From the NCBI GenBank assembly GCA_026389845.1, contig JAPLHB010000187.1, forward strand, positions 1-64,000: DNA of 64,000 bases. Direction: 5' to 3'. Numbering within the stretch: position 1 is the stretch's first letter; each line of letters begins with the position of its first letter. The notes under the pieces are model-generated. The model was not told the origin of the DNA. It made no database searches and saw nothing but the letters and a program-made list of their open reading frames with translations. The DNA comes from Chloroflexota bacterium (lineage in GTDB: Bacteria > Chloroflexota > Anaerolineae > CG2-30-64-16). Positions 1 through 64,000 of this stretch are shown piece after piece. The position numbers were made by a program, and so were the translations under genes.

Positions 1-884
1 CCCTCAAGCGACGCTGTTACGGCATCAGTCGCGTCGCCACGCTCTTCCAACGTTTGTATCTTGACCTGGAAGGTTATCGCCGGTTTGCGTAAGCGGAGCC
101 GTCCTATATGTGGCCCTTTCCCGCAAAATCCCAAAGAGCCGCAATAAAAGAAACCCTTCACCTGCAGTTGTATGCCTTCGCAGGTTTGCGCCGACACGTC
201 GAACTCGACTCGTTGTGGGTTCAACGGCACCACCTGTTTCACCCGTTCGAATCTCTCGGTCCACGTTATTCCTGGACCGAGAACCCGTCGAATATCCCCT
301 CCCCACTCTGTCACCACGGCGTTTGCAGGCTTGATGAGCAACAGACCCTTGCCGCCAAGTGCGGTCAGTACACCCGCGGGCTTTGTGGTGACGACCTTGC
401 CGTCTTCCACGATCTGGTATGCCTGACCGATTCCCAGGTACTGGTTGATCAGGAAACCACGAACTTCCGGTGTGTCCTTCTGGATGTACTCATCGAGTCC
501 ACACAGGAAGTCTATACTGAACGACGAGAGAAGGCGGAATGCATACCAGACGACGAAGTAGCCAATGCAGTAGCTAGATGCCAGTATCCCGATTACAACC
601 AGAACATGCCAGATTTGCCGTGGTTCTGCCAGGGCGTCTTGGCGTGCCGCGGCCAGCAGAATGGAGGAGATGGCGGTTCCAATTGCGGTGACTAGCAGGA
701 CAGCAGTGAAGAGCCGGCGCAGCCCCGGAGTTGCCGCATAGCGTCCAAGCAGGAGAAGAACAACGCATAGAGGTATTGCCAGCCATGGCATCTCTCGGGA
801 GAAGATGAGTATGGCTGCTGGTCCGCCGATCACGACGAGGAACATCAGGGTGAGTACTGGAAATGTGATCTTGGGCAATCCCAT
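1..884 (-). CDS. Membrane protein with SPFH/band-7-like domain (partial, runs off left edge)
   Basis: An open frame of about 294 codons runs from ATG at 884 off the window edge without a stop. A ribosome site AGGAG lies 10 bases upstream of the ATG. The first 125 residues hold about four hydrophobic segments, beginning with TFPVLTLMFLVVIGG, so the N-terminus is a membrane domain. The soluble part contains NAVVTEWGG, VLGPGITW and LNPQRVEFDV followed by EGIQLQVKG. This pattern resembles the start of an SPFH/prohibitin domain, which builds membrane-bound oligomeric scaffolds. It follows the HD-receiver gene on the same strand after 333 bases, so it may or may not belong to that operon. The membrane topology is clear; the SPFH assignment is by motif resemblance only and the C-terminus is missing. 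Confidence 0.65.
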   Translation of the reverse strand, partial: MGLPKITFPVLTLMFLVVIGGPAAILIFSREMPWLAIPLCVVLLLLGRYAATPGLRRLFTAVLLVTAIGTAISSILLAAARQDALAEPRQIWHVLVVIGILASSYCIGYFVVWYAFRLLSSFSIDFLCGLDEYIQKDTPEVRGFLINQYLGIGQAYQIVEDGKVVTTKPAGVLTALGGKGLLLIKPANAVVTEWGGDIRRVLGPGITWTERFERVKQVVPLNPQRVEFDVSAQTCEGIQLQVKGFFYCGSLGFCGKGPHIGRLRLRKPAITFQVKIQTLEERGDATDAVTASLE

Positions 885-1217
885 CTTTGTCCCGCTCCTC
901 ATAAGGGAGGGACTCCTGCCCACCCCTGTGTCTCGCCCCATCCACCTTACTCGCCCGGCGGCTGGCACGTGCTGCATCGGCGCTCGATCCGTCGCACCAA
1001 GCTCTCCGTCGAACACATTCTCAGCAGCGCAGTCAACTTGTAACCCGCCTTAGTTTAGATCTGGAAGACCTTCGAACAGACCGCGCGTTCAGGGTGGGCT
1101 TCTTCCCCCGGTGCTCGTCCGACAATCAGCGCCTAACAAGTCGCCAGGGATGTTACGTGCCTAACAATCGAGCAAATCTGATGGATGATGGAAGATGGCG
1201 TTCCACGGTTGGCGCAT
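885..1217. other. Intergenic stretch, nothing recognised
   Basis: These 333 bases lie between the stop of the HD-receiver gene and the start of the SPFH-like membrane protein. I see no convincing frame, promoter pair or hairpin followed by a T-run. Short frames present have no ribosome site and no recognisable sequence. Confidence 0.5.
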
Positions 1218-3107
1218 TCAGGGTTTCAAGGAAGAGGCCGTCCCAGAAGATGAATCTGGAAAGAAGCCTAGGAGTGTCTCAAACAATCTCAGTCGTTGCT
1301 CTCGAGTGAGTCTTCTCTTGTGAGTGCGACTTTCGACTTCGGATACCTTGGAAGTCAACTCCCCTGGTGATAATGATGATTTATCAAAGAAGTATACGGC
1401 ATCGAAATCCCGGATGGCCTTATTGACTCCCTCCACTGAAGGATAACCTGTCACCACTATGATCGGAACGCCTTTGCCCACCGCGATTCGCGCTAAATCC
1501 CACCCCCTGAACTGGCCGTTCAGCTTGACATCAAGCAGGAGAACCAAGGGACTATATTCACCTAGCTTGTTCAATGCCTCATCGTAGGTCCCTGCTTGAT
1601 CACACCAGTATCCGGCCTCCGTCAGCGTGGTAACCAAGTACTGCCTATACCATACATGGTCTTCGACTATCAGCACGGGCTTCGATGATGATACGGGGAG
1701 AATATCTTCCCAGTTGATGTCTGGACGCAGTTGCTTACCAACTTCTATCAGTTCACGAATGCGGTCACGACGATCCAGATAGCTGATTAGTTCTCTCGCC
1801 TTGTTCGCTTTTCCACTATCGGGTAAGTCATCGTAGTCTACGTTCAAGCCAAAGCACAGGGTACGCAACTCTCCGTCATTGAAGCGAGTCACCAGTACTT
1901 GCAGTAGTGTCATCCGATGTGTCTGACTCGTGCTCCGTAGAGATGTTCCCGCTGCTGCGACACGCAGCACTGGAGCTTCCCGAACTTCGGATGCGGCTTT
2001 TCTCTCACCTGTCGTGTGATCTTGCTCGACTGTTGCAGTGAGTTGCTCCAAGAACTCCAGCACATCTCCACACGAGGTCTGCTCGATTTCCCTCGTGATT
2101 CTGTCAGGCAGATCCCGGGCACCAGCAAGCTCGCGCTCATCGAGAAGCATCTTGATGCCAGTGCAGCCCAAAGCGATAGCCAATTCTGGCGGGTACTGGT
2201 TGATATCGAAGTCCCATCTTTGAGCTTCTTCAATGTGCTCTTCGAACAGTGGCCTGAGGAAGTCGGTGTAGCGAACGGTGCCGATAGCTTTCGCCGGCAC
2301 TGCGACATACACTATGCACTCCAGGATGGGGTTTCCCCCCTTATTGACCTTGGCTATGAATGGCGCCTGCACGAAGTAGTGCTTAATCCAATGCCCTAGA
2401 GACACGGGATCCCTGAGAAGGGCCGCGGCGTTTTTCCTGAAGACCGTTGCCGGCGCCCGATTCTTGTAGAAATCCATTGCGTCAACCAGCCGAAGGAGCG
2501 CGGCCAATAGCCCCACGCGGATTTCCTCAGCGTTGTACTGCACGGTTTCATAACATCGGCACCGGCGTTCTTTCAGATTGGCCCTGCCATGTCCTCGACA
2601 GATCGCCATCAAGTAGGGCTTGTCGTCTTCTGTCACACCAGCAATCGGTGTCACATCCCGATACAACCAGTAGGCGCTGAGAAGGTTATGCGTCTCCCGA
2701 ATTTGTCCCCCAGTGTCTCGGCCAAAAAGCTGATAGTTCTCTATTGCGTCGCACCGTGCCTCCGGACAGAGCGGTAGAGACATCTTCGGATCAGGCAGGA
2801 TCGTCTCCTCGAAGGTCGCCCCATCAAAAAACATGCCGAGGTCATGCAGATAGGCCGCCGCAGCCAGGAGAAAAGCCTCATAGTGGCCCAGCTTGAGGCC
2901 AAACCCTGTTCGCAGGCGACCAAGGAGAAGGATGAGGTTATCAGAGTGCTGCTCATTATGCAACGTAAAGTCAGGCAGCAAGGGGGTACCCATACTAGCG
3001 ATCTCCGCAAGCGATGCCCTAACCCTCCGAATATCGTCAACCCTATCTACACCAAGTTGCCTCAGGCATTTTTCGATCTCGACGGGCACATTCTCTCGAT
3101 CTGGCAT
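1218..3107 (-). CDS. HD phosphohydrolase - effector-associated domain - receiver protein
   Basis: A 629-residue protein with three parts. Residues about 30-330 are an HD-type metal phosphohydrolase: H50 and H54 in FTLHNEQHSDN, the H88-D89 pair in AYLHDLGMF, H173 in CRGHGRA and D209 in LVDAMD are candidate metal ligands. Residues about 398-466 (LLQVLVTRFNDGELRTLC ... VDYDDLP ... ARELISYLDRR) match the short helical effector-associated domain type (EAD7-like) that recruits effectors in bacterial conflict systems. Residues 476-590 are a receiver with E481-D482, phospho-acceptor D526 and K576. The ATG at 3107 was chosen because GAGGAGG precedes it; an upstream TTG at 3143 has no such site. It is the last gene of the sensor-kinase operon and looks like its phosphorylation-controlled output. 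The substrate of the HD domain is unknown. Confidence 0.8.
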   Translation of the reverse strand: MPDRENVPVEIEKCLRQLGVDRVDDIRRVRASLAEIASMGTPLLPDFTLHNEQHSDNLILLLGRLRTGFGLKLGHYEAFLLAAAAYLHDLGMFFDGATFEETILPDPKMSLPLCPEARCDAIENYQLFGRDTGGQIRETHNLLSAYWLYRDVTPIAGVTEDDKPYLMAICRGHGRANLKERRCRCYETVQYNAEEIRVGLLAALLRLVDAMDFYKNRAPATVFRKNAAALLRDPVSLGHWIKHYFVQAPFIAKVNKGGNPILECIVYVAVPAKAIGTVRYTDFLRPLFEEHIEEAQRWDFDINQYPPELAIALGCTGIKMLLDERELAGARDLPDRITREIEQTSCGDVLEFLEQLTATVEQDHTTGERKAASEVREAPVLRVAAAGTSLRSTSQTHRMTLLQVLVTRFNDGELRTLCFGLNVDYDDLPDSGKANKARELISYLDRRDRIRELIEVGKQLRPDINWEDILPVSSSKPVLIVEDHVWYRQYLVTTLTEAGYWCDQAGTYDEALNKLGEYSPLVLLLDVKLNGQFRGWDLARIAVGKGVPIIVVTGYPSVEGVNKAIRDFDAVYFFDKSSLSPGELTSKVSEVESRTHKRRLTREQRLRLFETLLGFFPDSSSGTASSLKP

Positions 3108-3160
3108 CTGCCTCCTCGTGTTTGGAGCCTCGGGCCGGCGCAATTGCTCACCAATACATC

Positions 3161-3583
3161 TCAGCTCTCATAGTGCAATGGTGTCTGGATTACCTCAGCC
3201 ACCTCTCGCTTGAGTTCGGCAGGATCATACTTGTCCTTGGGAATAACATCCCACACGTCATAGTCGCGGAAAGCTCTTCGCGTGCGTTCTTCTTGATGAG
3301 TAAAACCGCTCAGAATGATGACTCGATTGCCTGGCAGGATTCCCGCTGCCTGCAATGCATCAATCAGTCGGAATCCTTGCTCGTCTTCACCTGTATCTTT
3401 GACTAGATCGAGGTCGGCGATTACCAGATCGAACTCCATCTCCTGAAACAACTTCACAGCTTGTTGCAGAGACGTAGCTGAATAGACTTGATGCTCATCA
3501 GAGAGGGCAAGTTGGACTTCCCTAAGCCACTCTGCCTTATTTTCCAAGTGGAGTATCTGAGCGCGTTTGACCGGCTTCATCAT
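3161..3583 (-). CDS. Stand-alone response-regulator receiver
   Basis: A 140-residue single receiver domain. D57 in FDLVIADLDL is the expected phospho-acceptor and K116/K118 in VIPKDKY the expected lysine. The acidic pair at the first strand is changed to E14-N15 (LHLENKAEW), so Mg2+ binding may be altered. There is no output domain. AAAGGAGG precedes the ATG. It lies 11 bases after the previous receiver gene and about 53 bases before the HD-receiver gene, so all three are probably cotranscribed. A likely role is phosphate shuttle or competitor between the GAF kinase and the receiver of the HD protein; this is inferred from position. Confidence 0.8.
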   Translation of the reverse strand: MMKPVKRAQILHLENKAEWLREVQLALSDEHQVYSATSLQQAVKLFQEMEFDLVIADLDLVKDTGEDEQGFRLIDALQAAGILPGNRVIILSGFTHQEERTRRAFRDYDVWDVIPKDKYDPAELKREVAEVIQTPLHYES

Positions 3584-3594
3584 CTGCCTCCTTT

Positions 3595-4080
3595 CTAGTT
3601 GTGGATTGCCTCGATGTCAAGAATCCTCTCGAGGTCGAGCAAACTCATTTGCGATGTTTTCCGTGAACGCATAAACTTCTTTGCCCCGCTTAGCCTCTTG
3701 GCGAGGAGAAGTTCATCGTGAACCAGTGTTAGCAATCCCTTACTCTCGTATGGCTTATCAGCACAATCAAGGACTCCTGCCTTGAAAAACATGCGCAGCG
3801 TCTCATCCTCCTGAAAAACCGGAAACATAACTACAAATCGCCATCCATCAAGAGGAATTCTGGTGAGTTGGGCGATGGCCGGTAGATTACTGGCAGCCAC
3901 GTCCAGCCCAATAAAGATGAGGTCAAATTCCTTGGATTGTCCTTCTCGCATACAACATTCGTTCGCTTCCTCGAAACTTCTCGCGGTGATCACCTCGTAC
4001 TGCTCCCTCAGTACCTCCGAAGCAAACCGAAGCCATTCAGGATGTCGGTCAACCAACAGAATCCGTCCTTCGGTGTCCAT
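3595..4080 (-). CDS. Receiver-like protein lacking the phospho-acceptor aspartate
   Basis: A 161-residue protein whose first 125 residues follow the receiver fold: ILLVDRHPEW, EFDLIFIGLD, and the conserved lysine K109 in CADKPYES. The position normally holding the phosphorylated Asp is G58, so this is probably a pseudo-receiver that works by protein contact. The C-terminal 45 residues are basic and helical (KRLSGAKKFMRSRK) and could bind a partner. The start at 4080 has a near-perfect AAGGAGGTGAT ribosome site. A longer frame reaching upstream to 4242 overlaps the kinase gene and is not needed. It sits 19 bases after the kinase stop. Confidence 0.75.
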   Translation of the reverse strand: MDTEGRILLVDRHPEWLRFASEVLREQYEVITARSFEEANECCMREGQSKEFDLIFIGLDVAASNLPAIAQLTRIPLDGWRFVVMFPVFQEDETLRMFFKAGVLDCADKPYESKGLLTLVHDELLLAKRLSGAKKFMRSRKTSQMSLLDLERILDIEAIHN

Positions 4081-4099
4081 ATCATCACCTCCTTTCCTG

Positions 4100-6286
4100 C
4101 TAAACTGGCAAACGCATGAGAAAGGTGGTTTGGTGGGCATTACTCTCAAGTACGTACACATCCCCACCGTGCAATCGCAGAGCGGTGCGCGCCCCCCACA
4201 ATCCCAGGCCGTAGCTTTGTGGCTCGCTCTGGCCCTGTGCATCAGCTGAGAAGAGCCTAAAAATCCCTTCCCACCGTTCTCGAGCGATCGCGGGCCCGTG
4301 ATTTGTGAACGCCAATTCGATCATGCTACCCTGTACGCAAGTACCACTGACCTCTACCTGTCCGCGTTCAAGCCCTTCTTTCTTCAGACGCCTACGTGTG
4401 AACTTGATAGCATTATCTAGTATTTCCACGATGTAGCTTTGGATCTTCTGGGCCTGAACCTGAACTCTTGGCAGGTCTGGTGCAAGGTTCACTTGAATGC
4501 CGATATCCGGTTGTGCACCTATGACGCTCAGCGCCTCTGCCAAGATAAGTGCTATGCTGACTTCAGCCTTGGGTTCGGGGTTGTAAGGTTTGAAAAGATC
4601 ATCGGCCGCTTCCATGATGCCTTGCGCATTCTGAAGAATGATGTTCAAATCCTCTACCTGTTGAGTTGTCAGACCAGATAATTGAGTGCTCAACCGCTTA
4701 TCACACGTCCGTATGATACCTGCCAGATTCTTCACGTGGTGTGCTACTTCTGCCGTAACCATTCCAACACCAGCGCTTACCTCCGCGGCCAACCTCCGTG
4801 CCTCAAGTTCTTCCGCCTCTATCTTCTGCTGGATGAGGACAGCGGCTTGATCGGCGATGCGTTCGAGAAGCCCTCTGCTGTACGGCTTGAAAGCATCGGC
4901 GACTGGGGACTCGACGTTTAGCACACCGATGAGCCTGCCATCACCGGGTTGATCTCTGCCTATTATCATTGGAACAGCAATCTCAGAGCGTGTGCCCTCG
5001 ATGTATACCAGGTAATCATCTGCCTGCTCTATGTTGGACGCATAGGCCGTTTGTTTGTCCCGAGCAGCTCTGCCGGTGATGCCCTTGGACAACGGAATAC
5101 GCTCATATTCGTGCGATTTTTGTGCGAGCTTTCCTGCCCTAGCCCGGATTATAAGCTCATTCGTCGCCTTGTCCAACAACTGGATGGTTCCATCCCGAGC
5201 GCCAACTTCCCCCAATGTCAAGTTGAGAATTGACTGCAAGTAGTCTGGCAGCTTAGCGTGTACTTCAACCGCTCTTACTACCTCTTGAACGGTCTCCAGT
5301 TGCCTCTTTGCGTCGTACAGCAAGCCAGCCATGTTGATAGCAGTAGCTGCTTGGTCGGCAAAGATACGGATGGCACGTTTATCGCTATCGGTAAAGCGGT
5401 GTGGCTCGCGAACGTAGTTGATGAACAGAATACCTACTGGCTCCTTGCCATACTTTAGGGGGATAGCAGCGGAAGACTTCACACCTCGATTGCGGATGAA
5501 CGAACTATCTTTTAGCAGCGGATGTACGAACGAGTCCTCGGCTATGACCAGTTCTCCTCCCTCAATGACTCTAGCCGCGATGCCATCCTTACTTGGCAAT
5601 GGCTGCGACTTCGCTCCCACCAGTATTGGCAAGTAGAACTCGTTTGTAGCTCGATCATATAGATAAACGGTTGCCAGATCTGCCTCAAGAACCTCTGCGG
5701 CTTTTTCGGTCACTCGAGACAGCAGTTGCTCCAGATCACTTTCAGATGTCAAGGCCATCCCAACTGCCTGCAGACCTTCAAGTTCCTCTATCCTTTCCTG
5801 CAAATCGTCGAAGAGCCTGGTGTTATCCAGGGCGATGGCCGCCTGGTTTGCCATAGCCTGCAGTATCTCCCGGTCATCGCGATTGTAGACGTAGTCTCGT
5901 GTCAGGTGATAGGTGGCTATTACACCTAGCACCTTGTCTCCTACCATCATCGGCACACCAAGCCATGAGGCAAATGGCCGCCCCACATATTCCTCATGCC
6001 CTGGCAAACCATACCAGGCCTCGGATTCCGCCTTTGTGGCACTGAAGAGCGGTTGTTTGCTACGAATGATCTCCTCCGTTCGTCCTTTGCCCGCCTTACG
6101 GGGCTGCCACCCTTCTGTCGTTGTTACGTCTATACGGTTGCCGTCCACAAAGGCCAATGGAAACCGAACCGTGTCTGTCGCTTCATCGTACAAAGCGATG
6201 TACATGTTATCGGTATCCATCAATTTGCTGGCTTGGCGGTGGATCAGCGCCAAAATTCCACCCTCATGCAGGCGAATGTTGGTCAT
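4100..6286 (-). CDS. GAF-GAF-GAF sensor histidine kinase
   Basis: A 728-residue soluble kinase. Three GAF domains occupy roughly residues 10-165, 180-335 and 345-505. They are followed by a phospho-acceptor helix with AEVAHHVKNLAGII near residue 525. The ATPase domain fills the last 130 residues: N-box EILDNAIKF, G1-like FTNHGPAI and G2 YGLGLWGA. There is no transmembrane segment, so it should sense a cytoplasmic signal. The ATG at 6286 has GGAGG seven bases upstream; the longer frame lacks one. The first GAF domain is closely similar to the last GAF of the upstream gene, suggesting a duplication and split. Its natural partners are the two receivers just downstream and the receiver in the HD protein. 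Confidence 0.85.
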   Translation of the reverse strand: MTNIRLHEGGILALIHRQASKLMDTDNMYIALYDEATDTVRFPLAFVDGNRIDVTTTEGWQPRKAGKGRTEEIIRSKQPLFSATKAESEAWYGLPGHEEYVGRPFASWLGVPMMVGDKVLGVIATYHLTRDYVYNRDDREILQAMANQAAIALDNTRLFDDLQERIEELEGLQAVGMALTSESDLEQLLSRVTEKAAEVLEADLATVYLYDRATNEFYLPILVGAKSQPLPSKDGIAARVIEGGELVIAEDSFVHPLLKDSSFIRNRGVKSSAAIPLKYGKEPVGILFINYVREPHRFTDSDKRAIRIFADQAATAINMAGLLYDAKRQLETVQEVVRAVEVHAKLPDYLQSILNLTLGEVGARDGTIQLLDKATNELIIRARAGKLAQKSHEYERIPLSKGITGRAARDKQTAYASNIEQADDYLVYIEGTRSEIAVPMIIGRDQPGDGRLIGVLNVESPVADAFKPYSRGLLERIADQAAVLIQQKIEAEELEARRLAAEVSAGVGMVTAEVAHHVKNLAGIIRTCDKRLSTQLSGLTTQQVEDLNIILQNAQGIMEAADDLFKPYNPEPKAEVSIALILAEALSVIGAQPDIGIQVNLAPDLPRVQVQAQKIQSYIVEILDNAIKFTRRRLKKEGLERGQVEVSGTCVQGSMIELAFTNHGPAIARERWEGIFRLFSADAQGQSEPQSYGLGLWGARTALRLHGGDVYVLESNAHQTTFLMRLPV

Positions 6287-6308
6287 AGGTTTTCCTCCAC
6301 ATGATTTG

Positions 6309-9300
6309 CTAGCCCACCCTGTCCTCGCGCAGGCGAATGCTGGAAGTGACCGCCTGTCCAAACTCAACAAGGGCCTCCAGCCTACGGTTAACATCGTAGA
6401 ACATATACGCGTTGTCTAGCGCAATTGCTGCCTGATTGGCCATCGCCTGCAAGATCGCCAGATCATCGCCACTGTATACGTAGTCCCGCGCTGGGTGATA
6501 CGTAGCAATTACCCCCAGCACCTTCTCGCCCACCATCATCGGGACACCGAGCCAGGAAGCCCAAATGGGGCCGCCAGTATACTCCTCATGCTCTGGCGAG
6601 GCATACCAGGTCTCTGATTCCGCTTTCGTGGCAGTGAAGATCGGTTGCTTGGTACGAATGATCTCCTCCGTCCGGCCCTTGCCCCCCGTGCGGGGCTGCC
6701 ACCCTTCTGTCGTTCTCACGTCTATGGGCTTGCCGTCCACAAAGGCCAGTCCGAAGCGGACGGTGTCTGTTGCTTCATCGTACAAAGCGATGTACATGTT
6801 GTTCGTGTCCATCAACTGGCTGGCTTGCTTATGAATCAGGTCCAGGACCTCGTCCTCATGCAGGCGGATACCAGACGTTAATGCACGCCCGAGTTCATCT
6901 ACGATATCCATTCGCTTCACCAAGCGAGCGTTTCGGATCGCAATCGCAGCCTGGCCAGCCATAGCTTCCAGCAATTGTTGGTGATCTGGCGAAAGCCCAT
7001 TGAGAACTGGACTCTCGACACTCAATGTGCCAATGGCTCTATCTTTGTAACGCAATGGCACTGTCAACTGCGATCGGGTATCTGCATACCACTCTTCGTA
7101 GTGTTCATCCTTTCCAACGTCACCACATAAGTAGGATTGCCCCGTAATGGCTACCCATCCATTGATGCTATGCTCGTCAAGAATAATAATAGGGAGATCA
7201 GAGGTAGGACGCACATCTCCTGCAAGCCCTCCAAATTCCAATCGGTTGCGGGCTCTATCTACCAGCCAGACTCCACCATATTTCGCTTCGGTCAACTCTA
7301 CGGCTTTCTCAGCGATGAGCCGCATTACGTCCTGCGGCTCATCATGCATTGCCGCGTAGATTTCTCGCAACGCGCCGATGTCATTCAGACGCTCGTCCAG
7401 CCTCCTTTGTATTCTGGCGAACAGGTCGGCGTTGTATAGCGCTATCGCTGCCTGGTCGGCAAGGACGACGGCGAGTTCCTCGCTGGCCCCATCGAATGCA
7501 TCAAGTCGCGTGCTCTCAGCATTCAACACCCCGACGAGTTCTTCACCAATCAGCATGGGCACATCGAGTTCGGATTGAGTTGCCGCCACGTGTTCGATAT
7601 AGCGGTTATCCTTCTTCACATCCCCCACGCGGACCGGTTCCCCTGTCTCTGCTGCTGTGCCAATCAAGCCCTTGCCAACAGGTACACTTAAATACCTCTC
7701 TTTCCCTATTGCATATTGGAACTCCAGTTGATTTGTGGCTTTGTTCAGCAGGCAAATGGATCCGATCTCACATCCCAGAAGCTCCAGGGAACGGGCCAGG
7801 ATTTTTTGCAACAGTTCGTCCTTGTCAAGAATGCGCGTGATGTCTCGCGCGATATCCTGAAGGGCTTTGCGTTGCTCAAGCAGCCGGGCGTTATGAATGG
7901 CAATCGCAGCCTGGCTGGCGAATAACTCAATCAACTCCTTGTGTGGTTGAGGGAAAGTCTGTGGAGTACGATAGTTCGCAAATAACACACCAACCACTTC
8001 GGTACCCACAATTAACGGCACAGCCGCCGTTGCTCTGATCTTCTCGCGAAGGACGAATCGCGCTGGAGGGGCATCCGGACGCACCACTGTAAACGGTTGG
8101 ATCAGGGTTGACTCTCGTTGGGATTCCGGAACATATTGAGGTTGCCTGCTTCTAACAATCGCGCACACAACGTCGTCCGGATAGATCTTGTCTTTGCGCA
8201 CCGACGTATCGTACCGCTCGCCTACCAGCACAGGGGGAAGAACGTACTTGTCTCGGCTCTGGATGTACTGATAGAGATCAACCAGGTCGGCGCCCAGAAC
8301 ACCCTGAGCGTTCTGGGCGATCCTCGTGAGGATGTCATCCAGGGTGCCAGGCGTACTGGGAAGCGAAACCAGAGTTGGTGCTATCTCATATAACTTTCTC
8401 AGCGCCTCTGCTCTTGCAGCAGCCTGTTGATATAACCTCGAATTGTCAATGGCGATCGCCGCCTGATGTGCAAACAGTCGAACGGTGTCCTTCTCTTCAT
8501 CGCTGAATTGATGCGGAGTCCGAAAGTCTACATAAAGGATCCCCAAAACCCTGTCAGCAATCTTGAGGGCAACGCCCATGAAGGACTTGATTCCCTCCCG
8601 TTCAATGAAGGGACTTGCCAGCATAGCGGGGTCTTCTTCCTCGATATTGGAAACGGCAACTTCTCCCTCCCGTCTTACATAAGCAGCCATTCCCTTCTCA
8701 GTCCGCGGCCTTTCCGAGAGTAGAAGGGGTTTACTCAGTCCATGTGCGGCCACGCTTTCTTTGTCGTAGAACTCCTCACGGTCAACATCATAGGGATAGA
8801 TGACCGCGCAATCGGCTCCTGTCACCTCACAGGCTCCTTTGGCGATCTCCCGCAACACAACCAATGGTTGTTCTGTGATCAAACGCGCGAAAGCATCGCC
8901 AATATCAAGCAGCCGGATGAGTGTATGCTGTCTCTTGTCTGCCTCAAGCGTCAACCCGATCTGTGCAGCATAGTCCGTCAATAGCTGTTTCTCCAGATCC
9001 GAAAAATCACGCACTACGAAAGTGTAGATGCTAAGGACGCCCGTGACGATATCGCGCGCCTTGATTGGTACACAGAGCGTGGATTTCCAGCCCATCTCAC
9101 GGCCCATATCCTTGTATTTCCAACGCGGCTCAGAAGGGATATCGCGCACGATCGTGACTTGCCCACTCCGAAATGCTTCCCCCGTGATGCTCTCTTCGCT
9201 TAAGAAGAGCGTCGCTTCACGAACGTAGCTAGAAGGCAATCCAACCGACGCCGCGATCCGCAGAGCCTGCTTTTCTTTGTCGAGGACCCACACGCTGGCC

Positions 9301-9392
9301 GGCAGGTTCATCGTCCGACTGACAGTTTCAACCAACGGTTGGAAAAAGCCACTCTGGTTTTTGTCGTCCAGTTGCTTCGGATGATCGTCCAT
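6309..9392 (-). CDS. Six-GAF-domain sensor protein without kinase domain
   Basis: A 1027-residue protein made of six consecutive GAF domains (about 15-150, 160-330, 345-515, 520-690, 695-860, 865-1020). Each ends with a variant of the helix DQAAIALDN, and a short linker helix precedes the next domain. No histidine-kinase, cyclase or DNA-binding domain is present. The frame ends at SSIRLREDRVG, which is where the equivalent repeat in the next gene continues with the same motif (NIRLHEGGILALIH). The two genes therefore look like one former long GAF-kinase divided by a stop. The start at 9392 has GAAGGTGA upstream. It probably acts as a ligand-sensing partner of the kinase encoded 22 bases downstream. 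No ligand is evident. Confidence 0.85.
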   Translation of the reverse strand: MDDHPKQLDDKNQSGFFQPLVETVSRTMNLPASVWVLDKEKQALRIAASVGLPSSYVREATLFLSEESITGEAFRSGQVTIVRDIPSEPRWKYKDMGREMGWKSTLCVPIKARDIVTGVLSIYTFVVRDFSDLEKQLLTDYAAQIGLTLEADKRQHTLIRLLDIGDAFARLITEQPLVVLREIAKGACEVTGADCAVIYPYDVDREEFYDKESVAAHGLSKPLLLSERPRTEKGMAAYVRREGEVAVSNIEEEDPAMLASPFIEREGIKSFMGVALKIADRVLGILYVDFRTPHQFSDEEKDTVRLFAHQAAIAIDNSRLYQQAAARAEALRKLYEIAPTLVSLPSTPGTLDDILTRIAQNAQGVLGADLVDLYQYIQSRDKYVLPPVLVGERYDTSVRKDKIYPDDVVCAIVRSRQPQYVPESQRESTLIQPFTVVRPDAPPARFVLREKIRATAAVPLIVGTEVVGVLFANYRTPQTFPQPHKELIELFASQAAIAIHNARLLEQRKALQDIARDITRILDKDELLQKILARSLELLGCEIGSICLLNKATNQLEFQYAIGKERYLSVPVGKGLIGTAAETGEPVRVGDVKKDNRYIEHVAATQSELDVPMLIGEELVGVLNAESTRLDAFDGASEELAVVLADQAAIALYNADLFARIQRRLDERLNDIGALREIYAAMHDEPQDVMRLIAEKAVELTEAKYGGVWLVDRARNRLEFGGLAGDVRPTSDLPIIILDEHSINGWVAITGQSYLCGDVGKDEHYEEWYADTRSQLTVPLRYKDRAIGTLSVESPVLNGLSPDHQQLLEAMAGQAAIAIRNARLVKRMDIVDELGRALTSGIRLHEDEVLDLIHKQASQLMDTNNMYIALYDEATDTVRFGLAFVDGKPIDVRTTEGWQPRTGGKGRTEEIIRTKQPIFTATKAESETWYASPEHEEYTGGPIWASWLGVPMMVGEKVLGVIATYHPARDYVYSGDDLAILQAMANQAAIALDNAYMFYDVNRRLEALVEFGQAVTSSIRLREDRVG

Positions 9393-9442
9393 ATCGTCAC
9401 CTTCTCCAGGCAAAGCTGTACTTGCCCAAGCGTCTATCCTTC

Positions 9443-10753
9443 TCAAGCCGACGCATACTGATAGGCTGGTTGCTCAAGCTCGATTCCTCTTTGCTGCAAT
9501 CTTGCTCGGGCGAGCGGCAACGGAACACCAAACCCCTTAACTAAGCTGATCAGTTGCTCCTCGCTTGGAGCCCATTCGCTGACCCAGGCAAGGCGATCCA
9601 GTTGCTGGTAACCTCTCTGCAGAGTCTTTGCGAAGCGCAACCGCTCATCGGCGAAGTAGTCGAGCAGAGTCTGCTTGCCACTGACCAGCCCAGGATGCTG
9701 TTCACCGTAGATGGCAATGATCGAATCAATCAATCCAGGCAGAAATGCGGGAGAGGCGATCTCCAGTATCTCCTGTTGTGTCAATACACCCCTAACGAGT
9801 AGCTTCACAATGCGTGACCGTCCACCTTTACCGGGAGGAGGCGCTCCATCAGCGACAAGGAAAAGCAAAGCTCTCACATAGTCACAGATGATTTCTTGAG
9901 ACCTCTCGGCCCAGCTATTAGAACCTACACCATTACAGAACTCTCTCACCTTGTCCAAGAGTGGCCTCATGCAATCAATCTCGAAAACCGAGGCCTTGCC
10001 TTGCGCGATCATAGCGACTCTTTCTGTACCAATCACAGTTTCATTAAAAGGTCTGTCCATCAATCGCAAAGTGCTGGTTTTCTCGTTCAGTTCAGCAAAG
10101 ATAAAAAGCGAGTTGGCAAATTCAACAAACCTGCCACAGCGACACCCTGGTCGGCAACTCGCACCACAACCAAAAGCTTCTCCACGGTCAAAAAACACTT
10201 CGGTATTAGGCCCGCACTTTCGAATGGATTCGCGACCGTCTATGCCACCACCTTGCAACCAGAAGTTGTCCTCCGGACCCAACGCCACAATTTGCTCTTC
10301 CGAAAGACCTATTTGCCTCCAGATTTGACAGGTCTCCATATCCGGTGGGAATTCATGATCTCCTTTGACGCCTCCATTAAAATACGTGATACTTAGACAG
10401 TTCGGTGCGATTTTTAGAACACCCGTGATCAAATGCCACATACGCTGTATAGTTTCTGCTTTGCTATTCCTTGCAAACGTAAAGGCGCCAGGCATTTCAA
10501 ACAGGCTTAAATGAACATTGCTACTGCCAATTCTGTCCAGATCGAAGTGTCTGAAGCACTTCTGTTGCAGTACATAAGAGCCATCCCCAACATCCCCCAA
10601 CTTGTCCAGAGCTGTCTCGACCTGGACGAGGCCAGCGCTCATAACAAAGGTCATCGGAATAGAAGGATCTAACAATGAAGCAGTCGGCAAAGGCCGATAC
10701 CCGATGCTCTGATAATAACTGGCGAATCTTGCACTGATGTCGAAGGAGTTCAT
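9443..10753 (-). CDS. Alanyl-tRNA-synthetase-like protein, catalytic core only
   Basis: A 436-residue homologue of the class II catalytic core of alanyl-tRNA synthetase. Visible are IGYRPLPTASLLDPSIP, the motif-2 region KCFRHFDLDRIG ... LFEMPGAFTF with R68, DNFW, the CRPGCRCGRFVEFANSLFIF block and motif 3 IGTERVAMIAQG. The editing domain and the C-terminal domain of the roughly 870-residue housekeeping enzyme are absent. A start at 10753 is preferred because GCGAGGG precedes it and the family N-terminus begins there; GTG 10786 and ATG 10777 are alternatives. It is the first gene of the GAF-kinase-HD operon, 50 bases before the six-GAF gene. It could aminoacylate something other than tRNA, or bind an amino acid or tRNA as a sensor. 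That it is not the housekeeping enzyme is inferred from length and context. Confidence 0.8.
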   Translation of the reverse strand: MNSFDISARFASYYQSIGYRPLPTASLLDPSIPMTFVMSAGLVQVETALDKLGDVGDGSYVLQQKCFRHFDLDRIGSSNVHLSLFEMPGAFTFARNSKAETIQRMWHLITGVLKIAPNCLSITYFNGGVKGDHEFPPDMETCQIWRQIGLSEEQIVALGPEDNFWLQGGGIDGRESIRKCGPNTEVFFDRGEAFGCGASCRPGCRCGRFVEFANSLFIFAELNEKTSTLRLMDRPFNETVIGTERVAMIAQGKASVFEIDCMRPLLDKVREFCNGVGSNSWAERSQEIICDYVRALLFLVADGAPPPGKGGRSRIVKLLVRGVLTQQEILEIASPAFLPGLIDSIIAIYGEQHPGLVSGKQTLLDYFADERLRFAKTLQRGYQQLDRLAWVSEWAPSEEQLISLVKGFGVPLPLARARLQQRGIELEQPAYQYASA

Positions 10754-11157
10754 CCAGTCCCTCGCTGCTATTTGCATGAAACTCACCGTGTTCCTGGAAA
10801 AACGACGCAGGCGTTCCGAAAGCCTTCATCGCTGGATCCGCAATGCAGATTTGCCAATTCGAGGCCGCGATTACCGGGTTGAGAAACCGTTGCACGTAGA
10901 TCAACCGAGAGAAAGGCACCACAGCAACACCAACACAAGGCCATAGCCATGGATTTCAAGAACTGGAGACATGGGAGAAGAAAGCCCACTACTCTGCTCG
11001 GCCAATCAAGCAGCAGATAGTGACGCCGAGGAAACAACAAGTACGGGAAGGCAGCAATCGTCATTGATACCTACTCCGATAGACCAAGAAGGCTCCGCTA
11101 CGATCGGCGTGCGAACAGATGTTCTATACCAAAATCTATTGCCATCTTGATTGCACA
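10754..11157 (-). other. Long untranslated leader of the sensor operon
   Basis: About 400 bases lie between the candidate promoter at 11158-11186 and the AlaRS-like start. Several frames of 90-130 codons cross it on the minus strand, but none has a ribosome site or recognisable protein. A frame through 10922-10760 reads somewhat protein-like and could be a remnant. No riboswitch or T-box could be identified by eye. Confidence 0.35.
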
Positions 11158-11186
11158 AGTATACTAAAGGAATAGCTGATTGGCAA
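11158..11186 (-). promoter_or_regulatory. Candidate sigma70 promoter of the sensor operon
   Basis: On the minus strand TTGCCA (11186-11181) and TATACT (11163-11158) are separated by exactly 17 bases. It points at the AlaRS-like gene and is the only good promoter pair seen in the gap before it. Confidence 0.5.
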
Positions 11187-11328
11187 ATTCCGAGATAGCG
11201 CGCATTTGCCTTTTGTCCAGCAACGAAACGCTGGAACACCGCAGTTCGTGTGCTTGTTTTCCCTTGTCTATTCTGCCCACGAGCTGTAGGGCGCAACTCT
11301 CAAGCGATTCGGATTTTGTCCTTGCTCC

Positions 11329-13710
11329 CTACCCCCTCTTCACCACCACCCCCGTCACGTCATCCCCCCACTCCCGCCCCCCGGCCCACCCCGTCACCGC
11401 CTCCACCACCGCGCGGAGCAGATCCTCCGCGCTCGCGCCGCCGTTCGCGGCGACCACGGCCCGCAGCCGCTCGTCGCCAAACGGCTCCCCCGCGGCGTTC
11501 TCCGCCTCCGTCACCCCGTCCGTGTAGGACACCAGCGCGTCGCCGTGCTCCAGGTTGAGGCGTTCTTCCTTCAACTGGATCTCTTCGAAAGCGCCCAGGA
11601 CGATGCCGCGGAGGGCCAGCTCGGTCACTGCGCCGGTCGCGGCGTGATACCAGAGCGGCCGGGTGTGCCCGGCGTTGGCGTAGATCAGGCGGCCGGTCTC
11701 CAGCTCCAACGCGGCATAGACCGCGCTGATGAAGGTGTCGGCGTGGCTGTCTTTCAGGATCAGCGTGTTGGAGCGCATCAGGGCCGACGCGGGGCCGCGG
11801 CCGGCCAACGCCACGGTGCGAATGATGGTGCGGCTGAGGGCCATGAACAGCGCCGCGCCCACGCCGTGATCGGCCACGTCCGCGATCACCAGACCCAGCC
11901 GCGCCGGCTTGCCCGGCAGGTCGTAGAAGTCGTAGAAGTCGCCGCCGACCGAGCGCGCGGGCTGGTAGTACGCGACGACCTGCCAGCCGGGCGCCTCGGG
12001 ACAGCATTTCGGCAACATGCTGAGCTGAATCTGCCGGCCGACCTCCAGCTCCTGCTCCAATCGCTGCCGGGCGACCTCCTCGCGGTGGAGCCGGGCGTTG
12101 TCAATCGCGACGGCTGCGTGCGCGGCAAACGCCTTGAGCAGCTCGGTCTCGGCAGGCCCGATGGGGTGCGTCGCCAAATCAGCAGCGCGGGCTGCCGCGT
12201 CCGCCACCGGCGGCGCGGGAGCCGCCTCGGCTGGCTTTCCGGATAGACCGTAGGTGTAGAGGTTGATCGTGCCGAACGCGCGGTCGCGGCTGATGAGCGG
12301 CACCGCGACCATGCTGTGCAGCCCCAGGCGGACGATGGGCGCGCCGGCCGCGCCGGGGAGGGCCGTCAGGTCAGGCTCAGTGCGCGGGACGCGGGTCATC
12401 ACCGCCTGACCCGTGATGCTGTCCATGCCCAGTCGTTGGCCGCGGTAGACGGGATCAGCCAGGCTGCTCTGGAGGACGGTCAGGCTGGCCTGGTCGGGAT
12501 GGTATTCCCAGATCGTCATCTCGGCGCCGGGGAAGAGAGCCTGCACGTCGGTCAGGATGCGCGCCAGCACCGCATCCAGGTCGAGGGTCGAGCTGACCGC
12601 CAGGCTGCTGGAGCGCAGCTTTTCCAGCTCGTCGACGCGGCGGGCCAGCGCCTCGTCGGTGCGCCGGAGCAACTGCATGTTGTACACGGCGATGGCGACC
12701 TGGTCGCTGAACGCCGCCAGACTGCGTTTGTGCTCCTCGGTCAGCTTGAGCCTGGAGGCTTCGGCATAGCCAAGCTCCAGGGTGCCCAGCCCGGCGCCGG
12801 CCGCCTGCAACGGCAGAAAGACGCGCGCATATTTGTGCAGCGCAAAGCGATCCACCAGGGCCTTGTCCTGCGGATCGTCAATGCCGCGGGCGGCCGTCAG
12901 GCGTCTTTCCCGCAGGGCGACGACTGCCGGATGCCGGCCTGCCAGCGCGAAGCGCGCCACCGGCCGCCACTCCTCGCTCCACGGCCGGCCCACGCCCGCG
13001 GCCATCTCGATCATCGTGTCGCCTGCCAGGTAGAGCGCCGCGTAGTCGCAGCCGAGCGCCTGGGCCACCGCCTCCAGGACGCGGCCGAGGGTGGGCTGCA
13101 TCGTGCTGGCGCTCAACACCGCCTGGCCGATCGTCCGGTAGGCCGCGCGTACCATCACGTTCTCCATCGCGTTTGCGGCGTGCTGCAGGAAGTGGAGCAG
13201 ATCGAGCAGCCCGGCGGGCGATTCGTGCGGATCACGGCCGCGTGCGTAGCGTTCCACGCAGGCAATGCCGATGGGCCTTGCCTGTGCGGTGAGCGCCACG
13301 ACCAGCCGCGCCTCGTCGGCCGTGCCGCGCAGCGCGTAATTGCCGTAGCGGAAGGTCTGCGCCTCGACGCATTCGGGGTCGTAGAGGTCAACCGATACCG
13401 AAGCATCCTGAGCGGAGTCCCGTGTAGTTTGCGAGACGGAGTCGAAGGATGCCGAAGCGCCCGATGGCTGCTCCACAGGCTTCTTCGACTCCGCTGCGGC
13501 TCCGCTTTGCGAAGCATCCCTTTGGGACAGAATGCCTGCTCCGCTCGTGGTATTCGGGTAGGTCAACTCCAACCGCCCCTGCGCCGGGTTCGCCAGATAG
13601 ATGCGCACGTCGGCGTGGCCGAAGCCGAGCCGCAGCCCGCTCGCCACGATTTCGCACGCCTTTTCGAGCGAATCGGTCGCGTAGATAGACTGGACGATGG
13701 CTTCGAGCAA
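11329..13710 (-). CDS. Multi-GAF SpoIIE-type protein phosphatase (probable 3' part of a broken gene)
   Basis: A 793-codon frame with GAF-like domains (about residues 1-175, 190-345 and 365-550), a coiled linker (EVARQRLEQELEVGRQIQLSML) and a PP2C/SpoIIE phosphatase domain over the last 230 residues. The metal-site motifs GGDFYDFYDL and DVADHGVGAALFM, plus GHTRPLWY and WGDDVTGVV, are intact. The only start in frame is a weak TTG at 13710, inside sequence that reads as the continuation of the ATPase gene upstream in another frame. I infer that both were one ATPase-GAF-SpoIIE protein, divided by the heptamer array at 13734-13898. A second repeat (13402-13536) is translated in frame near residue 80. 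Anti-anti-sigma control is the usual role of such phosphatases. Confidence 0.75.
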   Translation of the reverse strand: MLEAIVQSIYATDSLEKACEIVASGLRLGFGHADVRIYLANPAQGRLELTYPNTTSGAGILSQRDASQSGAAAESKKPVEQPSGASASFDSVSQTTRDSAQDASVSVDLYDPECVEAQTFRYGNYALRGTADEARLVVALTAQARPIGIACVERYARGRDPHESPAGLLDLLHFLQHAANAMENVMVRAAYRTIGQAVLSASTMQPTLGRVLEAVAQALGCDYAALYLAGDTMIEMAAGVGRPWSEEWRPVARFALAGRHPAVVALRERRLTAARGIDDPQDKALVDRFALHKYARVFLPLQAAGAGLGTLELGYAEASRLKLTEEHKRSLAAFSDQVAIAVYNMQLLRRTDEALARRVDELEKLRSSSLAVSSTLDLDAVLARILTDVQALFPGAEMTIWEYHPDQASLTVLQSSLADPVYRGQRLGMDSITGQAVMTRVPRTEPDLTALPGAAGAPIVRLGLHSMVAVPLISRDRAFGTINLYTYGLSGKPAEAAPAPPVADAAARAADLATHPIGPAETELLKAFAAHAAVAIDNARLHREEVARQRLEQELEVGRQIQLSMLPKCCPEAPGWQVVAYYQPARSVGGDFYDFYDLPGKPARLGLVIADVADHGVGAALFMALSRTIIRTVALAGRGPASALMRSNTLILKDSHADTFISAVYAALELETGRLIYANAGHTRPLWYHAATGAVTELALRGIVLGAFEEIQLKEERLNLEHGDALVSYTDGVTEAENAAGEPFGDERLRAVVAANGGASAEDLLRAVVEAVTGWAGGREWGDDVTGVVVKRG
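13402..13536. repeat. Dispersed palindrome (family 2) inserted in frame in a coding region
   Basis: A 135-base element beginning AGCATCCTGAGCGGA and containing GTCGAAGGATGC arms. The copy at 25226-25346 has the same ends. Its length is 45 codons, so the phosphatase frame is kept and it adds a Ser/Ala/Gln-rich stretch between two GAF segments. Confidence 0.7.
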
Positions 13711-15035
13711 TTGCGGCCGCGCGCCGGTTGTGGGAGATTGGGTATCAGGTATTGGATATTGGGTATTGGATGGTGGAGGTGGGATGTTGGCAGTCGGGAG
13801 TTGGGAGCTGGAAACTGGCTGATCGCTGATAGCTGACGGCTGATTGCTGATAGCAGGCTCCGCACCCTGCGATTTGCGATTTGCGATTTGCTATCTGCTT
13901 CCAGCCGCGGCGCGAGATACTCGATCGCCTCATTCCAGCGGCCAGCGATGCGCAGGACGTGGGCCACGCGCTCGGTGGTGAAGTGGCGGGCCAGGGCGTG
14001 CCGGTAGGCCTGGTTTTTGAGGGAGTAGACGCCTTCCGCGAGCACGGCCGCGCCGGAAAGCTGCAGGCGGTCGGTGCCGGTGCGGGTGATCGCCTGGCGC
14101 GAGCGAGTGCGCGGCAGGCCGCCGTGATCGAGCAGGTGGAGCACGTCCAGCATCGTGTCCGGGTCCTCTTCGATCATACGAATCGCCTCGCGAATCGGCG
14201 GCAACTCCTGATCGGCCAGCCACAGGCAATCCGCGACGCGCTCCACGACCGTCTGGGTCACGACCGGGCGGCGATAACCCTGCGCCATCTCCGCGCTCCA
14301 TGCGCACAGCCGCGCCACCAGATAGCGGTCGCCGCCGGCCCAGGCGACGATTCGTTCTAACGCCTTCGGTGAAACGCCGTAGCCGTGCGCCTCGATTGTC
14401 GCCTGCGCCAGCGCGACTGTCTGTTCCGGGGTCAGCGGCAGGGCCACGACGGGTCTGGCGATATTGAAAGGCGACGTAGGCCCGGTCGAGAGGCCCACCA
14501 GGTTCATGCTGCCGGTGACCACAGCCACCAGTTGGGCCGGCGCGTCCGCGTCCCGCTCCATATACGCCGAGCGCAACGCCAGCAGCAGGCTGTGGATCAG
14601 GTCAGGGGGGAGCGCCTGCAGGTGATCCACCAGCAGCGCCAGGTGGCGATGGCTGACGTTGGCGCAGGCCAACAGAAAGTTCTGGAAGGCGCGCGGGGTG
14701 GGGACGCGCTCCAGCACCGCGATGCTCTCGTCGCCGAGCGTCTGGGCGATCTGCACGGCCAGGCTGGTGAAGAAGGTCGCATCGTCGTCCGAGCGGGTCT
14801 GCCAGAGGTCCACGTAGAGGGGCCGATAGCGGCCGGTGGCTGCCAGCACGTCCGCCACGTCGCGCAGCACCGCGGTCTTCTCGCTCAACGGCGGCCCCAG
14901 CAGGGCGACGCACTCGTGGGCCAGGAGATGCCGCGCCACGGTCTGGATGCGGGTGTCATCCCGCACCCGCACCTTCTTGAAAGGTGAGTCACCCTCGTAA
15001 GGAACGATTTGCCAACCGGGGGTACTACTGGTCAT
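13563..15035 (-). pseudogene. STAND/AAA-type ATPase module, 5' part of a disrupted ATPase-GAF-SpoIIE gene
   Basis: Codons 1-385 encode a P-loop ATPase. GPPLSEKTAVL is a degenerate P-loop, HLALLVDHLQALPPD a Walker-B-like strand, and a helical/winged C-terminal region ends at WNEAIEYLAPRLEA. Beyond about 13900 the frame reads through a heptamer array (QLSAISRQLSAIS, HPIPNIQYLIPN). It then translates the phosphatase gene out of frame, ending in an Arg/Ser-rich tail typical of wrong-frame reading. An intact protein would be about 1250 residues with the ATPase regulating the phosphatase. The start follows GTGAGGC at 15035; an adjacent ATG is at 15038. If a sequencing error lies in the array, the gene could be intact. 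Confidence 0.7.
13734..13898. repeat. Heptameric tandem array (drifting 7-bp units)
   Basis: From 13734 the sequence divides into 7-base units such as GGTATTG, GATATTG, GGTATTG, GGAGTTG, GGAGCTG, five GCTGATN units (13818-13852) and three GATTTGC units (13871-13891). An 18-base interruption sits at 13853-13870. Each unit differs slightly from the last. The array separates the ATPase and phosphatase frames, which are out of register. Confidence 0.85.
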
Positions 15036-15072
15036 CATGCCTCACCCATACGCCCAAGAATCGCACAGGCTG

Positions 15073-15204
15073 TCACTCTGAGCGGGTCGGTCCCGTGAAT
15101 TGCGTCGCGGCGTGATACCAGCGAAGAGTCCTGCGACAAGGGGGAGATTCTTCGCTGGGGTCTCGCCGTCGCGAGAGTTCAGGGGTAGACCCGCTCAGAA
15201 TGAC
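15073..15204. repeat. MITE-like palindrome, family 1 copy a
   Basis: Imperfect 132-base palindrome: TCACTCTGAGCGGGTC at the left, CAGCGAAGA and CTTCGCTGG around the centre, and CCCGCTCAGAATGACA at the right. It fills the gap between two ATPase genes and ends four bases from the stop codon of the second. Confidence 0.85.
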
Positions 15205-15208
15205 AGGT

Positions 15209-16750
15209 CTACCAAATTCCTTCCTGCTGGATCTTCTTGAACAAATAATCCAGATCATAATTCTCCCGCAGCATCCGCGGGAACATCGGCGTGGTAAAGC
15301 GATAGAGCGGCCCGCGGGCAGTGAAGGTGCCCGCCAGCTCCAGGTTCCGGCAGGCGTGACTCAGATCCGAAAGGGGGAACTGGATGCCCCGCTTCTCCAG
15401 GACTTCGTCAATCGCCTGGACGCTGAAGGGGTGGTCGGATTCGTGATCGGTCATCACCGCAAACACCATGGCTTTTTCGAGGTTCGTGGTGTTGTCCATG
15501 AAGGTGCTCAGGACGAACGCGCGAAAATCCTCACTGCCGTAGACGTCGAACAGGCTCTCCGGGGAGACGATGCGCGAACCCTGGCGATCCAGCCGCTCCA
15601 CCAGGATGCTGCAATAAAACTGGATCAGGTTCGGCTGCCCCGCGGTCTCGTCGAAGATGCGGTTGATCACTTCGTTGCCCCGCTCGAAGCGAACGCCGAG
15701 CTTCTCCAGCGGGCCGATCACCATCGCGGCGGTCTGTTCGCGGCTGAACTCCTTCAGGCGCACCGGTCGAGCGAAGTTGTAGAGCGGCGAGTCCAGGTCA
15801 CTGAACGCGGCCATCACCTCGCGGAAACCACCGACAACGTAGCGCGAATGTCCCACGTTGGAAGAAGCGCGCAGCGCGTTGAGCAGAGTGTCGTCCTCGT
15901 GGTGCCAGGTCAGCACCTTGTCGAACTCGTCCAGGAAGAAGATCAGCGGGCCGCCGTAACGCTGCGACATGCGATCGAGAAAGTCCGGGAAGAAGATCGG
16001 GAACTGTTTGGACGACAGACGGGGCAGCTCCTGTGGACGCAATTTGCGCACGACCTCCTGGACGAAGCATGCGGGTGACGTGATGGCGCTGCAATCCATG
16101 AAGATGAGGCGTTGGGCCGCGCAGTCGTCGCCGCCTTCCTGAGCCTGTTCCTTGAGCTGGCGCTCGATTTCACGCATCAGCGAAGTCTTGCCGATGCGCC
16201 GGATGCCCATGATGGCAAAGTTGCTGTCGCTGCCTTGCAAGATGCGCCGGATCTCGAACTCGCGGCCGAAGAAGCGCGAGCCGGTCACCGGTTTGCTGGT
16301 CTCGTAGGGCGCCAGCAGCGAAAGATCGAGCTGCGCGCTCAGCCGCTCCAACAGTTCGGCCGTGGGCCGCCGCGATTCGCGGACCGCCTGCTGCGCCGTG
16401 CCGTCGAAGACGATCACGGGGATAAAAGCCGTCTTGAGGTGCGCCCGCAGCTCGTCGCCCGGGCCCTGGATCAGCACGATGGAGTTGCGCTCGGCCAGGC
16501 TGCGCGTCCGCACCACGTCGGCCAGGCTTTGCGCCAGCTCCCGCGGACGCAACGTCGCCAGATCCCCTTCGCCGACCGCGATGACCGGCGTGCGGTCGGT
16601 GAAGCGCAGCTTCCATGAGGAGAGATCCACGAAGTAGAGGTGGAAACCGAGCACCTCTTCGTGAAGCCGAACCGGGTAGTTGAGGTCACATTCCAGGTAT
16701 TGCAGGAAATCGGGCATCTCCTGTCGCCAGGAGGGTTTCGCAGGGTTCAT
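15209..16750 (-). CDS. AAA/ORC-like ATPase with winged-helix C-terminus
   Basis: A 513-residue protein. The N-terminal 160 residues are a receptor-like region of unknown function. A P-loop ATPase then begins at RFFGREFEIRRIL, with Walker A GIRRIGKTSLM, Walker B LIFFLDEFDKVL and a sensor segment YVVGGFREVMAAF. The last 150 residues contain helical repeats and a winged-helix-like end (HACRNLELAGTFTARG). FGRExEI-type ATPases of this kind occur in prokaryotic signalling and conflict systems as regulatory switches. The start at 16750 has AGGAG ten bases upstream. Repeats flank the gene on both sides. It shares orientation and ATPase type with the neighbouring ATPase-phosphatase, so a joint role is possible but unproven. 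Confidence 0.7.
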   Translation of the reverse strand: MNPAKPSWRQEMPDFLQYLECDLNYPVRLHEEVLGFHLYFVDLSSWKLRFTDRTPVIAVGEGDLATLRPRELAQSLADVVRTRSLAERNSIVLIQGPGDELRAHLKTAFIPVIVFDGTAQQAVRESRRPTAELLERLSAQLDLSLLAPYETSKPVTGSRFFGREFEIRRILQGSDSNFAIMGIRRIGKTSLMREIERQLKEQAQEGGDDCAAQRLIFMDCSAITSPACFVQEVVRKLRPQELPRLSSKQFPIFFPDFLDRMSQRYGGPLIFFLDEFDKVLTWHHEDDTLLNALRASSNVGHSRYVVGGFREVMAAFSDLDSPLYNFARPVRLKEFSREQTAAMVIGPLEKLGVRFERGNEVINRIFDETAGQPNLIQFYCSILVERLDRQGSRIVSPESLFDVYGSEDFRAFVLSTFMDNTTNLEKAMVFAVMTDHESDHPFSVQAIDEVLEKRGIQFPLSDLSHACRNLELAGTFTARGPLYRFTTPMFPRMLRENYDLDYLFKKIQQEGIW

Positions 16751-16782
16751 AATGAACGCGCTCCTGTCGTCATCACACGTCG

Positions 16783-16910
16783 TCATTCTGAGCGGGTCTA
16801 CCCCTAACATCTCGCGACGGCGAAAAATCAGCGAAGAATCTCTCTGCCACAGACCCTTCGCTGGTGTCGCGCTGCACGCAATTCACGAGACCGATCCGCT
16901 CAGGGTGACA
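16783..16910. repeat. MITE-like palindrome, family 1 copy b
   Basis: A 128-base copy of the shared core: TCATTCTGAGCGGGTC ... CAGCGAAGAATCTC ... CTTCGCTGG ... CCGCTCAGGGTGACA. It separates the ATPase and aminopeptidase genes and may act as a bidirectional hairpin. Confidence 0.85.
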
Positions 16911-16918
16911 AACATCCA

Positions 16919-18274
16919 TCATGCTCGCACCACGCCATACTGGTGCATGATCCAAATCAACGCGGGCAACGTCACCCGCTCCAGCCCGGCCTTTTCTGCA
17001 TCGGCGAGCAGACAATCCTTGGCGACCATCCCCCCGCCCTCCGGCAGCAGGTCGTACAACCTGGCGGCCAGCCGTGAAGTCGGCTCGACGCCGACCGGGG
17101 TGCTATCCCACCGGCCGCGGCCCGCGTTCCACCGGCAAATCAGGCGGTCGTGATCGCGTTCAGCGCGCATGGCGCTGCGGCCGACGCCCGTCACGCCCAC
17201 CCACCAGGGTTGCGGGACGGCCACCCGGCGCTGATCCAGCCGCCAATCGGCCTCGGCCATGCGCCACTGGCCCGCCTCCAGCAACGGCCGGCCGTCTACG
17301 CGGACCGTCGGCCGCTCCACCACCAGATCGCAATGAATGGCCGAATCCACGCTGCCGCCCAAGCTGGCGCTGTGGCCCAGGGCCACGTGCAGCGTATCGG
17401 TCTTCTTCGTATCGGCCAATTGGATGCCGGTCAGCTCGCGCACCGCGGGGTTCAGCCCGAAGCCGACCTCGGCCAGGTTGGTCCAGCCGGCGTCGCCGCA
17501 CTCGCGGGCGTAGACGATCTGCGTCTCGTGGAGGTGCCGGCCGGCCGGGCCGCTTTTCGGTTCTACCCCAGCAAGATACCCTCCGCGGAAAGTCAGGATC
17601 AGCTCATCGCCCGGCGCCAGGATACGCCCGGGCAGCGCGCCATTGATCGCGATCTTGCCGTCGCCGCCCTGGGGCACGATGAACGTCTCACCGGGCGGCA
17701 CATTGGCCCACGCGCCATCGGGGATGATGCCGTCGCTCATCACCGGCGGGTGATCCCAGGCGCCGACCGGAATGACCAGCCGGCACTCGCGGCCCTGGCT
17801 GTCGGTCGTGATGATCTCCATCCGCCGGCCCAGGATCAACGCCAGGGCCAACTGCCGGCACCGTTCGCCGATCAGCCCGTAGTCGGTGTCGGCCTTGCGC
17901 AGGATGTCCAACGTCAGGCCCGGCGCATGCGCCAGCTTCGTGCGCCGGCTCCAGCCGGTGCGAAGCACGCGCAACCGGTAGGGCAGGTGCTCGGGCCGGT
18001 CCGAGAGGCAGCTCAACACGGCGTCGGTCTCGCGAATCGCGGCCTCGACGGGCAACGGCAGACCATCGGCCGCGGCCCCGTCTCCCTGCAGGGCGCGCGG
18101 GACGAAGACGATCGAGGTCGCGATCTCGAGGTCGGCCGCGGCCTGCGCCACGAATTCAGCCACGACGATCGAATTGCCGTCGGCGAAGATGAGCAGACTC
18201 TGTTTCTCTCGGAGGCCCAGGCTGCGCGTCAGAACGTTGTGGGCGGCTCGCTTCAGGCTATCTGCGTTAGACAA
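16919..18274 (-). CDS. M29-like (AmpS/aminopeptidase T-type) metallopeptidase
   Basis: A 451-residue protein resembling thermophilic M29 aminopeptidases. It has GETFIVPQGG, a central NLAEVGFGLNP, and the C-terminal TLHVALGHSASLGG ... AIHCDL ... VDGRPLLEAG, which carry the metal ligands in this family. Residues after about 350 form an extra domain of unknown role. The TTG start at 18274 is preferred: GGAG lies seven bases upstream and a promoter just before it. An ATG at 18304 has no ribosome site, and longer frames are translated repeat sequence. The substrate is unknown; peptide hydrolysis is a family inference. Confidence 0.65.
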   Translation of the reverse strand: MSNADSLKRAAHNVLTRSLGLREKQSLLIFADGNSIVVAEFVAQAAADLEIATSIVFVPRALQGDGAAADGLPLPVEAAIRETDAVLSCLSDRPEHLPYRLRVLRTGWSRRTKLAHAPGLTLDILRKADTDYGLIGERCRQLALALILGRRMEIITTDSQGRECRLVIPVGAWDHPPVMSDGIIPDGAWANVPPGETFIVPQGGDGKIAINGALPGRILAPGDELILTFRGGYLAGVEPKSGPAGRHLHETQIVYARECGDAGWTNLAEVGFGLNPAVRELTGIQLADTKKTDTLHVALGHSASLGGSVDSAIHCDLVVERPTVRVDGRPLLEAGQWRMAEADWRLDQRRVAVPQPWWVGVTGVGRSAMRAERDHDRLICRWNAGRGRWDSTPVGVEPTSRLAARLYDLLPEGGGMVAKDCLLADAEKAGLERVTLPALIWIMHQYGVVRA

Positions 18275-18302
18275 TCCGTTTCTCCAAGGGGTGATATGCG
18301 CC

Positions 18303-18330
18303 ATTGTACCACAAAACTCACTATTGTCAC
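18303..18330 (-). promoter_or_regulatory. Candidate promoter partly formed by the end of a repeat
   Basis: Minus-strand GTGACA (18330-18325) and TACAAT (18308-18303) are 16 bases apart, upstream of the M29-like gene. The -35 element is the terminal TGACA of repeat copy c, so the repeat appears to supply half of the promoter. Confidence 0.4.
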
Positions 18331-18505
18331 CCTGAGCGGGTTGGCCCGTGAAGTGCGTTGCAGCGAGCATCCAGCGAAGGGTCTCGTCAAGGCAGGGAGA
18401 ACCTGTCCTGAGCGCAGCGAACGGATTCTTCGCTGGTGTCACGCCGTAACGAGAGTTTAGGGATAGACCCGCTCAGAATGACAAGCAACAGATAGCGAGT
18501 TTTGC
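18311..18505. repeat. MITE-like palindrome, family 1 copy c, with CAAAACTC terminal repeats
   Basis: Core as in the other copies plus 14-base terminal inverted repeats: ACAAAACTCACTAT on the left and GCAAAACTCGCTAT (complement) on the right, 12 of 14 matching. It truncates the 3' end of the glycosyltransferase to its right. The same end sequence is found in copy i. Confidence 0.75.
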
Positions 18506-18748
18506 GCTATTGCGCCAGATTCGTTGTTGCAAGCCATCGCTTCGAGCACCGGCAGCCCGAACCCCTCGTACTCGCTCGCGAACACCGTGCCCAACGCCAT
18601 CGAGTAGAGCGCCGGCTTGTCCGTCTCATCCACCCAGCCGGTGAAGTGTACGCGCTCCTCGACGCCCAACGCAGCGGCAACCCGCCTGGGGTCAGGGGCA
18701 AAGGCGGTGTCGGCTTCAGGCAGCTTGCCGGCAATGACCAGCTTGAGG

Positions 18749-18832
18749 CAGGAATCAGGAGTCAGGAGACAGGGGTCAGGAGTCAGTGGTTGGTCGTCCG
18801 TGGCGATTTGCGATTTGCGATTTGCGATTTGC
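18749..18832. repeat. Heptameric array inside a glycosyltransferase gene
   Basis: Twelve 7-base units: six CAGGAGT-like (18749-18790), two intermediate, and four perfect GATTTGC (18805-18832). The total of 84 bases equals 28 codons, so the reading frame survives. Confidence 0.9.
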
Positions 18833-19347
18833 CGCTGAGCCAGCTTCGCAAACGCCTCAACCATCCGCCCCAGGTTCTTCCGCGCATCAAACCCGCCCAC
18901 GTACAGCAAAAACGGCCCCTCCGGCAGCCGATACCTCGCGGCCACACGTGCCAGCTCGGCCGGATCGGTCACCGGCCGATAACGGGAGTTCGCGGCCAGG
19001 GGAATGGCATAGACGCGTTCGGGTGAGATGCGCAGACGTTGCACGATGTCCCGCTTGCTGGCCTCCGAATCGGTCAGCACGGCCGCCGCGCGGCGGGCGG
19101 TCAGGCTCACCAGGGCCGTGTAGCCGCGCTGGAGCGGGCCGCCGCGGTAAAGAGGCAGGAGCAAGGGGATCAAATCGTGGATAGTGACGACGACCGGGCA
19201 CGGCGACCACGCCGCCGCGCCCCAATAGGGCACAAACGCCACGTCGGCCCGCAGCCGCCGGCATGCGCGGGGAAAGGCGATCTGCTCGAACCATAGTTTG
19301 GCGAGATTGGCGTTAAGACCGTCGAAGGGGGTGCGGACGTTGCTATG

Positions 19348-19452
19348 GCGTATTGCGTATTGCGTACTGCGTATTGCGTGCTCTGTGCTGGCGTCTGCGA
19401 TTTGCTGTTTGCTGTTTGCTGTTTGCGTTTTGCGTTTTGCGTTTTGCGATTC
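19348..19452. repeat. Heptameric array inside a glycosyltransferase gene
   Basis: Fifteen consecutive 7-base units: GCGTATT, GCGTATT, GCGTACT, GCGTATT, GCGTGCT, CTGTGCT, GGCGTCT, GCGATTT, three GCTGTTT, three GCGTTTT and GCGATTC. The total of 105 bases is 35 codons, in frame with the host gene. An 8-base CCCCTGCT repeat follows. Confidence 0.92.
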
Positions 19453-19687
19453 GCCCCCGCCCCCCTGCTCCCCTGCTCCCCTGCGGCCGGACCTGACCAA
19501 GATGAACTCGTGTCCGGAGGAGACGCGCGGCAACCACTCGGCCAGGGCGGACAGATACTGCCCGCTGCCGGTGGCGAGTTGATCGGAAAACCAGCCGTTG
19601 ATGAGGATGCGCATCTTGATGGTAGATTTCGGATTGCAGATTGCGGATCGAGTGCGCGTTGATTGCCCGATGCGACGTGAGCGATAT

Positions 19688-19915
19688 GATATACTGCGCA
19701 CGGGCATAAACTGCGTTTTTCGAGTACTGAACGATCTGCTTTGTCACCCTGAGCGTGTTGGTCCCGTGAAGTGGGTCGCGGCGAAAATCTAGCGAAGGGT
19801 CTCGTTGCGAACTGAGATTCTTCGCTGGATGCTCGCCGTCGCGAGACGTTAGAAGCAAACCCGCTCAGAATGACAGACGCCTAATAGCGCACTTTGTGAC
19901 CGTGCTGAGTATAGC
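19688..19915. repeat. MITE-like palindrome, family 1 copy d, with TATACT-bearing terminal repeats
   Basis: A 228-base copy whose ends, GATATACTGCGCACGG and (complement) GCTATACTCAGCACGG, form imperfect inverted repeats outside the shared core. Copy h (31053-31329) has the same ends, defining a long subtype. It fills most of the 353-base gap before the ABC transporter stop; nothing else is seen in that gap. Confidence 0.8.
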
Positions 19916-19967
19916 ACGCGATGGGGTAAATTGGAAGTACGAGGCGGAAGGGTAGCGTGCCGCGGCG

Positions 19968-21785
19968 TCACGCGTCCACGAATTGGCGCTCATATAGCTC
20001 GCGATAGAGGCCGCCGGCTGCGAGAAGCGCGTCGTGCCGGCCCTGCTCGACGATCCGGCCCTCGTGGATGACGCAAATCAGGTCCGCGTCGCGGATGGTG
20101 CTGAGCCGGTGGGCGATGACGATGGCGGTCCGACCGGCCAGGAGGCGGCTGATGGCCTCTTGGATGCGCGCTTCGGTGAGGGTATCCACGCTGGCGGTGG
20201 CTTCGTCCAGGATCAGGATGCGTGGGTTGGCCAGGGCGGCGCGGGCGATGCAGATGAGCTGGCGCTGGCCCATCGAGAGGTTGACGCCCCCTTCGAGGAT
20301 GGTCGTGTCGTAGCCCGCGGGCAGCGCGGCGATGAAGCCGTGCGCAGAGGCCAGGCGCGCCGCGGCTTCGATGCTTTCTTCGGTTGCACCGGGGCGACCG
20401 AACGTGATGTTCTCCCGGATGCTGCCGGCGAACAGGAACGGATCCTGCGGCACCAGCCCCATCTGCCTGCGCAGCGAACGTTGCTTCACGTCGCGCACGT
20501 CCACCCCATCCACCCGCACCGCGCCATCCGTTACGTCGTAGAAGCGGGCCACCAGGTTCGCTATTGAGGTCTTGCCGGCCCCCGTTGGCCCTACCAGCGC
20601 CACTGTCCGGCCCGGCGCGATCGCCAGGGTGACATCGTGCAGCACCTCCACGCCGTCGCGGTAGGCGAAGCTGACGCGGTCGAAGGTCACGCGGCCTTCT
20701 ATCGGCGGCATCTCGGCTGCACCGGGGCGATCGGTGACGTCGGGGGCGGTGTCGAGCAGGGTCAGCACGCGCTCGCCGCCGGCCATGGCCGCTTGCATAG
20801 TGGTGTAGAGCTGGCTCAACTCCTGGATCGGCTCGAAGAAGCGGGAGACGTAGGCCAGGAACGCGACCACGATGCCGAGGGTCAGCTCGCCCTGCGCCAC
20901 GGCCGAGCCGCCGAACCAAAGCACGATGGCTGTGGCTGCCATGCTCAGAAATTCGACCGTGGGCAGGAAGACGAACGACAGCGACATGGCCGAGATGTAC
21001 GCGTCGCGGTTCACCCGGTTCACCTTCTCGAAGCGTTCCTGTGACGCGCCCTCCTGCGCAAAGGCCTGGATCACGCGCATCCCCGACAGTCCCTCGGCAA
21101 GATCGCCCACGACCGCAGCGATGCCGGAGCGCGTCTGGCGGAAAGCCACCTGGGCGCGGCGGGTGAAGAGGTAGGTCGCCAGCAGCATCACCGGCACCAC
21201 GCTGAACGCCAGGAGCGCCAGCCGCGGACTCATGGTCAGCATGGTGACGACGATGCCGACGAGCACCACGCTGTCGCCTACCAGCGTCACCAGCCCCTGC
21301 GACAACAGGTCGTTGATCACGTCTACGTCGTTGATGACGCGGGAGATGGTGACGCCGACGATATGGCGGTCGTGGTAGCCGAGCGGGAGCACCTGCAGGT
21401 GGTGGAACAGGTCGCGGCGCAGGCCGGCCAGCACGCGCAGGCCCACCCCGGCCAGGAGCCAACGTTGTCCAAGGGTTCCCAGGTAGATGCCGCCAAACGC
21501 CAGGGCGATCAACAGCGCGATGCGGCCCAGACCGGCCGCGTCGCCCACGGCGATGTGGCCGTCAATGGCGACCTTGACCAGGTAGGGCGTCGCCAGCGAC
21601 AGCAGCGATGTGACCAGCATCAGGCCCAATGCCGCGAGCATCTGCCGCCAGTAGGGGCGGACGAAGCCGAGCAGCCGCAGCGCAATGCGCCGGTCGAAGG
21701 CGCGGCCCTCCGCCTTCTCACCGAAGCTTTCCAGCACCCCGCCCGGCCCCTGCCGGGACCCGGTCGCACCGATCGAGAAACTCAT
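19968..21785 (-). CDS. ABC exporter half-transporter (permease-ATPase)
   Basis: A 605-residue fusion of a six-helix transmembrane domain (about residues 35-330) and an ATPase domain. The ATPase has Walker A GPTGAGKTS, Q-loop LVPQDPFLF, signature NLSMGQRQ (SGGQ replaced by SMGQ), Walker B ILILDEATASVD and H-loop VIAHRLST. The start at 21785 follows a G-rich ribosome site; upstream codons are translated repeat. Another half-transporter gene lies upstream on the same strand, so the two probably form a heterodimeric lipid, peptide or drug exporter. The substrate cannot be told from sequence. Confidence 0.92.
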   Translation of the reverse strand: MSFSIGATGSRQGPGGVLESFGEKAEGRAFDRRIALRLLGFVRPYWRQMLAALGLMLVTSLLSLATPYLVKVAIDGHIAVGDAAGLGRIALLIALAFGGIYLGTLGQRWLLAGVGLRVLAGLRRDLFHHLQVLPLGYHDRHIVGVTISRVINDVDVINDLLSQGLVTLVGDSVVLVGIVVTMLTMSPRLALLAFSVVPVMLLATYLFTRRAQVAFRQTRSGIAAVVGDLAEGLSGMRVIQAFAQEGASQERFEKVNRVNRDAYISAMSLSFVFLPTVEFLSMAATAIVLWFGGSAVAQGELTLGIVVAFLAYVSRFFEPIQELSQLYTTMQAAMAGGERVLTLLDTAPDVTDRPGAAEMPPIEGRVTFDRVSFAYRDGVEVLHDVTLAIAPGRTVALVGPTGAGKTSIANLVARFYDVTDGAVRVDGVDVRDVKQRSLRRQMGLVPQDPFLFAGSIRENITFGRPGATEESIEAAARLASAHGFIAALPAGYDTTILEGGVNLSMGQRQLICIARAALANPRILILDEATASVDTLTEARIQEAISRLLAGRTAIVIAHRLSTIRDADLICVIHEGRIVEQGRHDALLAAGGLYRELYERQFVDA

Positions 21786-21832
21786 CTGCTGTTTACCCCC
21801 CCCCCAGAAGGAATTCATAGATGCAGTCGGCT

Positions 21833-22036
21833 TGTAGGGGCGGATTTGCCCGCAACGCCCCATGCGCGACATACTCGGCGGGCTGGCAGTGACGGCGCGC
21901 ATCGGGTCAAAGGGCGCCAAACCCGCCCTGTTGCCGAAGGGGGCGGGTTTGGCGTGCGGCGATGGCACGATCGTGGTCGGCCACGGTTGTGCGGGTATGC
22001 CAGGTCGTGGACAGCGCCGGAAAACCCACCCCTACG
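21833..22036. repeat. Family 3 repeat with TGTAGGGG ends
   Basis: A 204-base element bounded by TGTAGGGGCGGATTTGCC and, inverted, CGTAGGGGTGGGTTTTCC. An internal GCCAAACCCGCC / GGCGGGTTTGGC hairpin lies at about 21921-21958. It occupies the gap between the two ABC genes and supplies the stop codon of the upstream one. Confidence 0.7.
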
Positions 22037-23822
22037 CACCCCATCGGTCAGCAACTGCGTCCGGTCGCAGTTGCCGATGATAGATCTCCGCATACAACTC
22101 GGAGGTCGCCAGCAGTTCCGCGTGGGCGCCGCGGGCGACGATCCGCCCCTGGTCGAGTACCAGGATCAGGTGGGCCATGCGCACGGTGCTGAGCCGCTGC
22201 GCGATCACGAACGACGTGCGCCCTTGCATCAGTCGCTCCAGCGCGAGTTGAATCAGCCGCTCGGTCTCGGTGTCCACGCTGGCGGTCGCGTCATCCAGGA
22301 TCAGGATGCGTGGGTCCTTCAACAGCGCCCGCGCGACCGCGATCCGCTGCTTCTGGCCGCCCGAGAGGGTGACGCCGCGCTCGCCGACGTAAGAGTCGTA
22401 GCCTTGCGGGGTCGCCATGATGAAGTCGTGCGCCTGGGCGGCCTGGGCCGCGGCGACGATCTCATCTTCGCTGGCGCCGGGCCGGCCGAATGCGATGTTC
22501 TCACGGATGGACGCCGCGAAGAGCGTGGTCTCTTGCAGCACCACGCCCACCTGGTCGCGCAGCGAGTTGAGCGTCACCGCGGCCAGGTCGTGGCCGTCCA
22601 CGGTGATGCGACCGGCCGTGGGATCGTAGAAGCGCGGGATCAGGTTGATGATGGACGATTTGCCCGAACCGGTGGGGCCGAGCAGCGCGATCACCTGGCC
22701 GGGCTGCGCCTCGAACGAGACATCTTCCAGCACCCGATGCCGGCCGAAGTAGGCGAAGAAGACGTGTTCGAAGCACACGTGCCCGTTCACCGGGGGCAGC
22801 GGGTAGGCGTCCGGGGCGTCCACCACTTCCGAGGCGGTATCCAGGATGTCGAAGACGCGTTCGCCGGCAGCCGCGGCCATGGCGACTGCGGGCAGCACCA
22901 TCCCGATCCGGCGGACGGGGATGAAAAGTTGGCCCAGGTAGGTGGTGAACGCGACCAACTGGCCCAGGGTCAGGCTGCCGGCCACGACCAGGGAGCCGCC
23001 GTACCAGATGATGACGATCGTGCCCAGGTTGGCGATCAGATCGAGCAGCGGCACGTTGACCGCCTGAAGCCGCGCCGCGTCGGCCGACAGGTCGAACCAG
23101 TGGTCGTTCTCGCGGTTGAACCGGGTGATTTCCGCGTCTTCCTGCGCAAACGCTTTCACCACGCGTGCGCCGCGCAGGTTTTGTTCGAGCCGGGTGGTCA
23201 GGACGGCCAACTGCTGCTGGACGGCCAATGACAGGGGACGGAGCCGGCCGCTGAACGCGAGCGCACGATAGGCCAGCAGCGGCATCGTCACCAGGGCCAG
23301 AAGCGCCAGACCGGTGTTCATCGAGGTCAACACGATGCTGGTGCCGACCAGCAGCACCGCGCCCTCGGCCAGCCGCAGGATGGCGCGTCCGGTGAGAAAG
23401 CGGACGCGATCCACGTCCTGTATCGCGCGGGAGAGGAGCTGCCCCACCTGGGCGCGGTCGTGGTAGGAGAAGGAGAGCGCTGCCAGCTTGCGGTAGAGCG
23501 CGTTGCGCAGGTCGTAGGCGACCCCTTGCGAAGCGGTTTCGGTCCAACGGCCTTGCAGGTAGGTGAGCACGCCCTTGACCAGCGTGACGCCCAGGATCGC
23601 CAACACGGCCAGCCCCAACGCACGCCGGTCGCCGCCCCGCATCCCCGCGTCCACCCCCCAGCGGATGAGTTGGGGGATGACCAGCGCCAATCCGGTGAGC
23701 GCCAGCAGGCCCAGGTAGGCGCCGGTCGTGAGTTGCGAGTAGGCGCGCAGATAACCCAGGCAGCGGCCGATGATGCGCAGGCTGCCGGGGCGCGGGTGGA
23801 AAACGGGTGATGGATTAGACAT
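22032..23822 (-). CDS. ABC exporter half-transporter (permease-ATPase)
   Basis: A 596-residue partner of the downstream ABC gene, with the same layout. Transmembrane segments lie in residues about 30-320. The ATPase has GPTGSGKSS, VVLQETTLF, a canonical signature LSGGQKQR, ILILDDATASVD (Asp in place of the catalytic Glu) and VIAQRLST (Gln in place of the H-loop His). These two changes mark it as carrying the degenerate ATP site of a heterodimer; the partner keeps Glu and His. The start is taken as ATG 23822. The last residues (RWGA) and the stop lie in repeat family 3. Confidence 0.92.
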   Translation of the reverse strand: MSNPSPVFHPRPGSLRIIGRCLGYLRAYSQLTTGAYLGLLALTGLALVIPQLIRWGVDAGMRGGDRRALGLAVLAILGVTLVKGVLTYLQGRWTETASQGVAYDLRNALYRKLAALSFSYHDRAQVGQLLSRAIQDVDRVRFLTGRAILRLAEGAVLLVGTSIVLTSMNTGLALLALVTMPLLAYRALAFSGRLRPLSLAVQQQLAVLTTRLEQNLRGARVVKAFAQEDAEITRFNRENDHWFDLSADAARLQAVNVPLLDLIANLGTIVIIWYGGSLVVAGSLTLGQLVAFTTYLGQLFIPVRRIGMVLPAVAMAAAAGERVFDILDTASEVVDAPDAYPLPPVNGHVCFEHVFFAYFGRHRVLEDVSFEAQPGQVIALLGPTGSGKSSIINLIPRFYDPTAGRITVDGHDLAAVTLNSLRDQVGVVLQETTLFAASIRENIAFGRPGASEDEIVAAAQAAQAHDFIMATPQGYDSYVGERGVTLSGGQKQRIAVARALLKDPRILILDDATASVDTETERLIQLALERLMQGRTSFVIAQRLSTVRMAHLILVLDQGRIVARGAHAELLATSELYAEIYHRQLRPDAVADRWGA

Positions 23823-23915
23823 ATTTACCACGAATGCCGGCGGCCCAGTCTGGTAAGCATACGGGCAAGGTCGCGACTTGTCAAATGAAGGCAGGAATTA
23901 CTGAAGTGCGAGGGC

Positions 23916-23944
23916 TTGGGGCTGGCGGTCGGCTGTGCTATACT
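23916..23944 (+). promoter_or_regulatory. Candidate promoter upstream of the site-2 protease gene
   Basis: TTGGGG and TATACT with a 17-base spacer. The heptamer array 23978-24047 lies between it and the ribosome site, so the leader would contain the array. Confidence 0.4.
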
Positions 23945-23977
23945 ATCGTTGCGATGCTCGACGCAACGACGCGCGTT

Positions 23978-24047
23978 ACGCAACACGCAACACGCAACAC
24001 GCAACACGCAACACGCAACACGCAACACGCAACACGCAACACGCAAC
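23978..24047. repeat. Ten perfect ACGCAAC heptamers
   Basis: Ten identical 7-base units (70 bases) directly before the site-2 protease gene, in its probable leader. Perfect identity suggests recent expansion or contraction. The frame reading through it (RNTQHATRNTQHA) is not part of the protein. Confidence 0.95.
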
Positions 24048-24065
24048 ACGTCCCAGAGGTGTCTA

Positions 24066-24701
24066 TTGTTCAATTTGAGTCTCTCATCCATTCTCGCCAA
24101 AGTCGTCATCCTGTTGGTTTGTCTGCCGATCCACGAGGCGGCGCACGCAGGGGTGGCCTATCTGCTCGGCGACGATACAGCCAAGCGCCAGGGCCGTTTG
24201 ACGCTGAACCCACTGGCGCATCTCGATCCGCTGGGTGGCTTGATGTTGTTGATCGCTTCCATCGGCTGGGCCAAGCCGGTGCCGGTGAATCCGGCCCGGC
24301 TGCGCTATGGCCCGCGTGTGGGCTACGCCATTACGGCCGCCGCCGGACCGCTCAGCAACCTGCTGCTGGCAATCGTGGCCGTGCTCCCCTTTCGCCTGGG
24401 GCTGCTGCATGTCATGTCCATCAACGAGAACTTGCGCTATTTCTTCGTCTACTTCGTGGCGATCAACATCGGGCTGGCCTTGTTCAACCTGATCCCGCTG
24501 GCGCCGCTGGACGGCATCAGCGTGCTGCGGGGCATCGTGGATGCTCGCACGTCCGAGTTGCTAACGCCGCTGGTCGCCTACGGCCCGTACATCCTGCTGA
24601 TCCTTCTGTTGATGGGTAACGTGGCGCCGAGCCTGGACGTCCTGGGCAAACTGCTGTCAGCGGGGATGGACGGCGCCCTGCGGCTGCTGCTCGGCTTCTG
24701 A
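24066..24701 (+). CDS. Site-2 protease family membrane metalloprotease (M50)
   Basis: A 211-residue membrane protease that cleaves substrates within the bilayer. The zinc motif HEAAH is at residues 23-27 and the third ligand lies in LIPLAPLDG. GRLTLNPLAHLDPLG and WAKPVPVNP are the standard family segments, and about five hydrophobic helices are visible. The TTG at 24066 is preferred because AGAGGTG precedes it and the family starts here. An upstream frame would translate the heptamer array. It overlaps the HD gene by TGATG, so the two are translationally coupled. The protein is the usual compact size for its subfamily. Confidence 0.88.
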   Translation: MFNLSLSSILAKVVILLVCLPIHEAAHAGVAYLLGDDTAKRQGRLTLNPLAHLDPLGGLMLLIASIGWAKPVPVNPARLRYGPRVGYAITAAAGPLSNLLLAIVAVLPFRLGLLHVMSINENLRYFFVYFVAINIGLALFNLIPLAPLDGISVLRGIVDARTSELLTPLVAYGPYILLILLLMGNVAPSLDVLGKLLSAGMDGALRLLLGF

Positions 24702-25210
24702 TGGGGCAAATTGGCTACCGCGTCCGACAGTTCTTCCGGGTGTCGGCCGCGTCGCTCAGGCCGTTGAGCGCCGCCGATCTGACCGAGGCCAGGGCGCATC
24801 TGCCCGAAACAGCCTGGCCGCTCTTCGCGGCCACGTCGCGGGCCGATCAGCGGCACAGCCTGAGCGTGCTGCGCTCCCTGCAGGCGGCCGGTCACGCCGA
24901 GCCTGCGCTGCTGCAAGCGGCCCTCTTGCACGATTGCGCCAAGACGGCCGGCGGCGTGCGGCTGTGGCAGCGCGTCGCGGCCGTGTTGCTGCGGGCGTTC
25001 GCGCCGCGCCGGCTGGCACGGCTGGCGGCTCTGCCCGCGCCGCGCCGCGGACTGTGGGCCTACGTCAACCACCCGCTCCGCGGCGCCGAGCTGGCCGCAG
25101 CAGCCGGGTGCGACCCATTGGCCGTGACGCTCATCGCCCGGCACCAGGAACGCGCGGGGGCGGATGATGAACTCCTGGCCGCGTTGCAGGCGGCGGATGA
25201 CGACAACTGA
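24701..25210 (+). CDS. HD-domain phosphohydrolase
   Basis: A 169-residue protein with the HD pattern: H in RADQRHSLSVLRSL, the HD pair in ALLHDCAKT, a further His in NHPLRGAEL and a late one in LIARHQER. Such small HD proteins hydrolyse phosphate monoesters or diesters, often nucleotides, but no substrate is indicated here. Its ATG overlaps the stop of the site-2 protease gene, indicating one transcript and matched expression. No membrane segment is present. Confidence 0.8.
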   Translation: MGQIGYRVRQFFRVSAASLRPLSAADLTEARAHLPETAWPLFAATSRADQRHSLSVLRSLQAAGHAEPALLQAALLHDCAKTAGGVRLWQRVAAVLLRAFAPRRLARLAALPAPRRGLWAYVNHPLRGAELAAAAGCDPLAVTLIARHQERAGADDELLAALQAADDDN

Positions 25211-25225
25211 CACTTGATGTCGCGG

Positions 25226-25346
25226 AGCGTCCTGAGCGGAGGTCTGCGGGGTGTGCAGGCCGTAGTCGAAGGACGCGGCCATCGGGCAGCAAGTCGCATC
25301 CTTCGACTGCACTCCGCAAACAACGCTCCGTTCCGCTCAGGATGCT
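25226..25346. repeat. Dispersed palindrome (family 2)
   Basis: Terminal inverted repeats AGCGTCCTGAGCGGA and (complement) AGCATCCTGAGCGGA, 14 of 15 matching, around a GTCGAAGGACGC / GCATCCTTCGAC stem. It fills the gap between the HD and prephenate dehydrogenase genes. A second copy lies within the phosphatase gene at 13402-13536. Confidence 0.8.
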
Positions 25347-25382
25347 TCGATCTGACTGAACAGACACTACAAAGGAACAAAG

Positions 25383-26366
25383 ATGCCGGACAAACTCCAA
25401 ATCACCATCGTCGGCCTGGGGCTGGTGGGCACGTCGGCCGGACTGGCGCTGCGTCGCTACGCGGACAAAGTGACCGTCGTCGGCCACGACCGGGACATGG
25501 GGCTGGCGGCGCGGGCCAAGTCGGCGGCCGCGGTAGACCGCACGGAATGGAACCTGATCAACGCCGTGAGCAAGGCCGACCGCATCCTCCTGGCCTTACC
25601 TCTGAGCGAGATCCGCGACACGCTGGCCGCCATTGCCCAAGACCTCAAGCCGGGCTGCGTCCTGTTGGACACCGCCGACGTGAAGGCGCCCGTGCTGCGC
25701 TGGGCGGCCGAGCTGCTGCCCGACAGCGTTCACCTGGTCGGCGGGCATCCCATCGTCATCGCCCAAGACCTGGACGCCAGCAGCGCGCGGGCCGATCTTT
25801 TCCAGGACAAGCTCTTCTGCCTGGTCGCCGGCCAGGGCGCCGACGACCAGGCGCTGCGCCTGGCCGCCGATCTGATCGAAGCGTTGGGCGCCAAACCCTT
25901 CTTCATGGACGCGGTCGAACACGACGGCCTGGCCGCCGCGGTCGAGCAGTTGCCGATGATCGTCGCCGGCGCGCTGCTGGACATGACCCGCACCAGCCCG
26001 GCGTGGGCCGATATGCGTAAGCTGGCCGGCAGCCAGTTCTACACCAGCACGCTCCTCGTCGCAGAGGACGGCAAGGTGGTCGCGGCGACCTGCGCGGCGA
26101 ATCGCGACCTATTGGTTCAACGGCTGGATGCGTTCATCGCCGAGTTGGGCGAGTGGCGGCAACGCCTGGCCGCTGGCGAAGACGAAGCGCTGGCGAAACC
26201 CTTCGAAAACGGGTTGGCGGCGCGCCACAAGTGGCTGAACACCCAGGCGAGCGGCAACTGGGATGAGCAGCCCGCGGCGGGGGAGATGCCCACCAGCGGC
26301 GGCTATTTCCGCCAGTTGATCGGCCTGGGGCGGCTGGGCAAGCAACCGGCGAAGCCGAAGAAATAA
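25383..26366 (+). CDS. tyrA: Prephenate dehydrogenase family protein
   Basis: A 327-residue NAD(P)-dependent enzyme. The Rossmann motif is ITIVGLGLVGTSAGLAL at the N-terminus; GGHPIVIAQ and the helical second half fit prephenate/arogenate dehydrogenases. These oxidatively decarboxylate prephenate on the route to tyrosine. No chorismate mutase or ACT domain is attached. The last 60 residues (KWLNTQASGNWDEQPAAG) are unlike the classic enzyme and may be lineage-specific. AAAGGAAC precedes the ATG. The usual HP-His substrate motif is present as GGHP. Some members of this family act in other pathways, so the symbol is provisional. Confidence 0.75.
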   Translation: MPDKLQITIVGLGLVGTSAGLALRRYADKVTVVGHDRDMGLAARAKSAAAVDRTEWNLINAVSKADRILLALPLSEIRDTLAAIAQDLKPGCVLLDTADVKAPVLRWAAELLPDSVHLVGGHPIVIAQDLDASSARADLFQDKLFCLVAGQGADDQALRLAADLIEALGAKPFFMDAVEHDGLAAAVEQLPMIVAGALLDMTRTSPAWADMRKLAGSQFYTSTLLVAEDGKVVAATCAANRDLLVQRLDAFIAELGEWRQRLAAGEDEALAKPFENGLAARHKWLNTQASGNWDEQPAAGEMPTSGGYFRQLIGLGRLGKQPAKPKK

Positions 26367-26369
26367 TCG

Positions 26370-26636
26370 TTGCCCTACGTCTACATCGTCCAGTGCGCCG
26401 ACGGCGCCTTCTACACCGGGTGGGCGAACGACGTGACCCGGCGGATCGCCGCGCACAATGCCGGCCGCGGCGCCCGCTATACCCGCACGCGCCGCCCGGT
26501 CACGCTGGTCTACCAGGAAGCCGCCCCCGACCGCTCCGCCGCCCTGCGCCGCGAAGCCGCGATCAAAAAGCTTGACCGGCCGGCGAAAGAACGGCTCATT
26601 GCCGATGGGCGCCTCCGGGCTGGGAGCCGGTCTTGA
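26370..26636 (+). CDS. Small GIY-YIG nuclease (YhbQ/UPF0213 type)
   Basis: An 88-residue single GIY-YIG domain: PYVYIVQCADGAFYTGWAND holds the two Tyr motifs, followed by RRIAAHN with the catalytic Arg and a late Glu in RREAAIKKL. Starts at TTG three bases after the tyrA stop, with no ribosome site of its own, so translation is probably coupled. Its stop lies about ten bases from MITE copy f. The role of this family is not settled; DNA-end or mobile-element functions are discussed. Confidence 0.8.
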   Translation: MPYVYIVQCADGAFYTGWANDVTRRIAAHNAGRGARYTRTRRPVTLVYQEAAPDRSAALRREAAIKKLDRPAKERLIADGRLRAGSRS

Positions 26637-26646
26637 GTAGACATTA

Positions 26647-26849
26647 GAGATTATCGGCAATAGCAGCGAGTGTCACCCCTTCGTTGCACTCAGGGCAGGC
26701 TCTGAGCGAGTTTACCACGTATCGTGCGTTACGGCGAGCCTCTAGCGAAGGGTCTCGTGCGGCATGGAGGAGATTCTTCGCTGGTTTCACGCTGTAACGA
26801 GAGGCCCGAGGCTGACCCGCTCAGAATGACGGTTATTCCCGATAATCTC
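26647..26849. mobile_element. MITE-like element, family 1 copy f, with 16-bp terminal inverted repeats
   Basis: A 203-base element bounded by GAGATTATCGGCAATA and (complement) GAGATTATCGGGAATA, 15 of 16 matching. TA dinucleotides flank both ends, compatible with a TA target-site duplication as in IS630/Tc1-type elements. The interior is the family-1 core. No coding capacity. Copy j has diverged versions of the same ends. Confidence 0.75.
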
Positions 26850-26910
26850 TATTATCCGCGACCCTGTCACATGGGGTCGCGGCCTTGTATTCCAGCGGTT
26901 GACATCCAAG

Positions 26911-29496
26911 ATGCCTCATCCACAGTTCGCCATCGAACAACTCTGGGCGGAGGCGGGTTTCACGCCCAATCCGGCTCAGCGCGACGCCATCTTGCATGCG
27001 GCCGGCCCGCTCTATCTGCCCGCCGGCCCAGGGTCGGGCAAGACGCGCGTGCTGCTCTGGCGGACGCTGAACCTGATCGTCTTCCACGACGTGCCGCCGG
27101 ACGCGATCTATCTCTCGACCTTCACCGAGAAGGCGGCGCGACAGCTCAAGGAAGGGTTGCGGGGACTGCTCGGCCTGGCGAGCAACTTGACGGGGCGGCC
27201 CTACGACATCTCGCAGATGTACGTCGGCACGGTCCACTCGCTCTGCCAGCGGCTGATCATGGACCGGCGTTTCTACACGGAGCGACAGCGTGGCCGGCCG
27301 CCGGTCCTGGTGGATGACCTCGGCCAGTACTTCCACCTGTATCAGTTGCGCCGGTGGGAGGCGTTCGTCCAGGCCGCAGGGCTTGACGGCGATCCCGTGC
27401 GCGACATCAATGCCCTTTTCGAGGAACATCAGCACCCAGGCTCACGGCACTACGCGGTCACCCACACCCTGGCGCTCTTCAACCGCCTCTCCGAGGAGTG
27501 CCTGACACCCGACCAGATCGCCCCGTCGGCGGCCGATCCGACACTGGCTGGGCTGGCGCGCATGTACGCGGCCTACCTAGACTCCTTGCGGCCCGCCGAT
27601 CAGCCGGCCAGCACCGATTTCGCGCTGCTGCAACAGGAGGCGCTCCGCGTCCTGGATGGACAGGACGACGCCGCGCCGGTCTTCCAGCACGTCATCGTGG
27701 ACGAGTACCAGGATACCAACAGTATCCAGGAACGGCTCTTTTTCCGATTGGCCCAAGGCAGCCGCAACCTGTGCGTCGTGGGTGACGACGACCAGGCGCT
27801 CTACCGCTTCCGCGGCGCGACCGTGGAGAACTTCGTGCAGTTCCCCCAGCGGTGCATGGCGGCGTTCGGCATGACGCCGACCACGATCCCCCTGGATACG
27901 AACTACCGCTCCCGGCGCCGGATCGTGGACTTCTATACCGACTTCGTCGGCCAATGTGACTGGTGCAACCCCGCCGGTGGGCACTTCCGCGTGACCAGCA
28001 AACAGATCCGGGCCGCCAACCCCGATGCCGGCATCGCTGTGGTAGCCAGCACCTGGGCCGCGCCGGACGACGTGGCCGCCGAGATCGCGGACCTGGTGAA
28101 ACGCCTGCTGGACGCCGGCCGGGTGGAGAACCCCAACCAGATCGCGTTCCTGTTCCCGTCGCTCAAGTCGCCGATGGTGGGGCGCATGCAGCAGGCATTG
28201 GAGAGCCACGGACTGCGGGTGTACGCGCCGCGCGCCGGCTCCTTCCTGGAGGTAGACGAATCGGTCGCACTGTTCGGTCTGTTCCTGCGTGTCTTTGGCC
28301 GGCCGGCCCGCGGCGACTTCGGCGGTGAGGAATATGAGAACTACCACCGCTGGCTGGATCGTGCTGAGGTCGAAGGGGAGAGACTGTGCCAGGCCGATCG
28401 CCGGCTGGATGTCTACGTGCGCGACCGCCAGGCGGAGATCGCCCAGGCCGTGACCGACTACGAGGCGCTGGTGCAGGTCGCCGAGCGGCAGAATTGGCCG
28501 TTGGATCAGTCCTACGAGCCGCGGCGGATGAAGCGCGCGTTGTACGACGCGGCGCGGCTTTCCGAGACCGCCCGCCGCAAGCTCGGCAGCCCCTACTTCG
28601 AGAAGGTGATCGAGCGCCGCAGCGCCGACGGCCGGCCCTTCTCCCTGAGCTACATCCTGTCGAGCATGACGGCTCTCGACTGGGGCGTCCTCGACCTCTT
28701 CTACCGGCTGTGCGGGTTCGACCACTTCCGGGCGATGTTCGACCTGGCCGAATGCGGCGAGGACGAGGGGCCAGTCTGCAACCTGGGCCTGATCTCGCAA
28801 TACTTATCCCGCTTCATGGACGAGTACAAGACCATCATCACGGCGTCGCTGCTGCAAGACGACGGCATGCCGCGCATCCTGTTCAGCGCGTACCTGTTCG
28901 CCCTCTGCCGCCGCGGGGAGAGCGAGTACGAGGACGCCGAGGATCCGTTCCCGAAGGGGCGCATTCCCTTCCTGACCATCCACCAGGCCAAGGGGCTGGA
29001 GTTCCCGGTGGTGGTGCTGGGCAACGCGCGCAAGGACACGAACCGGGGGCCGCAGCCGGTGGAGTGCCTGGTGCAGCCGCTGCTCGATCGGGAAGGGGAG
29101 CCGTTGAACCGGATGGCGGAGTTCGACGCGATGCGGCTTTTCTACGTAGCGTTGTCACGGGCCAAGAACCTGCTGGTGATTGCCCACCCCAAAGGGGGTG
29201 GCCAGCGCATCAACAAGCCGTTCCAGGCGCTCCTGGACGACGCCTTCCCGCGCATTCCGCAGTTGGACGTCGCCAGCCTGCCCGTCGCGCGCCTGGAAGA
29301 GGATGAGACCCCGCGCTCCTACTCGTACACCGGCGACTATCTGTTCTACCGCCGCTGTCCCAGGCAGTACATGATCTTCCGCAAGTACGGCTTCGTGCCG
29401 TCGCGGTCGCAGACGATGATGTTCGGGTCGCTGGTGCACCGGACGCTGGATGACCTGCACCAACTGCTGATTGCGCGGCGTAGCGAAGTCAGCTAA
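26911..29496 (+). pseudogene. UvrD/Rep-like superfamily 1 helicase, cut off within its C-terminal nuclease domain
   Basis: An 861-codon frame with all helicase motifs: GPGSGKTRVLLWR (I), STFTEKAARQLKE (Ia), VIVDEYQDTNSIQE (II), VVGDDDQALYRFRGA (III), TNYRSRRRIVDF (IV), FLTIHQAKGLEFPVVV (V) and LFYVALSRAKNLL (VI). The end, YRRCPRQYMIFRKYGF ... FGSLVHRTLDDLH, is the beginning of a PD-(D/E)XK nuclease domain. It then stops after LLIARRSEVS, where the composite GIY-YIG element begins. The missing part resumes at 30205. The helicase part could still be made. The ATG at 26911 was chosen over TTG 26899. It neighbours a type III restriction-modification locus, so a defence or repair role is likely. 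Confidence 0.85.
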
Positions 29497-29510
29497 GGCG
29501 ACTCCCGATC

Positions 29511-29664
29511 GCTGTCATGCTGAGCGGGTCTACGACACAAGGCATGTAACGACGACTGACCACAGCGAAGCATCTCAGTGGCAAGGGTTTCCAGGCAACC
29601 GCTGTCATGCTGAGCGGGTCTGCGACACAAGGCATGTAACGACGACTGACCAGCGAAGCATCTC
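29511..29664. repeat. Tandem duplication of a family 1 half-palindrome
   Basis: Two near-identical units of about 65 bases (29511-29577 and 29601-29664), each starting GCTGTCATGCTGAGCGGGTC and ending CAGCGAAGCATCTC, separated by 23 bases. They form the left arm of the composite element. Confidence 0.85.
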
Positions 29665-29691
29665 TACCTGGCCAAATGTGGGGAGCGTACC

Positions 29692-29979
29692 GTGAGGCAG
29701 TACTACGTGTACATCATGACCAATCACTCGCACACTCTGTACACTGGAGTGACCAACGATCTCCAGAGGCGGGTGCTTGAGCACAAACGGAAACAGATTC
29801 CGGGCTTTACCCAGAAGTACAACATCACGCAGTTGGTATACTACGAAGAAACCCCAGACGTAAAGACAGCAATCGCCCGAGAAAAGCAGATCAAGGGCTG
29901 GCTGCGGTCGAAGAAGATTGCGCTGATCGAGTCACTGAATTCGGGGTGGCGCGATCTGAGCGATGAATGGGACAAGTGA
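29692..29979 (+). CDS. GIY-YIG nuclease inside a repeat element
   Basis: A 95-residue protein: YYVYIMTNHSHTLYTGVTNDL carries the GIY-YIG tyrosines, RRVLEHK the Arg, and AIAREKQIKGW the Glu-containing helix. The tail is NSGWRDLSDEW, a common ending of this subfamily. GTG start at 29692 with GGGGAG upstream. It is flanked on both sides by inverted family-1 repeats within the split helicase gene. A role in moving or homing the repeats is plausible from position but not shown. It is only distantly similar to the GIY-YIG protein at 26370. Confidence 0.88.
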   Translation: MRQYYVYIMTNHSHTLYTGVTNDLQRRVLEHKRKQIPGFTQKYNITQLVYYEETPDVKTAIAREKQIKGWLRSKKIALIESLNSGWRDLSDEWDK

Positions 29980-30204
29980 GATGCTTCGCTGGTGGCTCGC
30001 CGCGGTGAAAGTTGACTCGTTAACCCGCTCAGCATGACAATGGCACTTTGTCACCCTGAACGGGTTAACGAGGTGAGTCACGTTGTCCCTGACCACCAGT
30101 GAAGGGTCTCCGGCCGCGCGGTGCGAGATGCTTCGCTGGTGTCACGGGACCGGCAAAGTTGACTCGTTAACCCGCTCAGCATGACAATAACCGGGACATC
30201 AAGT

Positions 30205-31014
<810 letters not shown>

Positions 31015-31052
31015 AGATTCGCCTATTGCCTGTTGCGCAACCATTTTCATCT

Positions 31053-31329
31053 GTTATACTGCCCACGGGCATAAACTGCGTTTCTTCGGGTCCTGTAACC
31101 TTGGCTGTGTCACCCCTTCGTTGCACTCAGGGCAAGCTCTGAGCGGGTTGGTCCCGTGCAGTGCGTTGCGGCGAAAATCCAGCGAAGGGTCTCGTCGCGA
31201 GGTGAGAACCTGTCCTGAACGCAGTGAAGGATTCTTCGCTGGATGCTCGCCGTCGCGAGAAATTGGGGGCAACCCCGCTCAGAATGACGGACGCCTAAAA
31301 GCGCTCTTTGTGACCGTGCCGAGTATAGT
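31053..31329. repeat. MITE-like palindrome, family 1 copy h (long subtype)
   Basis: A 277-base copy with the same ends as copy d: GTTATACTGCCCACGGGC on the left and GAGTATAGT on the right. It shares the internal stretch GACGCCTAAAAGCGC...TTTGTGACCGTGC. It lies upstream of the methyltransferase gene and may contribute a TATACT box at its left end. Confidence 0.8.
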
Positions 31330-31387
31330 CCGCATCAAGACCTACGAGGTCTTCGAAGACCTCATAGGTCTGAATCAGGAGCTCATT

Positions 31388-33253
31388 GTGACCATCACCA
31401 AACTCCGCCCCACCTTCACCTTCGACCAGGCCCGCCTGGATGCCCTCCGCGCCCTCGCTCCCGAAGCCTTCGCCGATGGGAAGATCAACCGCGACGCGTT
31501 GCTTGAAGCCCTGGGCGAGCACCTGGAAGACGATGGCCGCGACGCGGAGCATTTTGGCCTCTTCTGGCCGGGCAAGCGGGATGCGCGGCGCCTGGCGAGC
31601 ACGCCAAGCGCGGGCGCGCTGAAGCCGGCGCCAGGCGAGGGGGTCAACGAGGCGACGACGCGCCACCTCTTCATCGAGGGCGACAACCTGGAGGTGCTGA
31701 AGCTGCTGCAGAAGAGCTACGCCGGCCGCGTGAAGATGATCTACATTGACCCGCCATACAACACGGGCAACGACTTCATCTACAGCGACAACTTCACCCA
31801 GCCACTTGAAGAATACCTGCGCGCGACCGGTCAGGCCGACGAGGCGGGACGCGTGCTGGTGACGAACACCCAGGCAGGCGGGCGATATCACTCCAATTGG
31901 TTGAACATGATGTACCCACGGCTGCGGCTGGCACGCAATCTGCTGCGGGACGATGGGGCGATCTTCGTCAGCATTGACGATCATGAGGTTCACCATCTTA
32001 GGAATCTCATGGACGAAGTGTTTGGTGAAGAGAACTTCGTAGCAACGATTGTCTGGCAGAAGAAATACGCTGCGTCCAGCGATGATCAGGGTGTGGCAAA
32101 CATGCATGAATACTTGGTGGGGTTCTCTCGCAGTTCCGACTTTGATCGCGGCCTCTTTCCCCGTACCGAAGTGCAGTACGCCCGTTATGGCAATCTCGAT
32201 AACGATCCCCGTGGGAATTGGGCTTCAGATAACTACCTGTCCAACAAGTCCAAAGACCAAAGGCCCACGCTCTACTATCCAATCTTACATCCCAAGACAG
32301 GACAAGAGGTTTGGCCACCCGAGCATGCGGTCTGGAGGTATTCACGTTCCAAGCATGAGCAAATGGAACAAGAGAATCGTCTCTACTGGGGCCCTGACCT
32401 TAGTTATGCACGCCCGAGGCTGAAACGATTCAGGCATGAGCTGAAGCCGGGCGTTGTCCCTTCTACCTGGTGGCCCCATACAGACGCTGGTCACAACGAT
32501 GAGGCCAAGAAGCAATTGGCATCATTGATGGACGACCCTTCAACCTTCCCAACTCCCAAACCAGTCCGCCTTCTTAAGCGGCTACTTCTGGTAGGAGCGG
32601 TCGAGGAAGACTCAATCATACTGGACTTCTTTGCTGGTTCCTGCACAACAGCCCAGGCTGTACTTGAACTCAACAATGAGGATGGCGGCAACCGTCGTCT
32701 TATCATGGTGCAGTTTCCAGAGCCTACCGGGAAAGCCGGCTATGCCACCATCGCGGATATCGGTAAGGAACGCATCCGCCGCGTCATCAAGCGCATGCAG
32801 GCCAAGGACGCCGGCAAGCTGATAACCGGCCGCGACGCGCCCGAGGACCTCGGCTTTCGCGTCTTCAAGCTCGACCGCTCCAACTACCGTGCCTGGCGCG
32901 ACTTCGAGGGCGGCGACATGGCCGAGTTGCAAAGCCTGTTTGACCGCTTCGAGTCGCCGCTGGTCGAGGGGTGGCAGGCGGAGGACGTGCTGGTCGAGGT
33001 GATGCTGATGGAGGGCTTCCCGCTGGACAGCACGACCGAGCGAATGCCGGAGTTCATGCGCAACACGGTCACGCGGGTGACGTCCGACCTGGTGGCGCAC
33101 CGGCTCTACGTCTGCCTGGATGCGGCTGTCCACGACGAAACGATCGCCGCGCTGGCGCTGGGCGAGGAGGACATCTTCATCTGTCTCGACGCGGCGCTGA
33201 CGGATGAGGCGAAGGTGCGGCTGGAAGATGGGCGACGGGTGAAGGTGATTTGA
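31388..33253 (+). CDS. Type III restriction-modification DNA adenine methyltransferase (Mod)
   Basis: A 621-residue beta-class N6-adenine methyltransferase. The catalytic motif IDPPYNTGNDF precedes the AdoMet-binding motif near residue 415, which reads DFFAGSCTTAQAV: the third Gly of the usual FAGSGTT is Cys here. The target-recognition region lies between them (residues about 215-400) and uses less GC-rich codons, consistent with domain exchange. The C-terminal domain is long. GTG at 31388 is chosen for AGGAG six bases upstream. The res gene starts one base after its stop. The Gly-to-Cys change might weaken AdoMet binding, or be an assembly error. Confidence 0.88.
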   Translation: MTITKLRPTFTFDQARLDALRALAPEAFADGKINRDALLEALGEHLEDDGRDAEHFGLFWPGKRDARRLASTPSAGALKPAPGEGVNEATTRHLFIEGDNLEVLKLLQKSYAGRVKMIYIDPPYNTGNDFIYSDNFTQPLEEYLRATGQADEAGRVLVTNTQAGGRYHSNWLNMMYPRLRLARNLLRDDGAIFVSIDDHEVHHLRNLMDEVFGEENFVATIVWQKKYAASSDDQGVANMHEYLVGFSRSSDFDRGLFPRTEVQYARYGNLDNDPRGNWASDNYLSNKSKDQRPTLYYPILHPKTGQEVWPPEHAVWRYSRSKHEQMEQENRLYWGPDLSYARPRLKRFRHELKPGVVPSTWWPHTDAGHNDEAKKQLASLMDDPSTFPTPKPVRLLKRLLLVGAVEEDSIILDFFAGSCTTAQAVLELNNEDGGNRRLIMVQFPEPTGKAGYATIADIGKERIRRVIKRMQAKDAGKLITGRDAPEDLGFRVFKLDRSNYRAWRDFEGGDMAELQSLFDRFESPLVEGWQAEDVLVEVMLMEGFPLDSTTERMPEFMRNTVTRVTSDLVAHRLYVCLDAAVHDETIAALALGEEDIFICLDAALTDEAKVRLEDGRRVKVI

Positions 33254-33254
33254 G

Positions 33255-36242
33255 ATGGCTCCCAAACTCCAGCTCAAATTCGACGCCAACCAGGAACACC
33301 AACTCCAGGCGGTGGAGAGCGTGGTGCGCCTTTTCGAGGGCGCGCCGCGTTTCGAGGCGGCTTTCCAGCTCGGCGACGAGATCGTCGCCAACCTGCCGGA
33401 GTTCGCTGACCTGCCGGAGAGCCTGCTCCTCACCAACCTGGGCACGATCCAGGAGGGGAACGGCATCGCCCAGGCCAACGCACTGGAAATGGATCAGGGC
33501 CTGGGGCTGGAGCGGGTTTGCAACGAGGGCCATCGTTACCCCAACTTCACCGTGGAGATGGAGACCGGCACCGGCAAGACCTACGTCTACCTGCGGACGA
33601 TCTACGAGCTGCGCCGGCGCCTCGGCTGGGGCAAGTTCGTGATCGTGGTGCCCAGCATCGCGATCTACGAAGGCGTGGTCAAAAACGTCCAGATCACGCG
33701 CGACCACTTCCGCGCGCTCTACGGCAACGAGCCGTTCGACCTGATCCCGTACGACGGCAGCCAACTCAGCCGGCTGCGCCACTTCGCCACCTCCAACACG
33801 ACCACGGTGCTCCTGATCACCCTGGATGCGTTCAACAAGGTCAGCAACAACCTCTACAAAGCGTCGGAGAAGCTGCCCGGCGACCGCCGCCCCTACCAGT
33901 TCATCCAGGCCACGCGACCGATCCTGATCCTGGATGAGCCGCAGAACATGGAGAGCGAGAAGTCCCGGCAGGCGCTGCGCACCCTCAAGCCGCTCTGCGC
34001 CCTGCGCTACAGCGCGACGCACCGCTCCAGCCCGAACCTGGTCTACCGCCTCAGCCCGCTGGACGCGTACCAGCGCAGCCTGGTCAAGCGCATCCAGGTG
34101 TACGCAGTCACCGAGCGCGACAACGCCAACGTCGAGGTGCTGACCCTCTTGAAGATCACGCCGCCGCCGAAGATCACGGCGATCGTGCGCACGCGCGTCA
34201 CCGACCTGGCCGGCACGCGCGAGACCGACGTGACGCTGCGCCAGGGGGACGACCTGTACGCGAAGACCCATCGGCCGGAGCACCAGGGCGGCTACGTCGT
34301 CGAGAACATTGATGCGGGCCACGGCTTCCTGGACTTCCGCAACGGCGGTCGCCTCTACCTGCTGGAGGGCATCGGCGCCGCCAGGGAAACGGTCTTCCGC
34401 GAGCAGATCCGCCAGACGATCCTGCAGCACATGCGGATGCAGTCAGACCTGCTGAGCCGGGACATCAAGGTGCTCTCGCTCTTCTTCGTGGATCGGGTGG
34501 CCAGCTACCGCGGCGCCGATGGGCTGGTGCGCCGGCTGTTCGATGAGGAGTTCGCACGCGCCGCGCCCGACTTCGGCCTCTTCCGCGGCCGCCGCGCCGA
34601 CCAGGTGCGCGACGCATACTTCGCTCAGCGCAAGGGCAAGGACGGCAAAGCGGAGGAGGTGGACACCGAAGGGCGCACCGCCGACGAGCGCGAGGCCGAG
34701 AAGGCCGCGTTCCAGTTGATCATGCGGGACAAGGAACGCTTGCTGTCGCTCGACGAGCCGGTTTCCTTCATCTTTGCGCACTCCGCGCTCAAAGAGGGCT
34801 GGGACAACCCCAACGTCTTCCAGATCTGCACGCTGCGCCACGTGGGCGCGGAGATGGAGCGCCGCCAACAGATCGGCCGCGGGATGCGCCTGGTGGTGGA
34901 TCAACGCGGCGAGCGGGTTCACGACGAGGGCGTCAACATCCTGACGGTGGTGGCCAACGAGAGCTTCACCGCCTATGCGCGCGGCCTGCAGCAGGAATAC
35001 GTCAGCGCAGGCGATGCCCCGCCGCCGCTCCCGACCGACGCCAAAGCGCATCGCACGGCCACACGGAACGACCAGATCTACCACCGCAACGAACACTTTG
35101 AGCGCTTCTGGGAACAGCTCAACCGCCGTGTGCGCTACCGCCTCAAGGTGGACACCGACGTGTTGATCGCCGAGTGCGTCAACCGGCTGGATCGGGCGCC
35201 GTTTCCGGGCCGCGTGCTCGTGGTGGAGCGAGGCCGGATCAACCTGGGCACGTTCAAGGTGCGGGTCGAACGGATCGAACCGGGCAAAGCCAAGCTCACG
35301 CTCACGATGTTCGATGAAGACGGCAACCCAACCGAACAGACCCGCTTCTTCAAACCCGGCGCCGACATTGCGAGAGAGGCCCACGATGACCGGCTGCGGC
35401 CACTGGGCACGGTCGCCATCGAGGGCGCGGGCAGCGGCCAGGCGGTGCTCCTGACGAATACCTCGGTACGGCTGGCCGAAGGACAGGAGTGGGAGTACAC
35501 GCCGGAAGGCTTCGGCAGCCAGCCGACGGAGCGGCTCACCCAGACGCGCGCCGACCGTCACCCCGTCTTCAACCTGGTGGACCGGGCAGCCAGGCAGACC
35601 GGCCTGACCCGCCCCACGATCAACGCGATCTTCCGGCGGCTGCGCGACGACCGTAAAGCGATGGTGTTGCAGAACCCGGAGGGGTTCGCGGCGGTCTTCA
35701 TCGGCGAGCTGCGCAACGCGCTGGCGGATCACATCACGGCGCGGATCGAGTTCGTGGTCGAGCCAGGCGACGCCGGCTACGACCGGGATGACCTCTTCCC
35801 GCCACTGCGCCGCTTCCCGCAAAAGGAAGTGATCGAAGCCGGTGAGCATGGGCTGTACGACCTGGTGCAGCAGGACTCCGGCGTCGAGCAGCAGTACGTA
35901 GATGCGATCAAGGCCGAGCGCGACGCCGTCGTCTTCTACTTCAAGTTCCCGCCGGGGTTCAAGGTGGGCCTGCCCGCGCTCATCGGCAACTACACCCCCG
36001 ACTGGGGCGAGGCGCACGTTCATCGCGACGGCAAGGTTGAAGTGCGGACCTTTGTGCATGAGACCAAGGGCGGGGAAGTGAGCCAGCTTCGGTTCCCCAA
36101 CGAAAAGCGCAAAGTGCGTTGCGCGGAAAGATATTTCACGGCGATCGGGGTGAACTACAAGCTGATTGAGCCAACGAAGGTCGGTGGGTGGTGGGAGACG
36201 GCGACAGTTACTCCAAAGGTCTGGGGTTGTTCTGATATTTGA
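33255..36242 (+). CDS. Type III restriction enzyme helicase-nuclease (Res)
   Basis: A 995-residue superfamily 2 translocase with nuclease domain. Walker A is METGTGKTYVYLRTI; LILDEPQNME is motif II, RYSATHR motif III, FAHSALKEGWDNPNVF motif V and RQQIGRGMRLVVD motif VI. The C-terminal nuclease motif is YTPDWGEA followed by VHETKGG, the PD...ExK signature. With Mod it cuts DNA when two unmethylated inversely oriented sites communicate. Both genes look complete and coupled, so this is probably an active defence locus. Confidence 0.92.
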   Translation: MAPKLQLKFDANQEHQLQAVESVVRLFEGAPRFEAAFQLGDEIVANLPEFADLPESLLLTNLGTIQEGNGIAQANALEMDQGLGLERVCNEGHRYPNFTVEMETGTGKTYVYLRTIYELRRRLGWGKFVIVVPSIAIYEGVVKNVQITRDHFRALYGNEPFDLIPYDGSQLSRLRHFATSNTTTVLLITLDAFNKVSNNLYKASEKLPGDRRPYQFIQATRPILILDEPQNMESEKSRQALRTLKPLCALRYSATHRSSPNLVYRLSPLDAYQRSLVKRIQVYAVTERDNANVEVLTLLKITPPPKITAIVRTRVTDLAGTRETDVTLRQGDDLYAKTHRPEHQGGYVVENIDAGHGFLDFRNGGRLYLLEGIGAARETVFREQIRQTILQHMRMQSDLLSRDIKVLSLFFVDRVASYRGADGLVRRLFDEEFARAAPDFGLFRGRRADQVRDAYFAQRKGKDGKAEEVDTEGRTADEREAEKAAFQLIMRDKERLLSLDEPVSFIFAHSALKEGWDNPNVFQICTLRHVGAEMERRQQIGRGMRLVVDQRGERVHDEGVNILTVVANESFTAYARGLQQEYVSAGDAPPPLPTDAKAHRTATRNDQIYHRNEHFERFWEQLNRRVRYRLKVDTDVLIAECVNRLDRAPFPGRVLVVERGRINLGTFKVRVERIEPGKAKLTLTMFDEDGNPTEQTRFFKPGADIAREAHDDRLRPLGTVAIEGAGSGQAVLLTNTSVRLAEGQEWEYTPEGFGSQPTERLTQTRADRHPVFNLVDRAARQTGLTRPTINAIFRRLRDDRKAMVLQNPEGFAAVFIGELRNALADHITARIEFVVEPGDAGYDRDDLFPPLRRFPQKEVIEAGEHGLYDLVQQDSGVEQQYVDAIKAERDAVVFYFKFPPGFKVGLPALIGNYTPDWGEAHVHRDGKVEVRTFVHETKGGEVSQLRFPNEKRKVRCAERYFTAIGVNYKLIEPTKVGGWWETATVTPKVWGCSDI

Positions 36243-36265
36243 TATTGCGTTTTACGTCTTGCGCC

Positions 36266-37438
36266 ATGCGTATCCTCGCCCTCGCTCCCACCAGCTTTTT
36301 CGCTGACTACGGCTGTCACGTGCGCATCCGCGGCCAGTTGACGGCGTTACGGGCGCGCGGGCACGCTGTTTGCCTGGTCACCTACCCGAGCGGCCGAGAC
36401 GTAGACGATCTCCCCATCGTGCGCGCGCCCTGGCCCTCGCCCGGCCCGATCCAGGTCGGCTCCTCGCGGCTGAAGCTCGCGCTTGACGCGGTGCTCGGCC
36501 CCACCGCGCTGGCCGCGGCCCTGCGGTTCCGCCCCGACGTGATCCACGCCTATCTCCACGAGGGCGCGTTGATTGGCGCGGTGCTCAGTACGCTGTTGCG
36601 CAGGCCGCTGGTCTTCGACTTCCAGGGCAGCCTCACCGGGGAGATGCTCGACCACCGCTTCATTTCGCCCCGTTCCCCCTGGCTGTCTCCGTTGCGCCGG
36701 CTGGAGGGTTGGATTGACCGCCAGCCGGCCGCGGTGCTCGCCAGCTCGGGTCACGCCGCGCGGCTATTGGTCGAGCAGTTCGGCGTACCCGCGGCGCGCA
36801 TCACCGCCCTGCCCGACAGCGTAGACCCCGATCACTTCCGCCCCGCCGACGCCTTCGATCCAGCCGCCCTGGCGACCTTGCGCGCCAGGCTGGATATCCC
36901 GGCCGCCGCCCGGCTGATCGTCTACCTGGGGCTGCTGGCTCCCTACCAGGGCACCGACCTGCTGTTGGAGGCGATGACGATCCTGGCGCGCGCGCAAAAT
37001 GACGTTCACCTGCTGCTGATGGGCTTTCCCTTCGTGGAACGCTATCGCGGTCAGGCGGCCGCGTTAGGACTGGCCGGTCGGGTCACGTTCACCGGCGCGG
37101 TTCCCTACGAGGTTGCTCCGATCCACCTGGCGCTCGGCGATGTTGCGGTCGCGCCCAAGCTCTCGGCCACCGAGGGGAGCGGCAAGCTGTTGACCTACAT
37201 GGCTGCGGGGCTGCCCGTCGTCGCGTTCGATACGGCAGTGCACCGCGAGTACCTGGGAGAATTGGGCGTCTACGCCACGGCGGGGGATGCCGGGGCGCTG
37301 GCCGGGGCGCTGGCGGACGTGCTGGACAATCGGCCGGGGGCCACGGTACGGGGGCAAGCGCTACGAAAGATGGCGTTCAGCCATACCTGGGAGTACACAG
37401 CGATCTCAATCGAGACGGTTTACCAAGGCCTCCAGTAA
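36266..37438 (+). CDS. GT-B fold glycosyltransferase (family 4-like)
   Basis: A 390-residue glycosyltransferase: MRILALAPTSFFADYGCHVR, VIHAYLHEGALIG, DSVDPDHFRPAD, LIVYLGLLAPYQGTDLLLEAM, VTFTGAVPYEV and the C-terminal ATEGSGKLLTYMAAGLPVVAFD with the usual donor-binding glutamate. It probably adds a sugar to a surface glycan precursor at the inner membrane face. It starts 23 bases after the res stop; that leader has a heptamer-like remnant (GATATTGCGTTTTACG). It is the only plus-strand gene in the stretch before the surface-polysaccharide genes, and convergent with the next gene. Confidence 0.85.
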   Translation: MRILALAPTSFFADYGCHVRIRGQLTALRARGHAVCLVTYPSGRDVDDLPIVRAPWPSPGPIQVGSSRLKLALDAVLGPTALAAALRFRPDVIHAYLHEGALIGAVLSTLLRRPLVFDFQGSLTGEMLDHRFISPRSPWLSPLRRLEGWIDRQPAAVLASSGHAARLLVEQFGVPAARITALPDSVDPDHFRPADAFDPAALATLRARLDIPAAARLIVYLGLLAPYQGTDLLLEAMTILARAQNDVHLLLMGFPFVERYRGQAAALGLAGRVTFTGAVPYEVAPIHLALGDVAVAPKLSATEGSGKLLTYMAAGLPVVAFDTAVHREYLGELGVYATAGDAGALAGALADVLDNRPGATVRGQALRKMAFSHTWEYTAISIETVYQGLQ

Positions 37439-37483
37439 ACACACCTCGCAGCACTCTGATTCTGCTGTCTTACGTATTGGCAA

Positions 37484-39415
37484 TCAATCCGCCCCATGTA
37501 TCTTCAATTGAGTGGCACTGATTGCACCAGTTTCCGGCCCAATCCCCGTTACGCCCACGTGTAGAACACGACCGACATTTGATGGCACGGAGAGCCGTAA
37601 TGTCTGCCATCCTCCCGAACCGCCTCCGATTATCAGTCCAGGTTGATCTTCAATACATACTTCAAGTAATTTGCGTGGACTGTCGAAATAGGTAATTTCA
37701 AGGTCGCGCGGGTTATCTGCAATCAAGTCTAGCCAGAAGTACACTGTAGTGCCAACAGTGATCTCCTTATAGCTTCTATCAGTCCAAGATGGACGGTAAG
37801 CATCGTAAAACCGGATTGCGGCGGTGCCGCTTGATCCGCTGAATAACAGGCTTGCTGGAAACTCTGAGACCGGGAAAAACGTCGGTGTATAGTCAACACC
37901 AGGAATCTGCCACTCCCGATCCGGGATACGATGCAGCATTCCTTGAAGCTCTTTGCCGACAGCGCTATCGCTTTGCTCAATAAGCACGTACCAAATCCTG
38001 CGGCCCGTTTGAGCATCCTCCAAAAGTTCAGGATTCTCGTCAGGAGAAAATGTAACAACGCCTTCACAGTGACAGTACCAGGATAAAGCGCTTCGAAACC
38101 AACGACTCCCCGTGACGATGTCACCCGGCTGTAGATGCTCTTTGACGTAGTTGGCGATAGAGCGCCAATCGCTAATTTTGGCTTGTGAATACCCATTGCT
38201 AACAGCCATGAGTGAAACCAGTGTGAGAACGGTCGTAAGGGTAGCCCCGGCAAATTGCTTCCAACCAGCACTCCACCCTAACCTCACAAATCGGCTTTCG
38301 GAACCGAACACGCTAACATGTTGCACAATGTCATCGGCCACGAATGTAACTCCGCGTGCAACACAAACCAGATACCATGCTTGCAGAAATAGAACATATC
38401 GCACGACGAATCCTGTAGCTGGCCGGGCAATCACAAAGACAAACAACGCCAGGAGAAAGGGTAGCAGGACGATAACCGAGTGTAGCCGCTGACGTCGGAC
38501 TATCAGAGACCCAATACCAATCAAAAATAGAGCTAGGAAGAGCCACTTGCTGGCCCCACCGGCAGCGAATTTGGTTATCAATTCGCTGCAGATATAGACA
38601 CCCCTTGGAATCAGACTGTCGAAACCCGGTGCAAAGAACCCATGCTGCGCTTTTGCTACCGACTGGGTTTCCCGGCTCAAGTAACCTGTTGCCACCATCG
38701 GGATGATGACCGGCAAGTAAAGGACAACAACGGCCGAGAAGCTCAGACCGGCTTGTCCCAATAATCGGGCCTTTCGTGGGTTTACCAGAAGGTATATGAG
38801 CACATAGCAGGCTTGGCTTCCCAGGACAATTGTGGCAGGTAAGGGTTGGTTGTATAGATTCAGTGCACTAGTGACGATAAAGCAGAACCACAAGAGGGCG
38901 GCGCGTGACTCTTTAGCTACAACCCGGAGAATACATAGTGTGGATGCAGTGGATAGCAGAGTGGTCCAGGCATAGAACCGGGCCTCTTGTGAATACCACA
39001 CCTGAAACGGCGATACAGCAAACAGCAAAGCTGCCAGTATTCCCTCTGCTTCTCCCCACAGATGACGCGCCAGAGCGTAGACGACGGGTACGGCCAGCAG
39101 GCCAGCGATCACGGAAGGAAGCCGAAGTGCAAATTCCATGTGATTCTGGCCGAAAGCCTCAAGTGATAGATGCCCCACAAGGTAGTATAAGGGACCAGGA
39201 ATGAAATTTGTCAACATCAGGCTGACAGATTGCCTCAGGATCTGCCGGGCGGACAAAACACTTACCTGGGCTGTTCATATTTCATCTCCCCAGAATCCCC
39301 TAAACTCCAGGCGGTAAAGTCGGAGAAAAAGCGCAATCAGACTTACAGTAAGAAGAGGGATGAGAAACTTAAACGCGAAGGACTGCCACTTATAAGAGTG
39401 AGTTTTCTGAGTCAT
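37484..39415 (-). pseudogene. GT39/ArnT-like membrane glycosyltransferase with in-frame TGA
   Basis: One reading frame of 643 sense codons is interrupted only by TGA at 39277-39275. The 46 codons before it, starting at ATG 39415, contain a transmembrane helix and the conserved LYRLEFRGFWGDEI, whose Asp-Glu pair is catalytic in this family. The frame continues at once with TAQVSVLSARQ and runs through about nine more helices (SPFQVWYSQEARFYAW and others) into a soluble domain ending at LKIHGAD. A GTG or TTG restart would give a protein without the catalytic Asp-Glu. This is a nonsense mutation, a sequencing error, or rarely readthrough. Its sugar-lipid substrate is unknown. Confidence 0.85.
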
Positions 39416-39492
39416 ATGAGTCCTATGCACAGATCCCCCGCATCTCGATAGCAGCCGGGCTCCCCCGTCACCAGTGTTTCGCGGATTAGCTT

Positions 39493-40587
39493 TCACGGAT
39501 GCCAGGACGGGAAGCGGTCGGTCTTGGGATTGTCGGTCAGTCGGCGCAGATTGCTGCCGTCGCGATCCATCATGTAGAGATCCCACATCGGATCGTCACG
39601 CGTCGAAGCGAAGACGATCGCGCGGCCATCCCTGGCCCAGGCCGGCGCATTCACGTTGCCGGCGAAATAGCCGCTCTGCCGCACGTTGCTGCCATCAGCG
39701 TTCATGATATAGACCCCGAAAACGCCCCCGCCCCCGCGATTGCTTTGGAACAGGATCTCGCGGCCGTCGGGCGACCAGCGCGGCAGGTCGTCTTGCCCGG
39801 TCGAGTTGGTCAGTTGGCGCACGTTTGATCCATCGGCGTTCATCACGTAGATCGCGTGCTGGCCCGTGCGGTCCGAGACGAAGGCGATCTGCCTGCCATC
39901 GGGCGACCAACGCGGCCGGCTGTCGTTGACTGGGTGGTTGGTGAGGTTGCGGATGTCGGCGCCATCGGCGTTGACGACGTAGATCTCGAAGTTGGAGTTT
40001 TCGCCGCGATTGGTCTGAAAGACCACTTGGCGACCGTCGGGCGACCAATCAGGCCCCCAATTGTGCGAAGCATGAAAGGGCATCAGCGGGTGCTGATTGC
40101 TGCCATCCGCGTTCATTAGATAGATCTGGAGGGCCTGCTCGTCGTCGCGATCCGTCTCGAAAACAATCTGCTGACCGTCAGGTGACCAGGACGCCTCCGC
40201 GTTGGTGCCCACCCCCTCACCCTGCGTCAGTTGGCGCGAGTTCTGCCCGTTGTCATCCATCACCCAGATCTGAACGTCACCGCCACGATCCGTGTGCCAG
40301 AGAATTTTGCCCTGGGCTACGCCAGATGCCTTTGGAGCCTCAGGCTGGGTTTGGGCCTGGGGAATCGGCAGCGGGCTGAGACCGGGCATAGCGCCGTTCG
40401 GCGTGGTGAGCGGGCTTAAGGCAACGCTGACTGTGGGGGCTGCTTCCGCAGTGACACTCGCCGACGTCGTCGGGTCAGGGGACGGGCCAGGAGCGGGTTT
40501 ATTCGCACCGCATCCACCGGCGACTAAGGCCACCAGCAAAAACAGGGCCGCGACTCTATAAAAAACTTGTCTCTTGATCTGTGTCAT
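39493..40587 (-). CDS. TolB-like PD40 beta-propeller lipoprotein
   Basis: A 364-residue exported lipoprotein. The signal sequence ends in LVALVAGGC, so Cys is the lipid-modified residue, followed by a Pro/Ser/Thr-rich linker of about 90 residues. Six repeats of the type ADGSNxRxLT ... PxWSPDGRxIxFxSxR build a WD40-like propeller. Such proteins bind partners at the outer membrane face or cell surface. ATG 40587 has GAGGT upstream and a good promoter lies nearby; the longer frame is not needed. The substrate or partner is unknown. Confidence 0.88.
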   Translation of the reverse strand: MTQIKRQVFYRVAALFLLVALVAGGCGANKPAPGPSPDPTTSASVTAEAAPTVSVALSPLTTPNGAMPGLSPLPIPQAQTQPEAPKASGVAQGKILWHTDRGGDVQIWVMDDNGQNSRQLTQGEGVGTNAEASWSPDGQQIVFETDRDDEQALQIYLMNADGSNQHPLMPFHASHNWGPDWSPDGRQVVFQTNRGENSNFEIYVVNADGADIRNLTNHPVNDSRPRWSPDGRQIAFVSDRTGQHAIYVMNADGSNVRQLTNSTGQDDLPRWSPDGREILFQSNRGGGGVFGVYIMNADGSNVRQSGYFAGNVNAPAWARDGRAIVFASTRDDPMWDLYMMDRDGSNLRRLTDNPKTDRFPSWHP

Positions 40588-40632
40588 GGATAACCTCAAA
40601 ACAGCCGTCAGTAGTGCAACCGCAACGAAGCC

Positions 40633-40661
40633 ATTATAACACGCACGAACCATCCCGATAA
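40633..40661 (-). promoter_or_regulatory. Extended -10 promoter of the PD40 lipoprotein gene
   Basis: Minus strand: TTATCG (40661-40656), 17 bases, then a perfect TATAAT (40638-40633) preceded by TGT, an extended -10. A start near 40626 gives a leader of about 40 bases. The -35 overlaps the T-run of the upstream terminator. Confidence 0.6.
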
Positions 40662-40692
40662 AAAGTGAAGCCACCGGCGTGCCGGTGGCTTC
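40658..40692 (-). terminator. Rho-independent terminator after the secreted repeat protein
   Basis: A perfect 12-base stem, GAAGCCACCGGC with GCCGGTGGCTTC, and a two-base loop (40667-40692). On the minus strand it is followed by ACTTTTTATC. Confidence 0.88.
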
Positions 40693-40716
40693 AGGTATCA
40701 GACTGATTCCGACAGG

Positions 40717-42198
40717 TTACTTGGTATAACCGTTGTAGGCGGCCATTTGGCTGAGGTTCCAGAGGTTCTCAACGACGGCGGCCAAAGGCTGGCTCGATGT
40801 GATGTACACCGCACCCGACCAGTTGCTGCCCAGCGCAGACGTGTCACCGCCGGCGCCGCTCTTGAGGTTGAAGTTGTACGACTTCTCGCCAGGGATGGTG
40901 ATGGACTGATGTGCGCCAGTCACCTCGGTCCCGTCGCGGTTGAGGAAGCGCACTTCGACGCTGGCCGAGCTGGTGGTCACGTTCTGCAGGCGCAACAGCG
41001 ACCACAGGGTCCAGGTCGGATCAGCGCCAATTCGGTAGATCTCGGGCAGGAAGACGCTGCTCCCGGCATTGGCGGCGGACGCCGCAGTGGTCGAACCCGC
41101 TTCATTGTCACGCGGCCGGATGCTGTAGGAGATCGCCGTCACCTGCTGGCTGCTCGACTCGATGACAACCGAACCAACCCAAGTATCGCCCAATCCCGCA
41201 ATCTGGGTTGCGTTGCACTGAGCGCCAATACGGGTATTGCAGCCGATGGCTGCGCCGGCCGCGACGCCCGACACGACGATGGTCTGGTCAATGTTCTGGG
41301 TGTCTTTGTTAACGAACTTGAAGGTCAGATCGGTGGCGCTGCCGCCCAGGTTCTGCACAATGATGACGCTGAAGCCAAGCTGATCAGACGCCACGAGGCC
41401 ACCGTTCAGCAGACGGCGCTCAACAGACGGCACAAATAGCTTGGTGGCGCCGCTCGAGCTCGCATTGTAGGCTACGCTGTACGCAGGCCAGAAGTTGTTC
41501 GCCACGACCGCGATCTTCTGATCAGACGCGCCGGTCTCGATGATCACCGCGCCGGTCCATTGGCTGTTGGTCTGGTAATAGGACGAATTGGCCCACACCG
41601 GAATCTTGGCGCCAGGAGTATGCAGATCATACGTCTTCTGCCCGTTGACCGGAATGGTGTCGGAGATGGTGAAGTCCAGAACGCCATTGCGGTTGTAGTA
41701 CTTCATGGTGATCGAGGCCGCGACGCTTTCGGTGTTCTGAATCGCGAGCACGGTGTACTGCGCATTGGGCGCGTAGACCGCAAACGGCACGTTCATCCGG
41801 ATGGAACCGGTGGTAAAGCCCTCGTAGGAGTCTGCTTCGATCCCATCACCTACCGCGTTGCCGGCCCAATGGATCGTCGCGATCGAGGCCACTTCCGTCG
41901 TGGACGACAGGAGCATCGAACCCTTCCAGTTGTCGGGCAGGAGGGATTCGCTCGCCTTGAACTGAGCGGAGCCGAGGCCGTTCAAGCTCAAGGTTCGCTG
42001 ATTCGCCAGCGTGCCGTCCTGGTTGTAGTATTCCGCCGTCACGGAGGCCGTGCCGGCATCGGTGTTCATCACGGTCACGTCCGCGCTGCCCGTCCCCGGA
42101 TTGGGATCCGCATCCGGCGCGGCGGCCAGAACCGGCGTCACCAGCAGCATTGCTACCAGCAACAGGCCCATGAGTGTAACCAACTGAGTTCGCTTCAT
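40717..42198 (-). CDS. Secreted protein of tandem immunoglobulin-like repeats
   Basis: A 493-residue exported protein with signal peptide LMGLLLVAMLLVTPVLAAAP. Four related units of about 110 residues each follow: a pattern of V-x-N-x-x-x-x-x-A-x-V-x-x-x-Y-Y-N-x-D-G, then T-x-P/N-G, then W-x-G-S/A-V/M, then an aromatic NLW/NFW/IHW segment. This suggests repeated beta-sandwich domains. No membrane anchor or sorting motif is seen. ATG 42198 has GAGGAGGG seven bases upstream. Its own promoter candidate and a strong terminator make it a single-gene unit. A surface-layer or adhesion role is a guess; I do not recognise a named family. Confidence 0.75.
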   Translation of the reverse strand: MKRTQLVTLMGLLLVAMLLVTPVLAAAPDADPNPGTGSADVTVMNTDAGTASVTAEYYNQDGTLANQRTLSLNGLGSAQFKASESLLPDNWKGSMLLSSTTEVASIATIHWAGNAVGDGIEADSYEGFTTGSIRMNVPFAVYAPNAQYTVLAIQNTESVAASITMKYYNRNGVLDFTISDTIPVNGQKTYDLHTPGAKIPVWANSSYYQTNSQWTGAVIIETGASDQKIAVVANNFWPAYSVAYNASSSGATKLFVPSVERRLLNGGLVASDQLGFSVIIVQNLGGSATDLTFKFVNKDTQNIDQTIVVSGVAAGAAIGCNTRIGAQCNATQIAGLGDTWVGSVVIESSSQQVTAISYSIRPRDNEAGSTTAASAANAGSSVFLPEIYRIGADPTWTLWSLLRLQNVTTSSASVEVRFLNRDGTEVTGAHQSITIPGEKSYNFNLKSGAGGDTSALGSNWSGAVYITSSQPLAAVVENLWNLSQMAAYNGYTK

Positions 42199-42252
42199 GA
42201 TCAAACCCTCCTCTGAGTGTTGATATTGCCGAAATGGCTTATGTCGATCACA

Positions 42253-42281
42253 ACCATAGCACGTAACTGGCTGGGCTGCAA
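42253..42281 (-). promoter_or_regulatory. Candidate promoter of the secreted repeat protein
   Basis: Minus-strand TTGCAG (42281-42276) and TATGGT (42258-42253) with a 17-base spacer, 55 bases upstream of the ATG. Confidence 0.4.
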
Positions 42282-42380
42282 TACCTCGTTAGGGTAGTCA
42301 TGGTCGGCAAAGCTACTTGCCCCGCCCGGCGCCGCGTCGCGTGCCATCCCTGGAGCGGTTAAGGCGCTAATCCTTTCGGG

Positions 42381-43334
42381 TTAGCGTTCGCTAAAATCAG
42401 ACCCCGGCCGCAACGAGGCCCTCAGCACCGCCAGGTATTTGTCGGCGCTGGCTTTCGCCTCCGGCTGCCGGCCCAACCAGGCCGCCGGCCAGGTGGCGAC
42501 CAGCCGCAAGGTCATGCCGACGATCGAAGCCAGGCGTACCCAGGCCGCGTAGCCGCGACCGTAATGCTTCTCGAAATAGTAGTACCGGCTCTGAAAGCCA
42601 CGGGCCAGCGCCTCCGCTTGAATACGTTGGCTTCGCCGGTTCTGCTGTTGGCCGTAGTGTACGATCGTCGGCTCGGGCCAGTAATAAACACGTTGGCCCG
42701 CCCGGCGCACGGCTTGGCACCAATCCAACTCTTCGCTGTACATGAAGTAGTGCTCGTCCAGCCCACCGGCCGCATCCACGGCGCTGCGCCGCACGGCCAT
42801 ACAGGCGCCCAGGACCCAGTCCACCTCGCACAAGACATCGTGCTTGAAGCTCCCCATCTCGCTCCGGTTGAAGAAGTCACTGGTCGGGAAGAGCCGGTTC
42901 AGCCACAGGCTCTCCCAGAGGATATCCCAGAACGTCGGGAACCGGAAGCACGACGGCTGCACCGTGCCGTCTGGGTTCAGCACCTTCGGGCCGATCACGT
43001 CGGCCTCGGCATGAGCCGCCATGAACGCGATCAAGCGTCGGAGACCGCCGGGCAGGAAATAAGCATCGTTATTCAGCAGGATCAGCAGGTCGCCCGTTGC
43101 CAACGCCATGGCCTGGTTGACCGCCCTGGCGAACCCCACGTTCTGGCCGTTGCGCACCAGCCGCGCCTGCGGGAAGCGCGTCGCGATGGCCGCCGGGCTG
43201 CCGTCGGTCGCAGCGTTATCCACCACGATGACCTCGACGTCCAATCCTTCGGCATCATGGTAAACGCTTTCGAGACAGCGCAGGACCAACTCGTTGCCGT
43301 TGTAGTTGACGATCAGAATCGAAGTCAGAGTCAA
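42381..43334 (-). CDS. Family 2 glycosyltransferase
   Basis: A 317-residue GT-A enzyme: SILIVNYNGNELVLRCL, VEVIVVDNAATDGSP, LVRNGQNVGFARAVNQAM, the DXD-like NNDAYF, and LDEHYFMYSEELDWCQAVRRAG with the catalytic-base region. It resembles rhamnosyl/dTDP-sugar transferases of surface polysaccharide clusters. The TTG start at 43334 overlaps the stop of the preceding GT4 gene (TTGA) and has GGGAGG upstream. It is the last gene of the polysaccharide operon. An A/T-poor hairpin around its stop codon (42363-42387) has no T-run. Confidence 0.88.
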   Translation of the reverse strand: MTLTSILIVNYNGNELVLRCLESVYHDAEGLDVEVIVVDNAATDGSPAAIATRFPQARLVRNGQNVGFARAVNQAMALATGDLLILLNNDAYFLPGGLRRLIAFMAAHAEADVIGPKVLNPDGTVQPSCFRFPTFWDILWESLWLNRLFPTSDFFNRSEMGSFKHDVLCEVDWVLGACMAVRRSAVDAAGGLDEHYFMYSEELDWCQAVRRAGQRVYYWPEPTIVHYGQQQNRRSQRIQAEALARGFQSRYYYFEKHYGRGYAAWVRLASIVGMTLRLVATWPAAWLGRQPEAKASADKYLAVLRASLRPGSDFSER

Positions 43335-44482
43335 GCTGGCCTCCCATGATGACCTTCGGCGACCACCGCCCGGTAGACAGCCAGCGTCTCCTCGGCGCAG
43401 CGCCGCCAACTGAACTGAGCCGCGCGGCGCAACCCGCGCGCGGCCAGCTCCTCCCGCAAAGTCGGCTGCGCGATCACCTGGGCCAGCGCGGCGGCCAGGC
43501 TCTCGGTGTCGCGCGGATCGCAGGTCAGCGCCGCATCCCCCACCACCTCGGGCAGCGAGGCGGTATTGGAGCAAACCACGGGCGTACCGCACGCCATGGC
43601 CTCCAACGGCGGCAGGCCGAATCCCTCGTACAGCGACGGGTAGACGAACGTCAGCGCGCCGCTATAAAGCGCCGGCAGGTCGGCTTCCTCCACGTAACCC
43701 GGGAAATGGATCTGTTCGGCCAGCCCGCTCTGCTGCACGCGCGCCTGAAGCTCCGACTCACGCCACTGCGCCTGACCACCCAGCACCAACTGCGCCCCGG
43801 CCAACCGACCCTGCCCCGCCAGCCGCGCGAAGGCATCTACGAGCCGGATGAGGTTCTTGCGGGGTTGCAGGTTGCCCAGGGCCAACAGATACGGCTCGCG
43901 CAGGCCATAGCGCGCTCGTACGCCCGCCAACACCGCAGGGTCGCTGACCGGGCGGTATTGCGCCCCCGCCGCCAGGTACGTGACCGCGATGCGCTCGGCC
44001 GGCAAGCCGTAGCGTCCCATCAACTCCCGCCGGCTGTGCTCCGAGATGGTGATGACGCGGGCCGCGCGGCGGAGCGTGAACGGTACCATGACCCGAAGCA
44101 TCAGCCGGTCGCGCGGGGAGAAGAACTGCGGGTAGAATTCGTAGGAGATGTCGTGGACGGTCGCCACGTATGGGCAGGGCCGCACCGGCGGCGCCACGTA
44201 GCAGACGTGGAGCAGATCGGCCCGATCGCGCAAAGTCGCCAACGGTATGCCGAGCAGGATGCGCAGCGGAGCCGGCTCTGGACGAATGTGGTGGATGGGC
44301 GCCAACTCCGCCGGGTTCAGTCGCGGCAGCAACCGTTCCGGGTGTGTCGCGTACAAAATAAGCTCGATTCCGGAGCGCGTCTCCGGCGGGAGCGCCAACA
44401 ACGCCCGAACCAGGTTCAGCGCGTAGGTTTCGTTGCCGGTCTCCCGTTCGCCCACCATGTGGGCATCAAACGCGATTCTCAT
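43331..44482 (-). CDS. Family 4 glycosyltransferase
   Basis: A 383-residue GT-B enzyme: MRIAFDAHMVGERETGNETY, VATVHDISYEFYP, ITISEHSRRELM, LLALGNLQPRKNLIRLVDAF, IHFPGYVEEADLPALY and the donor site SLYEGFGLPPLEAMACGTPVVCSN. It is complete, unlike the relative at 18.5 kb, whose sequence breaks off in exactly the EAMAC region. ATG 44482 overlaps the stop of a small membrane-protein gene (ATGA). It transfers a sugar, probably mannose- or glucose-type, to the growing glycan. Confidence 0.92.
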   Translation of the reverse strand: MRIAFDAHMVGERETGNETYALNLVRALLALPPETRSGIELILYATHPERLLPRLNPAELAPIHHIRPEPAPLRILLGIPLATLRDRADLLHVCYVAPPVRPCPYVATVHDISYEFYPQFFSPRDRLMLRVMVPFTLRRAARVITISEHSRRELMGRYGLPAERIAVTYLAAGAQYRPVSDPAVLAGVRARYGLREPYLLALGNLQPRKNLIRLVDAFARLAGQGRLAGAQLVLGGQAQWRESELQARVQQSGLAEQIHFPGYVEEADLPALYSGALTFVYPSLYEGFGLPPLEAMACGTPVVCSNTASLPEVVGDAALTCDPRDTESLAAALAQVIAQPTLREELAARGLRRAAQFSWRRCAEETLAVYRAVVAEGHHGRPA

Positions 44483-44646
44483 GCTTCCAACGCTCGTATA
44501 CGTAGCAGGTAGAACGGACGCAGCCATGCCAGCACAGCCACGCTGACGCCCACCAGCAGGACCACCAGCGCCATGGGCGCCCAGGCTGCCAGCCCGGCGA
44601 TCAGGAACGCGCAGCCTATCATCGCCAGCAGCCATGACTTGGACAC
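44479..44646 (-). CDS. Small two-helix membrane protein of the polysaccharide operon
   Basis: A 55-residue frame from GTG 44646 to TGA overlapping the ATG of the GT4 gene by ATGA. The sequence has two hydrophobic helices (LLAMIGCAFLIAGLAAW and ALVVLLVGVSVAVLAW) and ends with the basic LRPFYLLRIRALEA. It starts 23 bases after the stop of the phosphatase-like gene, closing an otherwise unexplained gap of 186 bases. I do not recognise the family. The overlap, hydrophobicity and position support a real gene. Confidence 0.6.
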   Translation of the reverse strand: MSKSWLLAMIGCAFLIAGLAAWAPMALVVLLVGVSVAVLAWLRPFYLLRIRALEA

Positions 44647-44668
44647 AGTAGTTCGCCCGCCGATACGT

Positions 44669-46372
44669 TCACAGGTAACCCAGTCCTTTTAGGCGATCGC
44701 TCAAGATATCAATTTCCTCGGCGTCGTAATCCATCTCGGAGGCGGATGTGGCTTCTTGCCTCTTGGGATCGCGACGGTGCGGCTGCGCGGCCAGCATTTC
44801 CGGTTCGAGCATTTCCGTCAACACCCGGCCATCCATCCATTCCGGTATCGGCTCGCCTAACAAGTAGAGGACGGTTGGCGCCACATCGGTGATCTCGGCC
44901 GGAGGCAGCGCCGCGCCGGCGCGAATGCCGGCGCCACGGGCGATGAAGATACCCTCTGGCCGATGGCAGCCCGAGACGCGGTGGCGCATCTCAGCCAGGG
45001 TGAGATGGCGCACCGGCTCGACGCCGCGATACTTGCCGCGTGGCCGGAAGATGTCTGGGTACTCGGCTTCCACCAGCAGGTCGGGGATGCGCTCGACGTA
45101 AGGGCCGCTGAAGCGTTCCTCGCGCCGCCAAACCCGATTCACCAGCCGTCGCCCCGTCACCGGGTCGGTCAGTTGGGCCAGTTCAGCGATAATGCGGTCG
45201 CGCACCGCCTCATACTCGGCGCCGGGTTCCACGATCCCGTGCGGGTCGCGCCCGCGCAGGTTGATCCAGATGTTGCCGCGCAGCTCCTCCGAATAGGCCA
45301 GCGTGCGGCTCCAATCCATGTTTGGGTAGAAAAGCTCCTCGCTGAACAGAGTGCGCAGGCGCTCGGGCCAGAGGTGCCGCAGGCGGGACAGCATCCCGAA
45401 CGATATCCGCCCATAGAGCTGGTGCTTGCCCCAGTCTACCAACCTGGCCATCCAGCGCCGCCCCGTCTGCAGCGGAGACCATTGGCTGTGCGGGGCGCGA
45501 AAGGCCAACAACCCGCGCTCGGCCAGCCACGAGTTCAGGTGGATCGCCACATCGCCCAACGGCCCCTCGCCGTGATCCGACACCACCAGCACGTGAACGT
45601 CGGGGGGCAACGTCGCCAGCAGTTCGCCCAGGCGCTGATCGGTCCGCTGGTAGACCTGCAGCAGAGGATCGGCGTCGAAGTAGCGAGCAGTTTCCGCGGC
45701 GTCGTAGAGTGGGTGCGTGGGGTCGTGATACTGCCAGAGGAAGTGCGAGCCGCCGTCCAACGCGCTGACCACGAAGAAGCAGAGGTCCCAGGGTTCCTGC
45801 GTCATGAGCTTCTGCACCACGGCATAGCGTACATCCACTTCGCGCAGAAGCTCGGCCAGCACCAGGTCGCCGCGCTGCGCGGTGCTGTACTTCCAGTCGT
45901 CGGGCACAATGACGTAAGGCTGACCGGCCAGCCGGTCCAGCTCGGCCTTCAACTCCGGCGGGTAGGTGAAGCTGGACTGCAAACCGGGGGTGTCCCAGCC
46001 TGAGATCAATATGCCGTTGACCGGCTCCGGCGGATACGACATGGGCACGTTGACCACGAGCACCCGCCGGCCCGCTTTACTGAGTAAAGTCCAGAGCGCC
46101 GGGAGCGCCCGAAAGCTGGCGTTGGTGAGGCGAAAACCGTAGACGTCGAAATTGCGCTCCCAGAAGTCGAAAATGCGATGCTTGCCGGCGTTGGCGCCTG
46201 TCACCATCGAGCTCCAGGCCTGCGCCGAAAAAGGATGAATGACCGAGTTCAGCCTGGCATGGCTGCTTTCCGTCAACAGTCGCGCCAGGTTCGGCAGCTT
46301 GCCTTCCCTGGCCCACGGTTCGATCAAATCGAACGTGGCTCCGTCCAACCCCACAACTACTATACGCGTCAT
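44669..46372 (-). CDS. Alkaline-phosphatase-fold phosphodiesterase/phosphotransferase
   Basis: A 567-residue member of the type I phosphodiesterase / nucleotide pyrophosphatase group. Metal-ligand and nucleophile motifs: VVGLDGATFDLI, PFSAQAWSSMVTG (nucleophile region), LVVSDHGEGPL and a late His in CHRPEGIFIA. The C-terminus ends in the LKGLGYL tail typical of this family. There is no signal peptide, so it acts in the cytoplasm or is held by partners. AGGGAG precedes the ATG. Its paralogue is two genes upstream. In a glycan cluster it could cleave or transfer phospho-groups on sugar-lipid intermediates; the substrate is unknown. Confidence 0.85.
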   Translation of the reverse strand: MTRIVVVGLDGATFDLIEPWAREGKLPNLARLLTESSHARLNSVIHPFSAQAWSSMVTGANAGKHRIFDFWERNFDVYGFRLTNASFRALPALWTLLSKAGRRVLVVNVPMSYPPEPVNGILISGWDTPGLQSSFTYPPELKAELDRLAGQPYVIVPDDWKYSTAQRGDLVLAELLREVDVRYAVVQKLMTQEPWDLCFFVVSALDGGSHFLWQYHDPTHPLYDAAETARYFDADPLLQVYQRTDQRLGELLATLPPDVHVLVVSDHGEGPLGDVAIHLNSWLAERGLLAFRAPHSQWSPLQTGRRWMARLVDWGKHQLYGRISFGMLSRLRHLWPERLRTLFSEELFYPNMDWSRTLAYSEELRGNIWINLRGRDPHGIVEPGAEYEAVRDRIIAELAQLTDPVTGRRLVNRVWRREERFSGPYVERIPDLLVEAEYPDIFRPRGKYRGVEPVRHLTLAEMRHRVSGCHRPEGIFIARGAGIRAGAALPPAEITDVAPTVLYLLGEPIPEWMDGRVLTEMLEPEMLAAQPHRRDPKRQEATSASEMDYDAEEIDILSDRLKGLGYL

Positions 46373-46426
46373 GCTAAGAATCTCCCTGCCAGCTTACAGT
46401 TTCCAGCTTTCAATTATGGCAATGGG

Positions 46427-46588
46427 GCAAAACTCGCTATCTGTTCGCTGTCATTCTGAGCGGGTTAACCCCTAACCTTCGACAACGGCGAGCATCCAGC
46501 GAAGAATCCGTTCGCGGCGCTCAGACAGGTGTACGTGCGGCCACGGATTCTTCGCTGGTGTCATGTCGTAACGCGAATTCAGGGACAG
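46427..46588. repeat. MITE-like palindrome, family 1 copy i, right end missing
   Basis: Begins with GCAAAACTCGCTATCTGTT as copy c does, then the core TCATTCTGAGCGGGTT ... CAGCGAAGAATCC ... GATTCTTCGCTGG. It ends inside the last codons of the methyltransferase gene. The outer right arm is absent. A heptamer-like remnant (CAGTTTCCAGCTTTC) precedes it. Confidence 0.8.
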
Positions 46589-47355
46589 AACAAAGGGTAG
46601 AGCGGTTGAAACAACAGCCGGTGTACGTGCGTCACGCCGGGCAGCGGCCGACCCAGATCCGAGAGCCGGTGCAACGCCAGCCAGACCCGCAGATTCGTGT
46701 TCGGCACGATCCACAGACGAAAGCAGCCGAAGCGTGCACGGGCGGCCTCTTGCACCAGCAGACGCAGCTCCTCGTACGAAAGCTCGGGATGTTCCAGGTG
46801 TTCCCCCAGCTTAGGGTGCACCCGGCCCGTACGCCGCTGGAACTCGGCGGCTAACTGCTCTTCCACGCGGCGGGTGGCTGCGCTGCAGGGCACGCCCACC
46901 GCCAGCAGACCGTCGTCCCGCACGACGCGTGCCATCTCGGCCAGCACGCCGCGCCGATTGGCCGGCGCCAGGTGTTCCAGCACGTCCAGGCAAAGCACGG
47001 CATCCATCGCCCCGTCCGCCAGCGGCAGCGCCGCGCCCGACGCGGCCACCGGCGTCAGCAGGGGGTGATAGCGGACGCGCTCCAGGTCGAACGTCAGATC
47101 CACCCCGCAGGCCGGCCGGTGCAGATAAGCCGTCACGCCGCCCTTGCTGCCGCAGCCCACGTCCAAAATGCGCCGCACGTGCGGTCGGCCGGCCAACGCT
47201 TCTACGATCGGCTGGTAACGCAAGGCGATCTCCAGCCGCCAGCTCCAATTCCACAGTTGATAGCGCCGCGCCAGCCCCTCCAGCGGACCGAGCCGGCGCA
47301 ACCGATCCGTGTGAACGCGACCGACATCCAAATGCAGCGGGGCGGGCTGGGTCAT
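46579..47355 (-). CDS. Class I SAM-dependent methyltransferase
   Basis: A 258-residue methyltransferase: motif I RRILDVGCGSKGGV binds S-adenosylmethionine, ACGVDLTFDL and LPLADGAMDAVLCLDVLEHL follow, and GLLAVGVPCS is the last strand. The C-terminal 90 residues are helical and specific to this group. It overlaps the upstream phosphatase-like gene by ATGA and is probably translated with it. The stop codon is provided by repeat copy i, so a few terminal residues may differ from the ancestor. A sugar or lipid-linked intermediate is the likely acceptor. Confidence 0.85.
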   Translation of the reverse strand: MTQPAPLHLDVGRVHTDRLRRLGPLEGLARRYQLWNWSWRLEIALRYQPIVEALAGRPHVRRILDVGCGSKGGVTAYLHRPACGVDLTFDLERVRYHPLLTPVAASGAALPLADGAMDAVLCLDVLEHLAPANRRGVLAEMARVVRDDGLLAVGVPCSAATRRVEEQLAAEFQRRTGRVHPKLGEHLEHPELSYEELRLLVQEAARARFGCFRLWIVPNTNLRVWLALHRLSDLGRPLPGVTHVHRLLFQPLYPLFCP

Positions 47356-48995
47356 CGCAGATACCCCAACGCGGTCAGCCGTTCGAGGATGAGGGCCTCG
47401 TCATCGGCCGAGAAGCCCGCGTCCGTGACATCGGCGGCCGCCGCGGCCTGGGCCGCGGTCTGGTCGAAGACGACGGGATGGCTCGCGCAGTATGCCGGGT
47501 CGAAGATCTCCGTCAGCACGCGGCCGTCCAGTCCCGGCGGCACGGGTAGGCCCAGGGCATAGAGGATCGTCGGCGCCAGGTCGGCCAGACCGGGCTTCAC
47601 GGCCACAGCGCCATCCCTGACGGGCGGGCCATAGGCCAGGAAGATGCCGTCGGGCTGGTGCATCCCCTCCCCGGCAGCGGTCACATCGCTAAACACCCCA
47701 CTCGCCGATACCTCGGAGGATGGCTCATAGCCCGGTTCCAGCACGTACACGATATCGGGCGCTTGATCCACGTATGGCCCGGTGTACGCTGTCTCCCGGT
47801 CGTAGACCGCCTGCACCACCCGCTGACCGGTGCGCGGGTCGCGCAGGTCGGCCAGCGCGGCTTTGATCTGCCGGCGCACGGCCTCATAAGCCTCACCCTC
47901 CGGCACGATCCCGAACGGCTCGCGGCCGGCCAGGTTGACATAGATCGCGTACTCGGACGAGACGCCGGAGTAGGCCTGGGTGTGCTGCCAGTCAATCACG
48001 TGGCTGACCGCGAAGGCGCGCCGGCCCTGGCGCAGCAGCCGGCGCGGGATCAACCGCTTGAGCCGGTTCATGTATGGCTTCAGGAGCTTGCGGAAGCCGG
48101 CCTTGCCGCCCGCGTAGCGCAGCAGACCCTGGCCTGCGAGCCACTCGTCCACGTGGATCAGCGTGCGCCGCGCGCCGAAGCCATGATCCGACAGCATGAA
48201 CACGGCGGTTTCGGGGCCGGCGACGGCCGCCAGCGTGCGGCCGATGCACTCGTCCAAGCCGCGATAGGCGGCTTCGACCGCGTCGTGGATCGGCGTCCGC
48301 TCAAAGGGCGCATCCCCCAGCAGATCGGCCAGGTACGACCAGGTCCAATGTTGCAGCCGGTCGGGCGTCTCGTAGACGACCATGATCGCGTCGCCCCCGC
48401 GGGGCAGCAAGACCTCTTCCAACGCCGCCTGCCGCTCCAGCAGCACACGACGCAGGTCTTCCACCAGGGCCAGGCGTTGATCGGGTCGCCGGTACTCGCG
48501 CTCCTGCACCAGCACGCGCAGGTCAATGGTGTAGCCGCGGGCGCGCAGCACGGTCGCCAATTCGGTCGGCCAGGTGAAATCGCTTTCTTCTGAGGGGGTC
48601 AGCATCCCGCTGACGGCCCAGCCGTCCACGGGGCGCAGGGGATACGTCAGCGGCACGTTGAGCACGCCCACGGTCAGGCCATGCCGGTTCAGATGTTCCC
48701 ACAGCAGCGGCCCGCGAATAGCCGCCGCGTTGACGTAGGTGCGTTCCAGGTCGCGATTGAGCGCGCGTTGAAACGCAAAGACGCCGTGTCGGCCCGGATT
48801 TAGGCCGGTCATAAAGCTGGACCAGGCGGGCGCAGTCAGGGGCGGGATCGTCGAGCGCAGGGGCGCGATCGCCCCGCCGGCCACCAAATGCGCCAGGTTT
48901 GGCAGCCAGTCGCGAGCGATCATCGGCGTCAGCAGATCCCAGGTGGCGCCATCCAGGCCGAGGATGAGGAGACGGGCGCTTTCAGATCGGTTCAT
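47352..48995 (-). CDS. Alkaline-phosphatase-fold phosphodiesterase/phosphotransferase (paralogue)
   Basis: A 547-residue paralogue of the enzyme at 44.7-46.4 kb. LLILGLDGATWDLL, PPLTAPAWSSFMTG (nucleophile Thr region), FMLSDHGFGARRTL and MHQPDGIFLAYG carry the metal sites, and the tail is LTALGYLR. Two paralogues around a methyltransferase suggest sequential or alternative modification of one glycan. The start ATG overlaps the flippase gene by 14 bases. It has no signal peptide. Confidence 0.87.
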   Translation of the reverse strand: MNRSESARLLILGLDGATWDLLTPMIARDWLPNLAHLVAGGAIAPLRSTIPPLTAPAWSSFMTGLNPGRHGVFAFQRALNRDLERTYVNAAAIRGPLLWEHLNRHGLTVGVLNVPLTYPLRPVDGWAVSGMLTPSEESDFTWPTELATVLRARGYTIDLRVLVQEREYRRPDQRLALVEDLRRVLLERQAALEEVLLPRGGDAIMVVYETPDRLQHWTWSYLADLLGDAPFERTPIHDAVEAAYRGLDECIGRTLAAVAGPETAVFMLSDHGFGARRTLIHVDEWLAGQGLLRYAGGKAGFRKLLKPYMNRLKRLIPRRLLRQGRRAFAVSHVIDWQHTQAYSGVSSEYAIYVNLAGREPFGIVPEGEAYEAVRRQIKAALADLRDPRTGQRVVQAVYDRETAYTGPYVDQAPDIVYVLEPGYEPSSEVSASGVFSDVTAAGEGMHQPDGIFLAYGPPVRDGAVAVKPGLADLAPTILYALGLPVPPGLDGRVLTEIFDPAYCASHPVVFDQTAAQAAAAADVTDAGFSADDEALILERLTALGYLR

Positions 48996-50550
48996 CGTGA
49001 CTCGCCTCGGGCGCGGAGCCGGCGTGTTGGCCGAAGAGCTTGTGGCGGAGCGGCCGCAGCCGGGGATGGAAGGTGACCATCGCGAAAACCGCCTCCAATT
49101 CCTTCGTGCTGAACGTGCGCGTCAGCAAAATCACCACCCCAAAGGCCAGCAGTCCGGCCGGAGCTGAAAGCCAAACCGCAGCGTGACGCAGCACGTAGAA
49201 GACGCCGAAAGCGGCGGCGCACGACACCGCGATCTTGATGGCGGCGATCAGTAAATCGCGGCCGTTCATTTCCGGCAGCAGCGCCGCCATTCCCACCACG
49301 AACGCGATGCCTTCGGCCAGGAGAATCCCATAGACCAGGCCAAAGCCTTGATAGGTCGGCACCAGATAGAAATAGGTCGTCAGCGCGCCGATCAGGAATC
49401 CGGCGCCCAGGCCGATGGCGACGATCGCCTGGCGGCCGACTGCCAGCAACGCGGCCTCCAGGAATTGGCTCAGAAAGGAAAACGGGATGCTCCAACTCAT
49501 GGCCGCCAGCATCGCGGCCGATCCGATCAGCGCCTGGCCCAGCACAATCTGGGTGATGGGTTGGGCCAGGGTCGTCATCACCACGGTGAGGAGCAGGCTC
49601 AACGCCAGGTAGAGCTTGAAGCTTTTCGCCAGGGTGTCGCGAAAGCGGGCCGGCTCCAACCGCGCCTGCTGGGCGAACACCGGCAGGATGGCGCCCACCA
49701 GCGATGCCGGCACGATCCGCAACTGCTCCACGAGCCGCAGCGGGCCATAGATCAGGCCGACGGCCAGATCGCCTTGTCCCGGCGCCTGCTGGTTCAATAG
49801 ATTGGCGACCATCACGACGCCCCCGCGCCAGATCAGCCGACGCAGGATCAGGTTGATCCCGAGGGGCAAGGAATCCTTGAAGATCAGTCTCATGCTCCGC
49901 CAATCGCGGCTCAGATGCTCCTCGATGAAACGTGTGCGGGCCAAATGCCAGGCATAAACCAGCCGTAACAGGTTCGCCACGGCGCGGACCGCGAACAGGC
50001 CGATCAGCCCCCAGTTGAACAAGATCGCCGGCACACAAAGCAACGTGATCAACACCTGGCCGGCGATCACGGTGTAGGTCTGATAGCGCATCTGCTGGTA
50101 AGCGCGGTAGACGGAGTTAAAAACCTCAGCAAGGACGAAGAAGACTTGGCCGACCGCGAACAGCACGATAGACCACCACAACTCGGAATCGGAGCGCAGA
50201 CCGGGCGCGGCCAGCATCACGACGACCAGCATCACCAGCGACAGACCCAGCCGCATCGTCCAGACATCGCTCAACGGCTTTTCGGCGTGGGTCAGGTCGC
50301 TCGCCATCTCCCGAATTTGCACGCGTGAGCTGCTCAGCTCGGTGAGCATGATGAATAGCTCGATAAAGGAGATGACATAGCCATATCGCCCGAACCCCGC
50401 CTGGTCCAGGTAGCGCGCCACCAGCGATAGCAGGAGCAGACTGAGCACCGCCTCGATGCCATAGGCGATGAGCAGATAGCCGGAATTGACCGCGATCCGG
50501 CGGGGTGGCTGATCAGTCATCTTTCGCATCAAATCGCCTTCCGGCGGCAT
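48982..50550 (-). CDS. Wzx-type polysaccharide flippase (MOP superfamily)
   Basis: A 515-522-residue membrane protein with about 12-14 hydrophobic helices, starting NSGYLLIAYGIEAVLSLLLL and VARYLDQAGFGRYGYVISF. This is the usual opening of oligosaccharide flippases, which move lipid-linked repeat units across the membrane. An ATG at 50529 with AAGG upstream is as likely as 50550. It lies between the AlkP-fold enzyme and the DUF2142-like protein in the polysaccharide operon. The polymerase-like and Wzz-like genes upstream complete a Wzx/Wzy system. Confidence 0.88.
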   Translation of the reverse strand: MPPEGDLMRKMTDQPPRRIAVNSGYLLIAYGIEAVLSLLLLSLVARYLDQAGFGRYGYVISFIELFIMLTELSSSRVQIREMASDLTHAEKPLSDVWTMRLGLSLVMLVVVMLAAPGLRSDSELWWSIVLFAVGQVFFVLAEVFNSVYRAYQQMRYQTYTVIAGQVLITLLCVPAILFNWGLIGLFAVRAVANLLRLVYAWHLARTRFIEEHLSRDWRSMRLIFKDSLPLGINLILRRLIWRGGVVMVANLLNQQAPGQGDLAVGLIYGPLRLVEQLRIVPASLVGAILPVFAQQARLEPARFRDTLAKSFKLYLALSLLLTVVMTTLAQPITQIVLGQALIGSAAMLAAMSWSIPFSFLSQFLEAALLAVGRQAIVAIGLGAGFLIGALTTYFYLVPTYQGFGLVYGILLAEGIAFVVGMAALLPEMNGRDLLIAAIKIAVSCAAAFGVFYVLRHAAVWLSAPAGLLAFGVVILLTRTFSTKELEAVFAMVTFHPRLRPLRHKLFGQHAGSAPEASHDEPI

Positions 50551-50565
50551 GGGAGCCGCCTCTCC

Positions 50566-52392
50566 TCAACCAAAGTAATAGTGCGGCACGAGCACCCCGA
50601 ACAAAGCATACAGGTCGAGACACAGGAAGCCGACGAGATACCAGCGCAGCGCGTGGCGTATGCGCCACCGGGCGCTCCAGCGCCGCAGGCCGGCGACAAA
50701 GAAGACCAGGACGGGTACCAGCGCGGGGTTCAGATACCGCGCCTGTGGCTGCCAGTCGCGGCCCCACATGGGCAACACAACCATCTGCAGGACGGCCAAC
50801 GCCAGGCCGAGCGCCAACCAGCGGCCGAGCGCCGGCGGCAGGTCGAGGGCGATGCCGGGGCGGTTGGAACGCAAAAGCCCGGCCACGGCCAAACCGCACA
50901 CGGCCGCCAGCACGACGTAAACCGGCGCCGGCAGCGGCACCTGCAGCCAGCCGAAGTTGCCCCAAAAGCCCGGAAAGAGCAGCACCAGGTAGAGCAGGCT
51001 GCGCGACAACGAAGGCGCCGGCGCAGCGGTCTGGACTTTCACCAGCCACGACCCCATCAGGAGATCCGCCAATTGCAGCGCCAGGCGAGCGCCCTGCTCG
51101 AAATCGCCGTTGCGCAGCAACTCGGCGCCGCCCGCGGCCGATACGACGACGAGCGATGCGTCGTCCACGACCAGGACCGCGCGCCCGGCCTCAGCCCCGA
51201 TTGCTACGGCCACGCGCACGTCGGCGGTGTCCGGGCTGACCGGGTGCGTGACCTCGACCCATTGCCAGGCGGAGGTGGCGACCGCCGTGGTCTGGCTCAC
51301 CCCCCGGTCGTCCCGGATCGTGACACGCATCGGCGTAGCGTCGCCCTCGGCCCGCACCCACGCACCGAAGCGCACGGTCTGGCCGCGCGCCTGCGCCCGC
51401 TCCTGGCCGGATAAGACCTGCAGCAGGCGGGCAGAGCCGCCGCCGCCGGCCTGCACCAACCGCACCCCCGTCTGGCCCGTGCGCGCCGCCCCCGGCGTGC
51501 GGCCCCACCCCTGCGCCTGCCCGCGTTGGATCCAGTTGGCTGGCGGGTTGCCGGGCCGCGCGGCGCAGAGCACGATCAGCAACCCCGCGGCCGCCAGCAC
51601 AACCACCGCGCGCACCTGCCACGACCAGCGGCGCCAGACCGGCGCCGCGAGTTGCACACAGGCCAGGCCGGCCAGCGGGATCAGGAAGGCGGCCGTCTTC
51701 TTGGTCATGGCAGCCAGAATGGCGATGGTCAACGTCGCCGCGGCCAGGGGCCACCCCAGCCGCCGGCCGAAGCGCGCCAGACAGCCGAACGCCGCTGCGC
51801 CGAGCAGCATGGCGAGGTTGTCGTTGTTGACCGCGCCGCCGATGAACGCCAGCATGGGCAGACCCGCCGCCGCTCCCGCAGTAGCGACGACCGGGGCCAG
51901 GGCACGCGGCCAAATGCCGGCTGCCGCCCACCACACGGCCAGCACTGTCAACACGAAGAACCCACTCGACACGAGCCGCATCAGGTAGACCCGGGTCTCC
52001 AGGCCGACCGGCAAGCGGCAGATCGGCGCGAGCGCCGCGTAATACCAGGCCGGCTCGTCGCCCACCTGCCGGGCGGCCCGGCGCAAAAACGGGTCCCCGT
52101 CGAAGGTGGTGGGCAACGGATCGGGCGTGGGTTCGCGCACCCAGCGCCAGAAATCATGATCGGCCAGGGAGCGAATGAGGCGCTGCTGCAAGGCGGGATC
52201 GTAGTCGCCAGGCCGCAAATCGAAGCCGCGCTCAGCCACCAGGCAGGCCATCTCCACGTGGCTCGGCTCGTCGGGGGCCTGCCAGAGAGGCGTCACCGCG
52301 ACGTACAGCGCGCTGTGCAGGCCAGCCCACAGCAGAAGCAACCACAGCCAAACCCGCCGGTTCAGGTTATTCTCCTCCGGCCCTTGGGGCAA
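50566..52392 (-). CDS. Multi-spanning membrane protein, DUF2142/GT39-like
   Basis: A 608-codon frame with about ten hydrophobic helices. The N-terminal VTPLWQAPDEPSHVEMA is the acidic motif of DUF2142/GT39-type lipid-sugar transferases, with catalytic Asp/Glu outside the membrane. Between helices 8 and 9 there is a beta-rich insert of about 160 residues (carbohydrate-binding-like: VRFGAWVRAEGDA, WQWVEVTH). The start is uncertain: TTG 52392 overlaps the previous gene by 26 bases and lacks a ribosome site, whereas GGAGGAG lies just before a CTG at about 52362. Probable role: adding a sugar from a polyprenyl phosphate outside the cell. Confidence 0.75.
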   Translation of the reverse strand: MPQGPEENNLNRRVWLWLLLLWAGLHSALYVAVTPLWQAPDEPSHVEMACLVAERGFDLRPGDYDPALQQRLIRSLADHDFWRWVREPTPDPLPTTFDGDPFLRRAARQVGDEPAWYYAALAPICRLPVGLETRVYLMRLVSSGFFVLTVLAVWWAAAGIWPRALAPVVATAGAAAGLPMLAFIGGAVNNDNLAMLLGAAAFGCLARFGRRLGWPLAAATLTIAILAAMTKKTAAFLIPLAGLACVQLAAPVWRRWSWQVRAVVVLAAAGLLIVLCAARPGNPPANWIQRGQAQGWGRTPGAARTGQTGVRLVQAGGGGSARLLQVLSGQERAQARGQTVRFGAWVRAEGDATPMRVTIRDDRGVSQTTAVATSAWQWVEVTHPVSPDTADVRVAVAIGAEAGRAVLVVDDASLVVVSAAGGAELLRNGDFEQGARLALQLADLLMGSWLVKVQTAAPAPSLSRSLLYLVLLFPGFWGNFGWLQVPLPAPVYVVLAAVCGLAVAGLLRSNRPGIALDLPPALGRWLALGLALAVLQMVVLPMWGRDWQPQARYLNPALVPVLVFFVAGLRRWSARWRIRHALRWYLVGFLCLDLYALFGVLVPHYYFG

Positions 52393-53797
52393 GGAGCCGT
52401 GCGCCGCTCACCAGCAGCGCCGCATGCACCCACATATATGCCAACCACGTGCCGTCGGTGGACTGGTACGCGACCATCAACGTGATGAAGCCAAGCCATA
52501 ATCCCAACAAAGCCGCCCGGCTGAGGCGATCGTTGAGCCGGCCGATCGCGCGCCAGCCGATCCACAGCACGCCGCCCACAAAACCGCCAAAGGCGAGCAG
52601 GCCCAAGAGACCGGTCTCCTGCAACGTGCGGGCCGTCTGATTGGCGATCCAGGCGTCAGTGCCCCATCGCTGGCCGTAGAGCTGGAAAAACGTGCCCGGC
52701 CCCCAGCCAATCAGCGGATGCTGCTGCCAATCCGACACAGCCTGCACGATGTCCGCCAACCGATTGCCGAAGGTCTGATCGTTCAGCGCCGAAGTGAACG
52801 CGGCGAACAGCGAGCGGAGCCGGGCGACCAGCGGCACCGAGGTGGGCAGGACCTGGATCAAGATGAGCGAGACGATCAGGATAAGCGGCAGGCCCAGGAC
52901 GAGCAGCCCGCCGCGCTCGATTTGGGCGCGCCGGCTCGCCCGGTAAGTCACGAACCATACGGCCAGGCCGCCCCCCAGCGCCAACCAGGCGCCTCGCGAG
53001 AAACTCAGCGCGGTCGCCAAACCCGTGACGCCGATCACCGCCAACAGCGCGGCCCGCCTCCAGATGAACGGTCGCGGTTGAACCATCAAGAGGCACAAGA
53101 AGGCCAGCAACCAGGCCGCCGACTGGCTGCCGAACATATTGCCCTCTTCTAGTGTGCCGTAAGGAACCGGGATCGGCAGGACGTTCGAGGTTTGCACTCC
53201 GATATTGACGCCGAAGTTGTAGACCACGCGCGCCAGAAGTCCGAACAGGTCTTGCGCCAACGCCAGGCCCAGAAAAACCCAGAACAGCGTCCACCATTGC
53301 TTACGCGAGTGCAGCAGGTTGACGGCGACCACGTAGGTCACAGCCATCATCCCCAGCCGAACGATGTGGCGCACTGAATCACCGGGGTCCGGCGCGTTGA
53401 CGACTGTGGCGAGCGCATTGATGCCAAACCACGCCAGCGCGCAAATGCCCGGGAGATCCAGCCAAACCGGCCGACGCTGCGCCAACACCTGGACAAGGAG
53501 CACGCCGACAACCAGCACAAGCGCCGCCTGTTCGGGTCGCACGTTGACCGGCCCAATCTCGGCATTGAAACGGGTGAAGTGGGTGGCGGCCAGCAACACG
53601 ATCAGCCCGCTGGTGGGCCACCAGTGAAGCAACAAGAAAAGGCCCAGGCCAACGATGACCAGGACAAGCGTTGGCAGCGGCGCGATGATGGCGCCCAGGC
53701 CCAACAGGATCGCCAGCCCACCGAAGCCCAGCCGATTCACGGGGTCGCCCAGCAGCCCGGCACGACCCGGCTTCGCCTCGCCCCTACGGTCGGACAT
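52367..53797 (-). CDS. O-antigen ligase / Wzy-like polymerase
   Basis: A 476-residue membrane protein with about 11 hydrophobic segments and the large extracellular loop of this family, containing SDWQQHPLIGWGPGTFFQLYG and the conserved His-Pro and Gly residues. Such enzymes polymerise or ligate lipid-linked glycans. It overlaps the Wzz-like gene by 14 bases and its own 3' end overlaps the next gene. Polymerase and ligase cannot be told apart from sequence; the operon context (Wzx, Wzz) favours polymerase. Confidence 0.85.
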   Translation of the reverse strand: MSDRRGEAKPGRAGLLGDPVNRLGFGGLAILLGLGAIIAPLPTLVLVIVGLGLFLLLHWWPTSGLIVLLAATHFTRFNAEIGPVNVRPEQAALVLVVGVLLVQVLAQRRPVWLDLPGICALAWFGINALATVVNAPDPGDSVRHIVRLGMMAVTYVVAVNLLHSRKQWWTLFWVFLGLALAQDLFGLLARVVYNFGVNIGVQTSNVLPIPVPYGTLEEGNMFGSQSAAWLLAFLCLLMVQPRPFIWRRAALLAVIGVTGLATALSFSRGAWLALGGGLAVWFVTYRASRRAQIERGGLLVLGLPLILIVSLILIQVLPTSVPLVARLRSLFAAFTSALNDQTFGNRLADIVQAVSDWQQHPLIGWGPGTFFQLYGQRWGTDAWIANQTARTLQETGLLGLLAFGGFVGGVLWIGWRAIGRLNDRLSRAALLGLWLGFITLMVAYQSTDGTWLAYMWVHAALLVSGARLLAPRAGGE

Positions 53798-54998
53798 CGG
53801 AATAACCGAGAACTAATGCCAGCAACATACCAGCCAAGAGACCCACCACGCCAGCCAGACCCAAAGTGAGGATCCAGGCTGGGGTCGCCTGAGTCGCTGA
53901 ACTCAGCAAAGCCAGCGGCGGGCCAACCACACTCTTCTGGATGTCAATCTCCGTGATCTTGCGTTCCAGCGCGCGCACGGCCTCCTCGGCCTGGGAGTAT
54001 TTCCGGTTCAGCAGGTTACGGTCGCCGATCTGCATCGCCAGTTCACCTTGAAGCGCCGTGATCTCGGTTTCGAGATCATGGATCGTCGCCGCCAACGAGT
54101 GCTCTTCGTCGGCCAGCGCCGGCAAGAGCAGCTTGAGGTCCCCGTTCATGGCCCCCACCTGCTGGCGGGTCAGTTGGCCTCGTTGCACCAGCAAAGGACT
54201 ATCCAGGACCTCCAGCGGGAGCGAATTCAGGTTTCCGCCGCTGGTTTGGACGGCCTCAGTCCGCGCCTTGAGGCTGCGCACCCGGTCGAGGGTCGCCTGA
54301 TATTCGGCCAGGGTGCTGGATTTCAAGACCACTTCTTGTTGACGCGCGGTCAGACCGGCCGCCAGAGCGCCTTCCTGGAGGGTCGTCATTTGGCTGCCTA
54401 GCTCCAGGCCCAGGCCCGTGCGCGCCTGTAAATCCTGTAGGGCCTTCGTCGTCGCAGTCAGGGTTTCTTGCGCCGAAACAAGGACCTGCTGAAACCTGGT
54501 CTTGTCGCCGCCCTGACCATAACGCGCATCCACCTCGGCGATCAAGACATCAGCCCAGGTGTTGGCCATCGCTGTCGCCAGCCCTTTCGTCGGCGCACGC
54601 GCGTCGAGCGTCATCAGGCGCCCGGTGCCGTTTTTGAGCGAGACGCTGCTCCACATCGCCTTTGGTGAGCGCAGTTTGGCCGGCAACGCATCGCCCATCT
54701 TGGCAATGACGCGCTGCGCCAACTCCATGCCCGACCCCTGCTCTGAGACCAGGATGGCGTAATCGCTGCGCCGATCCACCCGCACGTCTTCGGTGACCGT
54801 CTGGAAGTTCACATCGAGGCGCCAAAGGTATTTTTGGGGCTGGGCGATCAGTTGCGTGCGCGCCTGGTAATGGGCTGATTGCAGCACGAAGGTATAGAGC
54901 GCCGCAGCCGTCAATGTGATCAACAGGGTCAGCGCTGCCACGCGCCAGCGTTTGCGCAGAATCGCCAAGTATTGGCGAAGGTCGAATTCGTCTTCCAT
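53784..54998 (-). CDS. Wzz-like polysaccharide co-polymerase / chain-length regulator
   Basis: A 404-residue protein with an N-terminal helix (VAALTLLITLTAAALYTFVL) after EDEFDLRQYLAILRKRW. A large extracytoplasmic coiled domain of about 300 residues follows, then a C-terminal helix (ILTLGLAGVVGLLAGMLLALVLGY). This is the Wzz layout, setting glycan chain length. No tyrosine-kinase domain is attached. ATG 54998 has AAGGAG upstream; a longer frame would translate repeat copy j. It is next to the polymerase, as usual. Confidence 0.88.
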   Translation of the reverse strand: MEDEFDLRQYLAILRKRWRVAALTLLITLTAAALYTFVLQSAHYQARTQLIAQPQKYLWRLDVNFQTVTEDVRVDRRSDYAILVSEQGSGMELAQRVIAKMGDALPAKLRSPKAMWSSVSLKNGTGRLMTLDARAPTKGLATAMANTWADVLIAEVDARYGQGGDKTRFQQVLVSAQETLTATTKALQDLQARTGLGLELGSQMTTLQEGALAAGLTARQQEVVLKSSTLAEYQATLDRVRSLKARTEAVQTSGGNLNSLPLEVLDSPLLVQRGQLTRQQVGAMNGDLKLLLPALADEEHSLAATIHDLETEITALQGELAMQIGDRNLLNRKYSQAEEAVRALERKITEIDIQKSVVGPPLALLSSATQATPAWILTLGLAGVVGLLAGMLLALVLGYSDVRP

Positions 54999-55032
54999 CA
55001 AGGCTCCTTCTGTTTCTTGTTGGGTGATACCA

Positions 55033-55213
55033 GAGACATTGTCGGCAATAGCAGCAAGTGTCACCCTGAGCGAGTTAACCATGGATCGTGCGTTACGGCG
55101 AGCCTCTAGCGAAGGGTCTCGCGCGGCATGGAGGAGATTCTTCGCTGGTTTCACGCCGCAACTAGAGGCCCGAGGCCGACCCGCTCAGAATGACGGCTAT
55201 TCCCGATACTCTC
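55033..55213. mobile_element. MITE-like element, family 1 copy j
   Basis: A diverged relative of copy f with ends GAGACATTGTCGGCAATA and (complement) GAGAGTATCGGGAATA around the common core. It separates the Wzz-like gene from the GT39-like gene. The latter's stop codon and last residues (LREYRE) lie inside its end. Confidence 0.75.
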
Positions 55214-57653
55214 TCAGGTAGAGAGGAAAGAATCCGCGCCTCTCCAGGCGGACCACGGGCACGTGATCCAAAAGGATCTGGTCAAATGCCAGGCGTTCGC
55301 CGCCTGGCCCGACGACGGCCGGTCGCTGGTCGGCCGCGTCGTACATCCCCACTACCAGCCGGTAGGTCCCACGGGGTGTGCGGTTCGGCACGTGTACGAC
55401 GTGCGTGTCCACGACCCGGTCGCCGCGCTCCCACAGTCCCGTCGGATAGGCGCCACCGACGGGCGGGCCGTCGCCGAACGCCAGGGGGCCATCCTCGTCA
55501 TCCAAATGCACGAACACCTGGTAATCGGCCGGGGGCCGGGCCAAAGCGTCCCACGTCAACGTGACGGTAAAGACGTTGCCGGCCAGCACGGGCGTTTGAT
55601 CGGCCTGCCAGGTCGCGGCCGCCAGCCGGATCGTGTCTCCCACCGTGGCAAGCCCTGGTCCGGCGACCGGTTCGGCGGCCGGCTGCGCAGGCGCCAGCTT
55701 GAATCGGCCGAACAGCGCGGCCTCGCCGAGCGGAACGCCCTGGGCGTCGGTCACGGGCAGGTGTTGAGCTATCACCGCCGGATCGGCCTGGGCGGTGGTG
55801 TCCACGAACAGCGCCACCTTCACGCGGCCCAATACAGGCTGCGCAATCTCGCGCTGGACCGGCACCCAGTAGCTATCGCTGAACACGTCGCCCGGCCGCC
55901 ACAGGGTCGTCGCATAGGCGCCGCGGCCCGGATAAACGTTCACCTCACCGACTTTGTTCAGACCGGCGTCCAACAGATGGACACCGACGGTGTAGTTGGC
56001 CGCCAGGGGCCGCAACACCCGCCACACGAGCGTCACCCCCAGCGCCTCGCCGGGGCGCACCGTCTCGGGCCAAAGCTCATAGGCGATCAACTCGGCCGCG
56101 GGGGTGGGGTCGTCGGCCGCGGCCAGGAACTGGGCGCCCAGCGGCTGCTCGCCGGGCCGCAGCGCCGCCGGGTCGCCAGGCTGCGTGCCGGTCGCGCTGG
56201 CCGGCGGGGGTGCATAAGCCGGCGCGATCACCTGCCAGGGCAGCAGCACGTTGGCGCAGGTCAAGATCGCCGCGACCGTCGCCGGAAAAGCCCAGGCCGG
56301 CCATCGTGCGCGTCCAGACACGCCACGGAGCAGCGCATCCCACCCCAGGGCGATCAACACAGCCACCGGCGCCAGCGCGGGCAACAGGTAACGCCCGCGG
56401 ATCAACGTACTCCCCTGGTCGAAATCGCGATATGCCGCCATGAGCAACAGCGACAACGCCAACAAAACGGCCAGACCGGTCGCCGCCTTGAGAGCGCGGC
56501 GCACGCGGCGGTCGGCCAGCCAGATCACCAGCCCTGCCAGCCCGCCCCCGCACAGGCCGGCGAACAGCCAGTAGACCCATCGGTAGGCTTCCAAATTGCC
56601 CCAGCCAAACGAGGCCCAGAAGGTACGGAAGCCGTAACGCAACCCTGCGGGCAGCGCGCGCCACTGAAATGGGACAACGTCGTCGGTCCGCGCGATCCAA
56701 CGCCAATAGAGACGCCACACCGCCCACGGATCGCGCGGGAAGAGAGCGCCGGTCAGCCGCAGGTTGCGCCAGAACCACAGCGCCAGCAACAGCAAGCCCG
56801 CCGCGAGGATGATCCCCAGCATCGCCCAGACCAGCCGCCGGCTGACTCCGCGGCGCAGCGAGCGGATCGCGGCGGCGATGAAGGCAGCCGCGACGAAGGG
56901 CAACAAGGCCAGCGCCGAAACCTTCGTCAACAGCGCCAGGCCGGTCGTCACGACCAACGCCAGGACCGGGCCGGGTCGCAGCCCTTCCAGCGCGATCTTG
57001 ACCCCCAGCCAGGCCACGACGCAGCCGAGCGCCGCGATCAGCACGTCGTTGGTGACGACCGCGCTGATGAACAGGTATTGCGGCGAGAGCGCGGCGACGG
57101 CCAGGCCGGTCAAGGCGACGACCGGGCGTTCCGGCGCGAGCAGCCGGCCCAGTTTGTAAATCGCGGCCAGGCCGATCAGGCTGATCAGCAGCGACATCAG
57201 CCGGGCCAGACGCAGGGCCAGCAGCGTGCCGCGCCCGGGGAAGTGTTCTTGTTCGGGCCGATGGATCGCGGCGTTGATGCCGCCGGCGCCGGTCTCCACG
57301 TTGAAATAAGGGTTCACCTGGGGCACGAAGCCGTCACTCGTGTCCACCAGCAGCACCGGCAGCGCCGCGATGACGTAGTAGAGCGGGGGCTGGCCGGCTT
57401 CATCGAACTCGTATTCGTTTGTCAACCGCTGGTCGGACGGGGGCAGCGCCCGGTGGCGCGCCACGTATTCGACGAACTTGTAGTGCGCCCATTCGTCGTG
57501 CGCCTCCCAGGGGGGCACGGCCAGGCTGTAGCCCGCGGCCAACAGCAGATGCAACGCCAGCAGGCCGGCGGCCATCATGGGGTAGAGCCGGCGCATGGTC
57601 GCGCCGTCCTGCCCGGCCACCAACGCGGCCAACCTCCGGTAGGGTGTCGTCAT
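55197..57653 (-). CDS. Large GT39-like membrane glycosyltransferase
   Basis: An 818-residue protein. About 11 hydrophobic helices fill residues 25-480; the motif PPWEAHDEWAHYKF provides the acidic catalytic residues and QPPLYYVIAALPVL the second conserved segment. Residues about 520-818 form two extracytoplasmic beta-sandwich-like units (ELWPETVRPGEALGVTLVWR and AATWQADQTPVLAGNVFTVTLTW are similar to each other). It would transfer a sugar from a polyprenyl carrier on the outside of the membrane. ATG 57653 overlaps a short upstream frame by TGATG. It is the first gene of the polysaccharide operon. Confidence 0.82.
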   Translation of the reverse strand: MTTPYRRLAALVAGQDGATMRRLYPMMAAGLLALHLLLAAGYSLAVPPWEAHDEWAHYKFVEYVARHRALPPSDQRLTNEYEFDEAGQPPLYYVIAALPVLLVDTSDGFVPQVNPYFNVETGAGGINAAIHRPEQEHFPGRGTLLALRLARLMSLLISLIGLAAIYKLGRLLAPERPVVALTGLAVAALSPQYLFISAVVTNDVLIAALGCVVAWLGVKIALEGLRPGPVLALVVTTGLALLTKVSALALLPFVAAAFIAAAIRSLRRGVSRRLVWAMLGIILAAGLLLLALWFWRNLRLTGALFPRDPWAVWRLYWRWIARTDDVVPFQWRALPAGLRYGFRTFWASFGWGNLEAYRWVYWLFAGLCGGGLAGLVIWLADRRVRRALKAATGLAVLLALSLLLMAAYRDFDQGSTLIRGRYLLPALAPVAVLIALGWDALLRGVSGRARWPAWAFPATVAAILTCANVLLPWQVIAPAYAPPPASATGTQPGDPAALRPGEQPLGAQFLAAADDPTPAAELIAYELWPETVRPGEALGVTLVWRVLRPLAANYTVGVHLLDAGLNKVGEVNVYPGRGAYATTLWRPGDVFSDSYWVPVQREIAQPVLGRVKVALFVDTTAQADPAVIAQHLPVTDAQGVPLGEAALFGRFKLAPAQPAAEPVAGPGLATVGDTIRLAAATWQADQTPVLAGNVFTVTLTWDALARPPADYQVFVHLDDEDGPLAFGDGPPVGGAYPTGLWERGDRVVDTHVVHVPNRTPRGTYRLVVGMYDAADQRPAVVGPGGERLAFDQILLDHVPVVRLERRGFFPLYLREYRE

Positions 57654-57736
57654 CACAGGTATCCTAACGCCACCAGGTGTTTGGTCAGGAGCGCCTTGTT
57701 CTCCCGGACGCCGACCGACTGCACTTCAGATAACGT
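57653..57736 (-). pseudogene. Remnant C-terminus of an alkaline-phosphatase-fold gene
   Basis: The last 27 codons before the GT39 gene read LSEVQSVGVRENKALLTKHL then VALGYL and stop. This matches the tails LKGLGYL and LTALGYLR of the two AlkP-fold enzymes in this operon. The stop overlaps the GT39 ATG as TGATG. It looks like the surviving end of a third copy, deleted upstream; it is short, so the match could be chance. Confidence 0.45.
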
Positions 57737-57743
57737 CCACGCC

Positions 57744-57772
57744 AGTATAGCAGAAAGCTGCACATTCGGCAA
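57744..57772 (-). promoter_or_regulatory. Candidate promoter of the polysaccharide operon
   Basis: Minus-strand TTGCCG (57772-57767), 17 bases, TATACT (57749-57744), about 90 bases before the GT39-like start. It shares the TTGCC-17-TATACT layout with the promoter at 11158-11186. Confidence 0.55.
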
Positions 57773-57872
57773 CGAAGCGCCGTGCAGAATTTGCGCGGCG
57801 CGGCGCTGTGGACAGGGACCTTTTCACCCGGCCCGGCGGCGGGACCGAGCGCCCATCCTTATTGCCGCAACG

Positions 57873-57907
57873 AGCCGCCCCTGGTCGCGGCGCCGGATTC
57901 GATCCAT
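57873..57907. repeat. 35-bp direct repeat, left copy
   Basis: AGCCGCCCCTGGTCGCG... matches 59021-59055 at 33 of 35 positions in the same orientation. The two copies flank the toxin-antitoxin segment, 1148 bases apart. Confidence 0.85.
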
Positions 57908-57938
57908 TGTGCATTCACTGTGATCTCGTCGCGAACCG

Positions 57939-57967
57939 TTGACAGGTCTGCCGTTCCGCTGTATGAT
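57939..57967 (+). promoter_or_regulatory. Near-consensus sigma70 promoter of the toxin-antitoxin segment
   Basis: TTGACA, 17 bases, TATGAT. The start would be near 57974, about 35 bases before the HicB-like ATG, which has TGAGGA upstream. It is the best promoter match in the window. Between it and the divergent promoter at 57744-57772 only the 35-bp direct repeat was recognised. Confidence 0.75.
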
Positions 57968-58007
57968 GCCGCTGCAGAGATGATTCTGTTCCTGTGAGGA
58001 CGCCACT

Positions 58008-58293
58008 ATGCTAAGACTCTTAACCTGGAATGAGTATGTACGACTGGTGTTGAGCTATGCCGTATTCAGCCACAATGAGGATGGGAGTTGGACGGTCGAA
58101 ATCCCCGTGTTGCCCGGTTGCGTAACCTGGGGCGAAACGCGCGCCGAGGCTGCTGTCATGGCCGAGGATGCCGTGCAGGGGTGGCTGATGACCACCTGTT
58201 TCGGTTCACGGTGGTCGCGACATTCCAGTTGGCACCCTGGCGGCGATCATCAAGGAAGCGGGCCTGACGGTGGAGGAGTGGTTGGCGTTGTAG
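58008..58293 (+). pseudogene. HicB-HicA fusion remnant (decayed toxin-antitoxin pair)
   Basis: Codons 1-62 from ATG 58008 encode a HicB-type antitoxin N-terminus: YAVFSHNEDGSWTVEIPVLPGC, then TWGETRAEAAVMAEDAVQGW. From about 58198 the next frame reads VSVHGGRDIPVGTLAAII, KEAGLTVEEWLAL and stop at 58291-58293, the exact C-terminus of a HicA toxin (the His is in the RNA-binding strand). The 3' half of hicB and the 5' half of hicA are missing, so neither protein can be complete. The HicB frame itself continues to 58301 through sequence of no meaning. An intact locus would have made an mRNA-cleaving toxin and its antitoxin. Confidence 0.8.
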
Positions 58294-58329
58294 GCAACTG
58301 AATACCACATTTGTGACTTGGAGGAGACT

Positions 58330-58650
58330 ATGACCGCTGCCCGATTGCAGCAGGAGATCGCGTCAACCTATACCACTGAGGGCATCTTGGCCTCCTTGGG
58401 CTATCCAGATCCGTTGGTCGCAGCCCGCCAACACGCCCGGATGATCCTCTTGGGCCGCCAAGCCCGCTACCAGGCGGCCATGCACCAGTTGGAGGCCAGG
58501 TGGGGGTGCACGCTGGAAGGTTTGCGCACCCGTTACCTCGCTCACGGCGCCGAGGACTTCGCAGCCGACGACGATTACGTGCAGTGGCGCTGGTACACCG
58601 ATGCAGTCCAGGCGATTGAGGCCCAACTGACAGCCCTGACCAGGTTCTAG
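58330..58650 (+). CDS. Putative antitoxin partner of the TumE-like protein
   Basis: A 106-residue helical protein: TAARLQQEIASTYTTEGILA, QARYQAAMHQLEARWG and AQLTALTRF suggest long amphipathic helices and possible dimerisation. GGAGGAG precedes ATG 58330. Its stop is three bases before the TumE-like gene, the usual spacing of a toxin-antitoxin pair. I assign the antitoxin role from position; the sequence itself shows no DNA-binding motif I recognise. Confidence 0.65.
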   Translation: MTAARLQQEIASTYTTEGILASLGYPDPLVAARQHARMILLGRQARYQAAMHQLEARWGCTLEGLRTRYLAHGAEDFAADDDYVQWRWYTDAVQAIEAQLTALTRF

Positions 58651-58653
58651 GCC

Positions 58654-59016
58654 ATGCTATACCTGTTCGATGCCCATGCTGCGCTCTTCCGCTCGTGGCG
58701 CGTGGTGAGTTACGAGCAGGAAGGTGAAGCGTATGCTCTGCAAGTGATGGCTGTCCTGCGCGACGGCAGTCGCCTGGAATTACGCGACTACCTTTTCGCC
58801 GACGGCAGCCGCAAGTATGCCTACCAATGGATGACAGCCGAGGGTGTGTTTCGGCAGCGCTGGGACAACGCGCCGCACTGGCCCGACGTTGCCACCGCGC
58901 CGCACCACGTTCATTTGGCAGGCCAGCAGACGCCTGAGCCTTCTACCATTACCAACCTGGAAGACCTGCTGCAGTTCTTACAAGAGTCGCTGGAGGCAGC
59001 GACTGCCGACGGATAG
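58654..59016 (+). CDS. TumE-family toxin (DUF6516-like)
   Basis: A 120-residue protein with the TumE/DUF6516 pattern: an antiparallel-sheet first half (SRLELRDYLFADGSRKYAYQW) and the signature QRWDNAPHWPDVATAPHH, then LEDLLQFLQESL at the C-terminus. TumE proteins are the toxin of small two-gene loci; their activity is thought to be RNA-directed. Complete and preceded closely by a probable antitoxin, in a segment flanked by 35-bp direct repeats and next to a decayed HicBA pair. Confidence 0.75.
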   Translation: MLYLFDAHAALFRSWRVVSYEQEGEAYALQVMAVLRDGSRLELRDYLFADGSRKYAYQWMTAEGVFRQRWDNAPHWPDVATAPHHVHLAGQQTPEPSTITNLEDLLQFLQESLEAATADG

Positions 59017-59020
59017 GATA

Positions 59021-59055
59021 AGCCGCCCCTGGTCGCGACGCCTGATTCGATCCAT
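59021..59055. repeat. 35-bp direct repeat, right copy
   Basis: Right partner of 57873-57907 (33 of 35 bases identical). It lies four bases after the TumE-like stop codon. Confidence 0.85.
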
Positions 59056-59135
59056 CCCTGGGCAGCCGGACCGAGTCGCAGACCTCTCTCCCACAAATCA
59101 TGCGTAGAACGCATCCTTGTAAAGGAGCCGCTCCC

Positions 59136-60896
59136 ATGATGCACAGCACCCTCGCCCGAACTGTTGTTGTGGTTTTCTTCTTACTGATCAGCTTCTTGTC
59201 GGTCGCGCAGCCGACCACAACGTACGCTATAGAGCCCGTACCGATCGATGCTGAACTCCAGACACCTATATCTCCTATTCGGATCTGGCGAGATGATAGT
59301 GGGAACCTGTGGGTCTCAACTCCCGCCTATGTCTGGAACATCACGGGAGGAAGGTCAATCAGTGCAATAGGAGCAATCGCTACCCAGGAATGGTTCCCAA
59401 CCAATACTCCGGAAGAGACACGATTCATTGATGCTTTGTTTCTCCGACCTGAATACAATGCTACTCTTTCGGCCCGCGTCGTGTTCTCCCTGCCCGATGA
59501 GGCACTAATATATGTGCAACGAGAGGGAGTCGGCAACCGAGAAGGCTTGGAACTGGCATTTCGCACCAGCGATGGCGTAATCCGAGTTTCACATCGTCAA
59601 GAAGCAGTGCCTCCAAGCACAGCCGCGAAGGAGAACAAACTTCGATTTGCGACATCTAGTGGGGAGCCAAGCGTAAACCTATATGGGACTCAATCTCGAC
59701 TCCCGACAGCTCCCGCACCGATGGAGTTCGACTATAGTGTGCAATTCGATGAAACTACCGGTCAGGGCTTTGGAATCGTATACCCTCGGCAGTCGTTTCC
59801 ACCGCCCGCGGTCACTGACCAGATCTGTCAATCTACTGCTGAAAGCACAACACCACCTTCTGCATATGACCCTTGCCAGTTTCCCGGTTTCTTCTTGCCT
59901 GGACGGCTGGTCAGCACAGAGTATGTATTGTTGTTTGCAGCTCAGCCAACAGAAGTATTGCAACCCCTAAAAGACGTAATGGCCAAACTGCAACTTGCGA
60001 TCCCTGATCTTGATATCGCAAACATCGAACGGTTGCCGAGGTATGATTACGACGTAGCCAAGAACCAGCCCGCACCTGGGGATACCGTTACCTTCCAGGC
60101 ACGAGTCGCTAATCGGGGTGGTCAAGCGACTGGAGCTTTTGCATACACGTGGTATATTGACGAGATTCCCATCCTATCTGGGTCGGGTGTTAACCTGACC
60201 CCAGGTGCAGCAACAGTCCTTTCCTTGCCGTGGACTTGGCAAGCCGGCCTTCACGACATTCGCTTACAGGTTGATCCTGGCAACCTCATCGCGGAGGTAT
60301 CAGAACAGAACAACTCCGTGGAAGATCGGATCAGCGCGCTTGCAGTTGGGTTTTGGGTGGAACAAAGCGTCTACGAGTGGTTCAACACTCATCAAGTAGA
60401 GCTAGGACTGGGAAGCGTTTCCTGGGATGACTGGGCACAGCGCCAATTACGGATCTGGAATCAGATGTTCGCAAATGCGATTACCCCACTTACGCTTCAG
60501 GGAGTCTTGGACCGAGTGCGCCTCGACAAGGTTGTGGTTGTTCCGAACGGTGCTCTCCCTTCGTGCGCTACCAATTTTCCCGCCACATCGGATCGTACCA
60601 TAGACCTGCAATGGGGATTTCCAGCCGAGTTGGTAGGCAGCGCAGCGGGCCACACGTGCGGTGCAATGAATTACTATTTAGACCATCCCGAGTCGACCAC
60701 TGTTGAATACTCCCTAATGCATGAACTAAGCCACGCCCGTTACCTGGTCGACCTGTACGGGATGAATGTCTATGTCAGTGCCGCTCGCCTGGCACAATCT
60801 ATCGACAGCATGGCGACCACCTTGCCGGCCGACCGCAACGTGGAGAGCGATAGTAATTTCGCGACACCAACGTACCTCATTACTGGAACCTCGTAG
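59136..60896 (+). pseudogene. Secreted CARDB-domain zinc metalloprotease, probably 3'-truncated
   Basis: A 586-codon frame. Signal peptide ARTVVVVFFLLISFLSVAQP; an N-terminal beta-rich region; a CARDB-type domain about residues 305-400 (PAPGDTVTFQARVANRGGQA, DPGNLIAEVSEQNNSVED); then a protease domain with H529-E-L-S-H in YSLMHELSHARYL. The His-Glu-x-x-His zinc site is present, but only about 57 residues follow and the expected third ligand is not evident. The frame ends at LITGTS just where a Kelch-like fragment begins in another frame. AAGGAG precedes the ATG. Codon use is less GC-rich than in the neighbours, suggesting recent acquisition. Confidence 0.65.
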
Positions 60897-60903
60897 TGGT
60901 CTG

Positions 60904-62346
60904 TGGGCCGGTGGAAATAACGGTTTTCTTTACGCTATTGGTGGGTATGATGGTGGCAATTACCGCGATACTGTCTACTATCTTGCACCTATGACGCCAA
61001 CGCCAACCTACACCTTCACACCTACGCCGACACCAACGCACACCTTTACCCCCACACCAACGCGCACCTCTACACCTACGCCAACACCGACGCGCACCCT
61101 CACTCTAACGCCAACACCGACGCCGACGCGCACCCTCACTCCAACGCCAACGCCGACGCGCACCTTCACTTCAATACCGACGCGTACCTTCACTCCAACG
61201 CCAACCAGCACACCATCCAATGACGTTGCGCGGGTCAAAATCATCCCCGCCACAAAGCGAACGTATCTCTCGGTCGGCACCTTCACCGTTACCTTGACTG
61301 TCGAGAATGTCGCTAACCTGGCCGCCTACCAGACCGATCTGACCTACAACCCGACCGTTGTCCATGTGGCAGCCGTGACGCTTGGTTCGTTTCTGGGCAG
61401 CACCGGCCGCACGGTCGCGCCGGTCGGCCCAACGATTGATAACACCGCCGGCAAGGTCACGTTCGGAGCATTCTCGTTCAGCTCGCAGCCGGGCGCGTCC
61501 GGCTCTGGCACGCTGGCGACGATCACCCTGCAACCCAGGGCAGTTGGCACGACGACGCTGCACCTCCAAAACCTGGGCTTGGCCGATCCCAACGGCAACG
61601 CCATCGCCGCCACGGCCGAAGACGGCCAGGTGCAGGTCACGAACTGCTTGGGTGACTTCGACGGCGATAACGATGTGGATATCTTCGACCTGCAACGCGC
61701 GGCCAGTCACTGGAACTGTCGCACGGGTCAGCCCTGCTACGACGCGCAATTCGACACCGAGCCGGACGGCGACATAGACGTCTTCGACTTGCAGCGCTTC
61801 GCCGCAGCCTGGGGCACGATTTGCACCGCAGCCGTCGGCCAGGCGCCGTCGGGGTTATCACGCAATGCCGCGGCGTATCCTGAAAGTGCGACAGCCAGTA
61901 GCCTGAGCTTGCTCCCAGCGAACCAACGCGTCGCGACTGGGGCCATCTTTACCGAGATCGTGCACATCCAGGAGGCGGCAAACGTGGGCGCGTTCCAGGC
62001 CGATCTCACCTACGACCCGGTCATTGTGCAGGTAGAGGACGTGACTGGCGGCCCATTCCTGACCAGCACCGGTCGGACGGTCGTGCCGGTCGGCCCAGCG
62101 ACCGACAACGACACGGGGCAGGTCACATTCGGCGCTTTCACCTTCGGGAGCCAGGGGAGCGCGACGGGCGCGGGCGACCTGGCCTACGTGCGCTTCCGGG
62201 CGCAAGCCGCCGGGCAGACGAACCTGGCCTTCCAGGAAGCCGGCCTTAGCGATCCGCAAGGAAACGCATTGCCCTTGGACAGCCAGACGGAAGCCAGCGT
62301 GACTGCAGGTATGCTGACCTATCTGCCGCTACTGATCAACCGGTAG
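60904..62346 (+). pseudogene. 5'-truncated cohesin-dockerin-cohesin protein with Kelch remnant
   Basis: The frame begins inside a Kelch repeat ([20 protein letters not shown]) with no signal peptide. A Thr/Pro linker of about 65 residues (TPTPTPTRT) follows, then a type I cohesin-like domain ([20 protein letters not shown]), a dockerin-like pair of calcium loops ([14 protein letters not shown] and [12 protein letters not shown]), and a second cohesin-like domain, ending [10 protein letters not shown]. Such modules mediate surface protein assembly. The N-terminal Kelch propeller and export signal are lost at the junction with the metalloprotease gene, so export seems unlikely. An ATG at 60991 could start translation, without any signal sequence. 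A terminator follows. Confidence 0.7.
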
Positions 62347-62372
62347 TCGCCCCTCGACAAGATGCTCTTCGG

Positions 62373-62408
62373 CTCGCCCGGACTCCGCCGGAGTTCGGGC
62401 GAGTTTTT
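62373..62408 (+). terminator. Rho-independent terminator after the cohesin-dockerin gene
   Basis: A 14-base stem CTCGCCCGGACTCC / GGAGTTCGGGCGAG (one G-U pair), three-base loop, followed by TTTTT. Confidence 0.92.
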
Positions 62409-62477
62409 GTGTCCACCTGCCGAACGTTCAGATCGCGACGCCACACGTGCGCGGCCATACGAAGCAGCGCCCCTTGT

Positions 62478-62506
62478 TTGGCGACCCGCCGCGCGTCGTG
62501 TACAAT
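62478..62506 (+). promoter_or_regulatory. Candidate promoter of the DUF1972-type glycosyltransferase gene
   Basis: TTGGCG, 17 bases, TACAAT, about 40 bases before the GTG start. Confidence 0.5.
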
Positions 62507-62544
62507 GATCGCCACGAAACTCCAGGCATGATCGAGGTCGCAGC

Positions 62545-63654
62545 GTGAACATTGCCATGCTCGGGACGCGCGGCGTCCCGGCCAGCTATAGCGGATTCGA
62601 GACCTACTACGAGCAGTTGGGGGCGCGGCTGGCGGCGCGCGGGCATCGGGTGACGGTCTACTGCCGCACGCACCATATCACCTACGCCGAGCCAACCTAT
62701 CGCGGCATGAGGCTGGTCAAGCTGCCCACGATCGCCAACAAGTACCTGGATACCATCGTCCACAGCCTCATCTCCAGCCTGCACGCGCTGACCCAGCGGT
62801 ACGACATCGCCCTCTATTCGATCGCCGGCAACAGCCTGGTGACGTGGATTCCGCGGCTGGCGGGGCAGATCACAGTGCTCAACGTGGATGGTCTGGACTG
62901 GAAACGCGCCAAGTGGCCGGGGCCGGCCAAGGCGTACATCCGCTTTGCCGAGCGCATGGCGACTCTCCTGCCCACGGTCTATCTGACCGACTCGCGCGTG
63001 GTGCAGGCGTATTACCAGGCCACCTACGGCAGCACCCCGCCCTACATCCCCTACGGCTCCGACGTGCCCAGCGTCCCGCCCGGCGAGACGCTGGCGAAAT
63101 TCGGCCTGGCGCCGCGGGGCTACGTGCTGTTCGTGGGCCGATTGGTGCCGGAGAACTGTGCGCATCACCTGGTCGAGGCGTTCCGGGGGCTGGAGACCGA
63201 TCTCAAGTGCGTGATCGTCGGCGACGCGCCGTATGCCGAGAAGTACATCGCCGGCCTGAAAGCAACCGGCGATCGGCGCGTGATCTTCACCGGCTACCAG
63301 TTCGGGCCGGCGTACCACGAGCTTGGCTCCAACGCCGCGCTCTTCGTGGAGACCTCCGGTGTGGGCGGCACGCATCCGGCCCTGGTGGAAGCGATGGCTT
63401 TCGGCAACTGCGTCGTGGCTCACGACACGGCCGAGAATCTGGAGACCATCGGTGACGCCGCGGCGAGCTACGACGGCCAAGCGGGGGCCGATGCTCTGCG
63501 CGACGTATTGCGCGCTTTACTGGCCGCCCCCGACCGCGTGGCCGAATACCGCGCCCGCGCCGCGGCCCGCGCCGCGGCCGTCTACGGTTGGGACGCGGTC
63601 ACCGATCAATACGAGGCGCTGTTCCAAGAGCTGCTTGCGCGCAGAAGGCGCTGA
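62545..63654 (+). CDS. DUF1972-type glycosyltransferase (rhamnosyl/galactosyl-like)
   Basis: A 369-residue GT-B enzyme with the DUF1972 opening MNIAMLGTRGVPASYSGFET, where the usual Gly-Gly-Phe-Glu-Thr appears as Ser-Gly-Phe-Glu-Thr. IPYGSDVP, YVLFVGRLVPENCAHHLVEAF and the donor site VGGTHPALVEAMAFGNCVVAHD follow. GTG 62545 with GAGGT upstream. It has its own promoter and lies after a terminator, outside the main polysaccharide operon. It probably completes the same surface glycan. Confidence 0.88.
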   Translation: MNIAMLGTRGVPASYSGFETYYEQLGARLAARGHRVTVYCRTHHITYAEPTYRGMRLVKLPTIANKYLDTIVHSLISSLHALTQRYDIALYSIAGNSLVTWIPRLAGQITVLNVDGLDWKRAKWPGPAKAYIRFAERMATLLPTVYLTDSRVVQAYYQATYGSTPPYIPYGSDVPSVPPGETLAKFGLAPRGYVLFVGRLVPENCAHHLVEAFRGLETDLKCVIVGDAPYAEKYIAGLKATGDRRVIFTGYQFGPAYHELGSNAALFVETSGVGGTHPALVEAMAFGNCVVAHDTAENLETIGDAAASYDGQAGADALRDVLRALLAAPDRVAEYRARAAARAAAVYGWDAVTDQYEALFQELLARRRR

Positions 63655-63655
63655 G

Positions 63656-63768
63656 ACGTTTTGCCATGAATTGCACGGAGATTCTTCGCTGGATGCTCGC
63701 CGTCGCGTGAGATCAGGGACAGACCCGCTCAGAATGACAGACGCCTGAAAGCAGATTTCGCGCCAGTG
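63656..63768. repeat. MITE-like palindrome, family 1 copy k (right half only)
   Basis: Contains GGAGATTCTTCGCTGGATGC, GCTCGCCGTCGCG, CCCGCTCAGAATGACAGACG and the long-subtype tail GCCTGAAAGC. The left arm is missing. It fills the gap before the nitrilase-family gene. Confidence 0.8.
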
Positions 63769-63783
63769 CCAAGAGAGGTACTT

Positions 63784-64000
63784 ATGTTCACAGTCGGGTT
63801 CGTTCAGTTTCGTCCGGTCCGTCGTGATGTGGCGGCGAACGTCGCCGCAGTCGAGCGGTTGCTGGCCGGGGTGCGGGCTGACCTGCTGGTGCTGCCGGAG
63901 CTGGCGAACTCTGGCTACCTCTATGCCGCACCGGCCGACCTGGCGCCCTATGCCGAGCCGGGCGATGGCTCTGGCCCGTTTCTAGCCGCTTTGCGCAGGC
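63784..64000 (+). CDS. Carbon-nitrogen hydrolase (nitrilase superfamily), partial
   Basis: An open frame from ATG 63784 to the window edge (72 codons): FTVGFVQFRPVRRDVAANV, then RADLLVLPELANSGYLY, which carries the catalytic Glu of the nitrilase superfamily. The Lys and Cys of the catalytic triad lie beyond the edge. AGAGAGGT precedes the ATG. Substrate (amide, nitrile or carbamoyl compound) cannot be judged from this part. Confidence 0.85.
   Translation, partial: MFTVGFVQFRPVRRDVAANVAAVERLLAGVRADLLVLPELANSGYLYAAPADLAPYAEPGDGSGPFLAALRR

What the first reader, a model, noticed from the sequence alone, without database searches (positions are those of the whole stretch)
1218..10753. Six-gene operon joining an AlaRS-like protein, GAF sensors, a kinase, receivers and an HD-EAD-receiver effector
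Gene spacings of 11-53 bases, one strand and one good promoter indicate one unit. Seen: class II synthetase core, nine GAF domains over two proteins, histidine kinase, two receivers, and an HD protein with effector-associated-like and receiver domains. Known: EAD-type domains recruit effectors in bacterial conflict systems; HD domains hydrolyse nucleotides or other phosphoesters. Inference: ligand or amino-acid/tRNA sensing is relayed by phosphorylation to switch an HD effector. I know of no described system with this composition.
Basis: partly seen in the sequence, partly recalled or inferred. Interest (0 to 1): 0.87.

Follow-up and report, generated by a model that had tools for sequence, protein, structure and literature searches.

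The report
Kinase-controlled HD effector operon, horizontally acquired
A foreign-looking six-gene bacterial operon links a sensor kinase and a remodelled alanyl-tRNA-synthetase-like protein to an HD hydrolase that carries an adaptor domain from bacterial conflict (immunity-like) systems; the combination was seen in no other genome searched, so its function is inferred and still has to be tested.

Summary
Six same-strand genes (10753-1218) have gaps of 11-53 nt, ribosome-binding sites and one promoter-like site. Domain scans confirm an AlaRS-like protein, six plus three GAF domains, a histidine kinase, two small receivers, and an HD-CE-EAD7-receiver protein. EAD7 is well above its Pfam cut-off (66 vs 32 bits). 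The genome holds 11 more EAD7 copies, several fused to TIR, SIR2, CHAT, NACHT or FGE domains: standard conflict-system partners.

New facts: the operon's GC3 is 0.51-0.59, against 0.72-0.87 for most sampled genes of the contig, so it was probably acquired. No orthologue of the HD, AlaRS-like, kinase or receiver genes was found in the samples (10-400 Chloroflexota genomes, depending on the gene). HD-CE elsewhere is fused to an HSP90-like ATPase; the EAD7-receiver fusion was seen only here. The AlaRS-like protein keeps the fold and three substrate-binding residues but changes the alanine-binding Asp and Gly (D->E, G->V) and the G3:U70 readers. The second receiver lacks its acceptor Asp.

Best reading: a two-component phosphorelay that switches an HD hydrolase and docks it by EAD7 onto conflict complexes encoded elsewhere. 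Both steps are inferred, and the composition is known from one genome. New variant of a known kind.

The parts
9443..10753 (-). AlaRS-like protein (436 aa from ATG; 447 aa from GTG 10786): catalytic + tRNA-recognition part only, no editing or C-Ala domain
   Evidence: tRNA-synt_2c E 3.5e-57, alaS TIGR00344 194 bits vs cut-off 457; AF2 model pLDDT 80, best PDB hits AlaRS catalytic fragments; 30 of 81 columns invariant in 19 Chloroflexota AlaRS are changed, incl. D->E249, G->V251, D->K417; tree end branch 5.84
6309..9392 (-). Six-GAF protein, no output domain (1027 aa from ATG)
   Evidence: Pfam GAF_2/GAF, 6 stretches; ribosome-binding site
4100..6286 (-). GAF3-histidine kinase (728 aa); H-box AEVAHHVKN, N-box EILDNAIKF, G2 box GLGLWGA
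   Evidence: 3 GAF + HATPase_c; motifs; SD GGAGG; first GAF is a duplicate (74% aa) of the last GAF of the upstream gene
3595..4080 (-). REC2, degenerate receiver: Gly at the acceptor position (DLIFIGLDV), no Thr/Ser at the switch
   Evidence: Response_reg 22.2 bits, below the 30.2 cut-off; sequence
3161..3583 (-). REC1, single-domain receiver with acceptor Asp (DLVIADLDL), Ser switch and Lys
   Evidence: Response_reg E 6e-9; sequence
1218..3107 (-). HD-CE - EAD7 - receiver protein (629 aa from ATG 3107); HD ligands H62/H66, H100-D101, H152, H185, D221 (numbered from TTG 3143)
   Evidence: PF24391, PF19960, PF00072; motif alignment with other HD-CE proteins; EAD7 modelled as a four-helix bundle with pLDDT >90
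1..875 (-). Downstream gene cut by the contig end: membrane helices + weak Band_7/SPFH match; membership of the operon uncertain
   Evidence: Band_7 E 9e-4, 19.8 bits vs cut-off 23.6
11158..11186 (-). Promoter-like site TTGCCA-17-TATACT, about 405 nt upstream of the AlaRS-like ATG
   Evidence: consensus match only

Best explanation
The operon is a horizontally acquired two-component system whose output is a conflict-type effector. The six-GAF protein and the GAF3 kinase sense one or more small ligands. The kinase autophosphorylates and passes phosphate to REC1 (relay or sink) and to the receiver of the HD protein, while REC2 acts as a non-phosphorylated partner. Phosphorylation changes the activity of the HD phosphohydrolase and/or exposes its EAD7 domain, which docks by homotypic contact onto EAD7-bearing complexes encoded elsewhere in the genome (TIR, SIR2, CHAT, NACHT and FGE proteins). 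The AlaRS-like protein is a re-purposed class II synthetase core that binds or activates an acyl substrate other than alanine, as a ligand sensor or ligand maker. Shown: gene order, domains, intact HD and receiver residues, EAD7 partners in the genome, foreign composition, selection on the GAF pair. Inferred: phosphotransfer, EAD7 docking, hydrolase substrate, role of the AlaRS-like protein, and any role in immunity.
For: EAD7 at E 2e-18 and 12 EAD7 copies in the genome, several fused to SIR2, TIR-FGE, FGE, NACHT-TPR, CHAT and TPR or beside STAND/WD40 genes, as described for EAD coupling in PMC7159879. HD metal ligands kept. Acceptor Asp, Thr and Lys kept in the HD protein's receiver. Kinase H-box aligned with that of ZraS. 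GC3 0.51-0.59 vs 0.72-0.87 for 7 of 8 other window genes tested, with a sharp GC step at about 11.3 kb. Type III restriction-modification genes lie on the same contig.
Against: No second genome shows the operon, so co-occurrence cannot be tested. The operon has no second EAD7 and no vWA/MoxR/VMAP/STAND core gene. PADLOC gives no defence call for any of the six (only weak partial hits). In published conflict systems, receivers were noted as occurring without histidine kinases (PMC8195603). REC2 is degenerate. The contig starts within the low-GC region and the genome has 8% contamination, so an assembly join is not excluded.
Confidence: 0.42

Rival explanations
1. Ordinary two-component signalling: the HD protein is a response regulator with a phosphohydrolase output acting on a nucleotide or second messenger (analogous to REC-HD-GYP regulators). 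EAD7 only oligomerises it, and nothing concerns immunity.
For: Kinase, phosphorylatable receivers and a receiver on the HD protein; REC-HD fusions are a known regulator type (a receiver of an HD-domain protein, 3hv2, is among the structural hits); no PADLOC defence call.
Against: The HD is not HD-GYP but HD-CE; its two best other matches here are fused to HSP90-like ATPases. EAD7 elsewhere in this genome and family sits on conflict-type proteins.
Confidence: 0.33
2. The AlaRS-like gene is independent of the rest: a small, fast-evolving but working alanyl-tRNA synthetase (e.g. a resistance or stress paralogue) that happens to be first in the transcript.
For: Fold and motif-2/motif-3 arginines kept. 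A mini-AlaRS without editing and C-Ala domains and without the N303/D400 readers still charges tRNA-Ala (Tupanvirus, PMC10036535). Short AlaRS paralogues occur in other Chloroflexota.
Against: The Asp and Gly that hold alanine (E. coli D235, G237; listed as substrate-binding residues in PMC12467997) are Glu and Val here, while all 19 canonical Chloroflexota AlaRS compared and the short paralogues keep the Asp. It does not group with the short paralogues. The genome has a full-length AlaRS.
Confidence: 0.15
3. The six genes are a chance or decaying juxtaposition on a recently acquired segment, possibly an assembly join, with no joint function.
For: Found once; low-GC segment at a contig end in a draft genome with 8% contamination.
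Against: All frames open, each start with a ribosome-binding site, tight spacing, dN/dS about 0.13 in the duplicated GAF pair; uniform GC across all six genes.
Confidence: 0.1

Closest known systems
EAD-coupled NTP-dependent conflict systems (Kaur et al. 2020, PMC7159879; Kaur et al. 2021, PMC8195603)
   Same: EAD7 fused to an enzymatic domain; further EAD7 copies fused to TIR, SIR2, CHAT, STAND and FGE in the same genome.
   Different: No core vWA-MoxR/VMAP/STAND gene and no second EAD7 in the operon; the effector is tied to a receiver with its own histidine kinase, whereas receivers in those systems were noted as occurring without kinases.
HD-CE proteins (Pfam PF24391)
   Same: HD-CE domain with all metal ligands.
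   Different: The two best other HD-CE proteins found here (L095, L096) carry a C-terminal HSP90-like ATPase; this one carries EAD7 + receiver instead.
Two-component response regulators with HD output (HD-GYP type)
   Same: HD hydrolase and receiver in one protein, kinase in the same operon.
   Different: HD-CE, not HD-GYP; HD at the N-terminus, EAD7 inserted, receiver at the C-terminus; a degenerate extra receiver.
Mini-AlaRS of Tupanvirus (PMC10036535) and short AlaRS paralogues of Chloroflexota (L046, L048-L054, L056)
   Same: AlaRS core without editing and C-Ala domains; G3:U70 readers N and D absent.
   Different: The Chloroflexota paralogues keep the alanine-binding Asp; this one has Glu/Val at Asp/Gly, is on a very long branch and sits in a signalling operon, not a housekeeping neighbourhood. 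The Tupanvirus protein was not aligned here.
Eukaryotic GCN2 (kinase with a HisRS-like sensor; own knowledge)
   Same: Pairing of a synthetase-like protein with a kinase.
   Different: Separate protein, AlaRS not HisRS, histidine kinase not eIF2 kinase; analogy only, no test done.

Membership tests
EAD7 (effector-associated domain 7) | Profile match above the curated cut-off | tested here: met
   66.2 bits vs 32; modelled as a compact helical bundle with pLDDT >90
EAD-coupled conflict system | Cognate EAD on a core component or adjacent effector | tested here: inconclusive
   None in the operon; 11 further EAD7 copies elsewhere in the genome, several on TIR/SIR2/CHAT/NACHT/FGE proteins
EAD-coupled conflict system | Core vWA-MoxR-VMAP, GAP1 or STAND gene in the neighbourhood | tested here: not met
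   None among the six genes; STAND-like ATPase genes at 13.5-16.8 kb lie beyond the GC step and a 0.5-kb gap
HD-CE (PF24391) | Profile match above the cut-off and HD metal ligands | tested here: met
   108 bits vs 27; H62/H66, H100-D101, H152, H185, D221
HD-CE - HSP90-like fusions | C-terminal HSP90-like ATPase in the same protein | tested here: not met
   Present in L095 and L096, absent here
Two-component system | Kinase with phospho-accepting His and ATP-binding domain | tested here: met
   H-box AHHVKN, HATPase_c 46 bits; the G1-box Asp is Asn, as in VanS
Two-component system | Receivers with acceptor Asp, Thr/Ser and Lys | tested here: inconclusive
   Kept in REC1 and the HD protein's receiver, lost in REC2
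Alanyl-tRNA synthetase | NCBIfam alaS equivalog cut-off | tested here: not met
   194 vs 457 bits
Alanyl-tRNA synthetase | Alanine-pocket Asp235 and Gly237 (E. coli numbering) | tested here: not met
   E249 and V251; R69, W170 and N212 equivalents kept, M43 -> Leu
Alanyl-tRNA synthetase | Editing and C-Ala domains, N303/D400 readers of G3:U70 | tested here: not met
   Protein ends after the tRNA-recognition part; Asn -> Gly, Asp -> Lys
HD-GYP response regulator | HD-GYP signature | tested here: not met
   No HD-GYP profile hit; HD-CE is the hit
Known anti-phage defence system (PADLOC) | Convincing PADLOC match | tested here: not met
   Only weak partial hits: RT_UG24 30 bits, SduA 19-22 bits
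Anti-phage function | Protection or abortive infection on challenge | not testable with these tools
   Needs an experiment

The most novel reading that the evidence does not exclude
A conflict system gated by a phosphorelay and informed by a synthetase-derived sensor: an AlaRS core that no longer recognises alanine reports a metabolic or translation-stress ligand to a GAF-kinase cascade, which phosphorylates an HD-CE effector and plugs it through EAD7 into the cell's TIR/SIR2/CHAT immune network. It would be a bacterial analogue of GCN2-type stress sensing feeding immunity.
Probability: 0.13. Interest if true: 0.86.

Novelty: new variant of a known kind. Interest (0 to 1): 0.58.

Why it matters
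EAD-based conflict systems are thought to be switched by NTPase cores; no case I could find in the held literature has the effector under a dedicated histidine kinase in its own operon. If the relay is real, classical two-component signalling can control immunity-like effectors, and the EAD7 network of one genome (12 copies) could receive input from a phosphorelay. The altered AlaRS core gives a testable case of a synthetase turned into a signalling part.

Tried and rejected
Seed scans of 84,980 species genomes and IMG/VR with the AlaRS-like and HD-EAD proteins found no relative; seeds from a single sequence are insensitive, so this is weak evidence of absence. Plasmids and phages: no HD match; AlaRS matches there are at most about 30% identical, no closer than ordinary alaS. 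Grouping the AlaRS-like protein with the short AlaRS paralogues of Chloroflexota was rejected: those have housekeeping neighbours and a separate clade, though the very long branch makes placement unsure. A leader RNA such as a T-box in front of the AlaRS-like gene: no Rfam hit even at E 1. A single split GAF-kinase gene was considered, because the two proteins meet within a repeated GAF; rejected because the kinase has its own ribosome-binding site and the two copies are an old tandem duplication. A cyclic-nucleotide NKFDE motif in the GAFs: none. AF2 of the HD region failed (pLDDT mostly <50), so no fold claim is made for it. HD-CE could not be traced to a paper in the held library.
Full report
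Observation. The six genes are real and placed as described. Each start has a ribosome-binding site when the internal ATG starts are used (HD 3107, REC1 3583, REC2 4080, kinase 6286, GAF 9392, AlaRS-like 10753), which gives gaps of 11-53 nt. A promoter-like site lies at 11186-11158, and no terminator-like site was found upstream (10700-11400); the six terminator-like matches inside the operon region are no more than shuffles give. Pfam confirms the domain list: HD-CE + EAD7 + receiver; receiver; weak receiver; 3 GAF + HATPase_c; 6 GAF; tRNA-synt_2c.

The segment is foreign-looking. GC is 0.47-0.58 over the first 11 kb and then steps to about 0.70. GC3 of the six genes is 0.51-0.59, against 0.72-0.87 for seven of eight other window genes tested; the eighth, a PMT_2 gene at 37.5 kb, is also low. 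The contig starts at window base 1, within this segment, in a draft genome with 8% contamination, so the downstream border is unknown. A further gene (membrane helices + weak Band_7) is cut by the contig end.

The genes are under selection. The last GAF of the GAF protein and the first GAF of the kinase are a tandem duplication (about 77-80% identical) with dN 0.14 and dS 1.08.

Distribution. No orthologue was found of the AlaRS-like protein (150 relatives; in 400 genomes of the phylum only AlaRS-type hits up to about 35% identity), the HD-EAD part (400 genomes; 10 of the family), REC1 (301), REC2 (120) or the kinase (120). HD-CE itself is rare in the phylum: 8 of 400. The two best other HD-CE proteins carry an HSP90-like ATPase at the C-terminus. 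In contrast, EAD7 is common in this lineage. The window genome has 12 copies, several fused to SIR2, TIR-FGE, FGE, NACHT-TPR, CHAT and TPR or next to STAND/WD40 genes; family members add CHAT-STAND and ClpB-like fusions. This is the EAD pattern described in PMC7159879. No other EAD7 protein read here has a receiver, and no kinase was seen beside one.

HD protein. The HD ligands H62/H66, H100-D101, H152, H185 and D221 are kept relative to other HD-CE proteins. The receiver keeps the acceptor Asp, Thr and Lys. EAD7 is modelled with pLDDT above 90 and the receiver matches CheY-like structures; the HD part is not modelled well.

Kinase and receivers. H-box, N-box and G2 box are present. REC1 has acceptor, Ser and Lys. 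REC2 has Gly at the acceptor position and no Thr/Ser, so it is probably a docking or decoy receiver (inference).

AlaRS-like protein. The model has the AlaRS catalytic fold (pLDDT 80; best PDB matches are AlaRS catalytic fragments). Of 81 columns invariant in 19 canonical Chloroflexota AlaRS, 51 are kept and 30 changed. The ATP-side arginine (R69 equivalent), W170 and N212 equivalents are kept. D235, G237 and M43, listed with them as substrate-binding in PMC12467997, are Glu, Val and Leu. The G3:U70 readers N303 and D400 (PMC10036535) are Gly and Lys. Loss of the readers alone does not exclude charging, because Tupanvirus mini-AlaRS lacks them and is active; loss of the alanine pocket is the stronger argument. 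The protein has a very long branch (5.84) and does not group with the short AlaRS paralogues of other Chloroflexota, which keep the Asp. The genome has a full-length AlaRS.

Mechanism. Most likely (0.42): ligand -> GAF kinase -> phosphorylated receiver of the HD protein -> altered hydrolase and/or EAD7 docking onto the genome's EAD7 effectors. Every arrow is inferred from domain knowledge. The main rival (0.33) is ordinary signalling with an HD output, where EAD7 only oligomerises the protein. That the AlaRS-like gene is an independent, working mini-AlaRS has 0.15; that the set is a chance or decaying collection has 0.10.

Verdict. A true and unusual combination. Its parts belong to known families; the wiring of an EAD7-HD-CE effector to a histidine-kinase operon with a re-purposed AlaRS core was not found elsewhere. 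Because it is known from one draft genome only, interest is moderate to high rather than very high.

Noticed in passing
window 1-875 (-): Gene truncated by the contig end: several membrane helices followed by a weak Band_7/SPFH match, in the same low-GC segment.
   Followed up: partly
window 26899-36242 (+): UvrD-like helicase, then type III restriction-modification mod (30926-33253) and res (33255-36242) genes on the same contig.
   Followed up: partly
G000 contigs C148, C41, C8, C1, C20, C211 (L063, L068, L067, L066, L072, L069): EAD7 fused to SIR2; TIR + FGE-sulfatase; FGE-sulfatase; NACHT/STAND + TPR; CHAT + Big_5; TPR: a large EAD7 network in one genome.
   Followed up: partly
L046, L048-L054, L056: A clade of short AlaRS paralogues (about 445-555 aa) in two Chloroflexota families, with the alanine-pocket Asp kept but the G3:U70 readers lost, in housekeeping neighbourhoods; function unknown.
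   Followed up: partly
L057-L059: A second AlaRS paralogue clade of 609-636 aa in Chloroflexota, with DVGLGLER in place of DTGMGLER.
   Followed up: no
window 11329-13710 (-): GAF-GAF-SpoIIE phosphatase gene next to the operon but across the GC step (GC 0.69), followed by AAA/STAND-like ATPase genes.
   Followed up: no
window 10783-11064 (-): 93-aa hydrophobic ORF ending at the AlaRS-like GTG start; could be a small membrane protein heading the operon.
   Followed up: no
L128:1135-5229: ClpB-like AAA+ protein with an N-terminal EAD7, next to a gene that looks like a protein kinase, in a family member (G004).
   Followed up: no

Follow-up and report, generated by a model that had tools for sequence, protein, structure and literature searches.

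The gene at 9443–10753 (−) of the window, the whole stretch of 64,000 nucleotides analysed here, encodes a 436-residue protein derived from the catalytic core of alanyl-tRNA synthetase (AlaRS). We propose, with a probability of about 0.6, that this AlaRS-like protein serves as input enzyme to a two-component cassette which has spread by horizontal transfer and has suicide or defence effectors under its control. Its membership of a kinase/REC/effector system, in which its gene comes first, is well supported, and the protein is likely to be the input or control component of the cassette; its substrate, chemistry and defence role are what we infer. An earlier reading made from the letters alone (the sequence-only reading) had suggested a use in signalling rather than translation. 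That suggestion is now strongly supported by linkage to a GAF kinase in 15/15 loci, a rebuilt amino-acid pocket, the loss of tRNA-reading residues and the coexistence of a true AlaRS. The amino-acid sensing and acyl transfer to a protein that it named are candidate uses, and it covered neither the suicide or immune type of the output effectors nor the change in the pocket.

The enclosing open reading frame spans 9443–10786 (−). Alignment with relatives sets the start at its Met12 (10753), exactly where the sequence-only reading had placed it, and the upstream GTG at 10786 finds no support among those relatives. The sole Pfam domain is tRNA-synt_2c (PF01411), which scores 194.6 bits (cut-off 30.3) and matches profile positions 2–420 of 552; the Pfam scan finds neither the editing domain (tRNA_SAD) nor DHHA1/C-Ala. 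With the motif IGTERVAMIAQG present at residues 241–252, this bears out the earlier description of a retained core, motif 3 included, that has shed its editing and C-terminal domains. The alignment to TIGR00344 covers just positions 2–416 of 847 and, at 194 bits, falls short of the 457-bit equivalog cut-off that identifies a housekeeping AlaRS. An AlphaFold2 model built from 14 aligned relatives (pLDDT 86.0, pTM 0.87) retains the fold together with the helical tRNA-recognition domain, and the top solved structures in Foldseek are all AlaRS catalytic fragments (1riq, 9jdn, 9jc7 and 3hxu; TM ~0.79, E ~1e-30), with a class II core in common at ~25–27% identity. A separate full-length AlaRS of 927 residues is encoded in the same genome (G000:C57), and the AlaRS-like gene is thus a paralogue.

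That this is a family well beyond chance is confirmed by 16 carriers, a single clade and shared neighbours. The carriers belong to Chloroflexota, Cyanobacteria and Methylococcaceae and are a lower bound, since the scan of GTDB contigs relied on two peptide patterns. It recovered members at 40–51% identity in Chloroflexota, in cyanobacteria (Spirulina SIO3F2, Phormidium OSCR and a Leptolyngbyaceae) and in one Methylococcaceae metagenome-assembled genome (MAG). One hit of the pattern scan, L056 (27% identity, 906 residues), proved to be an ordinary full-length AlaRS and was set aside. Carriage is sparse: the gene occurs in 1 of 298 genomes of the class, in 1 of 400 sampled Chloroflexota genomes (E<=1e-80), in 3 of 291 sampled cyanobacterial genomes, a sample that added two carriers whose genomes each consist of one contig, and in 1 of 249 genomes sampled from the phylum of the Methylococcaceae carrier. 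Most carriers are MAGs, and the window's genome has an estimated contamination of 8%. Of the 14 carrier genomes checked, 13 encode a further AlaRS away from the cassette, in some cases as fragments; the exception (G660) is a MAG. In a phylogeny against 23 housekeeping AlaRS, of the kind that the sequence-only reading had called for, the family stands apart as its own clade (100/100 support) on a long branch. The order within this clade mixes phyla, which points to horizontal transfer. No relative was found among viral contigs.

In AlaRS structures, ATP is contacted by an Arg (E. coli R69) and a Phe (F90) of motif 2 and by an Arg of motif 3 (R242), alanine is contacted by Asp235, and Val214 and Leu229 (Val204 and Leu219 in DH-1) shape the pocket (PMC12143591); the E. 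coli numbering of F90, R242, V214 and L229 was carried over by alignment. The ATP residues R69, F90 and R242 are conserved in all 14 aligned members of the family, as is Asn212. In the window's protein the motif 2 Arg, whose partner is the alpha-phosphate of ATP, is Arg68 (10550–10552 (−)), and Arg245 of motif 3 (adenine stacking) is likewise retained. The nucleotide site that the family shares with AlaRS, comprising the motif 2 Arg, the motif 3 Arg and the adenine-stacking Phe, is therefore still in place. Of the two findings that would have told against the sequence-only reading, a genome lacking any other alaS and a loss of ATP-binding residues, neither applies here.

The amino-acid pocket differs from that of AlaRS. 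Motif 3, ETVIGTERVAMIAQG (9998–10042 (−)), carries Glu238 in place of the pocket Asp235 and Val240 in place of Gly237, and the family alignment shows D235E, V214L and G237V in 14/14 members, whereas D235, V214 and G237 are unchanged in 23/23 housekeeping AlaRS. The position of Leu229 is occupied by Met, Ile or Leu. All three invariant substitutions are bulkier, so that the rebuilt pocket is probably smaller and probably not meant for alanine; “AlaRS” thus denotes the ancestry of the family and not its specificity. Crystallographers have mutated Gly237 as well (PDB titles 3hxz, 3hy1). Further invariants beside the active site are Arg-Lys for Gly176-Pro177 and Gln for Met172, and a C-x3-C-x3-C-x-C cluster at residues 196–206 (10136–10168 (−)), found in all 13 rows examined, is a possible metal site. 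Catalytic activity of the AlaRS-like protein, for which the conserved ATP residues are not in themselves proof, is somewhat more probable than its absence.

The nearest functional precedent, compared by description only, is AcmF of ascamycin biosynthesis, a truncated AlaRS comprising the aminoacylation and tRNA-recognition domains only, in which the same Asp-to-Glu change yields an essential Glu232 (PMC12945691). Truncation, a non-translational role and the Glu found in 14/14 family members would all fit a similar transferase, one modifying a small molecule with the help of aminoacyl-tRNA. However, AcmF has lost most ATP-binding residues and has an N-to-Q change (PMC12945691), whereas this family keeps both its ATP residues and the Asn in 14/14 members; AcmF resides in a natural-product cluster, whereas the AlaRS-like gene precedes a kinase and has no biosynthetic genes nearby. 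We consider such a transferase very improbable. In plasmid and phage collections every match had less than 30% identity; where annotated, these matches are named alanine--tRNA ligase or alanyl-tRNA synthetase. Both Streptomyces plasmid copies examined are full-length alaS, and AcmF itself was thus not recovered.

A retained ATP site would also suit an enzyme that transfers an acyl- or aminoacyl-adenylate directly to a lysine of the kinase, a REC domain or another protein, in the manner of AARS1 with lactate. AlaRS from bacteria to man has been reported as a lactyltransferase (PMC12143591), and the tight operon coupling would suit a dedicated partner. Against this, V214L, G237V and the frequent L229M resemble or exceed L219M, with which AlaRS reportedly no longer activates serine or lactate (PMC12143591), and no acceptor site is apparent. 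We judge direct modification improbable; that a product is sensed by GAF domains, rather than a partner being modified, is a suggestion that we make tentatively.

The tRNA-facing side of the protein has changed too. The Asn and Asp with which AlaRS recognises the G3:U70 pair of tRNA(Ala) are gone, replaced by Lys in 12/13 and 11/13 members, respectively. The motif 2 loop carrying K73, which contacts the tRNA 3′ end and is dispensable for activation (PMC6209979), is deleted, but it is also absent from 6 of the 23 housekeeping AlaRS, and for that reason we down-weight its loss as an argument against tRNA charging. Nor does the loss of the readers alone prove that charging is lost, as the Tupanvirus mini-AlaRS, a 461-residue enzyme that lacks the editing and C-Ala domains and the N/D readers, still alanylates tRNA(Ala) and is able to rescue yeast (PMC10036535). 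This enzyme matches the AlaRS-like protein in domain content and size, and AcmD provides a precedent for a resistant second AlaRS (PMC12945691); a spare or inhibitor-resistant mini-AlaRS for translation could therefore be entertained. Yet the viral enzyme has retained AlaRS activity, with no signalling role reported, whereas the pocket positions D235, V214 and G237 of this family depart from 23/23 housekeeping AlaRS, and a fixed operon linkage to kinase and effectors would make no sense for a resistance enzyme. On the pocket residues and the linkage we reject a plain translation enzyme, and a spare or resistant one has a very slim chance of being correct.

Measured against the core, divergence of the tRNA-recognition domain is faster than in housekeeping AlaRS (ratio ~0.66 vs 0.88, for pairs at 50–60% core identity), and the domain is slightly more basic (+2.4 vs −3.9). 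The eukaryotic kinase GCN2 is a precedent for coupling a synthetase-like fold to a kinase, and tRNA cleavage is a common trigger in defence. By analogy with GCN2, whose HisRS-like domain is likewise a synthetase-derived module tied to a kinase, a non-catalytic AlaRS relic might bind uncharged or cleaved tRNA, or an amino acid, and report translation status to the kinase. The retained fold and helical domain of the AlphaFold2 model and the slightly more basic charge of that domain would be in keeping with such a sensor. The lost G3:U70 readers and the fast evolution of the tRNA domain argue against it, as does, more weakly, the deleted K73 loop; the catalytic residues, moreover, have been retained under purifying selection, unlike those of a pseudo-enzyme. 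The cassette also differs from GCN2 in having another synthetase, another class of kinase, separate polypeptides and kept catalytic residues. We regard this sensor as unlikely, while giving it more weight than direct modification.

The context of the gene also supports an input enzyme. As the sequence-only reading had noted, it precedes sensor genes; these lie on the same strand. Next to it lies a protein with six GAF domains (6309–9446 (−)), the N-terminal part of the kinase array, followed by a protein with three GAF domains and a histidine kinase (4100–6394 (−); H-box AHHVKN, HATPase_c), a weakly matching receiver (REC) protein (3595–4242 (−); PF00072 at 22.2 bits, under the 30.2 cut-off), a stand-alone REC protein (3161–3583 (−); PF00072 at 36.5 bits) and a predicted effector of 641 residues (1218–3143 (−)) that combines HD-CE (PF24391), EAD7 (PF19960) and REC (PF00072) and contains an HD motif. 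The kinase array, a single ORF in the relatives L044, L046, L048 and L054, is here divided between two ORFs that overlap at 6309–6394. This division could be genuine, a scar left by recombination or an artefact of assembly, and the window's copy of the cassette might therefore be damaged. The split falls between near-identical tandem GAF units.

In 15/15 loci with enough flank, spanning three phyla, the next same-strand gene encodes a multi-GAF protein, with two to eight GAF domains detected. HATPase_c ends all eleven complete kinases scanned, and the kinase C-termini retain the H-box His and G-boxes (AHHVKN in the window; LQHRINN, LAHRIGN, LVHRLNS and similar elsewhere); kinases of this kind share the operon with REC partners, as befits a two-component system. 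GAF kinases are abundant in Chloroflexota and multi-GAF kinases are common in carrier genomes, and one might suppose that the AlaRS-like gene is a hitch-hiker in a generic two-component operon. Order and strand are the same in all 15 loci while other neighbours vary, however, which leaves a chance association scarcely credible.

Downstream of the kinase lie small REC proteins and REC–effector fusions, and it is here that the cassettes differ. The effectors include TIR (L048), four CHAT proteins (L039/L045, L044, L046 and L054), Peptidase_C14 caspases (L050, L051 and L089, with near-identical architecture in L090), SLFN_AlbA_2 (Schlafen) proteins (L039 and L044) and TCAD9/APH-like kinases (L046 and L054), with a weak HD match at L047. 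Catalytic motifs are intact in CHAT (HYAGHG/SSC) and caspase (SGHG/DCCHAGG). Interchangeable TIR, CHAT and caspase-type effectors on a constant core are the pattern of a conflict system. The divergent Methylococcaceae locus has its REC as part of the kinase and yielded no recognisable effector. In six carriers the Chloroflexota kinase subtype reaches 342–377 bits at the AlaRS-like loci only; generic kinases of the carrier genomes stay at ~120 bits or less. One extra copy (224 bits) belongs to an EAD7-nSTAND1-kinase fusion (L137 3427–5733, G663:C67), indicating that an immune-type STAND sensor drives this output module too. This search of the carriers used a profile; a preceding one with the L044-type output domain, run without a positive control, gave none in 199 genomes of the class at E<=1e-35. 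In PADLOC, the AlaRS-like protein and the kinase had no match and the effectors only weak or generic ones, and the broader neighbourhoods of carriers are not consistently defence islands. The window's genome encodes 12 EAD7 domains and is thus rich in effector-associated-domain systems.

For the preferred reading, that of an input enzyme, we propose the following sequence of events. The AlaRS-like protein would bind ATP together with a small carboxylate that is not alanine, and would form an adenylate-type intermediate or product, or else hold that state as a ligand sensor. The GAF array would read this state or product, the kinase would phosphorylate REC domains and thereby switch on the effectors, and the active effectors would send the stressed or infected cell into dormancy or kill it. 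It is possible, if doubtful, that this amounts to an undescribed class of immunity or programmed death: a small adenylate-based signal, whether produced or withheld by an AlaRS-derived enzyme, would be read by a multi-GAF kinase, which would release TIR, CHAT, caspase, Schlafen or HD effectors from control by REC. If the proposal is correct, a synthetase-derived enzyme joins the input side of bacterial suicide and immune signalling, and a histidine-kinase phosphorelay is seen to drive TIR, CHAT and caspase effectors. The compact four-gene cassette, which occurs in closed chromosomes of cyanobacteria, offers a direct test bed for what a retired synthetase senses or makes.

The effector and EAD vocabulary is described in surveys (Kaur et al., 2020, 2021) of the EAD/STAND/VMAP conflict systems, which share with the cassette interchangeable caspase, CHAT and TIR effectors, EAD7 and TCAD domains and a sporadic distribution. 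They differ in that the AlaRS-like cassette has a kinase–REC relay as its core, whereas histidine kinases are reported to be absent among the vWA-associated effectors (Kaur et al., 2020). A text search of these papers for tRNA synthetase returned a reference title only (2020) and nothing (2021), and no AlaRS-like component. In the open-licence literature we found no published description of the cassette; an earlier account in a subscription journal is possible. In one review an “alas” domain is tabulated among those of cyanobacterial orthocaspases (PMC7475262), but the table gives no details, and equating that domain with this family is unsupported.

Among three related cyanobacterial genomes, the AlaRS-like gene is under purifying selection (dN/dS 0.10–0.14), with values of 0.13–0.17 for the kinase, 0.12–0.23 for REC and 0.31–0.44 for the REC-caspase effector. 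Over the first 170 alignment columns the REC-caspase proteins are 30–53% identical, while the AlaRS-like proteins of the same genomes are 89–98% identical. We infer an arms-race pattern, in which a constant input protein is paired with a fast-changing effector. At L089, L090 and L091 the receiver-like N-terminal part of the REC-caspase is far more variable than the caspase domain or the remaining operon.

Upstream of the AlaRS-like gene, a gap of ~540 bp separates it from a GAF-SpoIIE gene. The same-strand region at 11329–13710 and 13563–16810 contains this gene, which encodes a GAF-SpoIIE phosphatase, together with two ATPase-like ORFs, of which 15209–16810 matches AAA_22/nSTAND1 and 13563–15038 has no Pfam match; neither the GAF-SpoIIE gene nor the ATPase-like ORFs are conserved beside the AlaRS-like gene in relatives. 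Elsewhere in the window, at 23978–24050, the heptamer ACGCAAC is repeated perfectly in tandem (x10.4), and several more 7-bp arrays occur, including at 18745–19448.
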